IMG/VR virus record: IMGVR_UViG_3300007734_000737
Span: 1 to 61,134 of that record
Reading direction: 5' to 3' (one strand)
Length of the DNA: 61,134 nucleotides
DNA from: a virus
Of the stretch, positions 1-61,134 are shown in pieces. The notes beneath the pieces were generated by a model. The model did not search any database and had not been told where the DNA came from. It saw only the letters and a program-made list of their open reading frames with translations. Both the position numbers and the translations under genes were made by a program. The stretch's first letter is position 1; the number at the start of each line of letters is the position of its first letter.

Positions 1-189
1 ATAAAATCATTTTCAGCAAAATTACCATTAGTTGTACAAAAAAAAGATTATTCCGATATTAATAAAACATTTGATTCAAATCATTATGTTATGACATATA
101 ATTGGAATGTTTATTTCCCGGATAAGTTAGACGGAGTATATTTAGATTACGATAAATGTTTAGAGTTAAGAAATAATAATGAGAGTTAA
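1..189 (+). CDS. Partial protein, C-terminal 62 residues, unknown function
   Basis: An open frame runs from the first base of the window to a TAA at 187-189, so the start lies outside. The visible end (…KLDGVYLDYDKCLELRNNNES) has no motif I recognise. It overlaps the start of the next gene (ATG at 179) by 11 bases, which suggests a translationally coupled operon with the two sugar-modification-type proteins downstream. It could belong to the same glycan-related block, but that rests on position only. Confidence 0.6.
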   Translation: MKSFSAKLPLVVQKKDYSDINKTFDSNHYVMTYNWNVYFPDKLDGVYLDYDKCLELRNNNES

Positions 190-1057
190 AATAATTACAG
201 CAATATATACAAATTTAAACGGTACCGAATTAGGTGGTAGACCTAGTCGTGGAGGGCATTATAGATGGAGTTTATTATCATTATTAAAAATGAATGATGC
301 TGATTTTATATGTTATACATCTGAAGAAGAATTAAGTGATTTAGAACAATTTTTCTACAATGAAAATAATGTTAGTAAAGATAAATTACAATTTTCTGTG
401 TTTAATTTACACGATAATGTATTTTCTGAACTTATCAATAAATACAAAGACGTAGAGGGAGCTAAACGAGGGGATAGATGTATTGAAATTCAATATATGA
501 AATTTATTTGGTTCTTATCTGAAGATATGTCTTATGATTATTATTTTTGGATTGATGCCGGACTATCTCACTGTGGTTTAATACCAAACAAATATTTGAC
601 ACCGGGAGGACCTCATAATAAAGGTTATTATGAAAGTACATTATTTAATAATAAATTCTTAGAAAACTTAATGATAAATACCGGAGACAAATTTACATTG
701 ATTGGAAAAGAAAATGATAGAAATTATTGGTCGGGAACAGTAGACCCAATTCATTTTACTGACTATAATAGAATGATTCACATTATTGGAGGTGTCTTTG
801 GTGGTAAAAAAGAAATATGGAAACCAATAATTGATTTATTTAGAAATTATGTTTACAAAGTATCTGAACACGATAAGAGATTATACCACGAAGAAGATAT
901 TATGACATTAATGTTTAGAAATCATCCGGAATTATTTTACAATTACTATTTTGAAACTTGGTGGCACGAAGATGAAAGAATGGCAGGAACCGATATGTCG
1001 GAACACGTTAAAAACAATAAAAGTTTTTATAAAATATTAGAAGAATTAAATGAGTAA
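179..1057 (+). CDS. HtrL/YibB-like glycan-related protein
   Basis: This 292-residue protein resembles the HtrL/YibB family, which is found in bacterial surface-polysaccharide loci and is poorly characterised biochemically. The visible signature is an aromatic strand ending in FWIDAGLSHCG (D126), matching the family's W-[IV]-D block. A later segment (IIGGVFGGKKEIW) is shared with the next gene, so the two are paralogues. No signal peptide or membrane segment is apparent, so it should be cytoplasmic. The ATG lies inside the preceding gene, and the gene's end overlaps the next start by 8 bases, typical of a tight operon. A role in modifying a host or virion glycan is an inference; the acceptor and donor are unknown. 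Confidence 0.6.
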   Translation: MRVKIITAIYTNLNGTELGGRPSRGGHYRWSLLSLLKMNDADFICYTSEEELSDLEQFFYNENNVSKDKLQFSVFNLHDNVFSELINKYKDVEGAKRGDRCIEIQYMKFIWFLSEDMSYDYYFWIDAGLSHCGLIPNKYLTPGGPHNKGYYESTLFNNKFLENLMINTGDKFTLIGKENDRNYWSGTVDPIHFTDYNRMIHIIGGVFGGKKEIWKPIIDLFRNYVYKVSEHDKRLYHEEDIMTLMFRNHPELFYNYYFETWWHEDERMAGTDMSEHVKNNKSFYKILEELNE

Positions 1058-2726
1058 GATAACATTAATAACAGGACTATGGGATATAGGTAGAGGGGAC
1101 CTTCAAGAGGGTTGGTCTCGTTCATTCCAACATTATTTAGATAAATTCCAACAACTATTACAAGTTGATGTTAATATGATTATCTTTGGTGATGAGGAAT
1201 TAGAAAAATTTGTATTAGAAAATAGACGTAGTGAAAATACACAATTTGTTCGTAGGGAATTGTCTTGGTTTAAGAATAATGACTTCTATGATAAAATACA
1301 ATCGATTAGAACTAATCCTGATTGGTATAATCAAGTTGGTTGGTTAACAGAATCAACACAGGCTAAATTAGAAATGTATAACCCTTTGGTGATGTCCAAA
1401 GTTTATCTTTTACACGACGCAAAGATTTTAGATAAGTTTGATTCAGAATATATGTTTTGGATTGACGCTGGTTTAACTAATACCATTCATCCGGGATACT
1501 TCACACACGACAAAGTTTTAGATAAATTACCACAATTAGTTAAAAACTTTCATTTTGTTTGTTTCCCATATGAAACCAATAGTGAAATTCACGGATTCAA
1601 ATATCAAGAGTTATGTGAGTTAGCCGGAAAACCTGTTAATATGGTTGCTCGTGCAGGTTTTTTTGGTGGAAAAAAAGATGTTATATCTGAAATCAATAGT
1701 ATCTACTATGGGTTAATGAATGATACATTATCACAAGGATTGATGGGAACCGAAGAGTCATTATTTACCATTATGACCTACAAATATCCTAACTTAATTA
1801 CTTATTCAGAGATTGAGGGTAATGGTTTAATGGGTAAATTCTTTGAAGATTTAAAAGATATGACCGTTGAAGTTAAATCAGAAGTGTCTACAGATGTTGT
1901 TGTTAATAATTTGGATACGTCAAAAGTTGGTCTTTATGTAATTACATTTAACTCACCAAAACAATTAGAGGTCCTTATACAATCTATGTTAGATTATGAT
2001 TCAGATTTTATTAATAAACCAAGAAAATTTTTATTGGACAATTCAACTGATTTATCTACAACACCAAGATATCTTGAACTATGTGAACAGTATGGTTTTG
2101 AACATATTAAGAAAGATAATATTGGTATTGTTGGTGGTAGAGTATTTGTTGCTGAACATTTTGATGAAACCGATTTAGATTTTTATTACTTTTTTGAAGA
2201 TGATATGGCGTTCTACCCTAAAAAAGGTGAAGTATGTAGAAATGGATTTCCAAGATTTGTTGACAATTTATATCAAAAATCTTTAGAAATTATTCAAAAA
2301 GAAAATTTTGATTTTTTAAAGTTAAATTTTAGTGAGTTTTTTGGTGACCATAGTGTGCAGTGGAGCTGGTATAACGTTCCACAAGATTTTAGACAAAGAC
2401 ATTGGACTAATAACCCTAAGTTACCGGTTCAAGGTTTAGACCCTAATTCACCTAAAACAAAATTTGATGAAATACATATTCATAAAGGATTACCATATAT
2501 AACAGGCGAATCCCATTTATCGAATTGGCCGATTGTATTAACAAAAGAGGGTAATTATAAATGTTATTTGGAGACAAAATGGGCACACCCCTTTGAACAA
2601 ACCCTTATGTCATATGCTTATCAAGAAACCGTTAAAGGTAATATTAAACCAGGGTTACTATTATTAACACCAACCGAACACGATAGATTTGAACATTATG
2701 ATGGGTCGTTAAGAAGAGAATCTTAA
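1050..2726 (+). CDS. Fusion: HtrL/YibB-like domain plus GT-A glycosyltransferase-like domain
   Basis: This 558-residue protein has two parts. Residues 1 to about 265 are HtrL/YibB-like: an ITGLWDIGRGD start, FWIDAGLTNT around D139, and ARAGFFGGKKDV, paralogous to the preceding protein. From about residue 290 a second domain begins with a strand and helix (GLYVITFNSPKQLEVLIQS), continues with DNIGIVGG, and reaches FFEDDM (E383-D385). This order fits a GT-A fold glycosyltransferase with a DxD-type metal site. The downstream stretch with HKGLPYITGESHLSNWP may be the acceptor side. The protein probably transfers sugar in the same pathway as its neighbour. Its stop codon overlaps the stop of the convergent HNH gene by 4 bases. 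Assignment to GT2 or another family cannot be settled by eye. Confidence 0.6.
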   Translation: MSKITLITGLWDIGRGDLQEGWSRSFQHYLDKFQQLLQVDVNMIIFGDEELEKFVLENRRSENTQFVRRELSWFKNNDFYDKIQSIRTNPDWYNQVGWLTESTQAKLEMYNPLVMSKVYLLHDAKILDKFDSEYMFWIDAGLTNTIHPGYFTHDKVLDKLPQLVKNFHFVCFPYETNSEIHGFKYQELCELAGKPVNMVARAGFFGGKKDVISEINSIYYGLMNDTLSQGLMGTEESLFTIMTYKYPNLITYSEIEGNGLMGKFFEDLKDMTVEVKSEVSTDVVVNNLDTSKVGLYVITFNSPKQLEVLIQSMLDYDSDFINKPRKFLLDNSTDLSTTPRYLELCEQYGFEHIKKDNIGIVGGRVFVAEHFDETDLDFYYFFEDDMAFYPKKGEVCRNGFPRFVDNLYQKSLEIIQKENFDFLKLNFSEFFGDHSVQWSWYNVPQDFRQRHWTNNPKLPVQGLDPNSPKTKFDEIHIHKGLPYITGESHLSNWPIVLTKEGNYKCYLETKWAHPFEQTLMSYAYQETVKGNIKPGLLLLTPTEHDRFEHYDGSLRRES

Positions 2727-3307
2727 TTTAAAATTTTATTACTTTTACTTAAATTATCTTCAGCCCATAGTGGCTGAAGATTAGTGTAATAACAAAGTTT
2801 ATAAATTTCTTCTTCCGTATTTGCCGATGATAAAGGAATGATGTGGTCAATATGCCATTCATTTCTGTTATCCCAACACATACCATCAACAAATTGTTTT
2901 TCTAAATATTCTTTTAATAATTCCGGAGAACAACCAATAATATGAAATGTTTTATTATTTTTTGTGACATTTCTGTCTTTTAAAAATAATCCAAGCCTTG
3001 ACCTCATATTTTTTTTTAACTTAAATAAAACATCGGTGTTAGATTTGATGTACGACCAATTATTTTGATAGTCCGGGTTTTTATCAAACCATTCTTTTTT
3101 ACTTTGTTTTACTTTTTCTTTATTGTTATCAACATATTTTTGTTTGATTCCATTAACTTTTTTTTTATTTTTTTGATTATATAAAGTAGATTGTTTATTA
3201 GAACATACTTTACATTCAGGTCTTTTACCATCAAACCTATCTTTGTTATTGTAAAACTCACAAACATCTTTTTCTTCTTTACATTTACTACATATCTTTT
3301 TTTCCAT
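2723..3307 (-). CDS. HNH endonuclease, free-standing homing type
   Basis: The 194-residue protein starts with a zinc-ribbon-like CxxC pair (C6/C9 and C32/C35), followed by a lysine-rich linker. It ends in a classic HNH nuclease core, EWHIDHIIPLSSA (H152, D154, H155), with the Asn in YTNLQPLWAEDN (about N176). Such proteins cut DNA site-specifically and often spread as homing endonucleases in phages. A close relative of the same architecture lies at 44296-45069. The gene is on the strand opposite its flanks and its start lies inside the small ribbon-helix-helix gene upstream (20-base overlap). Both points fit a mobile insertion. The stop overlaps the stop of the convergent glycosyltransferase gene. 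Confidence 0.85.
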   Translation of the reverse strand: MEKKICSKCKEEKDVCEFYNNKDRFDGKRPECKVCSNKQSTLYNQKNKKKVNGIKQKYVDNNKEKVKQSKKEWFDKNPDYQNNWSYIKSNTDVLFKLKKNMRSRLGLFLKDRNVTKNNKTFHIIGCSPELLKEYLEKQFVDGMCWDNRNEWHIDHIIPLSSANTEEEIYKLCYYTNLQPLWAEDNLSKSNKILN

Positions 3308-3443
3308 AATACTCTTTTAATAACTTATTAAGTAATGTTGATTTTTTAACTTTTTCTTTAACCATTCGGTCAAATAAATCACGGTCTAAACTTATTCCAA
3401 ATTTAACCTTTCTGTCTTCTTCTAATTTTGTTGGTCTTGCCAT
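3288..3443 (-). CDS. Small ribbon-helix-helix (Arc/CopG-like) protein, 51 aa
   Basis: A short open frame starts with ATG at 3443 and ends with TAG at 3288-3290. The product begins MARPTKLEEDRKVKFGISLD and continues with two predicted helices, ending LNKLLKEYYGKKDM. A basic beta-strand (KVKFGISL) followed by helix-turn-helix is the pattern of ribbon-helix-helix DNA-binding proteins, which act as dimers. A promoter-like TATTTATA sits 4 bases before the ATG, read on the same strand. The gene overlaps the HNH gene by 20 bases in a different frame, so the two are probably coupled. It may repress the shared region between this unit and the adhesin operon; this is inferred from position. Confidence 0.65.
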   Translation of the reverse strand: MARPTKLEEDRKVKFGISLDRDLFDRMVKEKVKKSTLLNKLLKEYYGKKDM

Positions 3444-3447
3444 ATTA

Positions 3448-3455
3448 TATAAATA
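3448..3455 (-). promoter_or_regulatory. TATTTATA promoter-like motif for the RHH/HNH unit
   Basis: Read on the minus strand this is GA-TATTTATA-TAAT-ATG, with the motif 4 bases before the start codon. It is the same oriented motif seen before many genes here. The very short leader would give an almost leaderless transcript if it works as a -10 box. Confidence 0.45.
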
Positions 3456-3520
3456 TCTCGTTTATTGTTAAAGTTTCACTATAACTAATAATAAATAAAA
3501 AATATTTTTGTTTTATGAAG

Positions 3521-3528
3521 TATTTATA
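3521..3528 (+). promoter_or_regulatory. TATTTATA promoter-like motif for the adhesin operon
   Basis: TATTTATAATAAAAAC lies 13 bases before the ATG at 3542. No -35 box is visible at the usual distance. The 98-base region 3444-3541 therefore holds two divergent copies of the motif, one for each flanking unit. Confidence 0.55.
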
Positions 3529-3541
3529 ATAAAAACTTTAG

Positions 3542-6361
3542 ATGGAATTTTTTATAAAGAAAAACGCAACCTTACCCCTATTAAAATTACAGGTAGTAAA
3601 AGATGGTAGAAGTGATTACAATAATTTTATGGAATTATTGGAAACTTCCACCATATTCTTTTCTATGGTTAATTCTGAGACCGGTATTCCTAAAATAATT
3701 TCAAGACCGGGAGGATTTGTTGAGAAAACATTTGACGACCCAAATGCTGAACCTGAATATTATATTTACTATCAATTTACCAAACAAGACACAAGTATTG
3801 AGGGTAGATATGAGGGTCAATTTTTAGTTAAAACATTTGATGGTAATGTCATATTACCTGTTAGAGAAAAACTATACATATACGTTCAAGAATCGTTTAT
3901 TGCAGATGATTTAGAATATAACACTTGTTATACTTCAACATTCCCTTGTTGTGGTAATCCGGATATTGTTGAAAATCCAAATGAAAATACGATTACAATA
4001 ACCTCTCAGTATTACCCAAGTTCTATAGGTGTATTATATACAGCGACATCAAGATATCCAATGGATACAGATGTTACAGTCACATTTAAAAATGTTTTAG
4101 GCGTAAATACAGGAGACCCAATTATAATAGATTCATCGGTTTCAATATATACCGGTAGTAAACAAGGTATAACTGAACTTATTCTTGATGAGGATTTTAA
4201 TAGATTAAATTTATATACATTATTTTCTGATGTAGTTTTAACATCTGATGGTTATTCACAATACGATTTAAGACCAATACTTACTGGTCCAATAATTATT
4301 GACCCAATAGACCCAAGACCAAGACCAAGATATGTTAATGCAATAGTTACAAGTTGTTGTGATGATACTGAAGGATGTATGTCTATTATTCCAACAAACT
4401 TAGGCATTACTGTAGGTACTAGCGTTTTAGGTAATGACGGTTTATGTTATGTTGTTCAACAATTTGAGACTTTAGAGTGCGAATCAACAGTATCATTTAG
4501 TCAATCATATTATGAAAATTGTAGATATTGTCTTTCAAAATATCCGTGTAATGTAATTAAAGAAACTCCAACACCTACACCAACACAAACTCAAAATCCT
4601 TGTTTAGTAACTCCAACACCTACACCAACACAAACAAAAAATTGTCAAGCACCGGTTTTAAATACAGTATTAAATACTACAGGAAATACATTTTTATTAT
4701 ATTTCACAAGTACAGGACCTTGTTCGGCAATTTCTGTTAATTGGTCTTCAGATAATATTAATTGGACAAGTAGTACCGGTGGTTGTTCATCACCAATAAG
4801 TATTACAATACCTGGTACATTACCATCAACAATATATTTTAGAATTCAACAATTTAGTAATGAATGTCCTTCATTTATTTCAAATACAATAACTTATAAT
4901 GTTATACCAGTTACTAAAACTCCAACTCCAACACCAACTTTTACTCCTACTCCAACAGGGACTCCTCTACCTCCGGTTTCAGTATCTTTTGTTGATTGTT
5001 GTGATAGTTCAAACATTTTTATTATTTATGGCGCCCCTTCATTGGGGTATGATTATGAAGGTACTTATTATATACAAACTTCAGGTTTTACTGGTTGTGC
5101 CACAGTTATTACACAGGCAAATAGACCTAAATTATCGTATCAATATGTTGCGTTAATAAAACAAAGAGATTGTAGTGGTTGTTTTAATTTTATTGGATTT
5201 ACTTGTCCTACGCCAACTCCAACACCAACACAGACTACAACTCCAACACCAACAGTTACATCATTGGCGTGTGATTTCAACTTTGAAACTGTATCGTTAA
5301 GTCCAACACCAACACCAACGGTAACTAAAACACCAACCGTTACTCCAACTAATACTCCAACACAAACAAAAACACCTACACAAACAAAAACACCTACACC
5401 TACTATTACACCGACAAATACATCTACACCTACAAGAACTATTGGATTAACTGTAACTCCAACTAAAACACCAACGAAAACACCTACACCAACTACTACA
5501 GTAACACCAACTACAACTACGACTAAAACATTAACTCCAAGTCCAACACAAACAATAACTTCTACACCGACAAAAACACCTACTCCAACAATGACTCAAA
5601 CACCTAATGGTGTTGTAGTATCCCAATGTTCTGTGATATATCTTGATAATTATGGTGCGGTTTATTCGTATAATAATAACACAAATGTTTCAACATTATT
5701 ATTTAATACAATCCCTCCGGCACTTCTACCATCTTCAGATATTGCTCACACAACATCTAAGTTATGGGTATATAATGCGGCAATATATGAATGGAATATA
5801 ACATTGAGTCCGTTTACAAAAACTTTTAATAGAACAATAACTCTCCCTGTGGGTGTTACATTAGGAAATGGTGTTGCTGCGGTTAATGATACTCAATTAA
5901 TTTCTAGTAATATTATAAATAATTATGTTGTTAGAATAACATTAAATACGAATAACACAAGTACCGTTGAAAATTTATTTACATTACCTTTAGGTAGAAT
6001 AGTTGCGGGAGATATTATATATACAATAGATGGTAAAATTATAGTAACTACTAAAACTACTGTAACAACACCTATCCAATCTTTCTATATTTCACAGTAC
6101 TCATTTATTAACAATACTTGGGTTTTAGAAATGGATAGAAATATCACAACAACGGCACCACAACCTTATGGTTTATCAACAATAAATGGTGATATATATG
6201 TATTTAGTACTAGAAGCTCAAATTCAAATATCTGTGATATTTTTAAAATAAATAAAATATTTCCATATAATGTCACATATATTAATACTATACAAAGTTC
6301 TGTATCCGGAGCATCACAAGTACCAAGTTGTAATAATGTAACATTTGTAACAGGAGTATAA
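3542..6361 (+). CDS. Modular tail-fibre/adhesin-like protein with Thr-Pro linkers
   Basis: A 939-residue mosaic protein. Residues 1 to about 125 look like the N-terminal domain of phage baseplate upper proteins (BppU type: FFIKKNATLPLLKLQVVKDG, then SRPGGF). Two copies of a cysteine module follow (C272-C336 and C486 to about residue 555). A fibronectin-III-like segment sits at about 370-455. Between them run linkers of repeated Thr-Pro pairs, the longest at about 586-690. The last about 245 residues are Asn/Thr-rich repeating strands that could form a propeller or beta-helix. There is no signal peptide. It heads a rightward operon with a second TP-linked protein and a protease. The most likely role is a virion appendage binding the host surface. 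Function is inferred from architecture, not from a recognised whole-length family. Confidence 0.6.
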   Translation: MEFFIKKNATLPLLKLQVVKDGRSDYNNFMELLETSTIFFSMVNSETGIPKIISRPGGFVEKTFDDPNAEPEYYIYYQFTKQDTSIEGRYEGQFLVKTFDGNVILPVREKLYIYVQESFIADDLEYNTCYTSTFPCCGNPDIVENPNENTITITSQYYPSSIGVLYTATSRYPMDTDVTVTFKNVLGVNTGDPIIIDSSVSIYTGSKQGITELILDEDFNRLNLYTLFSDVVLTSDGYSQYDLRPILTGPIIIDPIDPRPRPRYVNAIVTSCCDDTEGCMSIIPTNLGITVGTSVLGNDGLCYVVQQFETLECESTVSFSQSYYENCRYCLSKYPCNVIKETPTPTPTQTQNPCLVTPTPTPTQTKNCQAPVLNTVLNTTGNTFLLYFTSTGPCSAISVNWSSDNINWTSSTGGCSSPISITIPGTLPSTIYFRIQQFSNECPSFISNTITYNVIPVTKTPTPTPTFTPTPTGTPLPPVSVSFVDCCDSSNIFIIYGAPSLGYDYEGTYYIQTSGFTGCATVITQANRPKLSYQYVALIKQRDCSGCFNFIGFTCPTPTPTPTQTTTPTPTVTSLACDFNFETVSLSPTPTPTVTKTPTVTPTNTPTQTKTPTQTKTPTPTITPTNTSTPTRTIGLTVTPTKTPTKTPTPTTTVTPTTTTTKTLTPSPTQTITSTPTKTPTPTMTQTPNGVVVSQCSVIYLDNYGAVYSYNNNTNVSTLLFNTIPPALLPSSDIAHTTSKLWVYNAAIYEWNITLSPFTKTFNRTITLPVGVTLGNGVAAVNDTQLISSNIINNYVVRITLNTNNTSTVENLFTLPLGRIVAGDIIYTIDGKIIVTTKTTVTTPIQSFYISQYSFINNTWVLEMDRNITTTAPQPYGLSTINGDIYVFSTRSSNSNICDIFKINKIFPYNVTYINTIQSSVSGASQVPSCNNVTFVTGV
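4355..4549 (+). repeat. Cysteine module, copy A
   Basis: Coding repeat with spacing CC-x28-C-x24-CRYC-x5-C (from C272 of the 939-aa protein). Followed directly by a Thr-Pro linker. Confidence 0.7.
4565..4635 (+). repeat. Thr-Pro coding repeat with a 26-base direct duplication
   Basis: The 26 bases at 4565-4590 recur exactly at 4610-4635, coding TPTPTPTQT-type linkers on either side of a short Cys-containing spacer. Such tracts can change length by slippage or recombination. Confidence 0.8.
4997..5206 (+). repeat. Cysteine module, copy B
   Basis: Spacing CC-x31-C-x24-CSGC-x7-CP, starting at C486 of the 939-aa protein. It is flanked on both sides by Thr-Pro linkers and includes the shared text TSGFTGC. 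Confidence 0.75.
5299..5608 (+). repeat. Long Thr-Pro/Thr-Lys coding repeat tract
   Basis: About 100 codons of alternating Thr with Pro, Lys, Gln, Val or Asn, built from ACACCAACA-like units. It contains an 18-base tandem unit (AAACAAAAACACCTACAC type) around 5367-5400. It probably forms an extended, exposed stalk and is prone to length change. Confidence 0.8.
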
Positions 6362-6376
6362 TAATAAAAAAACAAT

Positions 6377-8230
6377 ATGGGAACATTTTTAGAAATAACG
6401 ACAGGAAATTATAACGGAGAATTTGCAAATATTACTTTTTTACCTTGTTCAGGTGGAAGTATTTTTATTGGTCAAGTTACTTTACCATACTACTATGATA
6501 ATCCATATTATTATGGAACATATCATATTTACATACCTAAATACAATAAAAATTGTGATTTAGTAATCCCTTGTCCTACACCTCCACCAACATCAACACC
6601 AACTCCAACACCAACACCTAAAATAAATAATTTGGCATTTAATGTGTTGTCTTGTTGTGGTAGACAAACCGGTGTAATAATATTACCTTCAACTTTTATA
6701 ATTGGGGATACTATATTAACTACGAGTAAATTATGTATGACAATTACAGGTTTTGCACCAAAAGGTAGCATTCCAAGTTTTACTTGGGCTGGTATTTCAT
6801 ATGGAGAAGGATGTGATAAGTGTTTATTAGATTATCCTTGTAATCCTGACCCAACACCGACACCAACACCAACAAGTTGTAAAGGTTGTCAAAGTTACAC
6901 CTTACACGGTGGTTTTGGTAGAGGAGGTTACACTGAATTTAGTTATATTCCTTGTGGAGAACAAATACCTGTAACTGTAATATTATACAGGTCTGATTCA
7001 GGAACAGAAGACACATTGGTAGTTTGTGCGGAATGTTATTATGGTATTGTTATAAAATCAGGTACGGGCACTTATGAAATATCAGGAGAATGTATTAAAC
7101 TTACTCCGACACCAACAACTACACCAACACCAACACAAACACCGGCAACAAACTTTTGTATAATGATAACTAATGAATATGGTTGTGGAACTTATACAAT
7201 ACCTACTCAGGGGGATGGATTGGTTAATGGTAAAAAATATTGGACCACCGTGATTGATGGTAAAACTGTTTTAATATATTGGGATAATATTCAAGTTTGT
7301 TGGGTTGTTAAAAACACTAACACAAATGAACAATGTTCTAAATTATTTATTAACTCGGAATATCCTATTGGGGATTATACTCAATGGGTCTCAACACTAC
7401 CCCCAACATCAGGATGTACTTGTTTAGCAACTGATACTTATTTTAGTATAAGATTAATTAATTGTCCAACACCAACACCTACACCAACCAACACACAGAC
7501 GACAACACCAACTAATACGCAAACACCAACGCAAACAAAAACTCCAACACCAACTAAAACACAAACACCTACACCAACTAACACACAGACACCAACACAA
7601 ACAGTAACTAAAACTCCGACAACAACTCCTACACCGACTATGACATCGTCACCATTACCACCAGTTATTGGTTATTTCCAAGATTGTTGTAATAGTGATT
7701 TAAAATTTAAAGTTGGTTTGTTACCTTTTGGTTTAATAATTGGTACCTCGTATTATGTAGAAACTAATGGATACACAGGATGTACAACTTTGATATCCGA
7801 AACACCAGTTTCAATTCAATATCCAACAACAATAGTTTTAGAAGAACAATTTGGTAATTGTGAGGGTTGTAAAGAAAAAAAGTCTATAGTTTGTCCAACA
7901 CCAACACCAACACCAACTCCAACCAATACTCAAACACCAACTCAAACAACAACTCCTACCCAAACTCCTACCCAAACTCCTACTCAAACGGTGACAAATA
8001 CAATGACACCTACAACAACAAACACAATGACACCAACAAATACTTCAACACCAACAATGACACCAACAACAAGTAACCCTTTATGTATTAATTGTAATGT
8101 TTCAGGGTATAGTTATATGATATCGGACCCTGTGATTTACCCATCACCAAGACCGACAAGAACACCAACTCCAACACCAACAGTGACACCGGATAATACG
8201 ATATACACAATATGGGTTCATATTGAATAA
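6377..8230 (+). CDS. Second modular TP-linked, Cys-rich adhesin-like protein
   Basis: A 617-residue paralogue in architecture of the preceding protein, starting 16 bases after it. An N-terminal domain (residues 1-65) ends in IPCPTPPPT. It is followed by cysteine module C (C93 to about C155), a CKGC-containing domain (about 169-242) and a further Cys domain (about 259-366). Then come a TP tract, cysteine module D (C437 to about C506), another TP tract and a short tail. Each globular part is separated by Thr-Pro runs, as beads on a string. It probably assembles with the 939- and 895-residue proteins as a surface appendage. No enzymatic motif is visible. The alternative, a secreted host-directed factor, is less likely because no signal peptide is present. 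Confidence 0.55.
   Translation: MGTFLEITTGNYNGEFANITFLPCSGGSIFIGQVTLPYYYDNPYYYGTYHIYIPKYNKNCDLVIPCPTPPPTSTPTPTPTPKINNLAFNVLSCCGRQTGVIILPSTFIIGDTILTTSKLCMTITGFAPKGSIPSFTWAGISYGEGCDKCLLDYPCNPDPTPTPTPTSCKGCQSYTLHGGFGRGGYTEFSYIPCGEQIPVTVILYRSDSGTEDTLVVCAECYYGIVIKSGTGTYEISGECIKLTPTPTTTPTPTQTPATNFCIMITNEYGCGTYTIPTQGDGLVNGKKYWTTVIDGKTVLIYWDNIQVCWVVKNTNTNEQCSKLFINSEYPIGDYTQWVSTLPPTSGCTCLATDTYFSIRLINCPTPTPTPTNTQTTTPTNTQTPTQTKTPTPTKTQTPTPTNTQTPTQTVTKTPTTTPTPTMTSSPLPPVIGYFQDCCNSDLKFKVGLLPFGLIIGTSYYVETNGYTGCTTLISETPVSIQYPTTIVLEEQFGNCEGCKEKKSIVCPTPTPTPTPTNTQTPTQTTTPTQTPTQTPTQTVTNTMTPTTTNTMTPTNTSTPTMTPTTSNPLCINCNVSGYSYMISDPVIYPSPRPTRTPTPTPTVTPDNTIYTIWVHIE
6653..6841 (+). repeat. Cysteine module, copy C
   Basis: Spacing CC-x25-C-x25-CDKC-x5-C, starting at C93 of the 617-aa protein, with a Thr-Pro linker on each side. 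Confidence 0.7.
7466..7651 (+). repeat. Thr-Pro coding repeat tract
   Basis: About 60 codons of TPTPTNTQT-type repeats between a Cys domain and cysteine module D. The repeat unit at DNA level is ACACCAACA-like. Confidence 0.75.
7685..7894 (+). repeat. Cysteine module, copy D
   Basis: Spacing CC-x30-C-x25-CEGC-x7-CP, starting at C437 of the 617-aa protein. It is closest to copy B in the adjacent gene: both have T-[SN]-G-[FY]-T-G-C in the middle. Confidence 0.75.
7895..8082 (+). repeat. Thr-Pro/Thr-Gln coding repeat tract
   Basis: About 60 codons of TPTPTPT, TQTPTQT and TMTPT-type repeats following cysteine module D. An alternative frame is open here only because of the repeat composition. 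Confidence 0.75.
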
Positions 8231-8248
8231 TATAAAAAACAACAAACT

Positions 8249-9508
8249 ATGTTAACACAAGAAATAAAAAATAAATTAAACGAATTATATAAAAGTACAC
8301 CTGATTATGTTGGTGTTGCATATGGTTATAAAACAGTTCAAGGTCTTGAAACATCTAATATATCAATTGTTTTTACGGTTCCAAAAAAGAAACCATTAAA
8401 TGAAATACCTTTTGATGAACGTTTACCGGAATTTGTTGAAATTAGTGGAACAATCTATAGAACCGATGTGGTTGAAATTGAAAAAGTAATTCCAATGACC
8501 CATATTGATACTGTTGATTGTAATAATCCTTTAATTAACCCAAGTTGTTATACTTGGTCCCCTTTAGGTACGGTATCACCACCTAATAGAGACACTTTTA
8601 GACCTTTAATTGGTGGAATATCACTTACCGCAGACCATTTAATTGGTACTGTAGGAACTTTAGGTCTTATTGTTGTAGACAGTACAAGTCAAAAACTTGT
8701 TGGATTAACAAATAATCACGTTGTTGTTCAGGACGCATCCTATACTAGTTATAGAAATTTAACAGGTCCTATTGTCAATGAATATAAAGCTTCGGCATAT
8801 CAAGATGGTGAATCTTTTTCCGAAAATAAAAAAATTGGTGAGGTCATTAGATATGTTCCGTTAAAAAGTCGACCAGATTTAAATACCGTAGACGGTGCAT
8901 TAGTTTCATTATGTGCAAATACAGTTAATACTGTAACATCTATTAAACAATTAGGTATTAATTATAATCAACCTATTCCATTTGCAACAACGTCTGAGAT
9001 AGATAGTTTACTTGTGACACCAAGAACAATTTTAAGTAGTGGTAGAACAACGGGGGCAAAAACAGGTAATTGTAGTTTAAAAATTAAATATTTAAATGCC
9101 ACGCAAGATGTTGGTGATTACCCTTTACAAGGCGTTGGTAGAACAGTCAGATTTAATGAGTTAATTTGTTTTACAAGATTAAGTGAAACTTGTAATTGGC
9201 CAATTTATCACGGAGATTCCGGGTCGGTGTTAATTGCAGACTTTGATGGTGTTTATAAAATAATTGGATTAAATTTTGCGGGGTCAGCTCAAGTTGATGG
9301 GTCAACAACTCAAATTGGACAATATGGTTATGCTTGTAGAATAGATAATGTTGCATTTGAATTAGGTATTGAAGCTTGGAATGGTACATCGGTGAATGCT
9401 GTAACGACTATTGACAAAATTTTAACACCTAATGGTAGTGCAAATAAAACAATAATTGTGGATGGTAAAACATATTGGCAAGTAGGTCTATCACGTCATT
9501 TAAACTAA
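8249..9508 (+). CDS. Trypsin-like (chymotrypsin-fold) serine protease
   Basis: The 419-residue protein has a full putative catalytic triad in the right order. The His is in LTNNHVVV (H157), the Asp in TVDGALVSL (D215) and the nucleophile in HGDSGSVLI (S324). The GDSGS box with the downstream LNFAGS strand is the S1-type signature. Residues 1-120 form a separate N-terminal part that is not part of the fold. There is no signal peptide. It is the third gene of the adhesin operon, 18 bases after the 617-residue protein. It may process the fibre proteins, or act as a virion enzyme on host surface protein. The family call is strong; the substrate is unknown. Confidence 0.8.
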   Translation: MLTQEIKNKLNELYKSTPDYVGVAYGYKTVQGLETSNISIVFTVPKKKPLNEIPFDERLPEFVEISGTIYRTDVVEIEKVIPMTHIDTVDCNNPLINPSCYTWSPLGTVSPPNRDTFRPLIGGISLTADHLIGTVGTLGLIVVDSTSQKLVGLTNNHVVVQDASYTSYRNLTGPIVNEYKASAYQDGESFSENKKIGEVIRYVPLKSRPDLNTVDGALVSLCANTVNTVTSIKQLGINYNQPIPFATTSEIDSLLVTPRTILSSGRTTGAKTGNCSLKIKYLNATQDVGDYPLQGVGRTVRFNELICFTRLSETCNWPIYHGDSGSVLIADFDGVYKIIGLNFAGSAQVDGSTTQIGQYGYACRIDNVAFELGIEAWNGTSVNAVTTIDKILTPNGSANKTIIVDGKTYWQVGLSRHLN

Positions 9509-9528
9509 ATAAACTAAATAAACTAAAT
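9502..9528 (+). repeat. Three tandem copies of a 9-base unit
   Basis: AAACTAAAT occurs three times in a row. It includes the protease stop codon and adds further in-frame TAA codons before the next gene at 9534. Confidence 0.85.
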
Positions 9529-9533
9529 AATTT

Positions 9534-12221
9534 ATGTCATTTTCATCATCAATTTGTATAACAAATATTGGAACATTACCTTTAGGGTGTAATGTAAGTA
9601 TTTATTCAGATACAGATAATTATACCTCACCATTTCAAATAGATATACCACTTTCTCAATTAACATCAAATTGTCCATATATATTAACTAATATACCGTC
9701 TGGTACCCGATTTATTAAAATTGAAGAAACTACATCCCATTGTTGTACAATTTTAGAATTAAAACCTATTAATTTATGTGATTTATATCATCTTCAAATA
9801 CAAGGTTTCACATCAACAACCATTAGTCAGATTGTCGCAGGACTTTTAGTTGGTTCTGTTGGCGCAACTATTACCGATTATATAATTGATTGGTATGGTC
9901 CGGATAATAATACAACCATAGCATTTACTTCAGGTTATGGAAGTGCATATCCTACTATTACTTATCAACAAACCCACCCATTTACTAGAATGTCTTTACC
10001 AGGGTATTATGTACCTATGATTCGACAAATACGAATTAATGGTATTGATTATTCAAAAACCGGAGGAGCAGGATTTATTCAGGCAAACATTGATTGTTTA
10101 GAAAATCAAACAGTGGTAGTATCCCCATCAAATTGTGTTGGTAATAGACAATTACCTTATTACACTGAAAAACAATATAATAATTATTATTTTTCTCACG
10201 GTGCCTCATTTAATGCCGCTCCCGAAACATTAGAAATGGATTTTGACCTTAGCGTTAGTACAAATTATTTTGCTTGGTCTTTTAAGGCCCTTCTTGTTAG
10301 CGACACAATTGAAATAAGTTTTATAAGTGATAGATACTTAACTCCAATTGTTTTAGAATATTGGAAAATTGGGTATGAGTCATTACCTAATATATTTGTA
10401 CAACCAAAAGTATTACAGGTTACTACTGGTTTTTATTTTAGAAAAGTAACAAATCTTCATCCATTATTAAGAGGTCAAAACGATAAGATTAGAATTAAAA
10501 TAACACCTAATCCCACAAACCCTTTAACAGATTGGGATTTATATTTTATATGTTTAGATACTTTTGATTGTAAAACTTGTTATGATACATCACCACTCCC
10601 ATATAAATTAATTGAACCTTCAATACATATAACATCGGGTGAATGTAACACATATTTATTTAGTTCTGTATTTACCGGATGTACTAGTACCGATTTGCAA
10701 TCATCAAATTTATATAAATATTTACTAGACCAAACTTCTATTTCTCTAGCAGGTATTGGATTTAATGGAAACCAATATGATGCAAATTGGAACGGAACAA
10801 ATGCTCTATCATCAACTTTGTATACAGGACAAACAAATTGTGAAACAGGATATTTTATAAGTGGTTGCGACATTAGTTGTTATCCATATAATGGAGGCCC
10901 TACAACATTTAGTAAAACAAATGATGGCCCTGGAGGCACCGGTAGAATTTATATGACTTTTCAAAATTTGTCAGATTTAGAGGTTTATTGGTTTTCATAT
11001 CAAAATAATGTTGTGGCATATGGATTAGGAACATATAACGATAATACCAATCTTAATTATTATCGTAATTTTAAACTTTATATTCCTTTAGTTGACATTA
11101 ACTCTATAAATAGACCGTGTATTTCAGATGCCACCACTTTAATTCAATATACATTTCACACATCAAGTCAAGTAACAACAGGTCAAACGGAAACTCTTTT
11201 TTGGATGAATATAACAATGCCAACAGTGTCTAAAAACATCAGTTTTAATAACTGTTCTAATTGTGATTCAAAAATTAACCCTATAATTAATGAAATAACA
11301 GGTTCGTCCTTCTCCACTCTTAACCAAGCTAATTTTATTAGTAATGTTGGTGCTAAAATTTTCAAACCTTTCACTTGTTATCAATATACTTACCCAACTT
11401 TTACAACGGGAAATCAACTTAATGCTCGTGGTGCTGTGACATTAAATAATATTGTAAACGACACCATACCAATGTCAGGAGACTCTTATACATTAATACC
11501 ATCATTATCATCATCAACTTGTGATATATCAAGTTATAACACAATTTTTGACCCCGCATCAGGATTAATACCTCATACCAATTACACTAAAAACGTTATT
11601 TGTTATGACGTTAAACTAATATCCAACCCACTTAAAATTCAAATTTTTAATTGTTTCTTATCTTCTAATCTTTTAATTTATGAGTATAGTTTAAGCGGTA
11701 TAAGTGCCAACACAGTAACATATATTGACCATAATGCCTTTGTCGGACCATCTATGAAATTAGTTACGTCTCAGGGTTCGTATGATGAAGGTGGGCCAAT
11801 ACCTAATATTTATAAATCACAATATTGTGGTCAACCAAACTATTCTCCTTATATGCAGTGGGCATTAAATGGGTTACCAACTATATCAGCCACTAGTTAT
11901 TCCATACTTTGTGAGGATATTGATGCACAAGGTAGTAGCCCTGACGGGTATTTTGTTCATTGGTCAGTAACAGGTATTGACCCAACACAATTTAATATTC
12001 TTCAAAATGGTAGTTGGGTTAGTAATCCATTATTAAATGTTCAACCAACTGATTATCAATATCTTCCAAACCCATATTATGACGATAGGGCAAACGGTTG
12101 GAATGGACCTTGTCCTCCATCAGGTGAAACTCATCATTATAGAATACAAGTAACAGCAAATTTAGTGGATAATACGACAATTAAAAGTAATTATTCTACA
12201 TTCACATCTACAACCCCTTAA
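9534..12221 (+). CDS. Large structural/adhesin-like protein, unknown family
   Basis: An 895-residue protein that I do not recognise. It is rich in Thr, Asn, Ser and Cys pairs (for example HCCTI, CKTCYD, NCSNCD). It reads as successive beta-strand-rich domains without TP linkers. One hydrophobic stretch (IVAGLLVGSVGATI, about residues 101-114) could be a short buried or membrane-active segment. It lies last in the rightward adhesin operon and is closed by a strong terminator at 12230-12256. Position and composition suggest a tail-fibre or receptor-binding component working with the two TP-linked proteins. No catalytic motif is apparent. Confidence 0.5.
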   Translation: MSFSSSICITNIGTLPLGCNVSIYSDTDNYTSPFQIDIPLSQLTSNCPYILTNIPSGTRFIKIEETTSHCCTILELKPINLCDLYHLQIQGFTSTTISQIVAGLLVGSVGATITDYIIDWYGPDNNTTIAFTSGYGSAYPTITYQQTHPFTRMSLPGYYVPMIRQIRINGIDYSKTGGAGFIQANIDCLENQTVVVSPSNCVGNRQLPYYTEKQYNNYYFSHGASFNAAPETLEMDFDLSVSTNYFAWSFKALLVSDTIEISFISDRYLTPIVLEYWKIGYESLPNIFVQPKVLQVTTGFYFRKVTNLHPLLRGQNDKIRIKITPNPTNPLTDWDLYFICLDTFDCKTCYDTSPLPYKLIEPSIHITSGECNTYLFSSVFTGCTSTDLQSSNLYKYLLDQTSISLAGIGFNGNQYDANWNGTNALSSTLYTGQTNCETGYFISGCDISCYPYNGGPTTFSKTNDGPGGTGRIYMTFQNLSDLEVYWFSYQNNVVAYGLGTYNDNTNLNYYRNFKLYIPLVDINSINRPCISDATTLIQYTFHTSSQVTTGQTETLFWMNITMPTVSKNISFNNCSNCDSKINPIINEITGSSFSTLNQANFISNVGAKIFKPFTCYQYTYPTFTTGNQLNARGAVTLNNIVNDTIPMSGDSYTLIPSLSSSTCDISSYNTIFDPASGLIPHTNYTKNVICYDVKLISNPLKIQIFNCFLSSNLLIYEYSLSGISANTVTYIDHNAFVGPSMKLVTSQGSYDEGGPIPNIYKSQYCGQPNYSPYMQWALNGLPTISATSYSILCEDIDAQGSSPDGYFVHWSVTGIDPTQFNILQNGSWVSNPLLNVQPTDYQYLPNPYYDDRANGWNGPCPPSGETHHYRIQVTANLVDNTTIKSNYSTFTSTTP

Positions 12222-12229
12222 AAAATATC

Positions 12230-12256
12230 CCTCCCCAAAAAGGAGGTTTTTTTTTT
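12230..12256 (+). terminator. Intrinsic terminator of the adhesin operon
   Basis: CCTCC and GGAGG pair around a CCAAAAA loop and are followed by ten T residues. It lies 8 bases after the stop of the 895-residue gene. Confidence 0.8.
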
Positions 12257-12262
12257 ATCCAT

Positions 12263-12291
12263 TTGATTTACTCAAGGATTTCCGATATATT
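12263..12291 (+). promoter_or_regulatory. Sigma70-like promoter for DNA polymerase, overlapping a TATTTATA motif
   Basis: TTGATT (12263-12268) and TATATT (12286-12291) are separated by exactly 17 bases. A TATTTATA motif at 12288-12295 overlaps the -10 box and is followed by GAAACAAGACAAAC, a stretch also found before the tail sheath gene. The leader to the ATG at 12354 is about 55 bases. Confidence 0.5.
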
Positions 12292-12353
12292 TATAGAAAC
12301 AAGACAAACCTGACTTATGTCGGAGCTAATATGTCATTCTAAAAAAATATAAT

Positions 12354-15143
12354 ATGGTAACACAAGAAGAAATTAAGGCATTCCTTGAAGGGAATGACCC
12401 CGAAGAGCACATAGTTGCTATCGAGTATGATTACGTCACCGACGCAATCTACAAAATCAAAGAAATCCCTGGTCAGGGAAAGATAATCAAAAAAGATACA
12501 TTTACGGCATTTGCTTGGGTTGGAGACCTTAGAGATTTGAATTTTTATTCAAAATCTAAAGACCAACAAAAAGAGGCAATGAAAAAACACGGAATCATCA
12601 TTGATAAATTAAAAACCAAAGGTAATGAGAGATTAGAGAAAGGTCTTAAATTTATGGTTAAATCAATGAAGGGTTATCGTTCACTTATTCAATTTTTTAG
12701 AGATGGTGGTGTTGACCCGTGGGGTGAAAAGACAAAAGGAAAACTAACGGTTCTTCCACCGGTTGAGCAGTTCCTTATCTCAAGAGAGAAAAGATTGTTC
12801 AAGGGGTATGAAGAATACAACGACATTACCCGACTCGGATTTGACTTGGAGACGACCGCTTTGGAACCAAAGGATGGTCGTATATTTATGATTGGAATCA
12901 AAACCAATAAAGGATATCAAAAAGTTATTGAGTGTGCTGATGAAGACCAAGAACGAAGAGGGTTAGTTGAGTTCTTCAATATTATCGATGAACTTAAACC
13001 ATCAATTATTGGTGGATACAATTCAGCAAACTTTGATTGGTTTTGGATATTTGAGAGATGTAAGGCACTTAACTTAGACATTAAAAAAATCGCTAAATCA
13101 CTAAACCCGGCAAGACCTATCTCTCAAAAAGATGGTATGTTAAAACTTGCCAACGAGGTAGAACGATTCTCTCAAACTCAATTGTGGGGTTATAACATTA
13201 TTGATATCATTCACTCAGTTCGTAGAGCACAAGCAATCAATTCAAGCATTAAGTCTGCTGGTCTTAAGTACATCACCCAATACATCAAAGCTGAATCTCC
13301 TGACCGTGTTTATATTGACCATTTAGAGATTGGTCCAATGTATGCCAAAAAAGAAGAGTATTGGTTGAATGTTGAGAATGGAAAATATAAGAAAGCGGAC
13401 AATCCGAACTTCAACAATTTAGACACAAGATTCCCGGGTAAATACCTAAAGGTGACAGGTGATAATATTGTGGAGAGATATCTTGACGATGACTTAGAGG
13501 AGACGTTGACAGTGGATGATGAGTTCAACCAAGGAACGTTTCTATTAGCGTCTATGGTACCAACAACATACGAAAGAGTTTCCACAATGGGAACCGCAAC
13601 TTTATGGAGAATGATTATGTTGGCTTGGTCATATAAGAATAATTTGGCTATCCCTGCTAAAGAAGATAAGACCGACTTCGTAGGAGGTCTCTCACGACTA
13701 CTTAAGGTGGGTTACTCTACCAATGTACTAAAACTTGACTACTCGTCTCTATACCCCTCCATTCAGCTCGTACACGACGTGTTCCCAGAGTGTGATGTGA
13801 TGGGGGGAATGAAAGGGATGTTAACTTATTTCCGTAACGCTCGTATTATGTATAAAAACTTGGCGTCGGAGTATAAGTCAATTGATTCTAAAAAATCACT
13901 TTCATACGATAGAAAACAATTACCATTAAAAATCTTCATTAACTCAATGTTTGGTGGATTATCAGCTCCACACGTTTATGAGTGGGGAGAAATGAATAGT
14001 GGTGAAAGAATCACTTGTACCGGAAGACAATATCTTCGTCAGATGGTAAAATACTTCGTAAAGAGGGGATACACACCTTTGGTACTTGATACCGATGGGG
14101 TTAACTTTAGTTTACCTGAAGGTGGTGTTGACGATAGAGTTTATATTGGAAAAGGATTAAATTGGTTGGTTAAAGAGGGTCAAGAATATAGAGGTTATTA
14201 CGCCGACACCGCAGAATACAACGACTTGTTTATGAAAGGCGAGATGGGTTTAGATTGTGACGGAACTTGGGATTCTTGTATTAATTTGAGTAGAAAGAAT
14301 TATGCCACGATGGAGTCCAACGGTAAGATTAAATTAACCGGGAACTCAATTAAATCTAAAAAATTACCACTATATATTGAGGTATTTTTAGATAAAGGTG
14401 TGAGATTATTATTGGAAGGAAAAGGACAAGAATTTATTGAGTGGTATTTTGAATATCACCAAAGAATATATGACCAACAAATTCCATTAAAGCAAATTGC
14501 TCAAAGAGCAAGAGTTAAACTATCTGTTGAAGATTATAAAAAAAGATGTACTCAAAAAACAAAGGCGGGTTCATTAATGTCACGTATGAGTCATATGGAA
14601 TTAGTGATAAAACATAACTTAAAAGTATCGTTAGGTGATGTTATTAGTTATGTTAATAATGGAACTAAATCCTCCCACGGAGACGTTCAAAAAATAACAA
14701 AAAACAATTATACTAAAAAAGAATTAGATTTATTTACATCTGTGAATGGTGTGGAACCAGAAGATAAGTCAACCTCAACAATACAACTTAATTGTTATAT
14801 GTTAGACCAAACTGAAATTGAGAATAATCCTGACTTAACCGGTGATTACAATGTTGCAAGAGCAATCTCAACATTTAATAAAAAAGTTGAACCATTGTTG
14901 ATTGTTTTTAATAAAGAGTTAAGAGAAAGTTTGTTAATTGCCAATCCGGAAGATAGAGGATTTTTTACTAAAACTCAGTGTGAGTTGATTAGTGGTATTC
15001 CAAATAAAGAGGCGGACCAAGACACAATTGAGGATTTATTAACTATCACAGATTTAGAATTAAAGTTTTGGGAAAGAGTTGGTGTTAGTTCTGAATACAT
15101 TTATGAATTAGCCGAACATGGCTGGGAGGAACATATTAACTAA
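12354..15143 (+). CDS. 43: Family B DNA polymerase (T4 gp43-like)
   Basis: The 929-residue replicative polymerase is close to the T4 gp43 length of 898. The 3'-5' exonuclease motifs are LGFDLETTALE (D164, E166) and GGYNSANFDW. Polymerase motif A is LDYSSLYPSI (D462) and motif B is KIFINSMFGGL. Motif C reads LDTDGVNFS (D579, D581), where the usual Ser after the second Asp is Gly. The protein copies the phage genome, presumably with the helicase and gp32-like protein encoded at 42-48 kb. It is a single-gene transcription unit with its own sigma70-like promoter and a terminator just downstream. The first two thirds use noticeably more C-ending codons than the last third. Confidence 0.95.
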   Translation: MVTQEEIKAFLEGNDPEEHIVAIEYDYVTDAIYKIKEIPGQGKIIKKDTFTAFAWVGDLRDLNFYSKSKDQQKEAMKKHGIIIDKLKTKGNERLEKGLKFMVKSMKGYRSLIQFFRDGGVDPWGEKTKGKLTVLPPVEQFLISREKRLFKGYEEYNDITRLGFDLETTALEPKDGRIFMIGIKTNKGYQKVIECADEDQERRGLVEFFNIIDELKPSIIGGYNSANFDWFWIFERCKALNLDIKKIAKSLNPARPISQKDGMLKLANEVERFSQTQLWGYNIIDIIHSVRRAQAINSSIKSAGLKYITQYIKAESPDRVYIDHLEIGPMYAKKEEYWLNVENGKYKKADNPNFNNLDTRFPGKYLKVTGDNIVERYLDDDLEETLTVDDEFNQGTFLLASMVPTTYERVSTMGTATLWRMIMLAWSYKNNLAIPAKEDKTDFVGGLSRLLKVGYSTNVLKLDYSSLYPSIQLVHDVFPECDVMGGMKGMLTYFRNARIMYKNLASEYKSIDSKKSLSYDRKQLPLKIFINSMFGGLSAPHVYEWGEMNSGERITCTGRQYLRQMVKYFVKRGYTPLVLDTDGVNFSLPEGGVDDRVYIGKGLNWLVKEGQEYRGYYADTAEYNDLFMKGEMGLDCDGTWDSCINLSRKNYATMESNGKIKLTGNSIKSKKLPLYIEVFLDKGVRLLLEGKGQEFIEWYFEYHQRIYDQQIPLKQIAQRARVKLSVEDYKKRCTQKTKAGSLMSRMSHMELVIKHNLKVSLGDVISYVNNGTKSSHGDVQKITKNNYTKKELDLFTSVNGVEPEDKSTSTIQLNCYMLDQTEIENNPDLTGDYNVARAISTFNKKVEPLLIVFNKELRESLLIANPEDRGFFTKTQCELISGIPNKEADQDTIEDLLTITDLELKFWERVGVSSEYIYELAEHGWEEHIN

Positions 15144-15150
15144 AACAGAA

Positions 15151-15176
15151 AAGGTGTCTCACGACACCTTTTTTTA
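15151..15176. terminator. Bidirectional intrinsic terminator
   Basis: AAGGTGTC and GACACCTT pair around a TCAC loop. T-rich tails follow in both directions, serving both the rightward polymerase gene and the leftward gene that stops at 15174. Confidence 0.8.
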
Positions 15177-15518
15177 TTCTAATTTTAAACCATCAGAACT
15201 TATCACATACCAACCACCATCCACTCTAAAGAACTCAACACAAGCCCCTTTATCTATTAGAATTTCATCGTATTGTTCATCTATTTGTCCCATCATTGGG
15301 ACAATTAAAACTTTAGTTAATGTTTTGATTACAATATGTTCAGTCGTATTTTGGTCTAAAAGTATTTTACAATAATCAACGTCTTTAACCAAAATAAATT
15401 CTTCACCATTTGTTCTGTGTTCCGGAATTACAACTGTTTTAATTGGTGGTTGAATTGGTAAATTGGACATTGAACCAAATATTTTATTTCCTGTTTTTGT
15501 TCTTGTTATAAAAGTCAT
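15174..15518 (-). CDS. Small probable virion protein, unknown family
   Basis: A 114-residue protein starting MTFITRTKTGNKIFG and ending in a beta-rich stretch, DGGWYVISSDGLKLE. Endings of this kind occur in many phage structural proteins that trimerise through beta-strands; that is a general likeness, not a family match. It lies 5 bases after the connector-like gene and is the last gene of a leftward unit closed by the terminator at 15151-15176. A head decoration or neck component is possible from the context. Confidence 0.5.
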   Translation of the reverse strand: MTFITRTKTGNKIFGSMSNLPIQPPIKTVVIPEHRTNGEEFILVKDVDYCKILLDQNTTEHIVIKTLTKVLIVPMMGQIDEQYDEILIDKGACVEFFRVDGGWYVISSDGLKLE

Positions 15519-15523
15519 ATAAA

Positions 15524-16645
15524 TTAAATTACGTATATTTGTCTTGGCATTGCTCTGAACTTTAATTGTTTGTTTAAGTTTTCAGCAATTAACGCCTCTC
15601 GTTCCATAACCTTTTCAGGTTTTAATCTTGTTAATCTACCTTCCGCACCAATTAATTCCTCAATTAGTTTTGTTTTTTCATCTTTAGCTTCTGTTGCTAA
15701 TGATTGATAATCCATTGTTAATTCGCTATCAGGTGTTTTGATATTCCCACTAAATTTACCACGAACTCTTGCTAATGTTTCTTTAACGTACGCAACAAAC
15801 CATCTACGAATCCAAACTTGAGCAGGATTATTTAAATCAATCCAATCAATTTCTTCAAATGGAACGTCTGACGGTAATGTAATAATGTCCGGATTTGATT
15901 TAAGACATTTGTCTCTATCGGCAGGACCAACATCGTAATACCAATACCACACTTTACCTCGTTTCATAGTTGCATTACCAAAATCAAATTTACCCCCCGG
16001 TACTTGCATTAAATGTAACGCCTTTTTACCTTCAGGTAAAGCGGTAATTCTATATGTTAAATCACCAGCAATAATTCTTCTTTGTATATTATTTTCTTGT
16101 AACCTCAATAACATATCAAAAGCAGGCATTAAAAACATAGAACCTGACATACCCATTTGTGCGAACCCACCGGGACCACCTAAGCCTGCGGCACCTAACG
16201 AACCAAAAGACCAAGGGTCTAATAATATACTATTAAGTTCTGCCGGAGTATACCACATAACTTCATTAACTTCTCTATTTGCGGGGATTTCATAAATTTG
16301 TTGTCCGGGAACTAAATCTATAAAATCTTTTTTAAGTTCCCAATCTCCCCCTGCTTGTAGTCCAACAATTTTAGAGTAAGCGTAAGTGTAACGAGTTTCA
16401 TAATCTAAACTTTTAGTTATGAATGCTCGTGATAATGATTGTGTATCTAAATTAAGATTATATAATGAAGTCCATTGTGATTCTATTAACCAATCTTGTA
16501 CATATTGAGAATAGTCACTAATAGATAATTCTAATAAACTATCCATCATCTCATCTTCAATTTCTATTGAACGAAGAGGAGCACCTAAAAGGTGTCTAAT
16601 TCTTGTATAGAGTTTGGTTCTTTCCGGTTCTGCGATAACTGCCAT
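15524..16645 (-). CDS. Neck / head-tail connector-like protein (T4 gp13-type candidate)
   Basis: A 373-residue protein. The C-terminal third reads as in phage neck and head-completion proteins: a helix with VWIRRWFVAYVKETLARVRG, then KFSGNIKTPDSELTMD, then a long charged helix (EAKDEKTKLIEELIG). The N-terminus has YTRIRHLLGAPLRSIEIED, followed by a helix. A Gly/Met-rich loop at about residues 150-170 is an insertion relative to the surrounding fold. The expected role is to close the head and dock the tail. It is driven by a TATTTATA motif at 16663-16670 on the minus strand. Unusually, it is encoded away from and opposite to the main tail operon. The gp13 equivalence is tentative. Confidence 0.5.
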   Translation of the reverse strand: MAVIAEPERTKLYTRIRHLLGAPLRSIEIEDEMMDSLLELSISDYSQYVQDWLIESQWTSLYNLNLDTQSLSRAFITKSLDYETRYTYAYSKIVGLQAGGDWELKKDFIDLVPGQQIYEIPANREVNEVMWYTPAELNSILLDPWSFGSLGAAGLGGPGGFAQMGMSGSMFLMPAFDMLLRLQENNIQRRIIAGDLTYRITALPEGKKALHLMQVPGGKFDFGNATMKRGKVWYWYYDVGPADRDKCLKSNPDIITLPSDVPFEEIDWIDLNNPAQVWIRRWFVAYVKETLARVRGKFSGNIKTPDSELTMDYQSLATEAKDEKTKLIEELIGAEGRLTRLKPEKVMEREALIAENLNKQLKFRAMPRQIYVI

Positions 16646-16662
16646 ATAGATTTGTGTTTCTA

Positions 16663-16670
16663 TATAAATA
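16663..16670 (-). promoter_or_regulatory. TATTTATA promoter-like motif for the connector gene
   Basis: Read on the minus strand: TATTTATA, then TAGAAACACAAATCTAT, then ATG (17-base gap). The downstream AAACACAA…CTAT-ATG text is shared with the next minus-strand gene's leader at 17556-17573. The motif abuts the stop codon of the upstream nuclease gene. Confidence 0.6.
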
Positions 16671-17555
16671 TCAGCTAAGAGTATAAATTAAATCATCTTC
16701 AGGAAAAACAAAATTACCTTCAACAATTTTACAATGTTTGTTATCAAATATTAGGACTTCTTTATTGTTTTTGGCAAATATCATCCAATTTGTTTTATAT
16801 GGTTTAACATTTGCTGACTCAAATATTGTTGTGAAACCATCTTTAGTTTTAATGTAACCGAATGGTTTTATTTGTGCTGTTTTTAATTTACCATCAATTA
16901 TTATTTCACAATCAATACCACCAACCATATCTTCATTACTTCCAAGTTTTCCAACGGCATTAACATTATCTTGACCAAATTCTTTTTTAAGAATGTTAAC
17001 GGTTGAATCTTCTCTTTTTTGACCCCAAGCGTGAGTTTGACCTAATACCATCATAAGTGATTGGAATGTTGAGGATTCGGGGTTAAAGATTCTAGTTTTA
17101 TATTCGTTAATTATGTTAACAAATTTTTTGACTTGATTGATTTGTTCAAAGACATCTGAGTTTTGAAATGAGATTGGTTGTTGTTTTTGTGATTTTAAAA
17201 CTTTATTAACATCTCTAAGTAACACACAAAAACAACTATAATTTGTGTTTAATTTGTTAATTACTGAACGACCTTCTTGTTCTAAATCATATACACCATA
17301 CGATTCTCCATCACCATATTTTCCCTTTTCGTAGTAATTGTTGGGAAAAACATCTTTTAAAATATTGTTGATTGCGTTTTTAAATAAATTTTTAACTCTT
17401 GGGTTATTGTTAAATACTTGTCTTATTTCTTCAACTTTTGATGAGGTACATTTCTCGGCTTTGGATTCAGATAACACTAATGTTATTTTTCTATCCGTTT
17501 CATTTTTGTTAATCGTTTCAATTATAAGATTAACTTTGTTTTCTGTATTTTTCAT
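16671..17555 (-). CDS. Putative PD-(D/E)XK-type nuclease, orphan
   Basis: A 294-residue protein of no family I recognise. The C-terminal half carries a plausible PD-(D/E)XK core: a conserved-looking helix with HAWGQKREDSTVNILKKEFG (about 175-194), then GGIDCEIII (D215), then KTAQIKPFGYI (Q228-x-K230). The D-x12-Q-x-K spacing is that of restriction-type and repair nucleases. The N-terminal half is charged and helical. If active it would cut DNA in the cytoplasm, for host-DNA breakdown, recombination or defence; no partner methylase is adjacent. It has its own promoter-like motif at 17574-17581 and sits between the SNF2 helicase and connector genes. The call rests on motif spacing only. Confidence 0.4.
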   Translation of the reverse strand: MKNTENKVNLIIETINKNETDRKITLVLSESKAEKCTSSKVEEIRQVFNNNPRVKNLFKNAINNILKDVFPNNYYEKGKYGDGESYGVYDLEQEGRSVINKLNTNYSCFCVLLRDVNKVLKSQKQQPISFQNSDVFEQINQVKKFVNIINEYKTRIFNPESSTFQSLMMVLGQTHAWGQKREDSTVNILKKEFGQDNVNAVGKLGSNEDMVGGIDCEIIIDGKLKTAQIKPFGYIKTKDGFTTIFESANVKPYKTNWMIFAKNNKEVLIFDNKHCKIVEGNFVFPEDDLIYTLS

Positions 17556-17573
17556 ATAGGCTTGTGTTATTAT

Positions 17574-17581
17574 GATAAATA
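17574..17581 (-). promoter_or_regulatory. TATTTATC promoter-like motif for the nuclease gene
   Basis: On the minus strand TATTTATC is followed by ATAATAACACAAGCCTAT and ATG (18-base gap). The leader matches that of the connector gene in its AACACAA and CTAT-ATG parts. Confidence 0.55.
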
Positions 17582-17585
17582 TCTG

Positions 17586-17610
17586 AACAACCGAATTAAC
17601 CTCGGTTGTT
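17586..17610 (-). terminator. Hairpin at the end of the SNF2 helicase gene
   Basis: AACAACCGA and TCGGTTGTT form a 9-base-pair stem with a 7-base loop that contains the helicase stop codon. There is no clear T-run, so it may be a weak terminator or an RNA-stabilising hairpin. The next gene's promoter motif begins 4 bases beyond it. Confidence 0.5.
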
Positions 17611-19401
17611 TATCTTATTCATAATGTTTGAGATAAAATCTCCTTTGTCTTCTAAATCATCACCCATAACGGTTCCGATGTTTTGTTTCTTTTGATTTAC
17701 CATATCATAAATGATTCCTTCTATTGAATTATCAAATATTGGATAATAAACCGATACTGAATTTTTTTGTCCGTATCTGTATGCTCTATCTTCTGCTTGT
17801 GCTAAATCACCCGGAACAAATGATAGGTCATTGATGATTACGGCTTCGGCTGCGGTTAATGTGATACCAACACCTGCGGCTTTAACATTACCAACAAACA
17901 CTTTAATTTTTTCATTATCTTGGAATTGGTCAACGGCATATTGTCGTTGAGGTTTTGATGTTGACCCATCCAATCTAACGGCTTGCTTTCCAAAATGGTC
18001 GGCAATTTTGTTTAATGTGTCCGTAAAGTTGGTAAAGATAATAACTTTTTTGTCTTGTTCCAAAATATTTTCAGTTAATTCTATGGTATCTTTGATTTTT
18101 TCTTCTGCAATCACTTGACGAACTTTCATTAACTTACTAAATTGAACTGTTAAAGATGTTGATTCGTCCGGATTCTTGTTATACCAATCATAGTATTCAC
18201 CCATCAATCCTTCATAAAGTTTTGACTTTAATCTTAGATAAACAGGTGTGATAATTTTTTCGGGTAAATCTAACACTTCCGTTTTCAACCTACGTAAAAC
18301 TTGTCGGGATGTTCTATCTCTTAGTTCTTCTAAGTTTGACGCTCCGGTAACATTCCATATCTTACGAGTTCCTGCGGTAAATTGATAACCCTGACAATAT
18401 CTAATAGCGTAGGCCATCCAATTTTGGGCGACGGGACTCTCAATAAGTGACAATAGGTTAAAATAATTCATTGGACGATTAGTCATCGGTGTCCCGGTTA
18501 ATAACCATACTCTTTCACAACTTTTAGAAAAACTATTAACAAGTTTGGTTCTTGCGGCTTGTCCGTTACTAACATAATGAGCCTCATCCAAAATAATTAA
18601 ATCAAAATTTCCTTGTGTGATTAAAGATTCTGTCTTACTTTTTAAATCATAGAAGTTTTTAAGAATATCATAATTAACAATCACAAAATCGTGTTCAATT
18701 GAGAAATTCTTACCTTCGGAAATATAAACACTTCTATCGGTATAATTCTCAATCTCTCTTTGCCAGTTAATCTTTAAAGATGCCGGACAAACAATTAAGA
18801 TTTTCTTCGCACCTGTCTCTAAAGCTGCAATAATGGTTGCGGTGGTTTTACCTAATCCCATATCATCAGCGAGAATAAATCGTTTGGAACCCGCCAATTT
18901 CTCAATTGCTTCTTTTTGATGTGCAAGTGGTGGTCGGTGTGAATACTTTTCGTAATCAATTTCAACATTCTTAATTGTGTGAGTTTTAATTAAAGCACCT
19001 TTTGGTAGCCAAAAATCGTGGATTATTTCAGAATCTAATACTTTTCCCCAGACGTGGTAGGATTTTTCTTTCTCAACTAATAGCTTTTCCACCCATACCT
19101 GTTCGGGGATTTTTAGTAATAATTTTTCGTCGGCAATTTTTTTGGCAAAGTAGGGGTCTAAATCAACCCATCGTTTGGCTACCTTAGGTGTAACTTCGTA
19201 ATAATTTATAATGTAATCACATTGGGCTCTTGTAGGAAAGAATCTTTTGTTAGTTTCCTTTTGGTGTTTTAATTTTAAGATATAGTTGTTTGCCCCCTGA
19301 TAAGTTTCAAGGAGAGATATTGCTCGTTGTTCTATTGTTAAATTAGAATTTTCAGATGTATTGTTTTCCAAATTTAATCTTTTAATAGAAATATAACACA
19401 T
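17596..19401 (-). CDS. SNF2-family DNA helicase/translocase
   Basis: A 601-residue superfamily 2 ATPase of the SWI2/SNF2 type. Motif I is LADDMGLGKTT (about 178-187) and motif II is LDEAHYVS (D272-H275). Motif III is LTGTPMTNR. The C-terminal lobe has VRLDGSTSKPQRQ and the arginine-finger motif AQAEDRAYRYGQ. The N-terminal about 150 residues lack a known domain. The protein translocates on duplex DNA, and by analogy with T4 UvsW could remodel forks or recombination intermediates, though the SNF2-type motifs set it apart from UvsW. It is the first gene of the leftward block, sharing a short divergent region (19402-19428) with the neck-like gene. Confidence 0.85.
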   Translation of the reverse strand: MCYISIKRLNLENNTSENSNLTIEQRAISLLETYQGANNYILKLKHQKETNKRFFPTRAQCDYIINYYEVTPKVAKRWVDLDPYFAKKIADEKLLLKIPEQVWVEKLLVEKEKSYHVWGKVLDSEIIHDFWLPKGALIKTHTIKNVEIDYEKYSHRPPLAHQKEAIEKLAGSKRFILADDMGLGKTTATIIAALETGAKKILIVCPASLKINWQREIENYTDRSVYISEGKNFSIEHDFVIVNYDILKNFYDLKSKTESLITQGNFDLIILDEAHYVSNGQAARTKLVNSFSKSCERVWLLTGTPMTNRPMNYFNLLSLIESPVAQNWMAYAIRYCQGYQFTAGTRKIWNVTGASNLEELRDRTSRQVLRRLKTEVLDLPEKIITPVYLRLKSKLYEGLMGEYYDWYNKNPDESTSLTVQFSKLMKVRQVIAEEKIKDTIELTENILEQDKKVIIFTNFTDTLNKIADHFGKQAVRLDGSTSKPQRQYAVDQFQDNEKIKVFVGNVKAAGVGITLTAAEAVIINDLSFVPGDLAQAEDRAYRYGQKNSVSVYYPIFDNSIEGIIYDMVNQKKQNIGTVMGDDLEDKGDFISNIMNKINNRG

Positions 19402-19408
19402 TTTATAA

Positions 19409-19416
19409 TATTTATC
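19409..19416 (+). promoter_or_regulatory. TATTTATC promoter-like motif in a divergent region
   Basis: TATTTATCAATAAAAACAAT lies 12 bases before the ATG at 19429. The 27-base region also serves the leftward helicase gene, whose own leader reads TATTGATAAATATTATAAA. Confidence 0.5.
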
Positions 19417-19428
19417 AATAAAAACAAT

Positions 19429-19944
19429 ATGAGTAATTCAAAAGTACCCATCACGAGAATTGGAAAATTTTTTGGGGCTGAAGATTTTAATTTAGAGTTA
19501 TCATTTGGACAAGAATGGTTACACGGGGATATGAACTTTACATTAGTTCTATATCGTGTTGATAGATATAAGACCAAAACGGACGATGTCTATGGTGAGA
19601 CCGTATCTGATGGTATTAAGTTTTTACCACCGGTTGAATTCAAAGGGTATGTTCAAATTATGGCACCTGAAAACAAATATTTGGGTAATTCTAAAATTGA
19701 CCAAATGGAACCGGGTAATATGAAGGTTTCTGTTTATCAAAGAGATTTAGATGAATTGGAAGTGGAAATTAATTATGGTGATTACATTGGATACTACGAA
19801 ACGGAAGATAAGGTAAGATACTATACCGTGAATAATGATGGAAGAGTGACTTCAGATAACAAACACACAATTGGTGGTTACAAAAGTTTTTACCGAACTA
19901 TTATGGCATCTCCGGTTACAAATAACGAATTTAGAGGGTTATAA
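19429..19944 (+). CDS. Probable neck/tail-connector protein
   Basis: A 171-residue protein with a beta-rich middle: GDMNFTLVLYRVDRYKTK, then PPVEFKGYVQIMAP, then a turn containing NYGDYIGYYETEDKVRYY. The phrase about a value field followed by a GDYIGYYE strand is reminiscent of T4 gp14-like neck proteins, but the match is weak. It starts a long rightward unit leading to the sheath stabiliser and sheath genes, which supports a head-tail junction role. The TAA stop and the next ATG share one base. I would not exclude another minor virion function. Confidence 0.45.
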   Translation: MSNSKVPITRIGKFFGAEDFNLELSFGQEWLHGDMNFTLVLYRVDRYKTKTDDVYGETVSDGIKFLPPVEFKGYVQIMAPENKYLGNSKIDQMEPGNMKVSVYQRDLDELEVEINYGDYIGYYETEDKVRYYTVNNDGRVTSDNKHTIGGYKSFYRTIMASPVTNNEFRGL

Positions 19945-20390
19945 TGAAAATATTAATTAAAGAAAACCAATATAAGAAACTATTAGAAACTGTCACCAAC
20001 AATGATTTTAAAGAACATATTGGTGATAAGGTTATGGTTTATTATAACTTACATAAACACACCTTTTCAGTAAGGTCTAATGATAGAGTTATTATCCACG
20101 CTGACTATGTTAAGTTGGTTGATGTTGAATTTAGAGTTAGACAAGGTGGAAGAGATAAGGTGTTGAAGGATAAATCAAAAAATGTTCATTCATTTGTTAT
20201 TGGAACTTTAGTGGATTATTGTAGTTATCCTTGTGTAGATATACCAAGCGAACCTAACAACAATATTGTGACTTATAACCCGTATAAGTATAATTCATTT
20301 GTTATGAAAGATACTGAAGAACCAATATACCAAGCGGGTGTAGTAAAAATGATAAATTCTAAGAACAAAATATTTATAACAAAACAATAA
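19944..20390 (+). CDS. Protein of unknown function between neck and sheath-stabiliser genes
   Basis: A 148-residue protein with no recognised family. It begins MKILIKENQYKKLLE, a short helix followed by KVMVYYNLHKHTFSVR and a basic strand-rich middle (EFRVRQGGRDKV). It has no membrane segment or catalytic motif. It is coupled to the gene before it (TAATG overlap) and ends 1 base before the next ATG. It is thus surely translated and probably linked to tail or neck assembly. Its content also fits a small non-structural factor. Confidence 0.5.
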   Translation: MKILIKENQYKKLLETVTNNDFKEHIGDKVMVYYNLHKHTFSVRSNDRVIIHADYVKLVDVEFRVRQGGRDKVLKDKSKNVHSFVIGTLVDYCSYPCVDIPSEPNNNIVTYNPYKYNSFVMKDTEEPIYQAGVVKMINSKNKIFITKQ

Positions 20391-20391
20391 A

Positions 20392-21426
20392 ATGGGTTTA
20401 CCAAGTAAAATAAAGAAAAATTTACCACTAACAGAACCAAAAACTCTTTTACCAAGAAGAAAAGAGTTGTTAGAAAAAATCAATAAAGATGGAACTTATC
20501 TTCCAAAATCTTTATTGCACGCTGACTTAGACAGAGGTTTTTTAGATTTTGTTAAAGATGAATTAAAAGTGGTTGTTGAAGGTAAAACTATTCCGACGGT
20601 AGATATCATTGTTACAACTCAGAATTGGGCCAATTTTACAGAAACTTGGAATTTTCAAAATATAGATAAGAACGCCGAACCCCCATTTATAACAACAATT
20701 AGAAACCCGGAAGTTAAATTTGGTAGTAATCCGGCAGTTTTATACAACATACCAAATAGAAGACAATATTTTTATGCTCAAGCTCCAACTTTTGACGGAC
20801 AACGAAACGGTATGGATGTTTATACAATACCTCAACCGGTACCTGTAGATATTACTTATTCTATTAAAATTATTTGTAATAGAATGAGAGAGTTAAATAA
20901 ACTCAATCAAGTTATTCTTGAAAAATTTGCATCAAGACAAGCTTATGCTGTTATCAAAGGACACTATATTCCAATTGTTATGGGTAATATTACCGATGAA
21001 TCCGTTATGGATGTTGAGAAAAGAAAATACTACATTCAAAGTTATGAATTTACAATGTTGGGATTTTTAATTGACGAAGATGAATTTGAAGTATCTCCTG
21101 CAATAACAAGAGTATTACAAGTTGTTGAGTTTGAAAAAAAGACAACAAGACGTAATAAGAAAAAACCTGTTGAAGAAGGTCCTGGAAGTCAGGCATTATT
21201 TTTAGTTGGTAATACAACACTAACACAATTATTTAGTTATGTTGTTGATATTAAAATTGGAGATATGATAAATGTTAAATCATTTGATGTCTATATAAAT
21301 GACGACTATTACGGTAGTGATTTAGAGTTAATCCAAATTAATTCAGGTGATGTGTTAAGATTAGAAATAGTTAAAAACAATCCATCAATGGAATCAACAA
21401 TTCAATTTATAGATAAGATATTTTAA
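20392..21426 (+). CDS. Tail sheath stabiliser / tail completion-like protein (T4 gp15-type candidate)
   Basis: A 344-residue protein. The region about residues 65-235 resembles tail-terminator/completion proteins. It runs from VDIIVTTQNWANFTETWN, through IPNRRQYFYAQAPTFDG and PQPVPVDITYSIKIIC, to NKLNQVILEKFASRQ and GNITDESVMDVE. The PVPVDI-Y-I-I-C strand followed by an NQ-I-EK-F helix is the most telling part. Residues after 250 form a basic linker (KKTTRRNKKKP) and a separate C-terminal domain. In T4 the equivalent caps the tail tube and sheath before head joining. It is located just before the sheath gene, as expected. Confidence 0.5.
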   Translation: MGLPSKIKKNLPLTEPKTLLPRRKELLEKINKDGTYLPKSLLHADLDRGFLDFVKDELKVVVEGKTIPTVDIIVTTQNWANFTETWNFQNIDKNAEPPFITTIRNPEVKFGSNPAVLYNIPNRRQYFYAQAPTFDGQRNGMDVYTIPQPVPVDITYSIKIICNRMRELNKLNQVILEKFASRQAYAVIKGHYIPIVMGNITDESVMDVEKRKYYIQSYEFTMLGFLIDEDEFEVSPAITRVLQVVEFEKKTTRRNKKKPVEEGPGSQALFLVGNTTLTQLFSYVVDIKIGDMINVKSFDVYINDDYYGSDLELIQINSGDVLRLEIVKNNPSMESTIQFIDKIF

Positions 21427-21587
21427 TCCTCTCCGTAAACATCTTTTTTAGGTTTACATTTCTCAATAATTAACCTTTCTAAAAACCGATACATTTTTAT
21501 TCCCCTCTTTTCACAGTAGGTTTTAAGAATCTCGTGTGTCTCCACCGATATCTTTAAATTTTTAATCTTTTTGATGTCTTTATCCAT
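21423..21587 (-). CDS. Small ribbon-helix-helix-like protein, 54 aa
   Basis: A 54-residue protein starting MDKDIKKIKNLKISVETHEI, with a second helix containing GIKMYRFLERLIIEKC. A basic strand then helix-turn-helix suggests a ribbon-helix-helix DNA-binding protein. I chose the ATG at 21587 over an upstream TTG at 21620, because the extra segment is hydrophobic and unrelated. The gene lies on the minus strand between the stabiliser and sheath genes and overlaps the former's end by 4 bases. Its location next to the sheath promoter suggests a regulator of tail genes; that is a guess from position. Confidence 0.55.
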   Translation of the reverse strand: MDKDIKKIKNLKISVETHEILKTYCEKRGIKMYRFLERLIIEKCKPKKDVYGED

Positions 21588-21666
21588 AAGTAGAAAAAAG
21601 GTAGAAAATAATCTACCCAAAATATAAATAGTTACGACAAAGTAAAGTATTTTGATTTTTTTTTAA

Positions 21667-21674
21667 TATTTATA
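21667..21674 (+). promoter_or_regulatory. TATTTATA promoter-like motif for the tail sheath gene
   Basis: TATTTATA at 21667-21674 is directly followed by TATAAATA (21675-21682), the reverse complement, which is also the T4 late-promoter core. Downstream comes AAACAAGACAAACTA before the ATG at 21705. Confidence 0.6.
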
Positions 21675-21704
21675 TATAAATAAAATTATAAACAAGACAA
21701 ACTA

Positions 21705-24700
21705 ATGGCAACAAACAGCAAAGTATTCGTATCTCCTGGGGTATATACTTCCGAAGTTGATTTAAGTTTCGTAGCACAGAGTGTGGGTGTAACCACATTA
21801 GGTATTGTAGGTGAGACACAAAAAGGACCTGCCTTTGAACCTATCTTTATACGTAACTTTGATGAATTTTCAAATTATTTCGGTGGTACTTCTCCTGAAA
21901 AATTTATAAATACACAAATACCGAAGTATGAGGCTTCGTATATCGCAAAAGCTTATTTACAACAATCTAATCAATTGTTTGTTACAAGAATTTTGGGATT
22001 GTCAGGATATGACGCAGGACCATCTTGGTCTTTTAGAACGATAGCAAACGTAGATAAAACAACAGTAGGATTTAAATGTTCAGGAACAACCTACGATTTA
22101 AATTCTTGTACTAATATATGTACAGGATATACTATTTCACCTTTTACTTTCACATTTACAGGATGTAATAGTGGTATTGGAACTGTTGAAATATTATCTG
22201 GAACACCTTCTTTTAATTTAATTACAAATAAAATAAATGATGTATACGAAACATTTAATGGTAGTACATCAAGACTTTTGGATAATATTCAATCTCAAAT
22301 ATTTAATGTTATCTCAACACCAAGTACTTCCGCAACATCCATAAATTATTATGGAACTATTTCAGGTTCTGATTATAACACATTAAGTACAGGATATACA
22401 AATGCAAATAATGTATATGGTATTGATAGTGTAAGTTCTACAAATGCGGATTATACTGATGCAAATAATGACCCTTGGTATTACTCTTTATTTGATAATA
22501 ATAGTGGTTCATATAGTGGTTTCTCATTTTATAATGTAGTTAGTAATTTAACTCAAACATCATCATTATCAAATTGTGCGTCGTTCTATTCATTTTCTAT
22601 GAGTTCTGCGACAGTTTCAAATACTGTTGGTAGCATAAATTATAGTAACAATACAATTAGTGTGGTATTACCAAGTGGAACAACAACAGCGTCTTTATCG
22701 GCATTAACTGTTATGTTCAGTGCTTGTACTACAAATGTTAAAGTTAGTGGTAATACACAATATAGTAGTGGAACAACACAAAACTTCTCAGCGGGAACTA
22801 AACAATATGTTTTAGTGTCTCAAGATAGTGGAACAACAAATAATTGGACAGTAAATGTTTCAATATATAACCCTTGTAATCCTGCAACAACAGGTAATAC
22901 AGGAACTAATAATACTGGAACATTAACAACTTGTTATAGTGGAACAGTAAGTGGTAAAATTTACACATATTCAGGGGTATCATATACTGATTTTGATGAT
23001 ATGGTTATCGCAACACTTCGTTCAAGAGGTATTGCAACATATAGTACAGGTAGTGATGGTCCGGCTTATGAAGTTACAGGATTAAATGATGTATCTATTG
23101 ATTGTACTTCATCAACATATTCAGATATTAAGAAAAATCCATTCGCAGAGTTTGGACTTAATATTACAGATTATAATGGTAATACATTCTTCTTTGAAAC
23201 ATCATTTAGTGAATCTGATTCAAAATATCTTCCAAAAGTGTTTGGTTCTTCTAACTTCGCTAAACCAAGAACAACAGTTCCGGTATTTGTTGAAGAAAGA
23301 TTTCAAGCATTATTAAACTATGGTTATAACAAAGGTTATATTAGAGGTTTAAATTGTACTTTGTTAGCGTTACCAAGAGCTGCAAGTTCAGCTGCTACTA
23401 CATCAATAGCTTACTACTTAGAAAAATATCAAACACCGGTTTCTCCGTGGGTTGTTTCTGAAGTAAGAGGTAATAAAGTATTTGACTTATTTAGATTTGC
23501 AACTATTTCTGATGGTAACGATGCAAATACTGAAGTTAAAATTTCTATTGCGAATATGTCGTTTAATAATTTAACTTTTGATGTATTAGTTAGAGATTTC
23601 TTTGATACTGATAATAATCCAGTGGTTATTGAGAAATTTACTAATTGTTCAATGGACCCTAATGATAATTCATTTATTGCTAATAAAATTGGTACAACTG
23701 ATGGTGAATACCAATTGAATTCAAAATATATTATGGTGGAAATGAATGAAGATGCACCAATTGACACATTACCTTGTGGATTTAAAGGATTTAAATTTAG
23801 ACAATATGGTTCATCAAGGTCTCCATTCCCTATCTATAAAACTAAATATGATTACCCTGGTGAAGTAGTGTTTGACCCACCATTCGGATTAAGTACAGGA
23901 GCTAACGATGCCACATTAAGTCCGGGTGATAATGTTCGTAGAACTTATTTAGGTATTTCTACAGGAAACGGAGCGGGATATGATGTTGATTTCTTCCAAT
24001 ATAAAGGAAAACAACGTCCGATTGATTTATGTTTGGGTGAAGGTTCTGATTGGTTAACATTAACTAAGGGTTATCATATGGATAAAAATGCAAGTGGTAT
24101 TACAATATCAAAAGCATATACAACAAGTGGAACTCCGGCTTATTATGTTGGTAATGCAACATTTACTACTGACCCCGCAGACGAAACAAGTCCTTACTAC
24201 AGAATATACGCTCGTAAATTCTCATTATTAGTTCAAGGTGGTTTTGATGGTTGGGATATCTATAGAGAATCAAGAACTAATACTGACACATTTAAGTTAG
24301 GTAGTAGAGGATTCTTAAATGGAGCTTGTACAAGTATACAATATCCAACGGCTTCAGGTTTTGGTGCATTTAAAAAGATTACTGTTGGAAACAATACTGT
24401 TGATTACGGAAACTCTGATTATTACGCTTATTTATTAGGCCAACAAACGTTTTCAAATCCTGAGGCAGTAAATATTAACTTATTTGTAACACCGGGTATT
24501 GATTATACTAATAACTCTAATTTGGTTGAAAGCGCTATTGAGATGATTGAGTTTAACAGAGCTGACTCATTATATATTTGTACAACTGCTGATAGTGACT
24601 TATTTATTCCAAGTCCTGACCCAACAGCGTTAATTTATCCACAAGAGGCGGTAAATGAATTAGATAATAGAGGTATTGACTCTAACTATACAGCAACTTA

Positions 24701-25301
24701 CTACCCTTGGGTATTAACTAGAGATAGTGTTAATAACACTCAAATCTATTTACCACCTACGGCTGAAGTTACAAGAAACTTGGCTTTAACTGATAACATT
24801 GCATTCCCTTGGTTCGCAGCGGCAGGTTATACAAGAGGTATCGTAAACTCTATCAAAGCGAGAAAGAAACTTACTCAAGAAGATAGAGATGTTCTTTACC
24901 AAGGTCGTATCAATCCAATTGCTACTTTCTCTGATGTAGGAACTGTAATTTGGGGTAACAAAACTCTACAAATTGCTCAATCAGCACTTGATAGAATAAA
25001 TGTTAGAAGATTATTACTTCAAGCTCGTAAATTGATTTCTGCGGTATCGGTAAGATTATTGTTTGAACAAAACGACCAAAAAGTAAGACAAGATTTCTTA
25101 GATGCGGTTAATCCTATCTTAGACGCTATCAGAAGAGATAGAGGTTTATATGATTTCCGAGTTACAGTATCTTCAGATGCTGCTGATTTAGACAGAAATC
25201 AAATGACTGGTAAGATTTACATCAAACCAACCAAATCATTAGAATTTATAGATATTACATTCTATATTACTCCAACAGGAGCTTCTTTTGAGAATATATA
25301 A
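21705..25301 (+). CDS. 18: Tail sheath protein with a large internal insertion (T4 gp18-like)
   Basis: The 1198-residue contractile sheath subunit is nearly twice the length of T4 gp18 (659). The N-terminus is typical: FVSPGVYTSEVDLS, then TTLGIVGETQKGPAFEP, then NYFGGTSPEKF. The C-terminus holds the conserved core: NPIATFSDVGTVIWGNKTLQ, NVRRLLLQARK, and the last domain ending with KSLEFIDITFYITPTG. Residues about 115-470 are a Ser/Thr/Asn/Gly-rich insertion that should project from the sheath surface. The protein polymerises around the tail tube and contracts on infection. It has its own promoter motif and is followed by a 12-base-pair hairpin. Confidence 0.93.
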   Translation: MATNSKVFVSPGVYTSEVDLSFVAQSVGVTTLGIVGETQKGPAFEPIFIRNFDEFSNYFGGTSPEKFINTQIPKYEASYIAKAYLQQSNQLFVTRILGLSGYDAGPSWSFRTIANVDKTTVGFKCSGTTYDLNSCTNICTGYTISPFTFTFTGCNSGIGTVEILSGTPSFNLITNKINDVYETFNGSTSRLLDNIQSQIFNVISTPSTSATSINYYGTISGSDYNTLSTGYTNANNVYGIDSVSSTNADYTDANNDPWYYSLFDNNSGSYSGFSFYNVVSNLTQTSSLSNCASFYSFSMSSATVSNTVGSINYSNNTISVVLPSGTTTASLSALTVMFSACTTNVKVSGNTQYSSGTTQNFSAGTKQYVLVSQDSGTTNNWTVNVSIYNPCNPATTGNTGTNNTGTLTTCYSGTVSGKIYTYSGVSYTDFDDMVIATLRSRGIATYSTGSDGPAYEVTGLNDVSIDCTSSTYSDIKKNPFAEFGLNITDYNGNTFFFETSFSESDSKYLPKVFGSSNFAKPRTTVPVFVEERFQALLNYGYNKGYIRGLNCTLLALPRAASSAATTSIAYYLEKYQTPVSPWVVSEVRGNKVFDLFRFATISDGNDANTEVKISIANMSFNNLTFDVLVRDFFDTDNNPVVIEKFTNCSMDPNDNSFIANKIGTTDGEYQLNSKYIMVEMNEDAPIDTLPCGFKGFKFRQYGSSRSPFPIYKTKYDYPGEVVFDPPFGLSTGANDATLSPGDNVRRTYLGISTGNGAGYDVDFFQYKGKQRPIDLCLGEGSDWLTLTKGYHMDKNASGITISKAYTTSGTPAYYVGNATFTTDPADETSPYYRIYARKFSLLVQGGFDGWDIYRESRTNTDTFKLGSRGFLNGACTSIQYPTASGFGAFKKITVGNNTVDYGNSDYYAYLLGQQTFSNPEAVNINLFVTPGIDYTNNSNLVESAIEMIEFNRADSLYICTTADSDLFIPSPDPTALIYPQEAVNELDNRGIDSNYTATYYPWVLTRDSVNNTQIYLPPTAEVTRNLALTDNIAFPWFAAAGYTRGIVNSIKARKKLTQEDRDVLYQGRINPIATFSDVGTVIWGNKTLQIAQSALDRINVRRLLLQARKLISAVSVRLLFEQNDQKVRQDFLDAVNPILDAIRRDRGLYDFRVTVSSDAADLDRNQMTGKIYIKPTKSLEFIDITFYITPTGASFENI

Positions 25302-25307
25302 TAAAAA

Positions 25308-25340
25308 AATTATGACCCATTGTAATAGTGGGTCATAATT
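25308..25340. terminator. Strong hairpin after the tail sheath gene
   Basis: AATTATGACCCA pairs perfectly with TGGGTCATAATT (12 base pairs) around a 9-base loop. There is no T-run on the plus side; an A-run precedes it, so the canonical orientation is leftward. It may attenuate read-through or protect the sheath mRNA 3' end. Confidence 0.6.
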
Positions 25341-25358
25341 AAGCCTTAATTTAAGATT

Positions 25359-26177
25359 ATGTTAAAAAATAAAATTGTAGAAGGAATTGATGAGTTTGGT
25401 GCTCCGGATGAAAAGTATTACGCGTTTGATTGGGATGATAACATTGTCTCAATGCCAACTAAAATATTGTTAAAAGACGAAGAAGGAGATACTGTAGGAA
25501 TGTCAACTGAAGATTTTGCAACTTACAGAGAAGAGATTGGTAAAGAACCATTTGAATTTGATGGACATACAATTGTTGGATTTGCTGAAGATGCTTATAA
25601 ATGGTTTGGTGTTAAAGGTGATAAACAATTTATTGTCGATGCTATGACGGCTAAACCGGCAGCAGGTTGGCCTGATTTTGTAGAGGCGATTAATAATGGT
25701 TCAATCTTAGCTATTGTAACTGCAAGAGGACACACACCATCAGTATTAAAAGAAGGTGTTTATAACTATATTGTTTCAAATACGAATGGTATAGATTCTA
25801 ATGAATTGGTTAGAAATTTAGAAAAATATCGTGATTTAGCGGATGAAGAAAATGTATCTAAAAGAGAAATGATTCGTGAATATTTGGATTTATGTAAATT
25901 TTATCCAGTAACTTACGGACAAGGGTCGGCCGCTAAAGTAGAACCATTAAAAAAAATGGCAGTAAGAGAGTTTGTTAATTATGTTAGGGAAATGTCTGAT
26001 TATATTCAGAAAAAAGCTTTCTTAAAAAATAAGATAAGTAATTATTTTGTACCAAAAGTAGGTTTTTCGGATGACGATTTAAAAAACGCGGAAACTATAA
26101 AAAAAGATTTTGAGAACGACCCAGATAATATAGTTACAGTATATTCAACAGCAGGAGGAATTAAAAAAGAATATTAA
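25359..26177 (+). CDS. HAD-superfamily phosphatase-like protein
   Basis: A 272-residue protein. Motif I is YYAFDWDDNIV (D24 nucleophile and D26 acid/base, in the hhhhDxD pattern). Motif II is ILAIVTARGHT. The acidic motif IV is VGFSDDDLKNAE near residue 230. These are the hallmarks of haloacid-dehalogenase phosphohydrolases. A cap-like insertion lies between motifs I and II (about 35-105). The substrate is unknown; phage HAD enzymes act on nucleotides, nucleic-acid ends or sugar phosphates. It is inserted between the sheath and tube genes, a place where T4-like phages normally have none. This suggests later gene insertion, or a role in tail-gene timing. Confidence 0.7.
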   Translation: MLKNKIVEGIDEFGAPDEKYYAFDWDDNIVSMPTKILLKDEEGDTVGMSTEDFATYREEIGKEPFEFDGHTIVGFAEDAYKWFGVKGDKQFIVDAMTAKPAAGWPDFVEAINNGSILAIVTARGHTPSVLKEGVYNYIVSNTNGIDSNELVRNLEKYRDLADEENVSKREMIREYLDLCKFYPVTYGQGSAAKVEPLKKMAVREFVNYVREMSDYIQKKAFLKNKISNYFVPKVGFSDDDLKNAETIKKDFENDPDNIVTVYSTAGGIKKEY

Positions 26178-26287
26178 AATAATTATTATAAATAAAAACT
26201 ATTAAATAATTAATTATAATAACTAGGATTTCTAGAATGATAAAAAATTTAATTCTAAAAGTCAAGAGAAAAAAATTTAATAGGTAA

Positions 26288-26295
26288 TATTTATA
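26288..26295 (+). promoter_or_regulatory. TATTTATA promoter-like motif for the tail tube gene
   Basis: TATTTATAATAAACAAGATAAAA lies 41 bases before the ATG at 26337. The intergenic region 26178-26336 holds nothing else that I can support. Confidence 0.55.
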
Positions 26296-26336
26296 ATAAA
26301 CAAGATAAAAAATAAAAATTAAAAAACAAATAGAAA

Positions 26337-26825
26337 ATGGCTGATTTATTGATGAAAATGCCCATACCGTATGAACCAAAAAGAAAAAACAGGTTTATTG
26401 TACGATTCCCTTCTACTTTAGGGATTAATGAATGGTTCGTAGAAACGGCTGCTAGACCACATATAACAATTAAAGATATTGAGATACCTTTTTTAAACAC
26501 TTCAACTTATGTTGCTGGTCGTTTTACTTGGGGAACAATTCAAGTTAAATTTAGAGACCCTATTGGACCTTCTGCGTCACAAGCTCTTATGGAGTGGGTT
26601 CGTTTATGTGCTGAGTCAGTTACAGGTCGTATGGGATACGCTGCGGGATATAAAAAGAACATTGACCTTGAGATGTTAGACCCAACAGGTGTTGTTGTTG
26701 AAAAATGGATTTTAGAAGGTTCTTTCTTAAGTGATGTTAACTTTGATTCATTAGGTTATAGTGATGATGCAATTGCAAGTATTTCTGCGACAATTCGTAT
26801 GGATAGATGTGTATTAGTTTATTAA
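26337..26825 (+). CDS. 19: Tail tube protein (T4 gp19-like)
   Basis: A 162-residue protein, almost exactly the T4 gp19 length (163). It begins MADLLMKMPIPYEPKRKNRF and carries the typical tube pattern. First is an N-terminal strand leading into the assembly loop (FIVRFPSTLGIN). Then come AARPHITIKDIEIPFLNT, an ALMEWVRLCAE helix, and a closing strand pair ending RMDRCVLVY. Hexameric rings of this protein stack to form the rigid inner tube through which DNA passes. It is followed by a clear terminator, so it forms its own abundant transcript, as expected for a major virion protein. Confidence 0.9.
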   Translation: MADLLMKMPIPYEPKRKNRFIVRFPSTLGINEWFVETAARPHITIKDIEIPFLNTSTYVAGRFTWGTIQVKFRDPIGPSASQALMEWVRLCAESVTGRMGYAAGYKKNIDLEMLDPTGVVVEKWILEGSFLSDVNFDSLGYSDDAIASISATIRMDRCVLVY

Positions 26826-26847
26826 TTTCTTAATAACCAAATATATA

Positions 26848-26876
26848 ACCCTACATTTAATTATGTGGGGTTTTTT
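26848..26876 (+). terminator. Intrinsic terminator after the tail tube gene
   Basis: ACCCTACAT and ATGTGGGGT form a 9-base-pair stem (one G-T pair) with a TTAATT loop, followed by six T residues. Confidence 0.85.
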
Positions 26877-26910
26877 ATTTATATAAAAAAAACATTTCTT
26901 ATTATTTATA
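26876..26910 (+). promoter_or_regulatory. Two TATTTATA motifs before the gp26-like gene
   Basis: Copies lie at 26876-26883 (touching the terminator's T-run) and at 26903-26910. The second is followed by ATAAAAAC and lies 16 bases before the ATG at 26927. Confidence 0.5.
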
Positions 26911-26926
26911 ATAAAAACAAAAATAT

Positions 26927-27682
26927 ATGGAACAAAATTTAATAGACGCTGGAACGCAAAATTTTAATTTACCACACGATGTGGTTCAACTACCAACCGG
27001 TGGTGTTTTTTACAAATCAAAAAAGAAATCAGTTAAAGTTGGTTATTTAACTGCCAATGATGAAAACTATTTAATTGGTGCTGGTCGTAGTAGTGATAAT
27101 ATAATTTTAAAATTATTAAGAAATAAAGTTTATGAACACGATTTACGCCCTGAAGAATTATTGGATGGTGATGTTGAGGCAATCTTAATATTTTTAAGAA
27201 ATACTTCATTTGGGTCTGAATACAGTATAAATTTAATTGACCCCGCAACAGATAAACCATTTGTTGGGACAATAACTTTAGATGAATTAAATATTAGAAA
27301 AACAGATGTTAAACCTGATGAAGATGGAACATTTACAACTAAATTACCAAGAACCGGTGTTACTGTCAAATTAAGACCAACAACATTTAATGATACTATT
27401 GAATTAGATAAACAAGCTGACCAATATCCTTCAGGATTACAAGCACCAAGAATTACTTGGAAATTACAAAAACATATTGTTGAAATAGATGGTGACCAAG
27501 ATAGGTCAAAAATTGATTTATTTATAAATTCATTACCAATTATGGATTCAAAATACATAAGAAAGTTTTTAAAAGATAATGAGCCGTCATTGGATTTAAA
27601 AAGAAGTGTAATCGCCCCATCAGGAGAATTGGTGTCTTTCGAGATTGCCTTTGGGGTGGACTTTTTTCGTCCTTTCTTCTAA
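26927..27682 (+). CDS. 26: T4 gp26-like baseplate/tail chaperone protein
   Basis: A 251-residue protein that reads like the T4 gp26-type baseplate family. It has an N-terminal LPTGGVFY strand and a helix block with LKLLRNKVYE. Next are LRPEELLDGDVEAILIFLR and a middle LRPTTFNDTIEL. The C-terminal IAPSGELVSFEIAFGVDFFR corresponds to the family's often Cys-containing end, here without cysteines. It lies directly before the tape-measure gene, where tail assembly chaperones sit. Its last codons run through GAC TTT TTT CGT, and the +1 frame stays open into the 41-codon frame at 27696. A longer frameshift product of about 297 residues is therefore likely. Confidence 0.65.
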   Translation: MEQNLIDAGTQNFNLPHDVVQLPTGGVFYKSKKKSVKVGYLTANDENYLIGAGRSSDNIILKLLRNKVYEHDLRPEELLDGDVEAILIFLRNTSFGSEYSINLIDPATDKPFVGTITLDELNIRKTDVKPDEDGTFTTKLPRTGVTVKLRPTTFNDTIELDKQADQYPSGLQAPRITWKLQKHIVEIDGDQDRSKIDLFINSLPIMDSKYIRKFLKDNEPSLDLKRSVIAPSGELVSFEIAFGVDFFRPFF

Positions 27683-27695
27683 TTACAGACAAGTA

Positions 27696-27821
27696 ATGAT
27701 TGAGGAATATATGTATTTGGCTCAATCACTTCATATATCATATTCGGATTTCCATTCAATGCCGACATATGTTAGAAAATACATATTAAACAGATTAATT
27801 GATAATAATACACCAGACTAG
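27696..27821 (+). CDS. 41-codon tail-chaperone extension or small protein
   Basis: The frame starts MIEEYMYLAQSLHISYSDFH and ends RKYILNRLIDNNTPD. It is +1 relative to the gp26-like gene and has no stop from 27612 onward. It can therefore be fused to that protein by a +1 shift near TTT TTT C, adding about 50 residues after residue 247. Its ATG is 13 bases after the upstream stop, so independent or re-initiated translation is also possible. The product is helical and aromatic, as is usual for the second part of tail assembly chaperones encoded just before tape measures. Confidence 0.6.
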   Translation: MIEEYMYLAQSLHISYSDFHSMPTYVRKYILNRLIDNNTPD

Positions 27822-27848
27822 TTAGTTAAAAACTATGTTTGGTGTATT
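27807..27848 (+). terminator. Probable terminator before the tape-measure gene
   Basis: AATACACCA and TGGTGTATT form a perfect 9-base-pair stem with a 24-base loop holding the stop of the 41-codon frame. The T-rich tail merges into the next promoter motif. Confidence 0.5.
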
Positions 27849-27856
27849 TATTTATA
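27849..27856 (+). promoter_or_regulatory. TATTTATA promoter-like motif for the tape-measure gene
   Basis: TATTTATAAACACATTTAATT precedes the ATG at 27870, a 13-base gap. It directly follows the stem of the terminator above. Confidence 0.5.
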
Positions 27857-27869
27857 AACACATTTAATT

Positions 27870-29639
27870 ATGACAGGAGAAAAAGATTCAACAACACCGG
27901 GTGGTACTTCATTTGTTAAAGATATAGAAAAAGCGGTATTCTCTAATTTTAATAATATTGGCCAAATAATGGTAAAAATGGATTCGGCAGCAAGTCAAAT
28001 GCTTAAACAGTTCGGTCAAGGTCAAGAAATGGCTGAATTGTTACGAGCAAGTATGTCCGATTCTGTTACTTCTGTTAGAAGATTAGGTGGAGATATTGCG
28101 GATGTTCTTGCAGTTCAAAAAGATGCGTCTAAAGAATTAGGTAGAAATGTTGTATTAACTGAAGAAACTACTAAAGATTTATATGCAACAATGAAAGTTA
28201 CGAATCAAGAGACAAGTAAAATAGTTGGTGGTATGGCTGATGCGGGTATTGGTGCGGGAAAGGCAGCAGATGAAATGTTAAAAGTTGTTAATGTTGCAAG
28301 AGAGTCAGGTGTAAATGCTCAAGCGGTTTCTAAAACAGTTTTGGATAATATGCAGGCTCTTAACAAATATAATTTTGCCGGTGGTGTTGAAGGTTTAGCT
28401 AAAATGGCGGCACAGGCAACATCATTACGAATTGATATGTCTCAGACATTAGGATTCGCTGAAAAAGTATTTAATCCTGAAGGTGCTATAGAAGTTGCTG
28501 CGGCAATGCAAAGATTAGGGGTTTCCCAAAGTTCATTATTAGACCCATTAAAATTAATGGATTTATCTCAAAATGACCCGGCTGAATTACAAAATCAAAT
28601 TGTTCAAATGAGTAAACAATTTGTTCAACTTGGTAAAGATGGGCATTTTGAAATTATGCCGGGTGCCAAACGACAATTAAGAGAAATATCTAAAGCTATG
28701 GATATTCCTTATGACCAACTTACCAAAATGGCGTTAGGTAGTGCGGATTTAGATAAAAAGATGAAAGAAATTTCATTCCCTTCCGCAACTGAAGACCAAA
28801 AGAAAATGATTGCCAATATGGCAGAAATGGGTAAAGGGGGAACTTATCAAATTAAAACCGCTGATAATGTAACTAAAGATGTTAGTGAATTAACAGGTCC
28901 TGAAATTGAAGCTCTTGAAAAAATGGCAAATACCGCACCACCAACAATGGAGGAATTAGCTAAACAACAATTAACCGCGACAGAGGCGATTACTGCAGCT
29001 ATTAATAGTTTAGGTGATAGAACAGGTTTAGGTATCGCTGGTAGTAAAATTGGTACAGGACTTTACAATACAGGTAAACAAGTTGCCAAGGGAATTGAAA
29101 AAATACCTGGTGAAGGGTTAGAATCAAAAAACATTCGTTCAAACTTAAATCAACTTTCAGATTCAGTTATGGGAGCTCTTAAAGATTATGCAAATACTGG
29201 TCAGGAATCTTCAAAATTAGGTGAGGCTTTTAGCGATTTTGGTAATTATATTAAAAAAGATGTAAAAGATTCTTTTATGAATTTAAAAGACCAAGCAAGT
29301 AAATTTACAACAGAAAATCCTTTAATGTCAGCATTGATGGACGCTGGAAAAGTTGTTATGGGTGCACCACCAAAAAATGCTGAGATACCAAGAGGTGGTG
29401 TGGGAACAAATAGTATGAATGGTACTCAAACATCAACTCAAGCATCAACACAGAAATCAACAATGGATGTTAATTTAAATCATACAATTAACATTACCTC
29501 ACCCTCTGGTATAGATACAAAATCACTTCAGGACTCATTAAATAATACTGATGTTAAAAATAAAATAGTTAAAATAGTTCAAGATACGTTGTCAGATACT
29601 ATTAGTAGACCTATTCCTAGTAAAAATGAACCTCGTTAA
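27870..29639 (+). CDS. Tape-measure protein candidate (T4 gp29 size class)
   Basis: A 589-residue, largely helical protein; T4 gp29 is 590. Gly/Ala-rich helices fill residues about 80-270 (for example GGMADAGIGAGKAADEMLK and KMAAQATSLRIDMSQTLG). A second helical block is rich in Thr/Gly (TAAINSLGDRTGLG). The C-terminus has a Ser/Thr/Gln linker and a strand-plus-helix end (VNLNHTINITSPSGI). Tape measures set tail length inside the tube and are ejected ahead of DNA. Its position between the chaperone-like and baseplate genes supports the call. No peptidase or membrane segment is clear. Confidence 0.65.
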   Translation: MTGEKDSTTPGGTSFVKDIEKAVFSNFNNIGQIMVKMDSAASQMLKQFGQGQEMAELLRASMSDSVTSVRRLGGDIADVLAVQKDASKELGRNVVLTEETTKDLYATMKVTNQETSKIVGGMADAGIGAGKAADEMLKVVNVARESGVNAQAVSKTVLDNMQALNKYNFAGGVEGLAKMAAQATSLRIDMSQTLGFAEKVFNPEGAIEVAAAMQRLGVSQSSLLDPLKLMDLSQNDPAELQNQIVQMSKQFVQLGKDGHFEIMPGAKRQLREISKAMDIPYDQLTKMALGSADLDKKMKEISFPSATEDQKKMIANMAEMGKGGTYQIKTADNVTKDVSELTGPEIEALEKMANTAPPTMEELAKQQLTATEAITAAINSLGDRTGLGIAGSKIGTGLYNTGKQVAKGIEKIPGEGLESKNIRSNLNQLSDSVMGALKDYANTGQESSKLGEAFSDFGNYIKKDVKDSFMNLKDQASKFTTENPLMSALMDAGKVVMGAPPKNAEIPRGGVGTNSMNGTQTSTQASTQKSTMDVNLNHTINITSPSGIDTKSLQDSLNNTDVKNKIVKIVQDTLSDTISRPIPSKNEPR

Positions 29640-29649
29640 AAAAAGGTTC
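29628..29649 (+). terminator. Weak hairpin at the end of the tape-measure gene
   Basis: GAACCT and AGGTTC pair across the stop codon, followed by TTAAT. The stem is only 6 base pairs and the T-run is poor. Confidence 0.3.
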
Positions 29650-29655
29650 TTAATC

Positions 29656-29663
29656 TATTTATT
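29656..29663 (+). promoter_or_regulatory. TATTTATT promoter-like motif
   Basis: TATTTATTATAAAAGAAAG lies 16 bases before the ATG at 29680, heading the baseplate unit. Confidence 0.45.
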
Positions 29664-29679
29664 ATAAAAGAAAGAAAAT

Positions 29680-32600
29680 ATGTCAAATAGTACATTATCA
29701 TTTGCGTCATCATCATCATTTAGAGATATTTTAATGGCTAAAAATTTGGCCCCCTATAATGTTGCCGGAGTATATTCACCACCTGTTAGTAATTTAACTT
29801 ATGAAACGGTTTTAAATGTTTCAAATGTGATAGATTCACCAAATGAATTAATTGCTAATGACCCATTTGCAAATCAATTATACCCATTAAATGAATACGG
29901 ACCTAACGGAGGGTATGATTTAAATATAAATTACAATAATCCCCCACTTCCGGTTAATTCAAATCAAGGTGAGTATTCTCCTAATGATACTGTATTGGAT
30001 ATTGTTAACGAGTTTTTTATTGATGCGGCTTATATAGATAATTACTATGGTCCTGTTGGAGGGTTTAATGATATGTATGGGGTTACTACTACAATATTAG
30101 GACAACCAATACATCAACCTTATTTACCGACAAATTTTATACCGTCAAAATATTCCCCATATGCTATTTTATTGTCTACAAATCCAACGGGTAGTGATGG
30201 TTCATTATCTCAGGATTCCTATTTAGCAAGATTAGGAGCAACATATTTAAATCAGTTATTTCAAGATAGAATTAACAGAGAAATTTTTATTAACACTGTT
30301 GGACAAGTTAATTTACAATCATTACAAGACCCTTTTGAGGCTAGTTTAATTGTAACCGGACAAGAACCTTTAATTTATAAAAATTGGAAGATTACGTCAC
30401 CGGAAAACCCTATTGCGGCAGCGGCTGACTTAATTACAAGATTAGGTGGAGCGTATTGGCCCGTTTCTTTAATCCCTGGTGATTATTTTACTGACAATAC
30501 AAGAAATGGTCAAACACAACAAACCTCAAATGCGTTAAATGTTGTTAATCAATTAACCGGTGGTTTTTTAGGTCCTATATTAAATAGTAAAAGAAATCCT
30601 TCTGAAATATTTTTAGCAAACACTGGTAACGGACAAAGGTCAGTATTATTTAAAAATATTAATTATAACCGTTACCAACCAAACTATAAAAAAGATTATG
30701 GTGGGTTATTGGGTATTGGACAAGCAATTGTTGGTTTAATAAACCCTGATAATGGAACTTTAGTTGGTGGTTATTATGTTGGTAGTAGAAATGCGGAACC
30801 ATCAACAATAACTTCACCTCCAAATCAAGTTCCTGTTAATGCCTTTGGACAACAAGAACAAGTTCCGGTATATGGGCCATCTGAGATGGGTATTTTATTT
30901 GAGGGTAACCAAGATACTCTTAAATTTGGTTTAGCAGCAAAACCATTAAGTGATGGTGGTGGTATTGATGGTCAATTTGTTTGGACATCACCAAAATATA
31001 AACCAAATGCTGGTTTTCACGCAACTCCGGGTGGTGGTTCAGGTTCGGCTGATGGAGAATATAATTTAATTAGTGGTAACTATACTCGTGATGAATCAAC
31101 TAATTTTACCTTTAAAAAAACATCTATTTTAGATGAAACGCAAAGATTAGTTAATTCTGCGGATAATGTTCAAGGTATCTCAAGATTAAAACACGTTGGT
31201 AATGCTATTAACCAAGTTAGTAAAGTATTTCACGATGGATATAAAGAAATGACTAAAGGTTCCCAAGTTGTATCTTATACTGACCAAACAACAGGTGGTG
31301 AAGCGGGTATTGAATATTGCAGAGTTTTTACTAAAGATACACCATACTACACTTATAATGATTTACAAAAAACTGATGGTATAACAACAAGTGGAAGACA
31401 ATATGCGGGTTCAGTTTTTGATAATACATTTAATTTAAACATTTCACCAACAAGAAATCCGGGGTCAACAAATATTATTGCTGACGGTCCAAACGGAATT
31501 GGTGGGTATGCTAAAAAATATATGTTCTCAATTGAGAATTTGGCTTGGAGAACATCAAGTAAGCAAGGATTTACTTATGATGAATTACCTGTTTGTGAGA
31601 AAGGTCCAAATGGGGGTAGAGTTATGTGGTTTCCACCATATGATATTAAATTCACCGATAATAGTAATGCTAACTGGTCTGAAACTTCATTTTTAGGTAG
31701 ACCGGAACCAATTTATACATATAAAGATACTCGAAGAATTGGAACATTAAGTTGGAAAATAATTGTTGACCATCCATCGGTTATGAATGTTCTTGTTGAA
31801 AAACAATTGAAAGGTCAAAACAAAGAGAGAATAAATTCAATAATTGATTCATTTTTTGCGGGTTGTGTTAAGTATGATATCTATGAATTGGCTAAAAAGT
31901 TTAATACGGTTCCGACTAAAGATTTATATACTTACCAACAAATATTAAATAATCCTAATTTAGATAGTAATACTGCAAAGGCTGTTATTAATAGTTTGCC
32001 AAGAAATGCAACAGTTGCAACTGAAACTAGTCCTGGTAATTCATCGGATAAACAAAATCCTGATTTATCGGTTGCACATTTGTTAGATAGCTATATAAAT
32101 TTAGGTTTTTATTTTGATAATGATATTCCGGGCCCACACACTAAAAAAGACCCAATTCCCAACTCAACATATAAATCGGATTATGATGCTTATACAAGTA
32201 GTAGTAATCAAGACACATATGTTGATAAATCAAGTAAATTATTTGCGGCAAAAAACCCAAATCTTAATGTTAAACCATTTTTTAGTAATGTTGTTGTAGA
32301 TAATTTTAATAAAATTAATACTGGTTTTATTGAGGATGCTTTTAAAATTTTAAGTGAAAATAAAGGTATTATTAAAATATCTTTAGCTAGTTCTGCTTCA
32401 GCGCCAGCACAAGATGACTACAATGTTACATTATCAGTTAGAAGAAAAAATTCTGTGATAGAGTATTTAAAAACAACTAAATTAAAACCTTTTATTACCG
32501 AAAAAAAGACATTAATTTTTGAAGGTAATACGACTAATGGTGAAATTGAAACAATTTCATTTCCAAAAACTGCGGATGGGGTTTTTGGTTCATCGGTTGA

Positions 32601-34614
32601 TTGTCATCAAGATATTAAATCTTCAACAAATACCTCAGCATCTAATAAATTGGCTCAAGTTTATTCCGTTGCGGCAATGGCTTGTAGACGAGTTGTTTTT
32701 AAAAATATTGTTGTTACTGACGTACCATCGGACAAACCGGTTGAACCAATTATAAAAGATGAACCAAAACAAACAATATCAGAACAAAAAGAACCGGTAA
32801 AACCAAAACCGGAATATAGAACTGAAAAAACAATTAAAGAAGGTATTAGTAAACTAATTTTAAGAAAATTATTATCTGAATGTGATTATTTTGATGTGAT
32901 TAAGAAAGAGGTTCCTATGTTATATGATTCAATTCAGGAAAAAATTAAATATTTTAACCCTGTGTTTCACTCTATGACACCAGAAGGGTTAAACTCTAGA
33001 TTAACATTCTTAAATCAATGTGTTAGACCTGGTGAAACAATTCCTGTTATTGGTGATAAAGGTCAGATAGTTGCTAATGACGCGTTAAATACATCATTTG
33101 GTGCTCCACCTGTATTAGTATTAAGAATCGGTGATTTTTATAATTGTAAAATAATACCTAAAGCGGTTTCGTTTAGTTATGAACCTTTAGTTTTTGATAT
33201 GAACCCTGAGGGTATTGGTATCCAACCAATGATTGCTAATGTATCTATGAATTTTGATATTATTGGTGGTATGGGTCTTGAAAAACCGGTTGAAGAATTA
33301 CAAAACGCTTTATCATTCAATTACTATGCAAACACTGAAATTTATGACGAAAGAGCTAAGGCGACCGATGATAGTTGGAAAAAATTAGATAAACAATATT
33401 TCCAATCATTAATTGATGAACAACCACCGGTTACAAAAGTTGATAACCAACAAACAAATACTGCGGGAGAAACTATTGGTCAAATACAAACAACCGTTAA
33501 CGGAGCTAGTGGTCAAACGGGTGATATTACCTATATGAAAATTATGGATAGTTTATTGGATGTTAGTAAAGGATATCTTGTGAATATTGTTAATCAATAT
33601 GAGAGTACAGTTAAATCATATAATAGTGGTATTTGGGAATTAATGACTCAAGAAAGACAATATCTTGATGGTGAATTTAATATGGGAACTTCTAGCGAAT
33701 TAGTGACAATTTATGGTAAATCGGTTTATCAGTTAAAAGTTGATGAATTATTTTCGGGGTTAATAAATGACATTTCAAGTGGAACTAATTTTATTATTGC
33801 GGGACTAAACCAAGTTTTTACTGATGTTAAAGCGGTTAGAAGTGTAACAACTAATTTAACAAATTATATCAATACATTAAAAGGTGATTTTAGTAATGGT
33901 ATTGAGGAAATTAGTAATAACATTGTTCAACAAGAACAAGATATGGTTCAAGTTTTTAGAAAAATTAATTATGTAACAACATTATCTGATGGTGTAATAA
34001 TTGATAATAAACCTAAAATATACACATTAAAAGCAACTGAAGAAGTTAATACCTCCGGAGCTCAAATACAAAGTGATACATTCCAAGAATTGATATTTGA
34101 CTATCATTTAGTTGGTCGTAGAATGGATGATTATAATAGAGTTTTAAGTAGTACTGATTATAACATTATTGGTGATAAATACACGGAACCGGGAGGATTT
34201 ACATCTGCAATATTTTCAAGTTTAACAGATAAAAGATTTTTTATGGTTATGGCTCAAATATTCAATAAAAAAAGTGATTTTAACACATTTAAGTCGGCAA
34301 TTATAACTAATGAATTAGATAACACATATGATGGTCTATCTAAACAATTTAATAAAATTGTTGATAATTTTAGAAAAAATGTCATAGAAGAGTTAGAATC
34401 TGAAGAAAAAAATATCAAAACTTTAAAAAAATCCCCTGAATATGTTACTTGGACTAAATCAGACATTTATAATAAAGGAAAAGTTCGTAAATTTACTTAT
34501 ACAACAGAACCTTCACCGGAAAACGCTACTCAAAATAGTGATTTATTATTGTTGTATAATGGTAATAACGGTGGTGATAAAACAATTTGGACGGATAAAA
34601 CTCAATTTAATTAA
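29680..34614 (+). CDS. Large baseplate/tail-tube-junction protein with an OmpA-like domain
   Basis: A 1644-residue protein. A middle block (about 640-700) reads FPPYDIKFTDN, then FLGRPEPIYTYKDTRRIGTL, then WKIIVDHPSVM. Another block at about 1145-1228 has IGDFYNCKIIPKAVSFSY and IGIQPMIANVSMNFDIIGG, followed by LQNALSFNYYANT. I recognise both blocks from large phage tail-tube-end/baseplate proteins. Between them, at about residues 880-1010, lies an OmpA-like fold (ISLASSASAPAQDDYNVTLS, then RRKNSVIEYLK), which normally binds peptidoglycan. The C-terminal third is coiled and hydrophilic. It probably joins tube and baseplate. It is followed 2 bases later by the LysM-like gene. Confidence 0.6.
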   Translation: MSNSTLSFASSSSFRDILMAKNLAPYNVAGVYSPPVSNLTYETVLNVSNVIDSPNELIANDPFANQLYPLNEYGPNGGYDLNINYNNPPLPVNSNQGEYSPNDTVLDIVNEFFIDAAYIDNYYGPVGGFNDMYGVTTTILGQPIHQPYLPTNFIPSKYSPYAILLSTNPTGSDGSLSQDSYLARLGATYLNQLFQDRINREIFINTVGQVNLQSLQDPFEASLIVTGQEPLIYKNWKITSPENPIAAAADLITRLGGAYWPVSLIPGDYFTDNTRNGQTQQTSNALNVVNQLTGGFLGPILNSKRNPSEIFLANTGNGQRSVLFKNINYNRYQPNYKKDYGGLLGIGQAIVGLINPDNGTLVGGYYVGSRNAEPSTITSPPNQVPVNAFGQQEQVPVYGPSEMGILFEGNQDTLKFGLAAKPLSDGGGIDGQFVWTSPKYKPNAGFHATPGGGSGSADGEYNLISGNYTRDESTNFTFKKTSILDETQRLVNSADNVQGISRLKHVGNAINQVSKVFHDGYKEMTKGSQVVSYTDQTTGGEAGIEYCRVFTKDTPYYTYNDLQKTDGITTSGRQYAGSVFDNTFNLNISPTRNPGSTNIIADGPNGIGGYAKKYMFSIENLAWRTSSKQGFTYDELPVCEKGPNGGRVMWFPPYDIKFTDNSNANWSETSFLGRPEPIYTYKDTRRIGTLSWKIIVDHPSVMNVLVEKQLKGQNKERINSIIDSFFAGCVKYDIYELAKKFNTVPTKDLYTYQQILNNPNLDSNTAKAVINSLPRNATVATETSPGNSSDKQNPDLSVAHLLDSYINLGFYFDNDIPGPHTKKDPIPNSTYKSDYDAYTSSSNQDTYVDKSSKLFAAKNPNLNVKPFFSNVVVDNFNKINTGFIEDAFKILSENKGIIKISLASSASAPAQDDYNVTLSVRRKNSVIEYLKTTKLKPFITEKKTLIFEGNTTNGEIETISFPKTADGVFGSSVDCHQDIKSSTNTSASNKLAQVYSVAAMACRRVVFKNIVVTDVPSDKPVEPIIKDEPKQTISEQKEPVKPKPEYRTEKTIKEGISKLILRKLLSECDYFDVIKKEVPMLYDSIQEKIKYFNPVFHSMTPEGLNSRLTFLNQCVRPGETIPVIGDKGQIVANDALNTSFGAPPVLVLRIGDFYNCKIIPKAVSFSYEPLVFDMNPEGIGIQPMIANVSMNFDIIGGMGLEKPVEELQNALSFNYYANTEIYDERAKATDDSWKKLDKQYFQSLIDEQPPVTKVDNQQTNTAGETIGQIQTTVNGASGQTGDITYMKIMDSLLDVSKGYLVNIVNQYESTVKSYNSGIWELMTQERQYLDGEFNMGTSSELVTIYGKSVYQLKVDELFSGLINDISSGTNFIIAGLNQVFTDVKAVRSVTTNLTNYINTLKGDFSNGIEEISNNIVQQEQDMVQVFRKINYVTTLSDGVIIDNKPKIYTLKATEEVNTSGAQIQSDTFQELIFDYHLVGRRMDDYNRVLSSTDYNIIGDKYTEPGGFTSAIFSSLTDKRFFMVMAQIFNKKSDFNTFKSAIITNELDNTYDGLSKQFNKIVDNFRKNVIEELESEEKNIKTLKKSPEYVTWTKSDIYNKGKVRKFTYTTEPSPENATQNSDLLLLYNGNNGGDKTIWTDKTQFN

Positions 34615-34616
34615 AA

Positions 34617-34943
34617 ATGAATAATAGACAAAATTATAATAGATATAATCAATTTTTATTAAATGGGGAACAAAGCGTTGTCCCATACATTTCTATTTCA
34701 AGTAAATCGTCAGATAAAAGGTATATTTACAAAGTTGGGCAATCTAGATTGGATAAAATATCACAACAATACTATGGAACCCCAACATTTGGATGGTTAA
34801 TATTGGCCGCTAATCCAATATTTGGTGGGAATGAATGGTCTATACCGGATGCGGCTATATTGACAATCCCATTTCCATTAGTATCATCTTTACAAGAATA
34901 TAAATCTCAATTAGACAATCATTTCTATTATTATGGTAGATAA
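34617..34943 (+). CDS. 53: Baseplate wedge protein with LysM-like domain (T4 gp53-type)
   Basis: A 108-residue protein with a LysM-like core, starting at RYIYKVGQSRLDKISQQYYG. It is followed by WLILAANPIFGGNEWSIPD and AAILTIPFP. The YKV-x-RLDKISQQYYG…NP…WSIPDGA-type pattern is that of gp53-like baseplate proteins, which are longer in T4 (196). It lies between the 1644- and 2128-residue baseplate genes and overlaps the latter's start by 11 bases. The LysM-like fold here serves protein-protein contacts in the baseplate, or possibly glycan contact. Confidence 0.65.
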   Translation: MNNRQNYNRYNQFLLNGEQSVVPYISISSKSSDKRYIYKVGQSRLDKISQQYYGTPTFGWLILAANPIFGGNEWSIPDAAILTIPFPLVSSLQEYKSQLDNHFYYYGR

Positions 34944-37900
34944 AACCGAAAATATATTAGTCGAATTCGACTACAACAACATAACAATTATTGACCCAAA
35001 CAAAGTTGTTGATAGTGATAATAAAGTAAGGGATAGGAATGTTAGACAAGAGGACTTGGTAATGTATGCCAATCTTGAGTGTAGTGTATTACCAAGAACT
35101 AAACTTGCTATTGGTACGGCAAACAATGATTCTATTAGAACTATATCAATTGCTAAAATTAACTTTTTAAAACCGGGTGATAAGGCTTATTTAGATAATT
35201 CTTATACTGATGAGTTAACCGGTAAAGATGCTATAAAAGGTGAAGGGGTTAATCAACCCACATTTAATAGTGTTGTTAATCCTAATAATAGTGATGACTT
35301 TTATCTTAAACAAACTATTAGTTCAGGAGGTAAACAGGGTTCCACAGACAATGGACTATTAGGTATTACCTCAATTAACATTAGACAAGGATTAGATTTT
35401 TTACCAACAATTGATATTAGATTAGTTGATGTTAAAGGTCGTGCATTATTTGAGGCGGGGGATAATTCTCCTTACGCGGCATTTTTTAATTTACCATATC
35501 CATTATTTCATTTAACAATTAAAGGTTATTTTGGTAAAGCGGTTAGATTAGGGTTAATGTTACAAAATTTTACAACCACATATAACGCGGAGACGGCTAA
35601 TTTTACAGTTGATTTAAAATTCTATACATACAAATATACTGTGTTAAGTGATGTGACAATGGCGGCTCTTTTAGCCACCCCACATATGTATCAATCAAGA
35701 TTTAATATTAGTCAAACTAGTGGTGGTCCAAGTAAAACAACAAAAACAGATAGTGTAGTTATTGAACGAGGTTATCAGAAAATAAGAGAAATGTATAGTG
35801 AATATAAATCTAAAGGTTTAATTCCAAATGATTTCCCGGAAATTACATTAATGCAATTAAAAGATAAACTTGAGAATTTTATAAAAGATATTCTTGATTC
35901 ATTTATCCAACAAAATTTAGACCCTTTAACTAATTTAGACACTTATAATAGTCAATTAATGGATTATCAGAAAGAAGTGTTTTACACCTTAAAAGTTTCT
36001 TGGTTTAATGAATTTATGGATAATGAAAATTATTACATTAAAAATAAAACAGGTCAAAAAATATACACATTTAAGAAAAATTTAGATGCTCAAAAGAAAA
36101 ATGATGCAATATCTAAATTAAAAGGGTTAATTTCTAAATATAATACCTTACTTAATAATAATGCTACTTGTGGTAATGTTAATGGTAAGGGTAGTTATAC
36201 GATTAATGGTAAAGTTGTTAAATGTTCAATACCTAATAGTATAACATATGAAAATGTTTTTCCAATAAATATCACATCTGACGATATTGATTTAACTGAA
36301 ACTTATAAATTACAAAGAAAAAATAGTCAATCTACACCGGAAGATTTGGTAAAATTTAAAGGTGAGTTAGACAATCAAAAATTGTTTGAAAATACGACGG
36401 TAACACTTAAAAATGGAGCTAAACAAGTTGTGTCTAATTACTTTGTATTTGAAGGTACCAATTCATTTATTGATTTAATTGATAGAATGGGTAAAGATTT
36501 AAAAACTAAAAGAAATGAAATTGAAGATGCTTTAACTAAAGCACTTGCTGAATTATTAGAAAATAAAGAAAATGGTATTGGATTTGTTCCAACTATGAGA
36601 AATGTCTTGGCCGTTGTTTTTGCAAATGGTGAAGCGTTCTTACGTTTATTAGATGAGGTTCATACCAAGGCTTGGGAACAAAGAGATAGTAAAATTAGAA
36701 AGGGTGTAATTTTTAATCAACAAATTGCTAACGCAAGTGCGGATAATAAAAGTTCCGGTGATGATAAAAATCAACCGGTATATCCTTGGCCTCAAGTTAT
36801 TAAAGAAACTCCGGGTGAAAAAGGACAAGAAAAATATGAATTAAGATATCCTGGTGATAGTGATATTATTGGTGAAACAAAAGGTTACTTATATGATGTT
36901 TGGCCTGAGATTGAGTTTGTTGAAGAATTTATCAATGGGATGACTCAAAAAACACCGCCACCACCCCCATTAACAAAAATATCAAATTCAGTAACAGAAC
37001 CAAATAGAGTGTCTTTAGGGGCAATTGAGTTTCCTGCTAAAAACGAGATTTTTGAAAATAAAGTTGTTAGTAAATACCTTTATGAAGTATATGAAAGAAC
37101 ATTATTAACTTCTCATTATTCAAAATTAGACAGGTCAAATAATTTAACCTCAGATGCTGATAAAGTTTCAAACGTTATTAGTGAAGGGGAATCTATTAAT
37201 ATTACTAATAGTTTGTCAGATAACAGTGATGTTGAATTAATTAAAACTTTAAAAACATATAACTTAAGTTCTGCTAATTTTGAAAATGTATTAAAACATA
37301 TATCAAATGAGGGAGTTTCTATGAGTTGGCAAAATTATATACGAGGAATTTTTAACACTGGTTATATTAAAAACACAGTTGAAAACGCACCGTTTAAATT
37401 TATTAGTAAAAAAGAAATTGATTCATCGTTATCCCAACCATTAGTTTCATTAAATAATGAAGCTGACATAGTTAATTATATTTCAACATCAACAACTTCT
37501 AATAAATATGATTTTACCGATACATATCCATTTACTGATAAAACTTGGGTAAAGAATAATTTAGCTAATGGAATTTCAACTGATGAGTTATTGGCTTTTA
37601 ACACAACTAAAACATTATTGTATAATTCAACTAAAAAAGTTGTTTCAAATTTTAGTGATGGTCAATCTCAAGATATTAAAAAACCAATTACTAATTTTGT
37701 TTATAAAAATATTGTAACGCCAACAATTATTGATAATGATTTACGAAATTTTTATGCAAGTAGAACATATACTAATCAATTACCTACAGAAGGGGATGTT
37801 AAGTATTTAAATTATAGTGGTCTTGTTAGTAATTATCAAACAACATCAATTTTAAATACACCATATTTTATAAACGCAATTCAAGAAGGTGTTGAAAATT

Positions 37901-40900
37901 CTAAAAATGGTGTTACTAATCCTTATATTAGTGCTGCTTACTTGTTTATTAATAGCTTACCTTTATCAACATTAAGAGAAAAATATAAAAATTACACAGG
38001 TAATCAGTCAGTTTATTCAGATGAGAGTTTAGATTATATATTTGCCTCTATGAAGAAATTTGCGGCGGTTCATAAAGTTCCATATGCTTGGGTATTAAAA
38101 ATAGGTTCTATTTGGCATCGTTATAAAAAATATGTTAATACTAATGTTGATATTTTAGATAATTGTTGGAAAAATTTTGATTATGTTAAAAATTATGACC
38201 CGGTTAGTGGTAAACCATCAACAGTGTATAATTTTACAATTCCGGGTCAAGTTTCTGCAACGACAATGGTTTTAGAAACAACAAACATAATTCCAACATT
38301 CTCAATTCCAATGGGGGCAACTAACGTTCAAACAATAATTAATACAGGATTTTATCCTAAATTAATTAACGATTTTAATGTTTTTTATCAAGGATATAAT
38401 GTTTATACCGGTTATACAAGTGCGGACATTCAAAAAGGTTTTAATGACGGTATATTATTAAATTATGTACCTGAATCGGTTATAAATAATGTTATAGGTA
38501 CCACAACTGGAAATAGTAGAACAACTTCGGTGATTCCTTGGTCTGTTTCTATTGTTGCGGATTACGGTCAATATATTTATGTTTTACCTTCTCACGGGTC
38601 ATTAATTAACCAAACAAAAGATGAATGTTTTGATAAAACAAATAATTTAGTTTATCAAGTTTCAGGTAATACATCAATGTATAATGGGTCTGCTAGATTA
38701 TTTTGGTCAGCACCTAATTATGGGTATTTTGATAATAGTAAAGTGATTAAACCGGACCCTATTCGTTATTTAAAACAAGTTTGGAATGGACAAAGTGACC
38801 AAGAAAATTTCTCAATTAATGGAGTGTTGTCAGATTACACAAAAATGAGTGAAATATTTTCGGTTTTTGATAGAAACTCTTTAGATGAGTTTGAAAAAGA
38901 ATTTTTAAATTTTTCAATTTCAGTTTATGATTATGAGGTGGATACCGACCCTGTAATTACTAATACTCAAAAATCATTTAAAAATTTTCAATCATTGATG
39001 AGAAATATGATGAAAATAACTAATACATCAACAAATAATGAAGAATGGGTTAAAAATGTTCAAGAGAAACAATTAACAAATATTTCTAATATAATTTCTC
39101 AATTTTTAAATTATGACTATTATTTTAAATTAGGTAATCCTTCATCATTTAACAAACAATTATTCTATACTTTTACAAGTAATTATTCTATAGAAACAAA
39201 TAAATATTATATTGCAACACCGGTTACTTGGGATTATTATAATTATACTACACCAAATTCATTACCGTCAGGGACAACACAAAATAATTCAATCAGTAAT
39301 TATCCATTAGAGTGGAAAGCTTTAGAAACCTATGTTGGTTTTTCTGAAATACCCGAACTAACTTATAAAGATAGTGGTTCATATATTACAGATTTTTTCA
39401 TAGATTGTAATGTGGCGTTTGATGTGTATAATATTGAAAAATTGGCCCCAATAATTAAGATATATGCGACTCAAAAATTAAAAGACAAAACTTTAAATTA
39501 TAAAAAGTTTGTTAAATTAATGGATGGGTATTTAGAAAATTTAGATTCTTTTAATGATAGAATTATTAATAACACAATCCTTAAAATACAAAAAGCGTTA
39601 CCTAATGTTGATTTTACACCTCAAAAAAAACCTGAAACAGTTTTGGAGAGTAAACAAACAAAACTTGAATTGTGGGAATCATTTAAGGCGACTAATGATA
39701 AATGGATTTCGGGAACTGACTTTAAAGAAAAAACTTTATTTGAAGATATTTTATTGTTGGATAGGGCTAGTAGGGATGTTGGTAATTTGATTTTAGTTGA
39801 TGTTTCAAAATTAAAAGATAATTTAACAACAATTAATCCTGCTACAACAATGTTAGTATATGTTCAAACAATATTAGTTGAAAATAATTTTGTTGTGATG
39901 AATATACCGTCATATGTTAATTTTTACAATGTGCAAGACGCAGTTAAAAATCCGGAACCAAAACCTGAGGGGACTTTAGAATTTGCAAACACGTTATTTG
40001 GTACATTTATGAGTGTTGATTATAGAAATTCATCAGCAAAGATGGTTTGTTTTTACGCGGGAAAACCAAGCGAACAATTGGATTTAAAAGAGAATGTTGA
40101 TTATCGTTATAGAAATGATGCGTTTGATTTAAGACGTGTTGACAACCCATTAGTGGAAAATCAAATAGGTAAAAACGATTGGGATAAATCAAATAAAGTC
40201 GTTGGATTTAATGTTGATATTGGACCACAAAATCAATCAATATTTCAAGGGTTTAATGTTAGTCAAAATCCGGGATTAGCAACTGCGGAATCATTAGAGG
40301 TTTTAAATAAACTGGCTAATCAATCAAATAGTAGAAAGGAGTCAACTCAAAGTAACTCATTATATAATTTATATAAAAATAGAAGTTATACCTGTCAAGT
40401 TACTATGATGGGTAATGCTATGATACAACCTACAATGTATTTTAATTTGAGGTATGTTCCAATGTTTAGCGGACCTTATATGATACAGAGAGTAGACCAT
40501 TCAATATCACCAGGAAGTTTTCAAACAACTTTTGAAGGTATTAGACAACCAACAGCGTCTCTACCTAAAATTGATAATTATATTCAATCTCTTAAATCAA
40601 CATTATTACAAACAATTGTTGATAAAAATAAAAAAAATAAACAAGAGAAAGAAAAGGCTCTTAAACAGGCGACAACAAACACCGATATTATAAAACAAAC
40701 TAATAATAAAGTGGATGAAAATACAAAACAAGATGGGACAACTCAAAGTAATAGTCAAAATTGTAAACCTATAACTGCCAAACAAGATAAATACGGTAAG
40801 TTCACGATTACTAACGATAAATTGAGTTCTGGTGTGACATACAAAGAAGTTGTTGATTTAATATCCTCAAAAACAACAAATCAAAAATTACAATATTCGG

Positions 40901-41319
40901 TTTTTGCAACAATGTATATAAGGTCATCTCAAAGTGGTATGTTACAATCTCAATTTTATAATTTTAGTAATACAGATTTATTACAAGATTGGGGTCCATC
41001 GGTAGAACCTTTCTTTACTAGTAAAAAATATTATTGTAGTAATTCAAATACTCCGTATGTTACATTTAATAGTTTAAATCAAAATGTTGAATTTTTAATC
41101 TCAAGATATAAAGATAGAGTTGGGAAGATTAATAAAATAACGGCTAAAGACATTACTAAATTTATAATATTATATGGTGATGCTATTATTCCAAAAAATG
41201 AGGATGAATATACTACTATGAGTTCTACTAATATAACAACTATTGAGAGTAAAGTTCAAGAGGCTATAAACGTTTATAATCCAATAAGTGGTAATTATAG
41301 TAAAACACCAAATCAGTAA
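34933..41319 (+). CDS. Giant baseplate hub-like protein with a C-terminal hydrolase-like domain
   Basis: A 2128-residue protein. The N-terminal about 250 residues look like a baseplate hub domain (LGITSINIRQGLDFLPTIDI, then LPYPLFHLTIKGYFGKAV). At about residues 1818-1873 there is a late-control-D/gp27-like ending: YTCQVTMMGNAMIQP, then FNLRYVPMFSGPYMIQRVDH. After a Lys/Gln-rich linker, residues about 1945-2128 resemble glucosaminidase-type peptidoglycan hydrolases in outline (YSVFATMYIRSSQSG, then DLLQDWGP, KYYC, FNSLNQNVEFLISRYKDR). The usual catalytic Glu is not obvious. The middle about 1500 residues are unassigned. It would sit centrally in the baseplate and contact the cell wall during injection. 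Confidence 0.55.
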   Translation: MVDKTENILVEFDYNNITIIDPNKVVDSDNKVRDRNVRQEDLVMYANLECSVLPRTKLAIGTANNDSIRTISIAKINFLKPGDKAYLDNSYTDELTGKDAIKGEGVNQPTFNSVVNPNNSDDFYLKQTISSGGKQGSTDNGLLGITSINIRQGLDFLPTIDIRLVDVKGRALFEAGDNSPYAAFFNLPYPLFHLTIKGYFGKAVRLGLMLQNFTTTYNAETANFTVDLKFYTYKYTVLSDVTMAALLATPHMYQSRFNISQTSGGPSKTTKTDSVVIERGYQKIREMYSEYKSKGLIPNDFPEITLMQLKDKLENFIKDILDSFIQQNLDPLTNLDTYNSQLMDYQKEVFYTLKVSWFNEFMDNENYYIKNKTGQKIYTFKKNLDAQKKNDAISKLKGLISKYNTLLNNNATCGNVNGKGSYTINGKVVKCSIPNSITYENVFPINITSDDIDLTETYKLQRKNSQSTPEDLVKFKGELDNQKLFENTTVTLKNGAKQVVSNYFVFEGTNSFIDLIDRMGKDLKTKRNEIEDALTKALAELLENKENGIGFVPTMRNVLAVVFANGEAFLRLLDEVHTKAWEQRDSKIRKGVIFNQQIANASADNKSSGDDKNQPVYPWPQVIKETPGEKGQEKYELRYPGDSDIIGETKGYLYDVWPEIEFVEEFINGMTQKTPPPPPLTKISNSVTEPNRVSLGAIEFPAKNEIFENKVVSKYLYEVYERTLLTSHYSKLDRSNNLTSDADKVSNVISEGESINITNSLSDNSDVELIKTLKTYNLSSANFENVLKHISNEGVSMSWQNYIRGIFNTGYIKNTVENAPFKFISKKEIDSSLSQPLVSLNNEADIVNYISTSTTSNKYDFTDTYPFTDKTWVKNNLANGISTDELLAFNTTKTLLYNSTKKVVSNFSDGQSQDIKKPITNFVYKNIVTPTIIDNDLRNFYASRTYTNQLPTEGDVKYLNYSGLVSNYQTTSILNTPYFINAIQEGVENSKNGVTNPYISAAYLFINSLPLSTLREKYKNYTGNQSVYSDESLDYIFASMKKFAAVHKVPYAWVLKIGSIWHRYKKYVNTNVDILDNCWKNFDYVKNYDPVSGKPSTVYNFTIPGQVSATTMVLETTNIIPTFSIPMGATNVQTIINTGFYPKLINDFNVFYQGYNVYTGYTSADIQKGFNDGILLNYVPESVINNVIGTTTGNSRTTSVIPWSVSIVADYGQYIYVLPSHGSLINQTKDECFDKTNNLVYQVSGNTSMYNGSARLFWSAPNYGYFDNSKVIKPDPIRYLKQVWNGQSDQENFSINGVLSDYTKMSEIFSVFDRNSLDEFEKEFLNFSISVYDYEVDTDPVITNTQKSFKNFQSLMRNMMKITNTSTNNEEWVKNVQEKQLTNISNIISQFLNYDYYFKLGNPSSFNKQLFYTFTSNYSIETNKYYIATPVTWDYYNYTTPNSLPSGTTQNNSISNYPLEWKALETYVGFSEIPELTYKDSGSYITDFFIDCNVAFDVYNIEKLAPIIKIYATQKLKDKTLNYKKFVKLMDGYLENLDSFNDRIINNTILKIQKALPNVDFTPQKKPETVLESKQTKLELWESFKATNDKWISGTDFKEKTLFEDILLLDRASRDVGNLILVDVSKLKDNLTTINPATTMLVYVQTILVENNFVVMNIPSYVNFYNVQDAVKNPEPKPEGTLEFANTLFGTFMSVDYRNSSAKMVCFYAGKPSEQLDLKENVDYRYRNDAFDLRRVDNPLVENQIGKNDWDKSNKVVGFNVDIGPQNQSIFQGFNVSQNPGLATAESLEVLNKLANQSNSRKESTQSNSLYNLYKNRSYTCQVTMMGNAMIQPTMYFNLRYVPMFSGPYMIQRVDHSISPGSFQTTFEGIRQPTASLPKIDNYIQSLKSTLLQTIVDKNKKNKQEKEKALKQATTNTDIIKQTNNKVDENTKQDGTTQSNSQNCKPITAKQDKYGKFTITNDKLSSGVTYKEVVDLISSKTTNQKLQYSVFATMYIRSSQSGMLQSQFYNFSNTDLLQDWGPSVEPFFTSKKYYCSNSNTPYVTFNSLNQNVEFLISRYKDRVGKINKITAKDITKFIILYGDAIIPKNEDEYTTMSSTNITTIESKVQEAINVYNPISGNYSKTPNQ

Positions 41320-41337
41320 CATTTACAAATAAACAGA

Positions 41338-41345
41338 TATTTATA
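41338..41345 (+). promoter_or_regulatory. TATTTATA promoter-like motif
   Basis: GATATTTATATATAAAAAAGATT precedes the ATG at 41359 with a 13-base gap. Confidence 0.5.
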
Positions 41346-41358
41346 TATAAAAAAGATT

Positions 41359-41583
41359 ATGGATACAAAATCATTATTAGAAAATTACTTAGGTAAAAAA
41401 ACCCGTACTACAGAAAAAGATATGGGTAACGGTTCAAAACAAGTTTGCGATTTAGATTCAGGTGATTGTTATACAATTAGAATGAAAGATGGTCTAATAG
41501 AAAGAGTTGACAACACAATGAGTCAAAATAGAAAAATACAAGTTGAAACAACAACTGGTGTAAAACAATTATTAAACGGATAA
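41359..41583 (+). CDS. Small protein of unknown function, 74 aa
   Basis: It begins MDTKSLLENYLGKKTRTTEK. A beta-rich middle contains QVCDLDSGDCYTIRMKDGLI, with two cysteines seven residues apart that could form a disulfide. No family is recognised. It has its own promoter-like motif and ends 1 base before the next gene, so the two form a small unit. It lies between the giant hub gene and the terminator at 42254, so it may be a minor virion or assembly factor. Confidence 0.6.
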   Translation: MDTKSLLENYLGKKTRTTEKDMGNGSKQVCDLDSGDCYTIRMKDGLIERVDNTMSQNRKIQVETTTGVKQLLNG

Positions 41584-41584
41584 A

Positions 41585-42250
41585 ATGAAAAAAGTAGATA
41601 ATAGAATTTTAGAAGAAATTGCTAGATATAATTCAATCAATAGTTATATTGTTGAACAAGATGCTACATTACCTCCACCTCCGGGTGAGGACCCAAATGC
41701 TTTACCACCTGCGGGTGGAGCTCCGGCACCTGTTGACCCAAATGTTGCTCCGGCAGCGCCAGCGGCACCGGCAGGACCTCAACCGGTTGATTTAGAAAAT
41801 GACCCTGATGTTGAAAAAGTTGGTGATGACTCGGTTGGTAAAACAGAAGAAATGGATATCACTGATTTAGTTAAATCTCAGAAAAAAGTTGAAGAAAAAC
41901 AAGAAGAATATTTTGATAACTTATTCCAACATTTAGATAATTTAGAAACTAAATTAGGTGAGATGGATGGTATTATGTCTAAATTAAATGATTTAGAGAT
42001 GAAGATTGAAAAATATAGAGAAAAAACACCCCAAGAAAAATTAGAACTTAGAAGTTTAGATTCGGGTCCATTTAATCAAAAATTAAGTCAATTCTTTGAT
42101 GATAAAGAAGATGATATGGAAAAATCCGGAAAAAATGAATATATTTTAACTCAAGATGATGTTGAAGATTATTCTCCAATTGAAATTAAAAAAACATTTA
42201 GAAATTTTGGTGATGAAGGTAAACCAACATCATTCCAACAACTAAGATAA
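41585..42250 (+). CDS. Pro/Ala-rich, coiled-coil protein of unknown function
   Basis: A 221-residue acidic protein. A short helix (NRILEEIARYNSINSY) is followed by a Pro/Ala/Gly-rich linker at about residues 28-70. Then comes a long coiled-coil-like stretch (KKVEEKQEEYFDNLF to LNDLEMKIEKYREK, about 105-150) and an acidic C-terminal part with a short motif, KKTFRNFGDEGKPTSFQQL. No enzyme motif is visible. It probably oligomerises. It could be a scaffold, a minor structural protein or an assembly factor of the baseplate unit it closes. A clear terminator follows 3 bases after the stop. Confidence 0.55.
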   Translation: MKKVDNRILEEIARYNSINSYIVEQDATLPPPPGEDPNALPPAGGAPAPVDPNVAPAAPAAPAGPQPVDLENDPDVEKVGDDSVGKTEEMDITDLVKSQKKVEEKQEEYFDNLFQHLDNLETKLGEMDGIMSKLNDLEMKIEKYREKTPQEKLELRSLDSGPFNQKLSQFFDDKEDDMEKSGKNEYILTQDDVEDYSPIEIKKTFRNFGDEGKPTSFQQLR

Positions 42251-42253
42251 TTA

Positions 42254-42277
42254 AAAGGGTTTTCGGACCCTTTTTTT
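42254..42277 (+). terminator. Intrinsic terminator closing the tail/baseplate block
   Basis: AAAGGGT and ACCCTTT pair around a TTTCGG loop, followed by a run of seven T residues. It separates structural genes from the replication block. Confidence 0.85.
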
Positions 42278-42288
42278 CACAAAACAAT

Positions 42289-42317
42289 TTGACAAACACA
42301 CGGCTGACACTTATACT
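42289..42317 (+). promoter_or_regulatory. Sigma70-like promoter for the ssDNA-binding protein gene
   Basis: TTGACA (42289-42294) and TATACT (42312-42317) are separated by exactly 17 bases, a near-consensus sigma70 arrangement. The -10 box also begins TATACTTT, loosely like the TAnnTTTG box of Bacteroidota. The leader to the ATG at 42347 is about 23 bases. Confidence 0.65.
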
Positions 42318-42346
42318 TTTATAAACCTTTAAATATTTTAAACACT

Positions 42347-43201
42347 ATGGCGACAAATTCATTAGACGCAGTTTTAGCTCAATACGAGAAAGCTAAACAA
42401 GGTAGTACTTCTTCTACCTCAAAATTTACACAAGAAGAAAGAATGAAAAAATACTTCGCGGCAATCCTTCAAGATAAGGAAACTCAAGGCCAAAGAAGAT
42501 TAAGAATCTTACCAACTACAGATGGTTCTTCACCATTTAAAGAAGTTTGGTACCACGAGATTCAAGTTGATGGAAAATTCCAAAAATTTTATGACCCAGG
42601 AAAAAATGACAATGAGCGTTCACCTTTAACAGAGGTTTACGAAGAACTTCGTTCAACAGGTAAAGAAGAAGATAAAAAATTGGCTTCAAATTACTTATCG
42701 CGTAAATTTTACATTGTTAAAGTTATCGACAGAGATAACGAAGAAGATGGTGTTAAATTTTGGAGATTCAAATCTAACTACAAAAATGAAGGTATCTATG
42801 ACAAAATCATTCCTATCTACAGAAACAAAGGAGACATTGCGGACCCTGAAAAAGGTAGAGACCTTATCTTAGAATTAACTAAAGCTAAAACTCCAAAAGG
42901 GGCGGTTTATACAGTGATTCAAACGGTTATGTATGATGATGCGGCACCAATTCACGAAAATAAAACAACTGCTGATTCTTGGATTAACGATGAGCTAACT
43001 TGGGAAGATGTTTACTCTAAAAAACCGGTTGAGTACTTAGAAGCTATTGCAAGAGGTGAAACTCCAAAATGGAATACTGACAAAGGTGGTTATGACTATG
43101 GTAACTCTGACGAGGCTGAAATGTCATTTGGTGGTTCTAAACCATCTGCACCGATTGACCCACAAGCGGGTGCTGAAGAGGACGATGATATGCCATTTTA
43201 G
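42347..43201 (+). CDS. 32: Single-stranded DNA-binding protein (T4 gp32-like)
   Basis: A 284-residue protein (T4 gp32 has 301). After a charged N-terminal cooperativity segment comes the OB-fold region: RRLRILPTTDGSSPFKEVWY, then ASNYLSRKFYIVKVIDR and WRFKSNYKNEGIYDKIIPI. It ends in an acidic tail, AGAEEDDDMPF, resembling the partner-binding tip of bacterial SSB. The Cys/His zinc ligands of T4 gp32 are absent; the protein has no cysteines. It coats ssDNA and should recruit the polymerase, helicase and UvsX encoded nearby. It heads the replication block from a strong promoter, fitting its need for high abundance. Confidence 0.8.
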   Translation: MATNSLDAVLAQYEKAKQGSTSSTSKFTQEERMKKYFAAILQDKETQGQRRLRILPTTDGSSPFKEVWYHEIQVDGKFQKFYDPGKNDNERSPLTEVYEELRSTGKEEDKKLASNYLSRKFYIVKVIDRDNEEDGVKFWRFKSNYKNEGIYDKIIPIYRNKGDIADPEKGRDLILELTKAKTPKGAVYTVIQTVMYDDAAPIHENKTTADSWINDELTWEDVYSKKPVEYLEAIARGETPKWNTDKGGYDYGNSDEAEMSFGGSKPSAPIDPQAGAEEDDDMPF

Positions 43202-43212
43202 TCACACAAAAC

Positions 43213-43263
43213 TTAGACATATAACTTGGACACTGAGACATACTTGGTGTCCAACTTGTCTAA
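43213..43263 (+). other. Two-part RNA hairpin between ssDNA-binding protein and uvsX genes
   Basis: Outer stem TTAGACA (43213-43219) with TGTCTAA (43257-43263). Inner stem TTGGACAC (43226-43233) with GTGTCCAA (43247-43254). The stems are coaxial, with a 6-base bulge on the left and 2 bases on the right. No T-run follows. It may be an mRNA-stabilising or processing element, or a regulatory RNA structure. Confidence 0.6.
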
Positions 43264-43294
43264 ACAAACTAAAAAATTAAATTAATATATACAT

Positions 43295-44293
43295 ATGGCG
43301 ATTAAAAAACACGATTTTAAGTCCATTAAGGACAAATTTTCAACATCGGCTAAATATAAACCACAAAGTTTTTTTGACTTAGGTCCTGACTTTTTGGACG
43401 CGGTTGGATTACCTGGTCCTGCAATAGGACACTTAAATATGTTCTTGGGTCATTCAGACACAGGAAAAACCACGGCTTTGGTAAAAACTGCTGTTGATGC
43501 TCAGAAAAAAGGTATTTTACCGGTATTCATAATTACTGAACAGAAGTGGTCGTTTGAACACGCTAAATTAATGGGGTTTGAATGTGAAGAAGTTGTTGAT
43601 GAAGAAACTGGAGAATTAGATTGGGATGGATTCTTTATATTTAATAATAATTTTGAATATATTGAACAAATCACTGATTATATAAATTCATTACTTGATG
43701 CTCAAGAAAAAGGAGAATTAGATTACAGTTTATGTATAATGTGGGATAGTGTTGGCAGTGTTCCCTGCAAAATGACTTTTGACGGAAAAGGTGGGAAGCA
43801 ACACACGGCCGGAGCGTTATCAGATAAAATTGGGATGGGTATTAATCAAAGAATATCAGGTAGTAGAAGGTCAGATTCAAAATATGAAAACACTTTAATT
43901 ATCGTGAATCAGCCTTGGGTGGAGTTACCGGATAACCCATTTGGTCAGCCTAAGATTATGGCCAAGGGAGGAAACGCTATTTGGTTAAATTCTTCGTTAG
44001 TATTTTTATTTGGTAATCAAAAAGGTGCGGGAACAAATAAGATAACTGCCACTAAAGATAAAAGAAGTATCAAATTTGCCATTAGAAGTAAAGTTTCGGT
44101 CTTAAAAAATCACATTAACGGATTGGGTTATGAAGATGGTAAGATTATTGTAACCCCACACGGATTTTTAGCGGGTAAAGATTCTACTGAAGAGAAATCA
44201 AATATTGAAAAATATAAAAAAGAATATGCTGACTATTGGAAAGAAATAATTGGAACTGATGGTGATTTTGATTTAAAAGAAGAAAAAGAATAA
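43295..44293 (+). CDS. uvsX: UvsX/RecA-type recombinase
   Basis: A 332-residue RecA-fold ATPase. Walker A is LGHSDTGKTT (G52-T60). The Walker B strand lies in LCIMWDSVGSVPCK. A loop with AGALSDKIGMGINQR follows, and then LIIVNQPWVELP. It forms filaments on ssDNA with the gp32-like protein and drives strand exchange and recombination-dependent replication. T4 UvsX is 391 residues, so this one is short at the C-terminus. It is preceded by the hairpin at 43213-43263 and followed 2 bases later by a homing-type HNH gene. Confidence 0.85.
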   Translation: MAIKKHDFKSIKDKFSTSAKYKPQSFFDLGPDFLDAVGLPGPAIGHLNMFLGHSDTGKTTALVKTAVDAQKKGILPVFIITEQKWSFEHAKLMGFECEEVVDEETGELDWDGFFIFNNNFEYIEQITDYINSLLDAQEKGELDYSLCIMWDSVGSVPCKMTFDGKGGKQHTAGALSDKIGMGINQRISGSRRSDSKYENTLIIVNQPWVELPDNPFGQPKIMAKGGNAIWLNSSLVFLFGNQKGAGTNKITATKDKRSIKFAIRSKVSVLKNHINGLGYEDGKIIVTPHGFLAGKDSTEEKSNIEKYKKEYADYWKEIIGTDGDFDLKEEKE

Positions 44294-44295
44294 AA

Positions 44296-45069
44296 ATGGA
44301 AACTAAAGTTTGTTCTAAATGTAATGAAGAAAAAAAAGTTTGTGAATTTTATAAAGATAAACAAAAAAAAGATGGTTTAACATCTACTTGTAAAATTTGT
44401 AAAAACAATATTTTAAAAATCTATAAAGAACAAAATCCTGATAAAGTTAAAGAAAGTAAACAAAAGGAATATTTAAAAAATATTGAAAAGTATCGTAATC
44501 AGAATAAAAAATGGAAAAATGAAAATCCTGATTATATGATAAAATATTTGAAAAATTATTATGATGAAAATAAACAACAATTACTTGAAAAACAAAAAAA
44601 ATATTATGAATCTAATAAAAATAGTATTTTAAAAAAATGTCAAGAATATGTTAACAAAAATTGTGAAAAAACATCAAAAAATCAAAAAGAATATCGTGAT
44701 AAAAATAAAGAAAGATTACAAAAATACATTAATCAATATAGAAAAAAACGTAGACAAACCGATGTTATTTTTAATTTAAGGGAAAATCTTGGTCATAGGA
44801 CTAGACAAATTTTTAAACATTTTAACACAGAAAAAAAAGATAAAACTTTTGATATTGTGAGTTGTTCTCCGGAATTTCTTAAAAAACATTTAGAAAACCA
44901 ATTTATTGATGGTATGAGTTGGGAAAATAGGAGTGAATGGCATATTGACCACATCATTCCATTATCATCGGCGAAAACAAAAGACGAACTTTATAAGTTG
45001 TGTCATTATGAAAATCTTCAACCATTATGGGCGGAAGATAATTTGAAAAAAAGTAACAAAATTTTATAG
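44296..45069 (+). CDS. HNH endonuclease, homing type, paralogue of the one at 2723
   Basis: A 257-residue protein with the same plan as the endonuclease at 2723-3307: C6/C9 and C32/C35 zinc-ribbon pairs, then the HNH core SEWHIDHIIPLSSAKT (H216, D218, H219) and ENLQPLWAEDNL (about N240). The Lys/Asn/Tyr-rich linker between them is some 60 residues longer, with imperfect repeats such as YRDKNKERLQKY. It is wedged between uvsX and the 5' nuclease gene with a 2-base gap upstream. Its base composition is more A-rich than its neighbours. It is best read as a selfish insertion into the replication operon. Confidence 0.85.
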   Translation: METKVCSKCNEEKKVCEFYKDKQKKDGLTSTCKICKNNILKIYKEQNPDKVKESKQKEYLKNIEKYRNQNKKWKNENPDYMIKYLKNYYDENKQQLLEKQKKYYESNKNSILKKCQEYVNKNCEKTSKNQKEYRDKNKERLQKYINQYRKKRRQTDVIFNLRENLGHRTRQIFKHFNTEKKDKTFDIVSCSPEFLKKHLENQFIDGMSWENRSEWHIDHIIPLSSAKTKDELYKLCHYENLQPLWAEDNLKKSNKIL

Positions 45070-45090
45070 TAACGAATACAAACAAAACAA

Positions 45091-46095
45091 ATGACTAAAA
45101 CACTTTTGGTCGACGGAAATTACCTATTAAAGGTTGGTATTTGCGGAGTTAAAGATTTTTTTAACGGAACAAAACACATAGGTGGGTTATGGCATTTTAT
45201 CAATACAATTAGACGTTTGATAGATGAAAAAAACTTTGATAAAGTTGTTGTTATGTGGGATGGTGATGATAACTCTTCAGCTCGCAAACTTATTTATCCC
45301 CAATATAAAGAACAACGTAGAGACAGAGACAACGAGTATAAGTTAGATTCTTTCACTGAGCAGAAAGAGAGAATCAAACAATACTTAGAGGACTGTTATA
45401 TAAGACAAATCAACGTAGATAATAACGAAGCGGACGATTTGATTGCTTACTATTGCCAAATCTCGGAGAACGAACAAAAAACCATATTCTCAGGTGATAA
45501 AGACCTTACCCAACTTATCTCGGATAAGGTATCGGTATATTATCCAAGAACCAAAGAGACTTATCATTTAGGAAGTAAAATCAAATGTGATTTTTACGAA
45601 TTTCCTCACGAAAACATTAGGACTTACAAAATTTTATCAGGAGATAAATCGGACAATATTGATGGTATTTCAGGGTTGGGAGAGAAAACTCTTATAAAGT
45701 TTTTTCCTGAGTTACTTGAAAAACCGGTTTCAATTACCGATATTTTAGAAAAGGCTGAAATTCTACTGAAGGAAAATAAAGATAATAAAACACTACAAAA
45801 TTTATTATCCGGTAAAACTAAGAGTGGTGTTTATGGTGATGAATATTTTGTTATAAACGAAAAAATCATAAATTTATCAAATCCATTAATTACTGATGAC
45901 GCTAAAGAACTTGTTGAACTATATTATAGAGAAACTTTAGACCCTGATGGAAGGGGTCATAGAGGTCTTATTAAAATGATGATGGAAGACGGTTTTTTTA
46001 AGTATCTACCAAAGGGAGATGATGCGTGGGTTAATTTTGTTAGACCCTTTATGAAACTAACGAGAAAAGAAAAAAGAAATTACAAAAACAATTAA
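45091..46095 (+). CDS. rnh: RNase H / 5'-3' flap nuclease (T4 Rnh-like)
   Basis: A 334-residue PIN/FEN-type nuclease (T4 Rnh is 305). The acidic metal-binding residues are visible in order: LLVDGNYLL, VVMWDGDDN, DNNEADDLIAYY and FSGDKDLTQL. A helix-hairpin-helix-like segment follows, SGDKSDNIDGISGLGEKT. It removes RNA primers and 5' flaps during lagging-strand synthesis, and works with polymerase and the ssDNA-binding protein. It lies 21 bases after the HNH gene. T4 RNase H lies in a different gene order, but the pairing with UvsX and the helicase suits a replication operon. Confidence 0.85.
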   Translation: MTKTLLVDGNYLLKVGICGVKDFFNGTKHIGGLWHFINTIRRLIDEKNFDKVVVMWDGDDNSSARKLIYPQYKEQRRDRDNEYKLDSFTEQKERIKQYLEDCYIRQINVDNNEADDLIAYYCQISENEQKTIFSGDKDLTQLISDKVSVYYPRTKETYHLGSKIKCDFYEFPHENIRTYKILSGDKSDNIDGISGLGEKTLIKFFPELLEKPVSITDILEKAEILLKENKDNKTLQNLLSGKTKSGVYGDEYFVINEKIINLSNPLITDDAKELVELYYRETLDPDGRGHRGLIKMMMEDGFFKYLPKGDDAWVNFVRPFMKLTRKEKRNYKNN

Positions 46096-46103
46096 TTAAA
46101 ATT

Positions 46104-46556
46104 ATGAAAGACCAAGATTCGGTAAAATTAGAATTCTTAATGATGGTAAACGATAACATCATTGTACAGAGATTTTTTAACGTAAGGGAGTTTAATAACG
46201 AGGGTAAAAACTCATTAGAACTTTATGACTTACTTCGTGAATTTAAAGACGACATTCAAACACAATTGTCGTTGAAAACCGTAACATATATGACGGATAA
46301 TATGTATGAAATCGTTAACAATCCATCTATTTTGGAAACGTCTTATATTGATGGTCCGGAGTATTTCAACATCTTCATAAAACAAAATGATGTGACAATT
46401 TGTCATAGACAAGTGGATGCTAAAGTATACCCTCCAAAGGTAAGATATACTGTGGATGTACGCCCACACCTAAAAAACTTGTTGATGAACTTGACTGACA
46501 TCTTTTCATCTAAAAATTTAACAAAAAAATATCTGGATGTTACCCTAAGTGTGTAG
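46104..46556 (+). CDS. Protein of unknown function in the replication operon
   Basis: A 150-residue protein. It begins with a strand pair (SVKLEFLMMVNDNIIVQRFF) and continues with a helix (LLREFKDDIQTQLS). A further strand-rich part contains YFNIFIKQNDVTICHR. No family is recognised and no catalytic motif is visible. It is 8 bases downstream of the 5' nuclease and 30 bases upstream of the helicase gene. It is thus probably co-transcribed with them, and a helicase-loading or accessory role is possible from position alone. Its gene is more C-rich at third positions than structural genes nearby, as are its neighbours. Confidence 0.55.
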   Translation: MKDQDSVKLEFLMMVNDNIIVQRFFNVREFNNEGKNSLELYDLLREFKDDIQTQLSLKTVTYMTDNMYEIVNNPSILETSYIDGPEYFNIFIKQNDVTICHRQVDAKVYPPKVRYTVDVRPHLKNLLMNLTDIFSSKNLTKKYLDVTLSV

Positions 46557-46564
46557 TATTTATT
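46557..46564 (+). promoter_or_regulatory. TATTTATT promoter-like motif before the helicase gene
   Basis: TATTTATTATTACACTAAAAG lies 22 bases before the ATG at 46587. It is flanked by AGTGT and ACACT, which could pair across it. Confidence 0.4.
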
Positions 46565-46586
46565 ATTACACTAAAAGAAAAAATAT

Positions 46587-47972
46587 ATGGCGTCAAACAA
46601 AAATTTCGAGTATCTAGGTAGTACCTTTCAGATACAATTATTAAACCAAATCATTATCGACAAAGACTTTTCACGGTCAATTATAGATGTGATTGAAACA
46701 AGTTATTTTGAGAATAAATATTTCAAATTAATCATTCAAATGATTAAGGAGTATTACACAAAATACGAACACACACCAACCTTTGACACCTTAGAACAAA
46801 TTACAAAATCTGAGATACAACAACCTCTAGCGGCAAAAATCATTATTGATACCCTTACAAAAGTTAAGGAGTCTACGCTTGAAGGGGCTGAATTTGTACA
46901 AGAAAAATCAATGAAGTTCTGTAAACAACAGGAGTTACAGAAAGTAATGGTTAAAGCTCAAAAAATCATTGATACCGGTGAATTTGAAAGTTATGACACA
47001 TTAGAGGAGATGGTTAGTAAGGCGTTACAAGTTGGAGAACACGATAAGGGAACGGAAAGTGTTTTTAGTAACTTAGATGATGTTCTAAACGAAGATTATC
47101 GTCATCCGATACCAATGGGTATTCCGGGTATAGATAGACTCTTAAAAGGAGGGTTGGCAAAAGGTGAAATCGGTGTTATTTTAGCACCAACAGGTGTAGG
47201 TAAATCTACTTTACTTACAAAAATCTCAAATCACGCATTTAATTTGGGATACAATGTTTTACAAATATTCTTTGAGGATAACCCAAAGATTATTCAACGT
47301 AAACACATTACATTATGGACAAAAATCCACCCGGATGATTTGTCTTTAAGAAAAGATGAGGTAATGGTTAAAGTTCAAGAAATTAAGGAGAAAATGCCTA
47401 ATGAATTGATACTTAAAAAACTTCCATCTGATACCATAACAATGGTGCAAATTAAGAACCAAATCAGAAAAATGATGTCTGAGGGAATCAAAGTTGATAT
47501 GGTATTATTGGACTACATTGATTGTGTGGTTCCGGATAAAAACTTGGGGGATGAATGGAAATCTGAAGGGTCTGTGATGAGAGGTTTTGAATCTATGTGT
47601 CACGAACTTGATTTAGTAGGATGGACAGCAACTCAGGGTAATAGAAGTTCAATATCTTCGGATGTTGTAACTACCGACCAAATGGGTGGGTCTATTAAAA
47701 AAGCTCAGGTTGGACACGTAATTATTTCCGTGGCTAAATCTCTACAACAAAAAGAAATGAAACTAGCTACAATTGCAATTACTAAATCACGTATTGGTGA
47801 TGATGGTGTTGTATTTGAGAATTGTAAATTTGATAACGGTATGTTGGAGATTGATACAGAGAGTTCAGTGACCTTCTTAGGATTAGAAGAACAAACCGAA
47901 GAAAGAAACAGACAAAGAATAAAAGACTTGTTAGACAAGAGAAAAGAAAAAAACCAACAACAAAATAATTAA
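46587..47972 (+). CDS. 41: DnaB-type replicative helicase (T4 gp41-like)
   Basis: A 461-residue hexameric helicase (T4 gp41 has 475). The N-terminal helical domain is followed by the RecA-like motor. Walker A is [12 protein letters not shown] (A200-T208). The H1a/B region has [12 protein letters not shown], Walker B is [12 protein letters not shown] (about 310-321), and the H3-type glutamine/Asn region reads [11 protein letters not shown] late basic loop contains [10 protein letters not shown]. It unwinds the duplex ahead of the polymerase. It lies directly upstream of the ribonucleotide reductase genes with a 1-base gap, so nucleotide supply and unwinding are co-expressed. No primase was seen in the window. 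Confidence 0.9.
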
Positions 47973-47973
47973 T

Positions 47974-48924
47974 ATGAAAGAAAAAATATTAGAACCAAAT
48001 AACGACCGATTTGTTATTTTTCCCATACAACATAACGATATATGGGAGTTTTACAAGCAACATCAAGCGGCATTTTGGACAGCAGAAGAAGTGGATTTAT
48101 CTAACGATATTAGAGATTGGGAGAACCTATCAGATAATGAGAGATATTTTCTTAAAAATATATTAGCGTTCTTTGCAGCGTCCGATGGTATTGTAAATGA
48201 AAACTTGGCTGAGAATTTCCTAAAAGAGGTTCAATATGCTGAAGCGAAGTTCTTCTACGGATTTCAAATTATGATGGAGAACATTCACTCGTTAATGTAT
48301 TCATTATTGATTGATACGTATGTGTCTAATGATAAAGAGAAAGATGAATGTTTTCACGCAATTGATAGATTACCAGCAGTTCAAAAGAAAGCTAAATGGG
48401 CTTTGGATTGGATTGAGAATGCTTCTTTCCAAGAAAGATTAGTGGCGTTTGCGGCTGTTGAAGGTATCTTCTTCTCAGGTTCATTCTGTTCTATCTTTTG
48501 GATGAAATCAAGAGGAATTATGCAAGGATTATGTAATGCTAATAGTCTTATCTTCAAGGATGAGAATTTACATTGTGATTTTGCTATTCATTTGATTAAC
48601 AATCACGTTGAGAACAAACCAACGGAGAAAAGAATTAAAGAAATCTTATTGTCGGCATTAGAGATTGAAAAAGAATTTATTACTGAGTCATTACCAGTGT
48701 CTTTAATTGGTATGAATTCTAACTTAATGAAACAATACCTTGAGTTTGTTACTGATGGGTTATTAGTTAAATTTGGATGTAAAAAACACTTTAATGTGGA
48801 ACAACCATTTAAATTTATGGAACAGATTGCTGTTGAAACAAAAGGTAACTTCTTTGAATCAAGAACAATGGAGTATCAAAAGGCCAAGTTAGGCGAGTCA
48901 TTAACATTTACGGAGGATTTTTAA
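47974..48924 (+). CDS. nrdB: Class I ribonucleotide reductase small subunit
   Basis: A 316-residue beta subunit. The di-iron ligands and radical tyrosine are all visible: D71 in [11 protein letters not shown]102 and H105 in [11 protein letters not shown] with Y109 as the radical site, E163 in AAVEGIFF, and E197/H200 in DENLHCDF. It generates the radical used by the large subunit to reduce ribonucleotides. Its end ([10 protein letters not shown]) resembles the C-terminal tail that docks to the alpha subunit. It lies 1 base after the helicase gene and 1 base before nrdA. A GGAGG within its last codons sits 8 bases before the nrdA start. Confidence 0.93.
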
Positions 48925-48925
48925 T

Positions 48926-51340
48926 ATGATGTCATTAAAGATAAGAAAAAGAGGGGGTGACGAAGTTTCTTTCAACCCCCAAAAAATTTATAATAGAGTT
49001 AAACGTGCCGCAAAAGGATTAAACGTAAACGCGGATGAGGTTTTCATTAAGGTGATTACTTCTGTTCCAACAGAGGGTGTTATTACAACAAAAGAGTTGG
49101 ATAAATTGGTTTACGAGATTGCTGCGGCATATACCGGGAGTCATCACGATTATTCACGGTTAGCGTCATCTGTTGCTATCTCGGCATATCATAAAGAGAC
49201 TGACGCAAGTTTTTGTAACACAATGCACACATTACACATAGATGGTATCATTAACGATAAGTTAATGGAAACTATTGAACTATATGGTCCTCAAAATATT
49301 GATTCTGTAATAAACCACGAGAATGATTACAATTTTGATTATTTTGCGTGGAAATCGTTATCAGAAATGTATTTGTTAAAAACTCCGGAAGGTAGAGTAA
49401 TTGAAAGACCTCAACATATGTATATGAGAGTGGCTTTATGGGTGACTAAGTCGTTTGAAGAGGCGGTTGAATACTATAATTCATTATCAAATCAACTTAT
49501 CTCTCCGGCAACACCTATTATGATTAATGCCGGAACAAGAACACCTCAATTAGCTTCTTGTGTATTAAAATACAATCACGGGGATTCAAGAGAAGGTTTA
49601 TTACAAACATTCAACGACATTTCAACATATTCGTCTGACGCTGCTGGTATTGGATTATGTATGTCTAATATTCGTAGTAAAGAGAGTCGTATTAACTCAT
49701 CAGGTGGATTTGCGGGTGGTTTATTAAAATACCTAAAGATTGTTAACGAAGGACTAAGATTTTTTAATCAACAAGGTAGAAGACCCGGTAGTGCGGCTAT
49801 CTACATTGAACCTTGGCATAAAGACATAATTGACTTACTTGAAATTAAAAAGAACACAGGAGCAGAAGAATTGAGAGCAAAAGATTTGTTTACCTCAATT
49901 TGGTTACCGGACAACTTTATGGAAGCTGTTAAGAATAATGATGATTGGTATTTATTCTGTCCTAATGATATTATTAAAGCGGGTATCAAACCATTACAAG
50001 AAGCGTATGGTGACGAATATGAATCAAACTACAACAAAGCGGTTGAACTTGGTTTAGGTAAAAAAGTAAAAGCTCAGACAATTTGGAATAAAATCATTGA
50101 ATCACAGGTTGAAACAGGTGTTCCTTATTTATGTTCTAAAGATAGTGCAAACAGAAAGACAAATCATCAAAATATTGGGGTAATTAAACAATCTAACCTA
50201 TGTAATGAGATTTACCAATACACCGATGAAACTACTACAGCTATCTGTACATTATCATCTATGGTATTGAAGAATTTTATTGTTAAAGGAGAGTTTGATT
50301 TCAAATTACTTTATAGTGAAGTTAGAAAGGTTGTTAGAGCACTTAACAAAGTCGTTGATATCAACAGTTATTCAACGGAACAAGGAAGAAAAGGTGGGTT
50401 AGAACAAAGAGCAATTGCTATTGGAACACAAGGACTTGCGGATGTATTCTTTTTAATGGATTATCTTTTCACATCTGAAGAGGCAAAACAATTAAACAAA
50501 GAAATCTTTGAAACAATCTACTTCGCGGCAATCACCGAGAGTATGGAATTATGTAAAACAGGTGAATACAAACCATACAAATTCTTTAAAGGGTCTCCGA
50601 TGTCAAAAGGTATTTTCCAATTTGATATGTGGGGGTTAGATTACGAAGGGTTAGGAAGAATGTGGGATTGGGATTCACTTAAATTGGAAGTATCCAACCA
50701 CGGGGTTTGTAACTCGTTATTTACGGCTCAGATGCCGGTAGCATCTTCAGCTAAGATTACAGGTTCATTTGAAATGACAGAACCTGCTCACTCGGCATTA
50801 TTTAATCGTCGTGTAGTTGGGGGAGAAATTTTAATTGTTAACAAATACTTAATTAATGATTTTGAAAAAATTGGTATTTGGTCTGAAGATTTAAAAAATG
50901 AAATCATTATGAATGAAGGGTCAATACAAAATATTAACTTTAATAATTACCTTGACCAAGAAGATAAAAATTATAACAAGAAAGTTAAAAGAATTGAGCA
51001 TTTAATTCCAAAGTACAAAACAATTTGGGAAATATCTCAAAGAGAACTTATTGATATGGCGGCTGACAGAGCACCATTCATTGACCAATCACAATCAATG
51101 AATATCTATATGTCTAATCCAACATTATCAAAGATATCATCATCACACTTCCATTCGTGGGGTAAAGGATTGAAAACACTTTGTTATTATGTTAGAACAA
51201 AGGCGATATCAACCGGAGCTAAACACTTGGCGGTGGACATTTCAAAGGTGAATCAACCAAAACAAATTGAGAAACCAAAAGTTGAATTAACACAAAAACC
51301 AACCGATACGGAATTTGAATGTTTCGGATGTGGTTCTTAA
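48926..51340 (+). CDS. nrdA: Class I ribonucleotide reductase large subunit
   Basis: An 804-residue alpha subunit. The N-terminal ATP-cone (KIRKRGGDEVSFNPQKIYNR) implies allosteric control by ATP/dATP. Active-site cysteines are C212 (PQLASCVL) and C426 in SNLCNEI. The loop PGSAAIYIEPWHKDI and the radical-relay region near the C-terminus are present. The protein ends ECFGCGS, a C799-x2-C802 pair for re-reduction by thioredoxin or glutaredoxin, neither of which is encoded here. It makes deoxynucleotides for phage replication. A terminator follows at 51351. The order nrdB-nrdA is the reverse of E. coli. Confidence 0.95.
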   Translation: MMSLKIRKRGGDEVSFNPQKIYNRVKRAAKGLNVNADEVFIKVITSVPTEGVITTKELDKLVYEIAAAYTGSHHDYSRLASSVAISAYHKETDASFCNTMHTLHIDGIINDKLMETIELYGPQNIDSVINHENDYNFDYFAWKSLSEMYLLKTPEGRVIERPQHMYMRVALWVTKSFEEAVEYYNSLSNQLISPATPIMINAGTRTPQLASCVLKYNHGDSREGLLQTFNDISTYSSDAAGIGLCMSNIRSKESRINSSGGFAGGLLKYLKIVNEGLRFFNQQGRRPGSAAIYIEPWHKDIIDLLEIKKNTGAEELRAKDLFTSIWLPDNFMEAVKNNDDWYLFCPNDIIKAGIKPLQEAYGDEYESNYNKAVELGLGKKVKAQTIWNKIIESQVETGVPYLCSKDSANRKTNHQNIGVIKQSNLCNEIYQYTDETTTAICTLSSMVLKNFIVKGEFDFKLLYSEVRKVVRALNKVVDINSYSTEQGRKGGLEQRAIAIGTQGLADVFFLMDYLFTSEEAKQLNKEIFETIYFAAITESMELCKTGEYKPYKFFKGSPMSKGIFQFDMWGLDYEGLGRMWDWDSLKLEVSNHGVCNSLFTAQMPVASSAKITGSFEMTEPAHSALFNRRVVGGEILIVNKYLINDFEKIGIWSEDLKNEIIMNEGSIQNINFNNYLDQEDKNYNKKVKRIEHLIPKYKTIWEISQRELIDMAADRAPFIDQSQSMNIYMSNPTLSKISSSHFHSWGKGLKTLCYYVRTKAISTGAKHLAVDISKVNQPKQIEKPKVELTQKPTDTEFECFGCGS

Positions 51341-51350
51341 TAAGAATATA

Positions 51351-51377
51351 AATCACGGCTTAGGTCGTGATTTTTTA
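51351..51377 (+). terminator. Intrinsic terminator of the replication/nucleotide block
   Basis: AATCACG and CGTGATT pair around a GCTTAGGT loop, followed by a run of T residues. It lies 10 bases after the nrdA stop. Confidence 0.8.
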
Positions 51378-51386
51378 TTTTGGGGG

Positions 51387-51421
51387 TATTTATAAAAAAT
51401 AATGACGACACTATATTTATA
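51387..51421 (+). promoter_or_regulatory. Tandem TATTTATA motifs before the gp25-like gene
   Basis: TATTTATA occurs at 51387-51394 and again at 51414-51421, 27 bases apart. The second lies only 3 bases before the ATG at 51425, so the first is the likelier start signal for a transcript with a leader. Confidence 0.5.
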
Positions 51422-51424
51422 GTT

Positions 51425-51883
51425 ATGGCAGATGGAATTACATATGGTTTAACTTTTCCCTTCAGAGATTCTTTTGATGGGAAGTATTTAGATTTATCAG
51501 ATTATAATGACCAAGAAGTTAGGTCTAATTTAATACACCTTTTATTATCTAAAAAAGGTAGTAGATATTATTTACCGGATTTTGGTACAAGATTATATGA
51601 ATTTATTTTTGAACCTTTAGACGGTCCTACTTTTTCTGAAATAGATTCAGAAATAAGAGAGGCTGCGGGAGTATATCTACCTGGTATAAGAATTACTAAT
51701 ATTAGTATTACCGCGGCTTCTGATGGAGATGAAGACAAAGGTAGTTATATTAACGATAATGATGAAAGAGTATTTAGAGTACCAAATATGTCAAATAAAG
51801 AACATACCGCAAAAGTTAAAATTGATTATACCATCAATAATGATGTGTTTAATAGTAGTGACTTTGTAATTATTAATATATAA
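51425..51883 (+). CDS. 25: Baseplate wedge protein (T4 gp25-like)
   Basis: A 152-residue protein in the gp25 size class (T4: 132). It carries the family pattern: YGLTFPFRDSFDGKYLDL, then VRSNLIHLLLSKKGSRYYLPD, FGTRLYEFIFEPLD and DSEIREAAGVYLPGI. I start it at the ATG at 51425. A TTG further upstream (51380) would add 15 residues that overlap the promoter motifs and terminator. The protein joins the inner baseplate wedge to the sheath-contracting ring. It sits directly before the gp6-like gene, as in many contractile tails. Confidence 0.88.
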   Translation: MADGITYGLTFPFRDSFDGKYLDLSDYNDQEVRSNLIHLLLSKKGSRYYLPDFGTRLYEFIFEPLDGPTFSEIDSEIREAAGVYLPGIRITNISITAASDGDEDKGSYINDNDERVFRVPNMSNKEHTAKVKIDYTINNDVFNSSDFVIINI

Positions 51884-51887
51884 AATT

Positions 51888-53726
51888 ATGGCAAATAAGA
51901 AAATTTCCTATACAACAAGGGATTTCCAATCAATTAGAACGGAGTTAATTAACTTTACTAAAACATATTATCCTGATACAATCCAAAACTTTAATGATGC
52001 GTCAGTTTTCTCTGTATTGTTAGATTTAAATGCCGCGGTAACGGATAATTTACAATTTAATATTGATAGAAGTATCCAAGAAACTGTTCTCCAATTTGCG
52101 CAACAAAGGTCGTCAGTATTTAATATTGCAAAAACTTATGGATTAAAAGTTCCGGGGATGAGACCTTCAGTAGCTTTGGTTAATTTCTCAATAACTGTTC
52201 CTGCATATGGGGATAAAGAAGATTTAAGATATTGTGGGATATTACGAAGAGGTTCTCAAGTTAATGGTGCGGGACAAGTTTTTGAAACGGTTTATGATAT
52301 TGATTTTGCGTCACCTATTAATGCGGAAGGTTACCCAAATAGATTAAAAATACCTAATTTTGATTCTAACAATAAATTAATCAATTATACAATAACTAAA
52401 CAAGAAACTGTGGTTAATGGTACTACAAAAGTATTTAAAAAAGTTATAACACCAAATGATGTTAAACCATTTTATGAATTATTTTTACCAGATAAGAATG
52501 TATTAGGTGTGACTAGTGTTTTATTAAAAGATAGTACTCAATATACTAATATTCCATCAGTACAAGAGTTTTTAGGTTTGGATAATAGATGGTATGAAGT
52601 GGATTCATTAGCTGAAGATAGAGTGTTTGTTGAGGACCCTACAAAAGTATCGGATGCTCCGGGAATTAAAGTTGGTAAGTATATTCAAACAAGTACTAAA
52701 TTTATCACTGAATTTACACCTGAAGGGTTTTTAAAAGTTACATTTGGTGGTGGGTCACAATCTGCAGATGAACAACTAAGAGAGTTTGCAAGAAATGGGT
52801 ATCAATTGAATTTATACAAATATTCAAATAATTTAGCATTAGGTACCACATTAAAACCAAACACAACATTATTCATCCAATATAGAGTTGGTGGTGGTGT
52901 TGCTAGTAATATTGGGGTTAATGCGATTACTCAAATTGGTACAGTATCATTTTTTGTTAATGGACCTTCAGATAGTGTAAATACAACAGTGGTTAATTCA
53001 TTAAGATGTACGAATGTTACTGCGGCTATTGGTGGGGCAAGTTTTCCAACAACAGAGGAAGTTAGAAATTTAGTATCCTATAATTTTTCATCACAAAAAA
53101 GAGCTGTAACGGTAAATGACTATGAGTCAATTATTAGAACAATGCCATCTCAATTTGGTGCTCCGGCAAAGGTATCAATAACAGAAAATAATAATAAGAT
53201 AATCGTTCAGATGTTATCTTATGATGAAACAGGTAGATTAACTGAAGTAATATCAAATACATTAAAGAATAATGTTGCAAATTACTTATCAAACTATCGT
53301 ATGATAAATGATTATGTTTCAATACAAAGTGCTAATGTTATTGATTTAAGTTTTAATATTGATGTTGTGTTGGATGGTACCCAAAATCAAGGAACTGTGA
53401 TATCTCAAATAATCACAATTGTTTCTGATTATTTTGACCCAACAAATAGACAAATGGGTGAGAATGTTAATATTTCTGAATTAAGAAGATTGATACAGAG
53501 TGAAAACGGAGTAGTTTCGTTATCTGATATTCAAGTGTTTAATCAAGTTGGGGGTCAATATTCATCATCTCAAACATCTCAAAGATATTTAGATAATACT
53601 ACACATCAAATAGAATTGATTGACGATACTATTTTTGCTCAACCAAATCAAACTTATCAAATTAAATATTCAAACAAAGATATTAACATTAGAGTTAAAA
53701 ATTTAAAAACCGTTAACTTCTCTTGA
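51888..53726 (+). CDS. 6: Baseplate wedge protein (T4 gp6 / baseplate J-like)
   Basis: A 612-residue protein (T4 gp6: 660). The N-terminus has SYTTRDFQSIRTELINFTK and FNDASVFSVLLDLNAAVTDN, followed by IDRSIQETVLQFAQQRSSV. This is the typical start of the gp6/baseplate J family. The middle has VQYRVGGG-like text (FIQYRVGGGVASNIGVNAI) and VTVNDYESIIRTMPSQFG, the conserved J-type motif near the C-terminal half. It forms the ring that triggers sheath contraction with gp25. It is 4 bases after gp25 and 31 bases before the membrane hydrolase gene. Confidence 0.88.
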   Translation: MANKKISYTTRDFQSIRTELINFTKTYYPDTIQNFNDASVFSVLLDLNAAVTDNLQFNIDRSIQETVLQFAQQRSSVFNIAKTYGLKVPGMRPSVALVNFSITVPAYGDKEDLRYCGILRRGSQVNGAGQVFETVYDIDFASPINAEGYPNRLKIPNFDSNNKLINYTITKQETVVNGTTKVFKKVITPNDVKPFYELFLPDKNVLGVTSVLLKDSTQYTNIPSVQEFLGLDNRWYEVDSLAEDRVFVEDPTKVSDAPGIKVGKYIQTSTKFITEFTPEGFLKVTFGGGSQSADEQLREFARNGYQLNLYKYSNNLALGTTLKPNTTLFIQYRVGGGVASNIGVNAITQIGTVSFFVNGPSDSVNTTVVNSLRCTNVTAAIGGASFPTTEEVRNLVSYNFSSQKRAVTVNDYESIIRTMPSQFGAPAKVSITENNNKIIVQMLSYDETGRLTEVISNTLKNNVANYLSNYRMINDYVSIQSANVIDLSFNIDVVLDGTQNQGTVISQIITIVSDYFDPTNRQMGENVNISELRRLIQSENGVVSLSDIQVFNQVGGQYSSSQTSQRYLDNTTHQIELIDDTIFAQPNQTYQIKYSNKDINIRVKNLKTVNFS

Positions 53727-53757
53727 TAGAGTTATATTAGTTACTTATTTTTAGGGA

Positions 53758-54669
53758 ATGGAGATATTATCTAATTTTCTTGAAATAATTAAAGGTAACA
53801 ATGGGACTTGGGCTCAGGCAATCTTCAACGGGTTAATTCTAAATATTAGATTTATTCTTGGGTTAGTTATTCTTATTTATTTTATTAAAAAATTAAATAA
53901 AATAAAATCATTTGAAACTTTTATAGTTTTTATTTCTTTTATTTTTATGTTTAGTGAATGTCGTTTATTCTATGATAGACGAAAATTGGAACTTTTACAT
54001 AATGAAGTTTCTTATTTTAACCAAAATACTGAAAATTTAATAATTGTAGTTCAAGGTGCTAATAACCCATTTAGCGATGCTATTGACTATAATAAAACAC
54101 AAGTTGATTTTACGAAATCCCGAGATATAGATGGATTAGGTTTAATTGAAAATAAATTAAGTAATCCAATAACTAAAGTGATTACTTATGTTGGAACTCA
54201 TAGTTATACATTAACTCCGGAAGATGTTTATGAAACTGTGTATTATTTTAGATTATTTAAACCTAAAGGTAAAATAATTTTAGTTGGTCATAGTGTTGGT
54301 GGTTACGGATTGACAGAAGTGTTAGATAAATTAAATGATAATAATGTTTCTGTTGATTTAGTGGTTTTCTTAGATAATGCTAATAAATTATACAATAATT
54401 TTGATTATAATGTTAAATCAAATGTTAAATATGTAATTAATTTTACATCACCAAAATGGGCTGACAATTTTTATTTCTTTACTAATGCGGGTGGAGTGGT
54501 TAGTAGATGTCAAAAAAATAATGTCACAGATATTCTTAATTTAGAAATCCCTAAAACAACTCATACTAGTATTGATAATAAAATACCAAATGATGTATCA
54601 AATATTATTTATGATTACTTAAAAAATAACTCTAATCCAATCAATTTTACCAAAAAATATAAGTTTTAA
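53758..54669 (+). CDS. Membrane-anchored alpha/beta hydrolase (lipase-like)
   Basis: A 303-residue protein. Two hydrophobic segments, about residues 24-43 and 51-66, form an N-terminal membrane hairpin. A globular domain then begins with the strand NLIIVVQGANNPF. The nucleophile elbow is LVGHSVGGYG (S179, GxSxG). A candidate acid is D206 in VVFLDNANK, and the His is H269 in TTHTS. This order is that of lipase/esterase-type alpha/beta hydrolases. The likely location is a host membrane, with the catalytic domain on either side. The gene is inserted between two baseplate genes, where a host-range, membrane-attack, lysis or superinfection-exclusion role can be imagined. The substrate is unknown. 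Confidence 0.7.
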   Translation: MEILSNFLEIIKGNNGTWAQAIFNGLILNIRFILGLVILIYFIKKLNKIKSFETFIVFISFIFMFSECRLFYDRRKLELLHNEVSYFNQNTENLIIVVQGANNPFSDAIDYNKTQVDFTKSRDIDGLGLIENKLSNPITKVITYVGTHSYTLTPEDVYETVYYFRLFKPKGKIILVGHSVGGYGLTEVLDKLNDNNVSVDLVVFLDNANKLYNNFDYNVKSNVKYVINFTSPKWADNFYFFTNAGGVVSRCQKNNVTDILNLEIPKTTHTSIDNKIPNDVSNIIYDYLKNNSNPINFTKKYKF

Positions 54670-54670
54670 A

Positions 54671-54694
54671 CATAATTTATTTTTAAAAATTATG
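54671..54694 (+). terminator. Weak AT-only hairpin after the hydrolase gene
   Basis: CATAATTT and AAATTATG pair across an 8-base loop. There is no GC pair beyond the ends and no T-run, so termination here would be weak. Confidence 0.25.
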
Positions 54695-54722
54695 AATTAT
54701 CTTTTAAAAATAGTGTATAAAC

Positions 54723-54730
54723 TATTTATT
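54723..54730 (+). promoter_or_regulatory. TATTTATT promoter-like motif for the 1899-residue gene
   Basis: CTATTTATTAAAAAAGATAAAAA precedes the ATG at 54745 with a 14-base gap. Confidence 0.45.
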
Positions 54731-54744
54731 AAAAAAGATAAAAA

Positions 54745-57700
54745 ATGTCAAAGTCATATAGAGTAAGAACGAAAGTTGGTGTTGATACTTCTTTGAAGGT
54801 ATTAATTGAACAAGAATTCGAACATTTAGAAATTCTATCCTTAAAAATATTACAAAGCGATATCTATACAAGACAATGTGCCGATTATGGTGTCATAATA
54901 GGTCGTGTTAGTGTTAATAATGGATTTGGTATCCCAAATGCCAAAGTTTCTATCTTTATACCTATAGATAGTAAAGACCAAAGAAATCCAATAATTTCCG
55001 AATTATATCCATATAAATCATTACAAGATAATAATGATGACGGGTATAGATACAATTTATTACCATATGTTAAATCATACAGTGCTCACGTACCAACAGG
55101 GACTTTCTTCACTAGAACAGATGTTTTAACTAATCCGGTGTTAATTGAGGTTTATGATAAATATTATAAATATAATGCGGTAACAAATCAAAGTGGGGAT
55201 TATATGATTTTTGGAGTTCCGGTTGGTTCTCATACTATTGTAATGGATGTTGACTTATCAGACATAGGTGAATTTTCATTATCACCACAAGATTTAATTA
55301 GAATGGGGTTGGCAACAGAGGCTCAAGTTTCTGGTACCAATTTTAAATCTTCAAATAACTTACGAGAATTACCTCAAATTATTAATCTTAGTAAATCTAT
55401 TGAGGTGGAACCATTATGGGGACAACCTGAAATTTGTAACTTAGGTATTACAAGAACTGACTTTGATTTAAGTAGTGAGGCTAAAATTGATATTAGACCA
55501 ACATCTGTGTTTATGGGGTCAATAATTTCTGATACAGATGGGAATGCCTTAAAATCTAGTTGTAAACCAACAAATGACTCAGGTCATTTATGTAGTTTAA
55601 TTGCAGGTCCTGGTGAGATATTATCAATTAGGCAAACAATACGACAAGATGCTAATGGTTTACCTATCCTTGAAAATTTTAGTTTAGAGGCTGGAGGTAA
55701 AGTAATTGATGAAAATGGTACTTGGTTAATCGACGTACCAATGAATTTAGATTATTATACTACTAATGAATTTGGGGAGCAAGTAATATCTAACGACCCT
55801 GAAGTAGGTATACCAACTAAGGCAAAATATAGATTTAAAGTAAAGTGGGCTCAATCATCATCATTATCTGAGGTGACTAAACGAGCACATTTTTTAGTTC
55901 CAAATATTAGAGAGTATGCGGGTAATTTAGACGACTCGTATGCTTTTAGTGTTGATTGGAATGATTATGGGAGTACACAAATGATTCAAGATGCGATAAA
56001 TTGTGAGGATAAATTTTATTTAATGCAATACAATAAAGTTTACACAGTTTCTGAGTTTATATATAACCATACTTATGGTAGCGGTACTGAAAGATATATT
56101 GGTATTAAAAATATATTAGAACCGGCTTGTGAAAGTACTAATAATAAATTTCCAACTAATGACGCTAATTTTAGATTTGATATTCTCTACATAATTTTTA
56201 TGTTTTTCAGTATTATATTGACACCTGTATTTTGGGCTTTAATACTCATAATGCACATTTTATATTTTGTTGTGATTATATTGAGAAAGTATGTTATATA
56301 TGGGTTAATGACTTGGATTGGGTATATGATTCTTAATGAATTTATTTTAATTGTAGGTTCTATTCCATATGCTCTTGGACAAATTGCTGGACACATTGGA
56401 ATGATAATTGTTTATGGTATATTTTTAGCTCTATTAAATTGGATTTTAAATGAATTAAATAAATTAGATTTAAAAGGTATTAAAGTTCCTATTTTAACAT
56501 ATCCGGATTGTGGTATGTGTGATTGTAAACAAGGTGACCCAGTTAATGAAAATGCTAATGGTGATGGTCCTCCTAGAGATGAGCCACCTAAATTATCTCC
56601 TTGTGCAACAATTATTTCGGATAAAACACCGATTAATTCATTAAGTAGAGGTGGTTCAATTGTTCAATTAAGTACTTTTGCGGCATTTAAAGTTCCAACA
56701 TATAATTATGAATTTTCGCCTAATGGATTTGTTTCACTACAAAAAGTTATTTTTACAAATAACTTTGCTGGATATACCTACGATGGTCAATTTGGGTCTG
56801 CAACTATTGGAGCGCCTTATTTGCAATCTGAAGTCACTACAACGGGTGATGGGGGTAATACATCCTCAAAAAATTGGGATTGGTTTACAAATGGATTACC
56901 TATTGCTGATAGAATTAATTTATTTAATGTTAAGGCAAAATATTTTGATGGAAGTTCAAATAATCCTGGAGGTGGTGTTAATAGAATTTCTGTAAATTTT
57001 GAACCAATTTTACCCAATGTACATTATGACAATACTATTGTACTTTTGTGTGATAAGGCGTCACTAACAAAATTTGTTGCGGGAGAAATGATTACATTTC
57101 AAAATCCTACTTATAGTAAAGACCCAAATTTAACAAAAGGTATTAAAAATAAATTTGGTAATAGAGCGGTTACGGGTACAACTTTTACAGGTCAAACAAA
57201 AGTTCAATTAAATTATGCAAACCCTAATGGTAATGGTAATATACCAACACCAAATTATAATGTTAATTTATTTGCTGGTCAATATAGTGCTAAAACGACA
57301 ACAAATTTTCATAAATTCCCAATTGATATAGAATATTTCCAAGTTATTACCGGAATGACTTATAATCAATTTAATAGTAAATGTGTTAATCAATTACAAA
57401 ATTCATTAAATGTTAAGTATTTTAGAAATAAAACAACATTTTATCAGTTATATAATAATGAAAATGGTTTGCCAGCTAATGCTTCGGATAATGGTACCAT
57501 TGGTTATATTAATGGTATCTTAACATTTCCACCACCACTTGGTACAGTACCATCTGGTGTTGTATCGTTAGATTCTATGCAGTATGTTGCTAATTCAGGT
57601 GAAACTTGTGTTGTTATATTAAATAGAGGTGTTGACCCGTATTCTAGTAAAATTGACATTGAATATGGTTTAGGTAAACTTTTTGGTTATAATTCTGAAA

Positions 57701-60444
57701 GTATTATTAAGGTTAGAGGTGGTTATAGAATGAATATCCCTATTCAGGGTAGTTATAAAAATATTAGTCATAGTAGTGGTGAAAGAGCAACAATACAACC
57801 CACCGCTCCTTGGTCTCCATTATCAAGTGCTAGTACTCAAAATTATGTTGATGGTTTAACTTGGATTGGAGGGATTCAACCAACTGTAGGTGGTAATGTT
57901 AATAATGAAACTGGATATGCTAATCAACAATTATATTTTAACTCATTTTCTTATTGTGATAATCAAAGGGAAACTTGGGCTTTTGTAACGGGTTATACTA
58001 ATGGTTTAACAGCTTCAACATGGACTCAAAAAACATCAAGATTTTCAGGGTTTAATTCAAATTTAATTAGTTATTATTCTAATTTAGATAATCGTTCATT
58101 AATTTTTAAACCAAATTGTAATAATATACAACCATTAAATGGAACTACTGTAACTAATGATGATAATCCACCTACTGAAATAGTCCCACCATTAAGTTTT
58201 GGTGCCGCTTCAAATAATATTTTTGGAATAGGGATAAGTAATAATAATGGTTTTACTAAACAATTTGGATATACTTATTTGGCATATTTTTCTCGAAATG
58301 GAAATTGGCCATATCAATATGTATTTCAAAATTCTTACTACCCATTTATGAGGGATGAGGGTTTTTATTCTATAAATGTAAGAAATGAAGGGTATATTCC
58401 TAAAGAAATTGTTGAGGGAAGTTCAATGTTACATATGAAAATTGATACAATGCCGGGTACTCAAAACACGACACCTTATCTTATTAATATAGACTTGGGT
58501 CCTAGTTCTTGGCCCTACCATTATCAAAATTCATTTGTTAGTCTTTGGTATGGGCAACGGGCTAAAATTGAAACATATTATTACTCACCAATTTATAATA
58601 CAACGGGTAATACAATGAATTTCACTTTAGGTAGTGTGGGACCTTATGTATTTACAAATCAAGGACCGATGACAAATAACCAAATTGTTATGAGGGGTGA
58701 TAGATTACCTACAGGAACAGATGTTGAAGAGTATTGCTGTAATGGTCGTGTTTTACAAAAAAATCGTTTATTAACTATGTATTTAATTCCTGAAACAGGG
58801 ATAATTGGAATAAATTCTACTGCTGGTTCAACAGGAGGACAAGGTAATGGGTCATTAGATTATGTTAGGGAAGATTTGGCTCGGTCTCCAAACATAAATC
58901 AAGTTCTGAATACATTTACTTGTGAAGGTTCAGTTAATTTGGAGTGTTATGGGTGTGATAACTCAAATACAATAAATCGTAGTATATTATTAAAACAAAG
59001 AGGCGACCCTTGTTTAGAATATAATGGAGAAACTATATTTGAATATGGTTGTTATATTTTTATTACTACAGTTTTTGTATCTTTATTTAGAGACTGGGTG
59101 TTAATGTTTGAATTTATTGCTAGAAATATGGTAATGTTGGGTGCTTGTCGGAACGTGTTTTCACATAGATTTAATAATAATTGGGTGAATGGTACATTAT
59201 ATGCTTTCCCATTTAAAAATGAGGTTCAATATTTTACAGCACCAACAGATAATCCACCTAATTATCCGGTGTCTCGTTATTGTTTTGATAATATTATTTA
59301 TCACAATCCATCTAGAAGTTTTTATTATAGATGTTCACCATATGACCCTGGCTCGGGAAAATTTAGTAATGAATTAAGGTATCCTACTACTATGATGGAT
59401 TTAGGACCTCGTTCAGCGTTTTTACAAGAGTTGGTAATGTCAGACGAATATGATGGTTATTTGGTTAATAAGTTAGATAGTACAACATTTTCTCATGTTG
59501 ATGAAATTCTTAATTTATTTATTGTAAGTAGATTTATGAATAATACTTTTTTACAGAATCTATTAGGAGGTCTTAATATTTTTGCATATTTTCAAAATAG
59601 CCGAAAAGATACTAAGTGGTTGGTTGATGCTGATTATTCTCAAGTAATTTCTATTAGTTCTGAATTGGGTGTTTCACCGTTTCAAGCGTCTAATTATCCT
59701 GATTCGCCAACTTTAGTGGGGGCTAATGAAATGGCTGTTGGTATTAGTTATAAAATTGAAACACCTGGAACAACTAACTTTACATTGATAGGGTTTCCTA
59801 ATAATGCTTCAGGAACAAAATTTGTGCCAACAACAACATTTGCGACTTTAGGTGTTCCTGCGGGTAATGGAACGGCAAGGGTAGACCCTCAAATTCAAAA
59901 CCCAATTTTCTTTGATTGTGATAATGCTTTTGGAATATTCTTTTCATCTGATACTCAACTTAGAGATTATTTAACACCAAAAAGAACAATTATAAATCCG
60001 GTTGGAACAACCGCAAGTAATTGTACGTTTAGTAATTTTGCGGTTTATTCTCAAAAAGTTCCATTATCTCAATGGAAAATAGATGGTGGAACTAGTATTT
60101 TTGGAGGTGAGTCAAATGATTGGGATTATTCTAATATTTATTCGTCAAAATATCAATCTTTAGATAGGTTATTACCGGCTTCAAGATATTTTAGAACACA
60201 AAACCCGTCTCAAAATAACTTTCAAAAAGGTTATATATATGCGGTTACCGACGGTAATAGTTTACCGGCTCGTCAAAATAATTCAATTAGTGGTGATATT
60301 ATTTATTGGCAACAAAATAATCCTGACGTTAATTCAATCACTGTTGGGGCACCGTTTCATTTTTATTTTGGATTAAAGGCTGGTTCATCGGCATTTGATA
60401 GATTTAGAATGAAATGGATAAACACAAGTAATGTAGTAAATTAA
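54745..60444 (+). CDS. Giant baseplate/tail protein with an internal transmembrane bundle
   Basis: A 1899-residue protein. Residues 1 to about 470 carry Ig/carboxypeptidase-regulatory-like beta domains (YGVIIGRVSVNNGFGIPNAK, then VFMGSIISDTDGNALK). Residues about 478-572 are strongly hydrophobic with four or so helices (for example LYIIFMFFSIILTPVFWALI and YVIYGLMTWIGYMILNEFIL), followed by a Cys cluster, DCGMCDCK. The rest is a very long beta-rich region with repeated Gly/Asn-Thr strands. A second hydrophobic stretch lies at about 1433-1468. It follows gp6 in order, the place of T4 gp7, but I see no clear gp7 likeness. Membrane helices in a structural protein suggest insertion into the host envelope. 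Confidence 0.5.
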   Translation: MSKSYRVRTKVGVDTSLKVLIEQEFEHLEILSLKILQSDIYTRQCADYGVIIGRVSVNNGFGIPNAKVSIFIPIDSKDQRNPIISELYPYKSLQDNNDDGYRYNLLPYVKSYSAHVPTGTFFTRTDVLTNPVLIEVYDKYYKYNAVTNQSGDYMIFGVPVGSHTIVMDVDLSDIGEFSLSPQDLIRMGLATEAQVSGTNFKSSNNLRELPQIINLSKSIEVEPLWGQPEICNLGITRTDFDLSSEAKIDIRPTSVFMGSIISDTDGNALKSSCKPTNDSGHLCSLIAGPGEILSIRQTIRQDANGLPILENFSLEAGGKVIDENGTWLIDVPMNLDYYTTNEFGEQVISNDPEVGIPTKAKYRFKVKWAQSSSLSEVTKRAHFLVPNIREYAGNLDDSYAFSVDWNDYGSTQMIQDAINCEDKFYLMQYNKVYTVSEFIYNHTYGSGTERYIGIKNILEPACESTNNKFPTNDANFRFDILYIIFMFFSIILTPVFWALILIMHILYFVVIILRKYVIYGLMTWIGYMILNEFILIVGSIPYALGQIAGHIGMIIVYGIFLALLNWILNELNKLDLKGIKVPILTYPDCGMCDCKQGDPVNENANGDGPPRDEPPKLSPCATIISDKTPINSLSRGGSIVQLSTFAAFKVPTYNYEFSPNGFVSLQKVIFTNNFAGYTYDGQFGSATIGAPYLQSEVTTTGDGGNTSSKNWDWFTNGLPIADRINLFNVKAKYFDGSSNNPGGGVNRISVNFEPILPNVHYDNTIVLLCDKASLTKFVAGEMITFQNPTYSKDPNLTKGIKNKFGNRAVTGTTFTGQTKVQLNYANPNGNGNIPTPNYNVNLFAGQYSAKTTTNFHKFPIDIEYFQVITGMTYNQFNSKCVNQLQNSLNVKYFRNKTTFYQLYNNENGLPANASDNGTIGYINGILTFPPPLGTVPSGVVSLDSMQYVANSGETCVVILNRGVDPYSSKIDIEYGLGKLFGYNSESIIKVRGGYRMNIPIQGSYKNISHSSGERATIQPTAPWSPLSSASTQNYVDGLTWIGGIQPTVGGNVNNETGYANQQLYFNSFSYCDNQRETWAFVTGYTNGLTASTWTQKTSRFSGFNSNLISYYSNLDNRSLIFKPNCNNIQPLNGTTVTNDDNPPTEIVPPLSFGAASNNIFGIGISNNNGFTKQFGYTYLAYFSRNGNWPYQYVFQNSYYPFMRDEGFYSINVRNEGYIPKEIVEGSSMLHMKIDTMPGTQNTTPYLINIDLGPSSWPYHYQNSFVSLWYGQRAKIETYYYSPIYNTTGNTMNFTLGSVGPYVFTNQGPMTNNQIVMRGDRLPTGTDVEEYCCNGRVLQKNRLLTMYLIPETGIIGINSTAGSTGGQGNGSLDYVREDLARSPNINQVLNTFTCEGSVNLECYGCDNSNTINRSILLKQRGDPCLEYNGETIFEYGCYIFITTVFVSLFRDWVLMFEFIARNMVMLGACRNVFSHRFNNNWVNGTLYAFPFKNEVQYFTAPTDNPPNYPVSRYCFDNIIYHNPSRSFYYRCSPYDPGSGKFSNELRYPTTMMDLGPRSAFLQELVMSDEYDGYLVNKLDSTTFSHVDEILNLFIVSRFMNNTFLQNLLGGLNIFAYFQNSRKDTKWLVDADYSQVISISSELGVSPFQASNYPDSPTLVGANEMAVGISYKIETPGTTNFTLIGFPNNASGTKFVPTTTFATLGVPAGNGTARVDPQIQNPIFFDCDNAFGIFFSSDTQLRDYLTPKRTIINPVGTTASNCTFSNFAVYSQKVPLSQWKIDGGTSIFGGESNDWDYSNIYSSKYQSLDRLLPASRYFRTQNPSQNNFQKGYIYAVTDGNSLPARQNNSISGDIIYWQQNNPDVNSITVGAPFHFYFGLKAGSSAFDRFRMKWINTSNVVN

Positions 60445-60445
60445 G

Positions 60446-61134
60446 ATGGATGATATTAGAATAGTATTAGGCTCGTTAAGATATAAAACTGCGACAAACA
60501 CTGATTTATCAATACCGACACCATTAGTTCAAAATTCAAAAAATTTACAAGAATTTGATAGAAGTGTTGATGTTAATTTGGCTCAAGTTTTTGATGATGA
60601 AAGACAAAAATCTACAACATTTAGACCTGTTTGTAAGTTTCAACTATTGTTTAATAATTCTTATACTGGCTCAACAAATTATCCACCATTAGAGAACAAT
60701 TTATATTATATTAATGAAACTACCTTAACAATAGACCAATGTACTCTTAATCCAGATTCGGTATATTGGGAAGGATTTCCTCAGTACGATGAATTTGATT
60801 TTATTAGAAGTGATTATAATGTTTCAGGATATACTGTTCCAATACCATCAACAATTCCTGGTGGAATATCTTCTGTTCATATAGATTTTGTGGCAAAAAG
60901 TGCTTCTACATATAATTGGAATCATTTTGTTAGTTATCCATATAAAAATGTTAACAAGGTTATGACTTTTTATGATGCGGTAGGTACTAACACACCTTCG
61001 TTAACTTGGAATGCTGTAGATGGAATTCCATTTTTTGTTAAAATTGATGATAGTACCGTGGCTAGTATTGCTAATAATATAACACCAAATCCTTTGTTAG
61101 AAGGTGGTAATCATATTATTCAATTTAAATGTCC
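60446..61134 (+). CDS. Probable baseplate/tail protein, C-terminus cut by the window
   Basis: The frame starts at ATG 60446, 1 base after the preceding stop. It stays open to the end of the window for 229 codons. It begins MDDIRIVLGSLRYKTATNTD and contains FDDERQKSTTFRPVCKFQLL, then a beta-rich, Tyr/Asn-rich stretch. No family is recognised. It is co-oriented and nearly contiguous with the giant protein before it, so it should be part of the same baseplate unit. A tail-appendage or wedge component is the likeliest role. Confidence 0.55.
   Translation, partial: MDDIRIVLGSLRYKTATNTDLSIPTPLVQNSKNLQEFDRSVDVNLAQVFDDERQKSTTFRPVCKFQLLFNNSYTGSTNYPPLENNLYYINETTLTIDQCTLNPDSVYWEGFPQYDEFDFIRSDYNVSGYTVPIPSTIPGGISSVHIDFVAKSASTYNWNHFVSYPYKNVNKVMTFYDAVGTNTPSLTWNAVDGIPFFVKIDDSTVASIANNITPNPLLEGGNHIIQFKC

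Follow-up and report, generated by a model that had tools for sequence, protein, structure and literature searches.

Protein X, encoded at positions 54745..60444 (+ strand; an ORF of 1,899 amino acids) directly 3' of gp25- and gp6-type baseplate genes, is a previously undescribed giant protein of large lake phages, and it contains the most strongly membrane-like segment of any large ORF that we examined. The reading that fits best, and to which we give a little less than half of our confidence, is that the hydrophobic helices of X, as a baseplate wedge-slot protein, act as a membrane-contacting clamp or anchor. The window analyzed here is the whole 61,134-nucleotide stretch of a virus record (IMGVR_UViG_3300007734_000737).

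Kyte-Doolittle (KD) and Wimley-White (WW) scans of X revealed a single dominant hydrophobic block at amino acids (aa) 473-574, whose best 19-mers reach a KD of 2.85 and a WW value of -18. An earlier note on this DNA had pointed to such a block at 56178-56466, corresponding to aa 478-574; the block is real, as both the scans and the shuffles agree (95-residue mean KD of 1.68 in X versus a maximum of 1.20 over 1,000 shuffles of X). Based on the scans and the mean KD of homologues, we delimited it to aa 476-575 (56170..56469, +). Among the large ORFs of the window, only X and a hydrolase (53758-54669) contain a TM-like 19-mer. On a Hessa-type scale with approximate values, X has a median insertion sum of -3.37, and in ten related loci not one of the 119 other ORFs of 200 aa or more gave a negative sum.

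The hydrophobic character of this region is conserved in the family. Over 79 homologues, the mean KD of the block is 1.53, compared with about -0.1 to -0.6 in control regions of like divergence. Its second half shows only 22% identity, yet retains a mean KD of 1.23, whereas equally divergent control regions are negative. The homologue search proposed in the earlier note showed a TM-like segment at the same position in 161 of 164 complete relatives of X, a count in which L133 was treated as a fragment and in which some loci overlap or are near-identical, so that not all counts are independent. As expected for a membrane protein, X has segments whose hydrophobicity and length would suffice for crossing a bilayer. 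However, a consistent family topology was not observed: hydrophobic length ranges from ~24 to ~105 residues, forming one to several helices, and three relatives have none.

To place the block within X, we compared the protein with its shorter relatives. The N-terminal core (aa 1-473; 54745..56163, +) is beta-rich and shows the highest conservation in X; in an AlphaFold2 (AF2) model, aa 45-430 are beta-rich with pLDDT mostly 70-93. It includes a carboxypeptidase-regulatory/transthyretin-like domain at ~aa 50-170, for which the PF13620 match is weak but present in 7/7 diverse members. Pieces of the C-terminal core (aa 1476-1899; 59170..60441, +) recur in L141 and in the compact L140 and L148, and this core ends in a conserved FHFYFGLKxGxxAFDRF motif. 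Between them is the insertion (aa 474-1475; 56164..59169, +), flanked by the core anchors FPxN(D/R) at aa ~469-473 and FxNxWVNGxLYA at aa 1476-1487. The spacing between these anchors is ~15 aa in L148 (where they read FPYN and FYNDWINGSLY), ~60 aa in L140, 67 aa in L146, whose insert carries one hydrophobic helix, and ~1003 aa in X of the window. The compact relatives L140, L142, and L148 (728-770 aa) have no TM-like segment, and the same core is clearly kept at both ends in block-free L140 and L148. Because compact relatives without the block retain the core, the block can be considered to open an insertion within a smaller soluble core. As judged from these comparisons, the block, a Cys motif, a beta region of ~830 aa, and a helix at aa 1430-1469 are one insertion at one core site; its hydrophobic part is near-universal in the family, which the large beta region is not.

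The AF2 model of aa 1-640 (83 aligned homologues, pLDDT 70.7) predicted a long helix at aa 480-539 (56182..56361, +) and a second hydrophobic, sequence-divergent helix at aa 544-572 (56374..56460, +), with low-confidence linkers on either side. For aa 480-513, the family-averaged hydrophobicity repeats most strongly at 100 degrees (permutation P < 0.0005), as it does in a distant subfamily (n = 9). The helix phases before and after Pro494 agree within ~28 degrees at 100 degrees, an agreement that is sensitive to the assumed angle. A narrow polar stripe runs along this helix (D479, Y482, M486, S489, T493, W497, H504, Y507, I511, and R514); His504 is invariant (n = 80 sequences), and homologues carry T, R, or K at position 493. 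Charged residues in aa 481-512 are absent in 42/80 homologues and number at most two in 79/80. Conservation within the block has no helical moment of the kind that would point to a buried face (P = 0.59). Thus, aa 480-513 reads as one long continuous helix through Pro494 in the model and the periodicity analysis, rather than a TM hairpin. The earlier note had described roughly four helices; that four-TM-helix reading was dropped, as AF2 gives two long helices and aa 480-513 a single continuous polar stripe. A match of the block to an ABC transporter (E = 0.14) was discarded as a chance effect of hydrophobicity.

Behind the helices lies a PxLTYPDCxxCxCK motif (aa 582-595; 56488..56529, +), identified by homologue conservation, in which C589 and C592 are 100% conserved and C594 and P582 97%; the DCGMCDCK previously noticed after the block is indeed present at aa 588-595. 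A second hydrophobic segment had been suggested at 1433-1468. Such a segment exists at the insert end (aa 1430-1469; 59032..59151, +; hydrophobic/amphipathic, KD ~1.6), but it is weaker than the block, with a family mean KD of 0.71. The AF2 model of aa 700-1899 (pLDDT 65.7) showed confident beta domains at ~aa 710-1350 and a helix at aa 1447-1469 (748-770 of the model). This helix can be assigned to the insert end because compact relatives, too, have a short helix-like stretch in front of the same anchor.

The genomic context of X points to the baseplate. Upstream are genes for a gp25-like baseplate protein (51380..51883, +; PF04965 GPW_gp25, 2.6e-08) and a T4 gp6-like baseplate wedge protein (51888..53726, +; PF04865, 2.3e-07; phrog_219, 1.9e-22; PDB gp6, 5e-4), and directly downstream is a conserved partner, d1 (60446..61132, +), which is truncated by the window end and has ~590-630 aa in relatives. 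In 213 of 219 loci, X is preceded by a gp6-like ORF at a distance of 27-1328 bp; none could be recognized at the remaining six. d1 adjoins X even in the distant relatives L140, L141, and L142, and the gene order gp25-gp6-X-d1 is kept even in distant L141. Elsewhere, the window encodes a tail sheath, a weakly gp19-like tube protein (PF06841, 5e-4), and a member of the T4 baseplate protein family PF12322. Because of the gp25/gp6/d1 synteny and these tail genes, X is a probable baseplate component; we infer that it is probably present in virions as a structural protein, and the synteny suggests that it occupies the wedge slot.

Several other ORFs of the window deserve mention. The ORF between gp6 and X (53758-54669) is alpha/beta-hydrolase-like with an N-terminal TM-like helix, and it is an optional insertion, because the gp6-X gap is only 27-150 bp in many relatives. 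Two large ORFs of the tail region, 29680-34614 (1,644 aa) and 34933-41319 (2,128 aa), had no convincing PHROG/Pfam match and no TM-like segment, and are candidates for tape measure or hub. The tail sheath protein (21705-25301) is unusually long (1,198 aa); only about its last 300 aa match PHROG sheath families, the remainder being extra. The adjoining ORFs 3542-6361 and 6377-8230 may be paralogous tail or fiber proteins, as both hit phrog_15511 (unknown function). In addition, ORFs 2723-3307 (-) and 44296-45069 (+), the latter endonuclease VII-like, begin with a near-identical Cys-rich motif (KICSKCKEEKDVCEFY and KVCSKCNEEKKVCEFY, respectively).

Relatives of X number in the hundreds in viral contigs: three partly overlapping scans gave at least 148, at least 554, and at least 542 confirmed stretches, with loci partly overlapping. 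No match was found in annotated phages by tblastn with X, its N-terminal part, or the distant L140 and L141, and searches of Pfam, PHROG, and PDB with X gave no convincing family match. A BFVD protein of Myoviridae sp. ctPuP5 (A0A8S5LA66) is homologous to the N-terminal part of X (40% identity, Foldseek E = 4e-44); it is uncharacterized. Ribosomal protein bS21 (PF01165, above cut-off) was present in 4/4 related contigs of 272-322 kb; the window's own genome is a 61-kb fragment. Freshwater Bacteroidota jumbo myophages with large genomes also encode bS21 (PMC9723584), and the related contigs match them in both genome size and S21. The baseplate genes of L140, L141, and L142 were found in metagenome-assembled genomes (MAGs) labeled Wolfebacteria, Mycoplasmatota, and Bacteroidota, and probably represent binned phage contigs or proviruses.

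Considering its gene neighborhood, we compared X with known tail proteins. Like T4 gp7, TssG, and Afp12/Pvc12/Cis12, X is large, follows a gp6-type wedge gene immediately, and is conserved in the gene run. In that family, each wedge combines one copy with two gp6. However, no similarity to gp7 or the wedge family was detected in PHROGs (21 X members) or PDB chain profiles. Foldseek searches with the moderate-confidence models of aa 1-640 (pLDDT 70.7) and 700-1899 (pLDDT 65.7) gave weak Ig/transthyretin-like or no significant matches, and no gp7-like protein was among the matches listed for either. Moreover, no hydrophobic insert is known in gp7. X was thus not filed as T4 gp7: its position fits, but the sequence profile tests fail and the moderate-confidence models have no gp7 among the listed fold matches. 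The crassvirus muzzle protein was also rejected, as the PDB chain profile search gave no such match. Three sister phages with a related gp6 (Flavobacterium phage immuto, Microcystis phage Mel-JY01, and LR756508) encode downstream of it a large protein that is unrelated to X by HMM and hhalign comparison, and no X is present at this locus.

Tail proteins with hydrophobic segments have been described in other systems. Some tail tape measure proteins, such as that of TP901-1, contain TM segments (PMC5099701); X resembles them as a tail-associated protein with hydrophobic segments, but it lies outside the tape-measure position and is beta-rich rather than coiled-coil, and the other large tail-region ORFs of the window lack TM-like segments. 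According to the earlier note, baseplate proteins are normally soluble, but exceptions have been published. In the thylakoid-anchored tCIS of the cyanobacterium Anabaena, Cis12, which has an extra domain and no predicted TM helix, and Cis13, a fiber-like trimer with a C-terminal TM helix, contact or cross the membrane (PMC8894136). In that system, baseplate or fiber parts join a contractile machine to a membrane; the hydrophobic helices of X, unlike these, lie in an internal insert.

In the preferred model, X would be a structural baseplate protein in the slot beside gp6, and its base would be a soluble, beta-rich core of ~730-770 aa. The insert in one core loop would start with long, very hydrophobic helices whose base is closed by the Cys cluster, and large members would add a beta-rich domain of ~830 aa. 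In the resting baseplate the helices would be covered or mutually packed; later they would be presented to the envelope, gripping the bilayer or sealing the baseplate to it, and would not serve as a DNA conduit. The analysis demonstrates the hydrophobicity, the conservation, the insertion architecture, the helix periodicity, and the synteny; we infer the contact itself, as well as which membrane is involved and when. Consistent with membrane contact, TM-grade hydrophobicity is found at the same place in 161/164 complete relatives, the second half of the block keeps its KD of 1.23 at 22% identity, and the near-absence of charged residues sets the stripe apart from a solvent-exposed one. X has no equal among the large ORFs of the tail region, the gp25-gp6-X-d1 synteny extends to distant L141, the block-free compact relatives show an insertion in a soluble scaffold, and the tCIS offers a precedent for membrane anchoring by baseplate or fiber extensions (PMC8894136). 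A more specific version, in which the clamp penetrates the membrane, and its long striped helices, with a metal-binding or disulfide Cys cluster closing them and the invariant His in mid-helix, are released on the baseplate transition to attach the tail to the bilayer as it contracts, appears rather doubtful.

On the other hand, a continuous helix of 34 to 60 residues is longer than required to cross a bilayer, hydrophobic segments of alpha-helical type are rarely seen in the Gram-negative outer membrane, and single-helix versions such as that of L146 cannot cross twice, as would be required if both core halves share one side. The polar stripe is also expected for a helix in a packed bundle. 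A serious rival, ranking next after the membrane clamp and possible though not probable, is that the helices are a permanent structural core, with several copies of X packed as an oligomeric bundle inside the baseplate and never meeting lipid. The predicted 60- and 29-residue helices are too long for simple TM hairpins; the strict 100-degree periodicity, the stripe with invariant His504, and the invariant Cys cluster at the base would suit such a bundle, in which varying helix number and length would be easier to tolerate. However, the block is more hydrophobic than the other large ORFs tested, its conservation has no helical moment for a buried face, and its stripe is almost without charged residues.

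It is also conceivable, but unlikely, that the block acts while baseplates are being assembled and not at infection, tethering X, and with it the nascent baseplates, to the inner membrane of the host. The first hydrophobic segment, preceded by 473 residues, may resemble a co-translational targeting signal, and tCIS baseplates are membrane-tethered (PMC8894136); yet block-free members retain the same core, L148 also having the gp6 neighbor, and single-helix forms do not suit a fixed polytopic topology. The earlier note suggested that contraction could let the block insert into the host envelope, where its several helices would form a DNA channel. Its membrane part is plausible, given a TM-grade, conserved segment in a baseplate gene run, and a pore could be lined by the stripe with His504; the small hydrolase is the one other tail-region ORF of the window with a TM-like segment. 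The four-helix channel itself is highly improbable. A fixed channel fits poorly with a block that has one helix in some relatives and several in others, that differs in helix length, and that three relatives lack altogether; moreover, aa 480-513 reads as one helix and no hairpin, and the wedge-type gene position, judged from gp25-gp6 synteny, would place X off the tube axis. That X is a membrane-bound, non-virion factor for host takeover or assembly, lying in the baseplate gene run by chance, would agree with the lack of convincing PHROG, Pfam, or PDB structural-protein matches, but is scarcely credible in view of the tight gp25-gp6-X-d1 order across very diverse contigs and of the size and beta-rich make-up of X, both typical of structural proteins.

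X as a core family now covers hundreds of uncharacterized large-phage contigs. How contractile phages stay attached to the envelope, and keep it sealed as the tube passes, is an open question. If the membrane-contacting clamp or anchor is correct, a very widespread conserved membrane-grade insert beside gp6 would make baseplate membrane engagement testable, and the block-free relatives would be natural controls for such tests.
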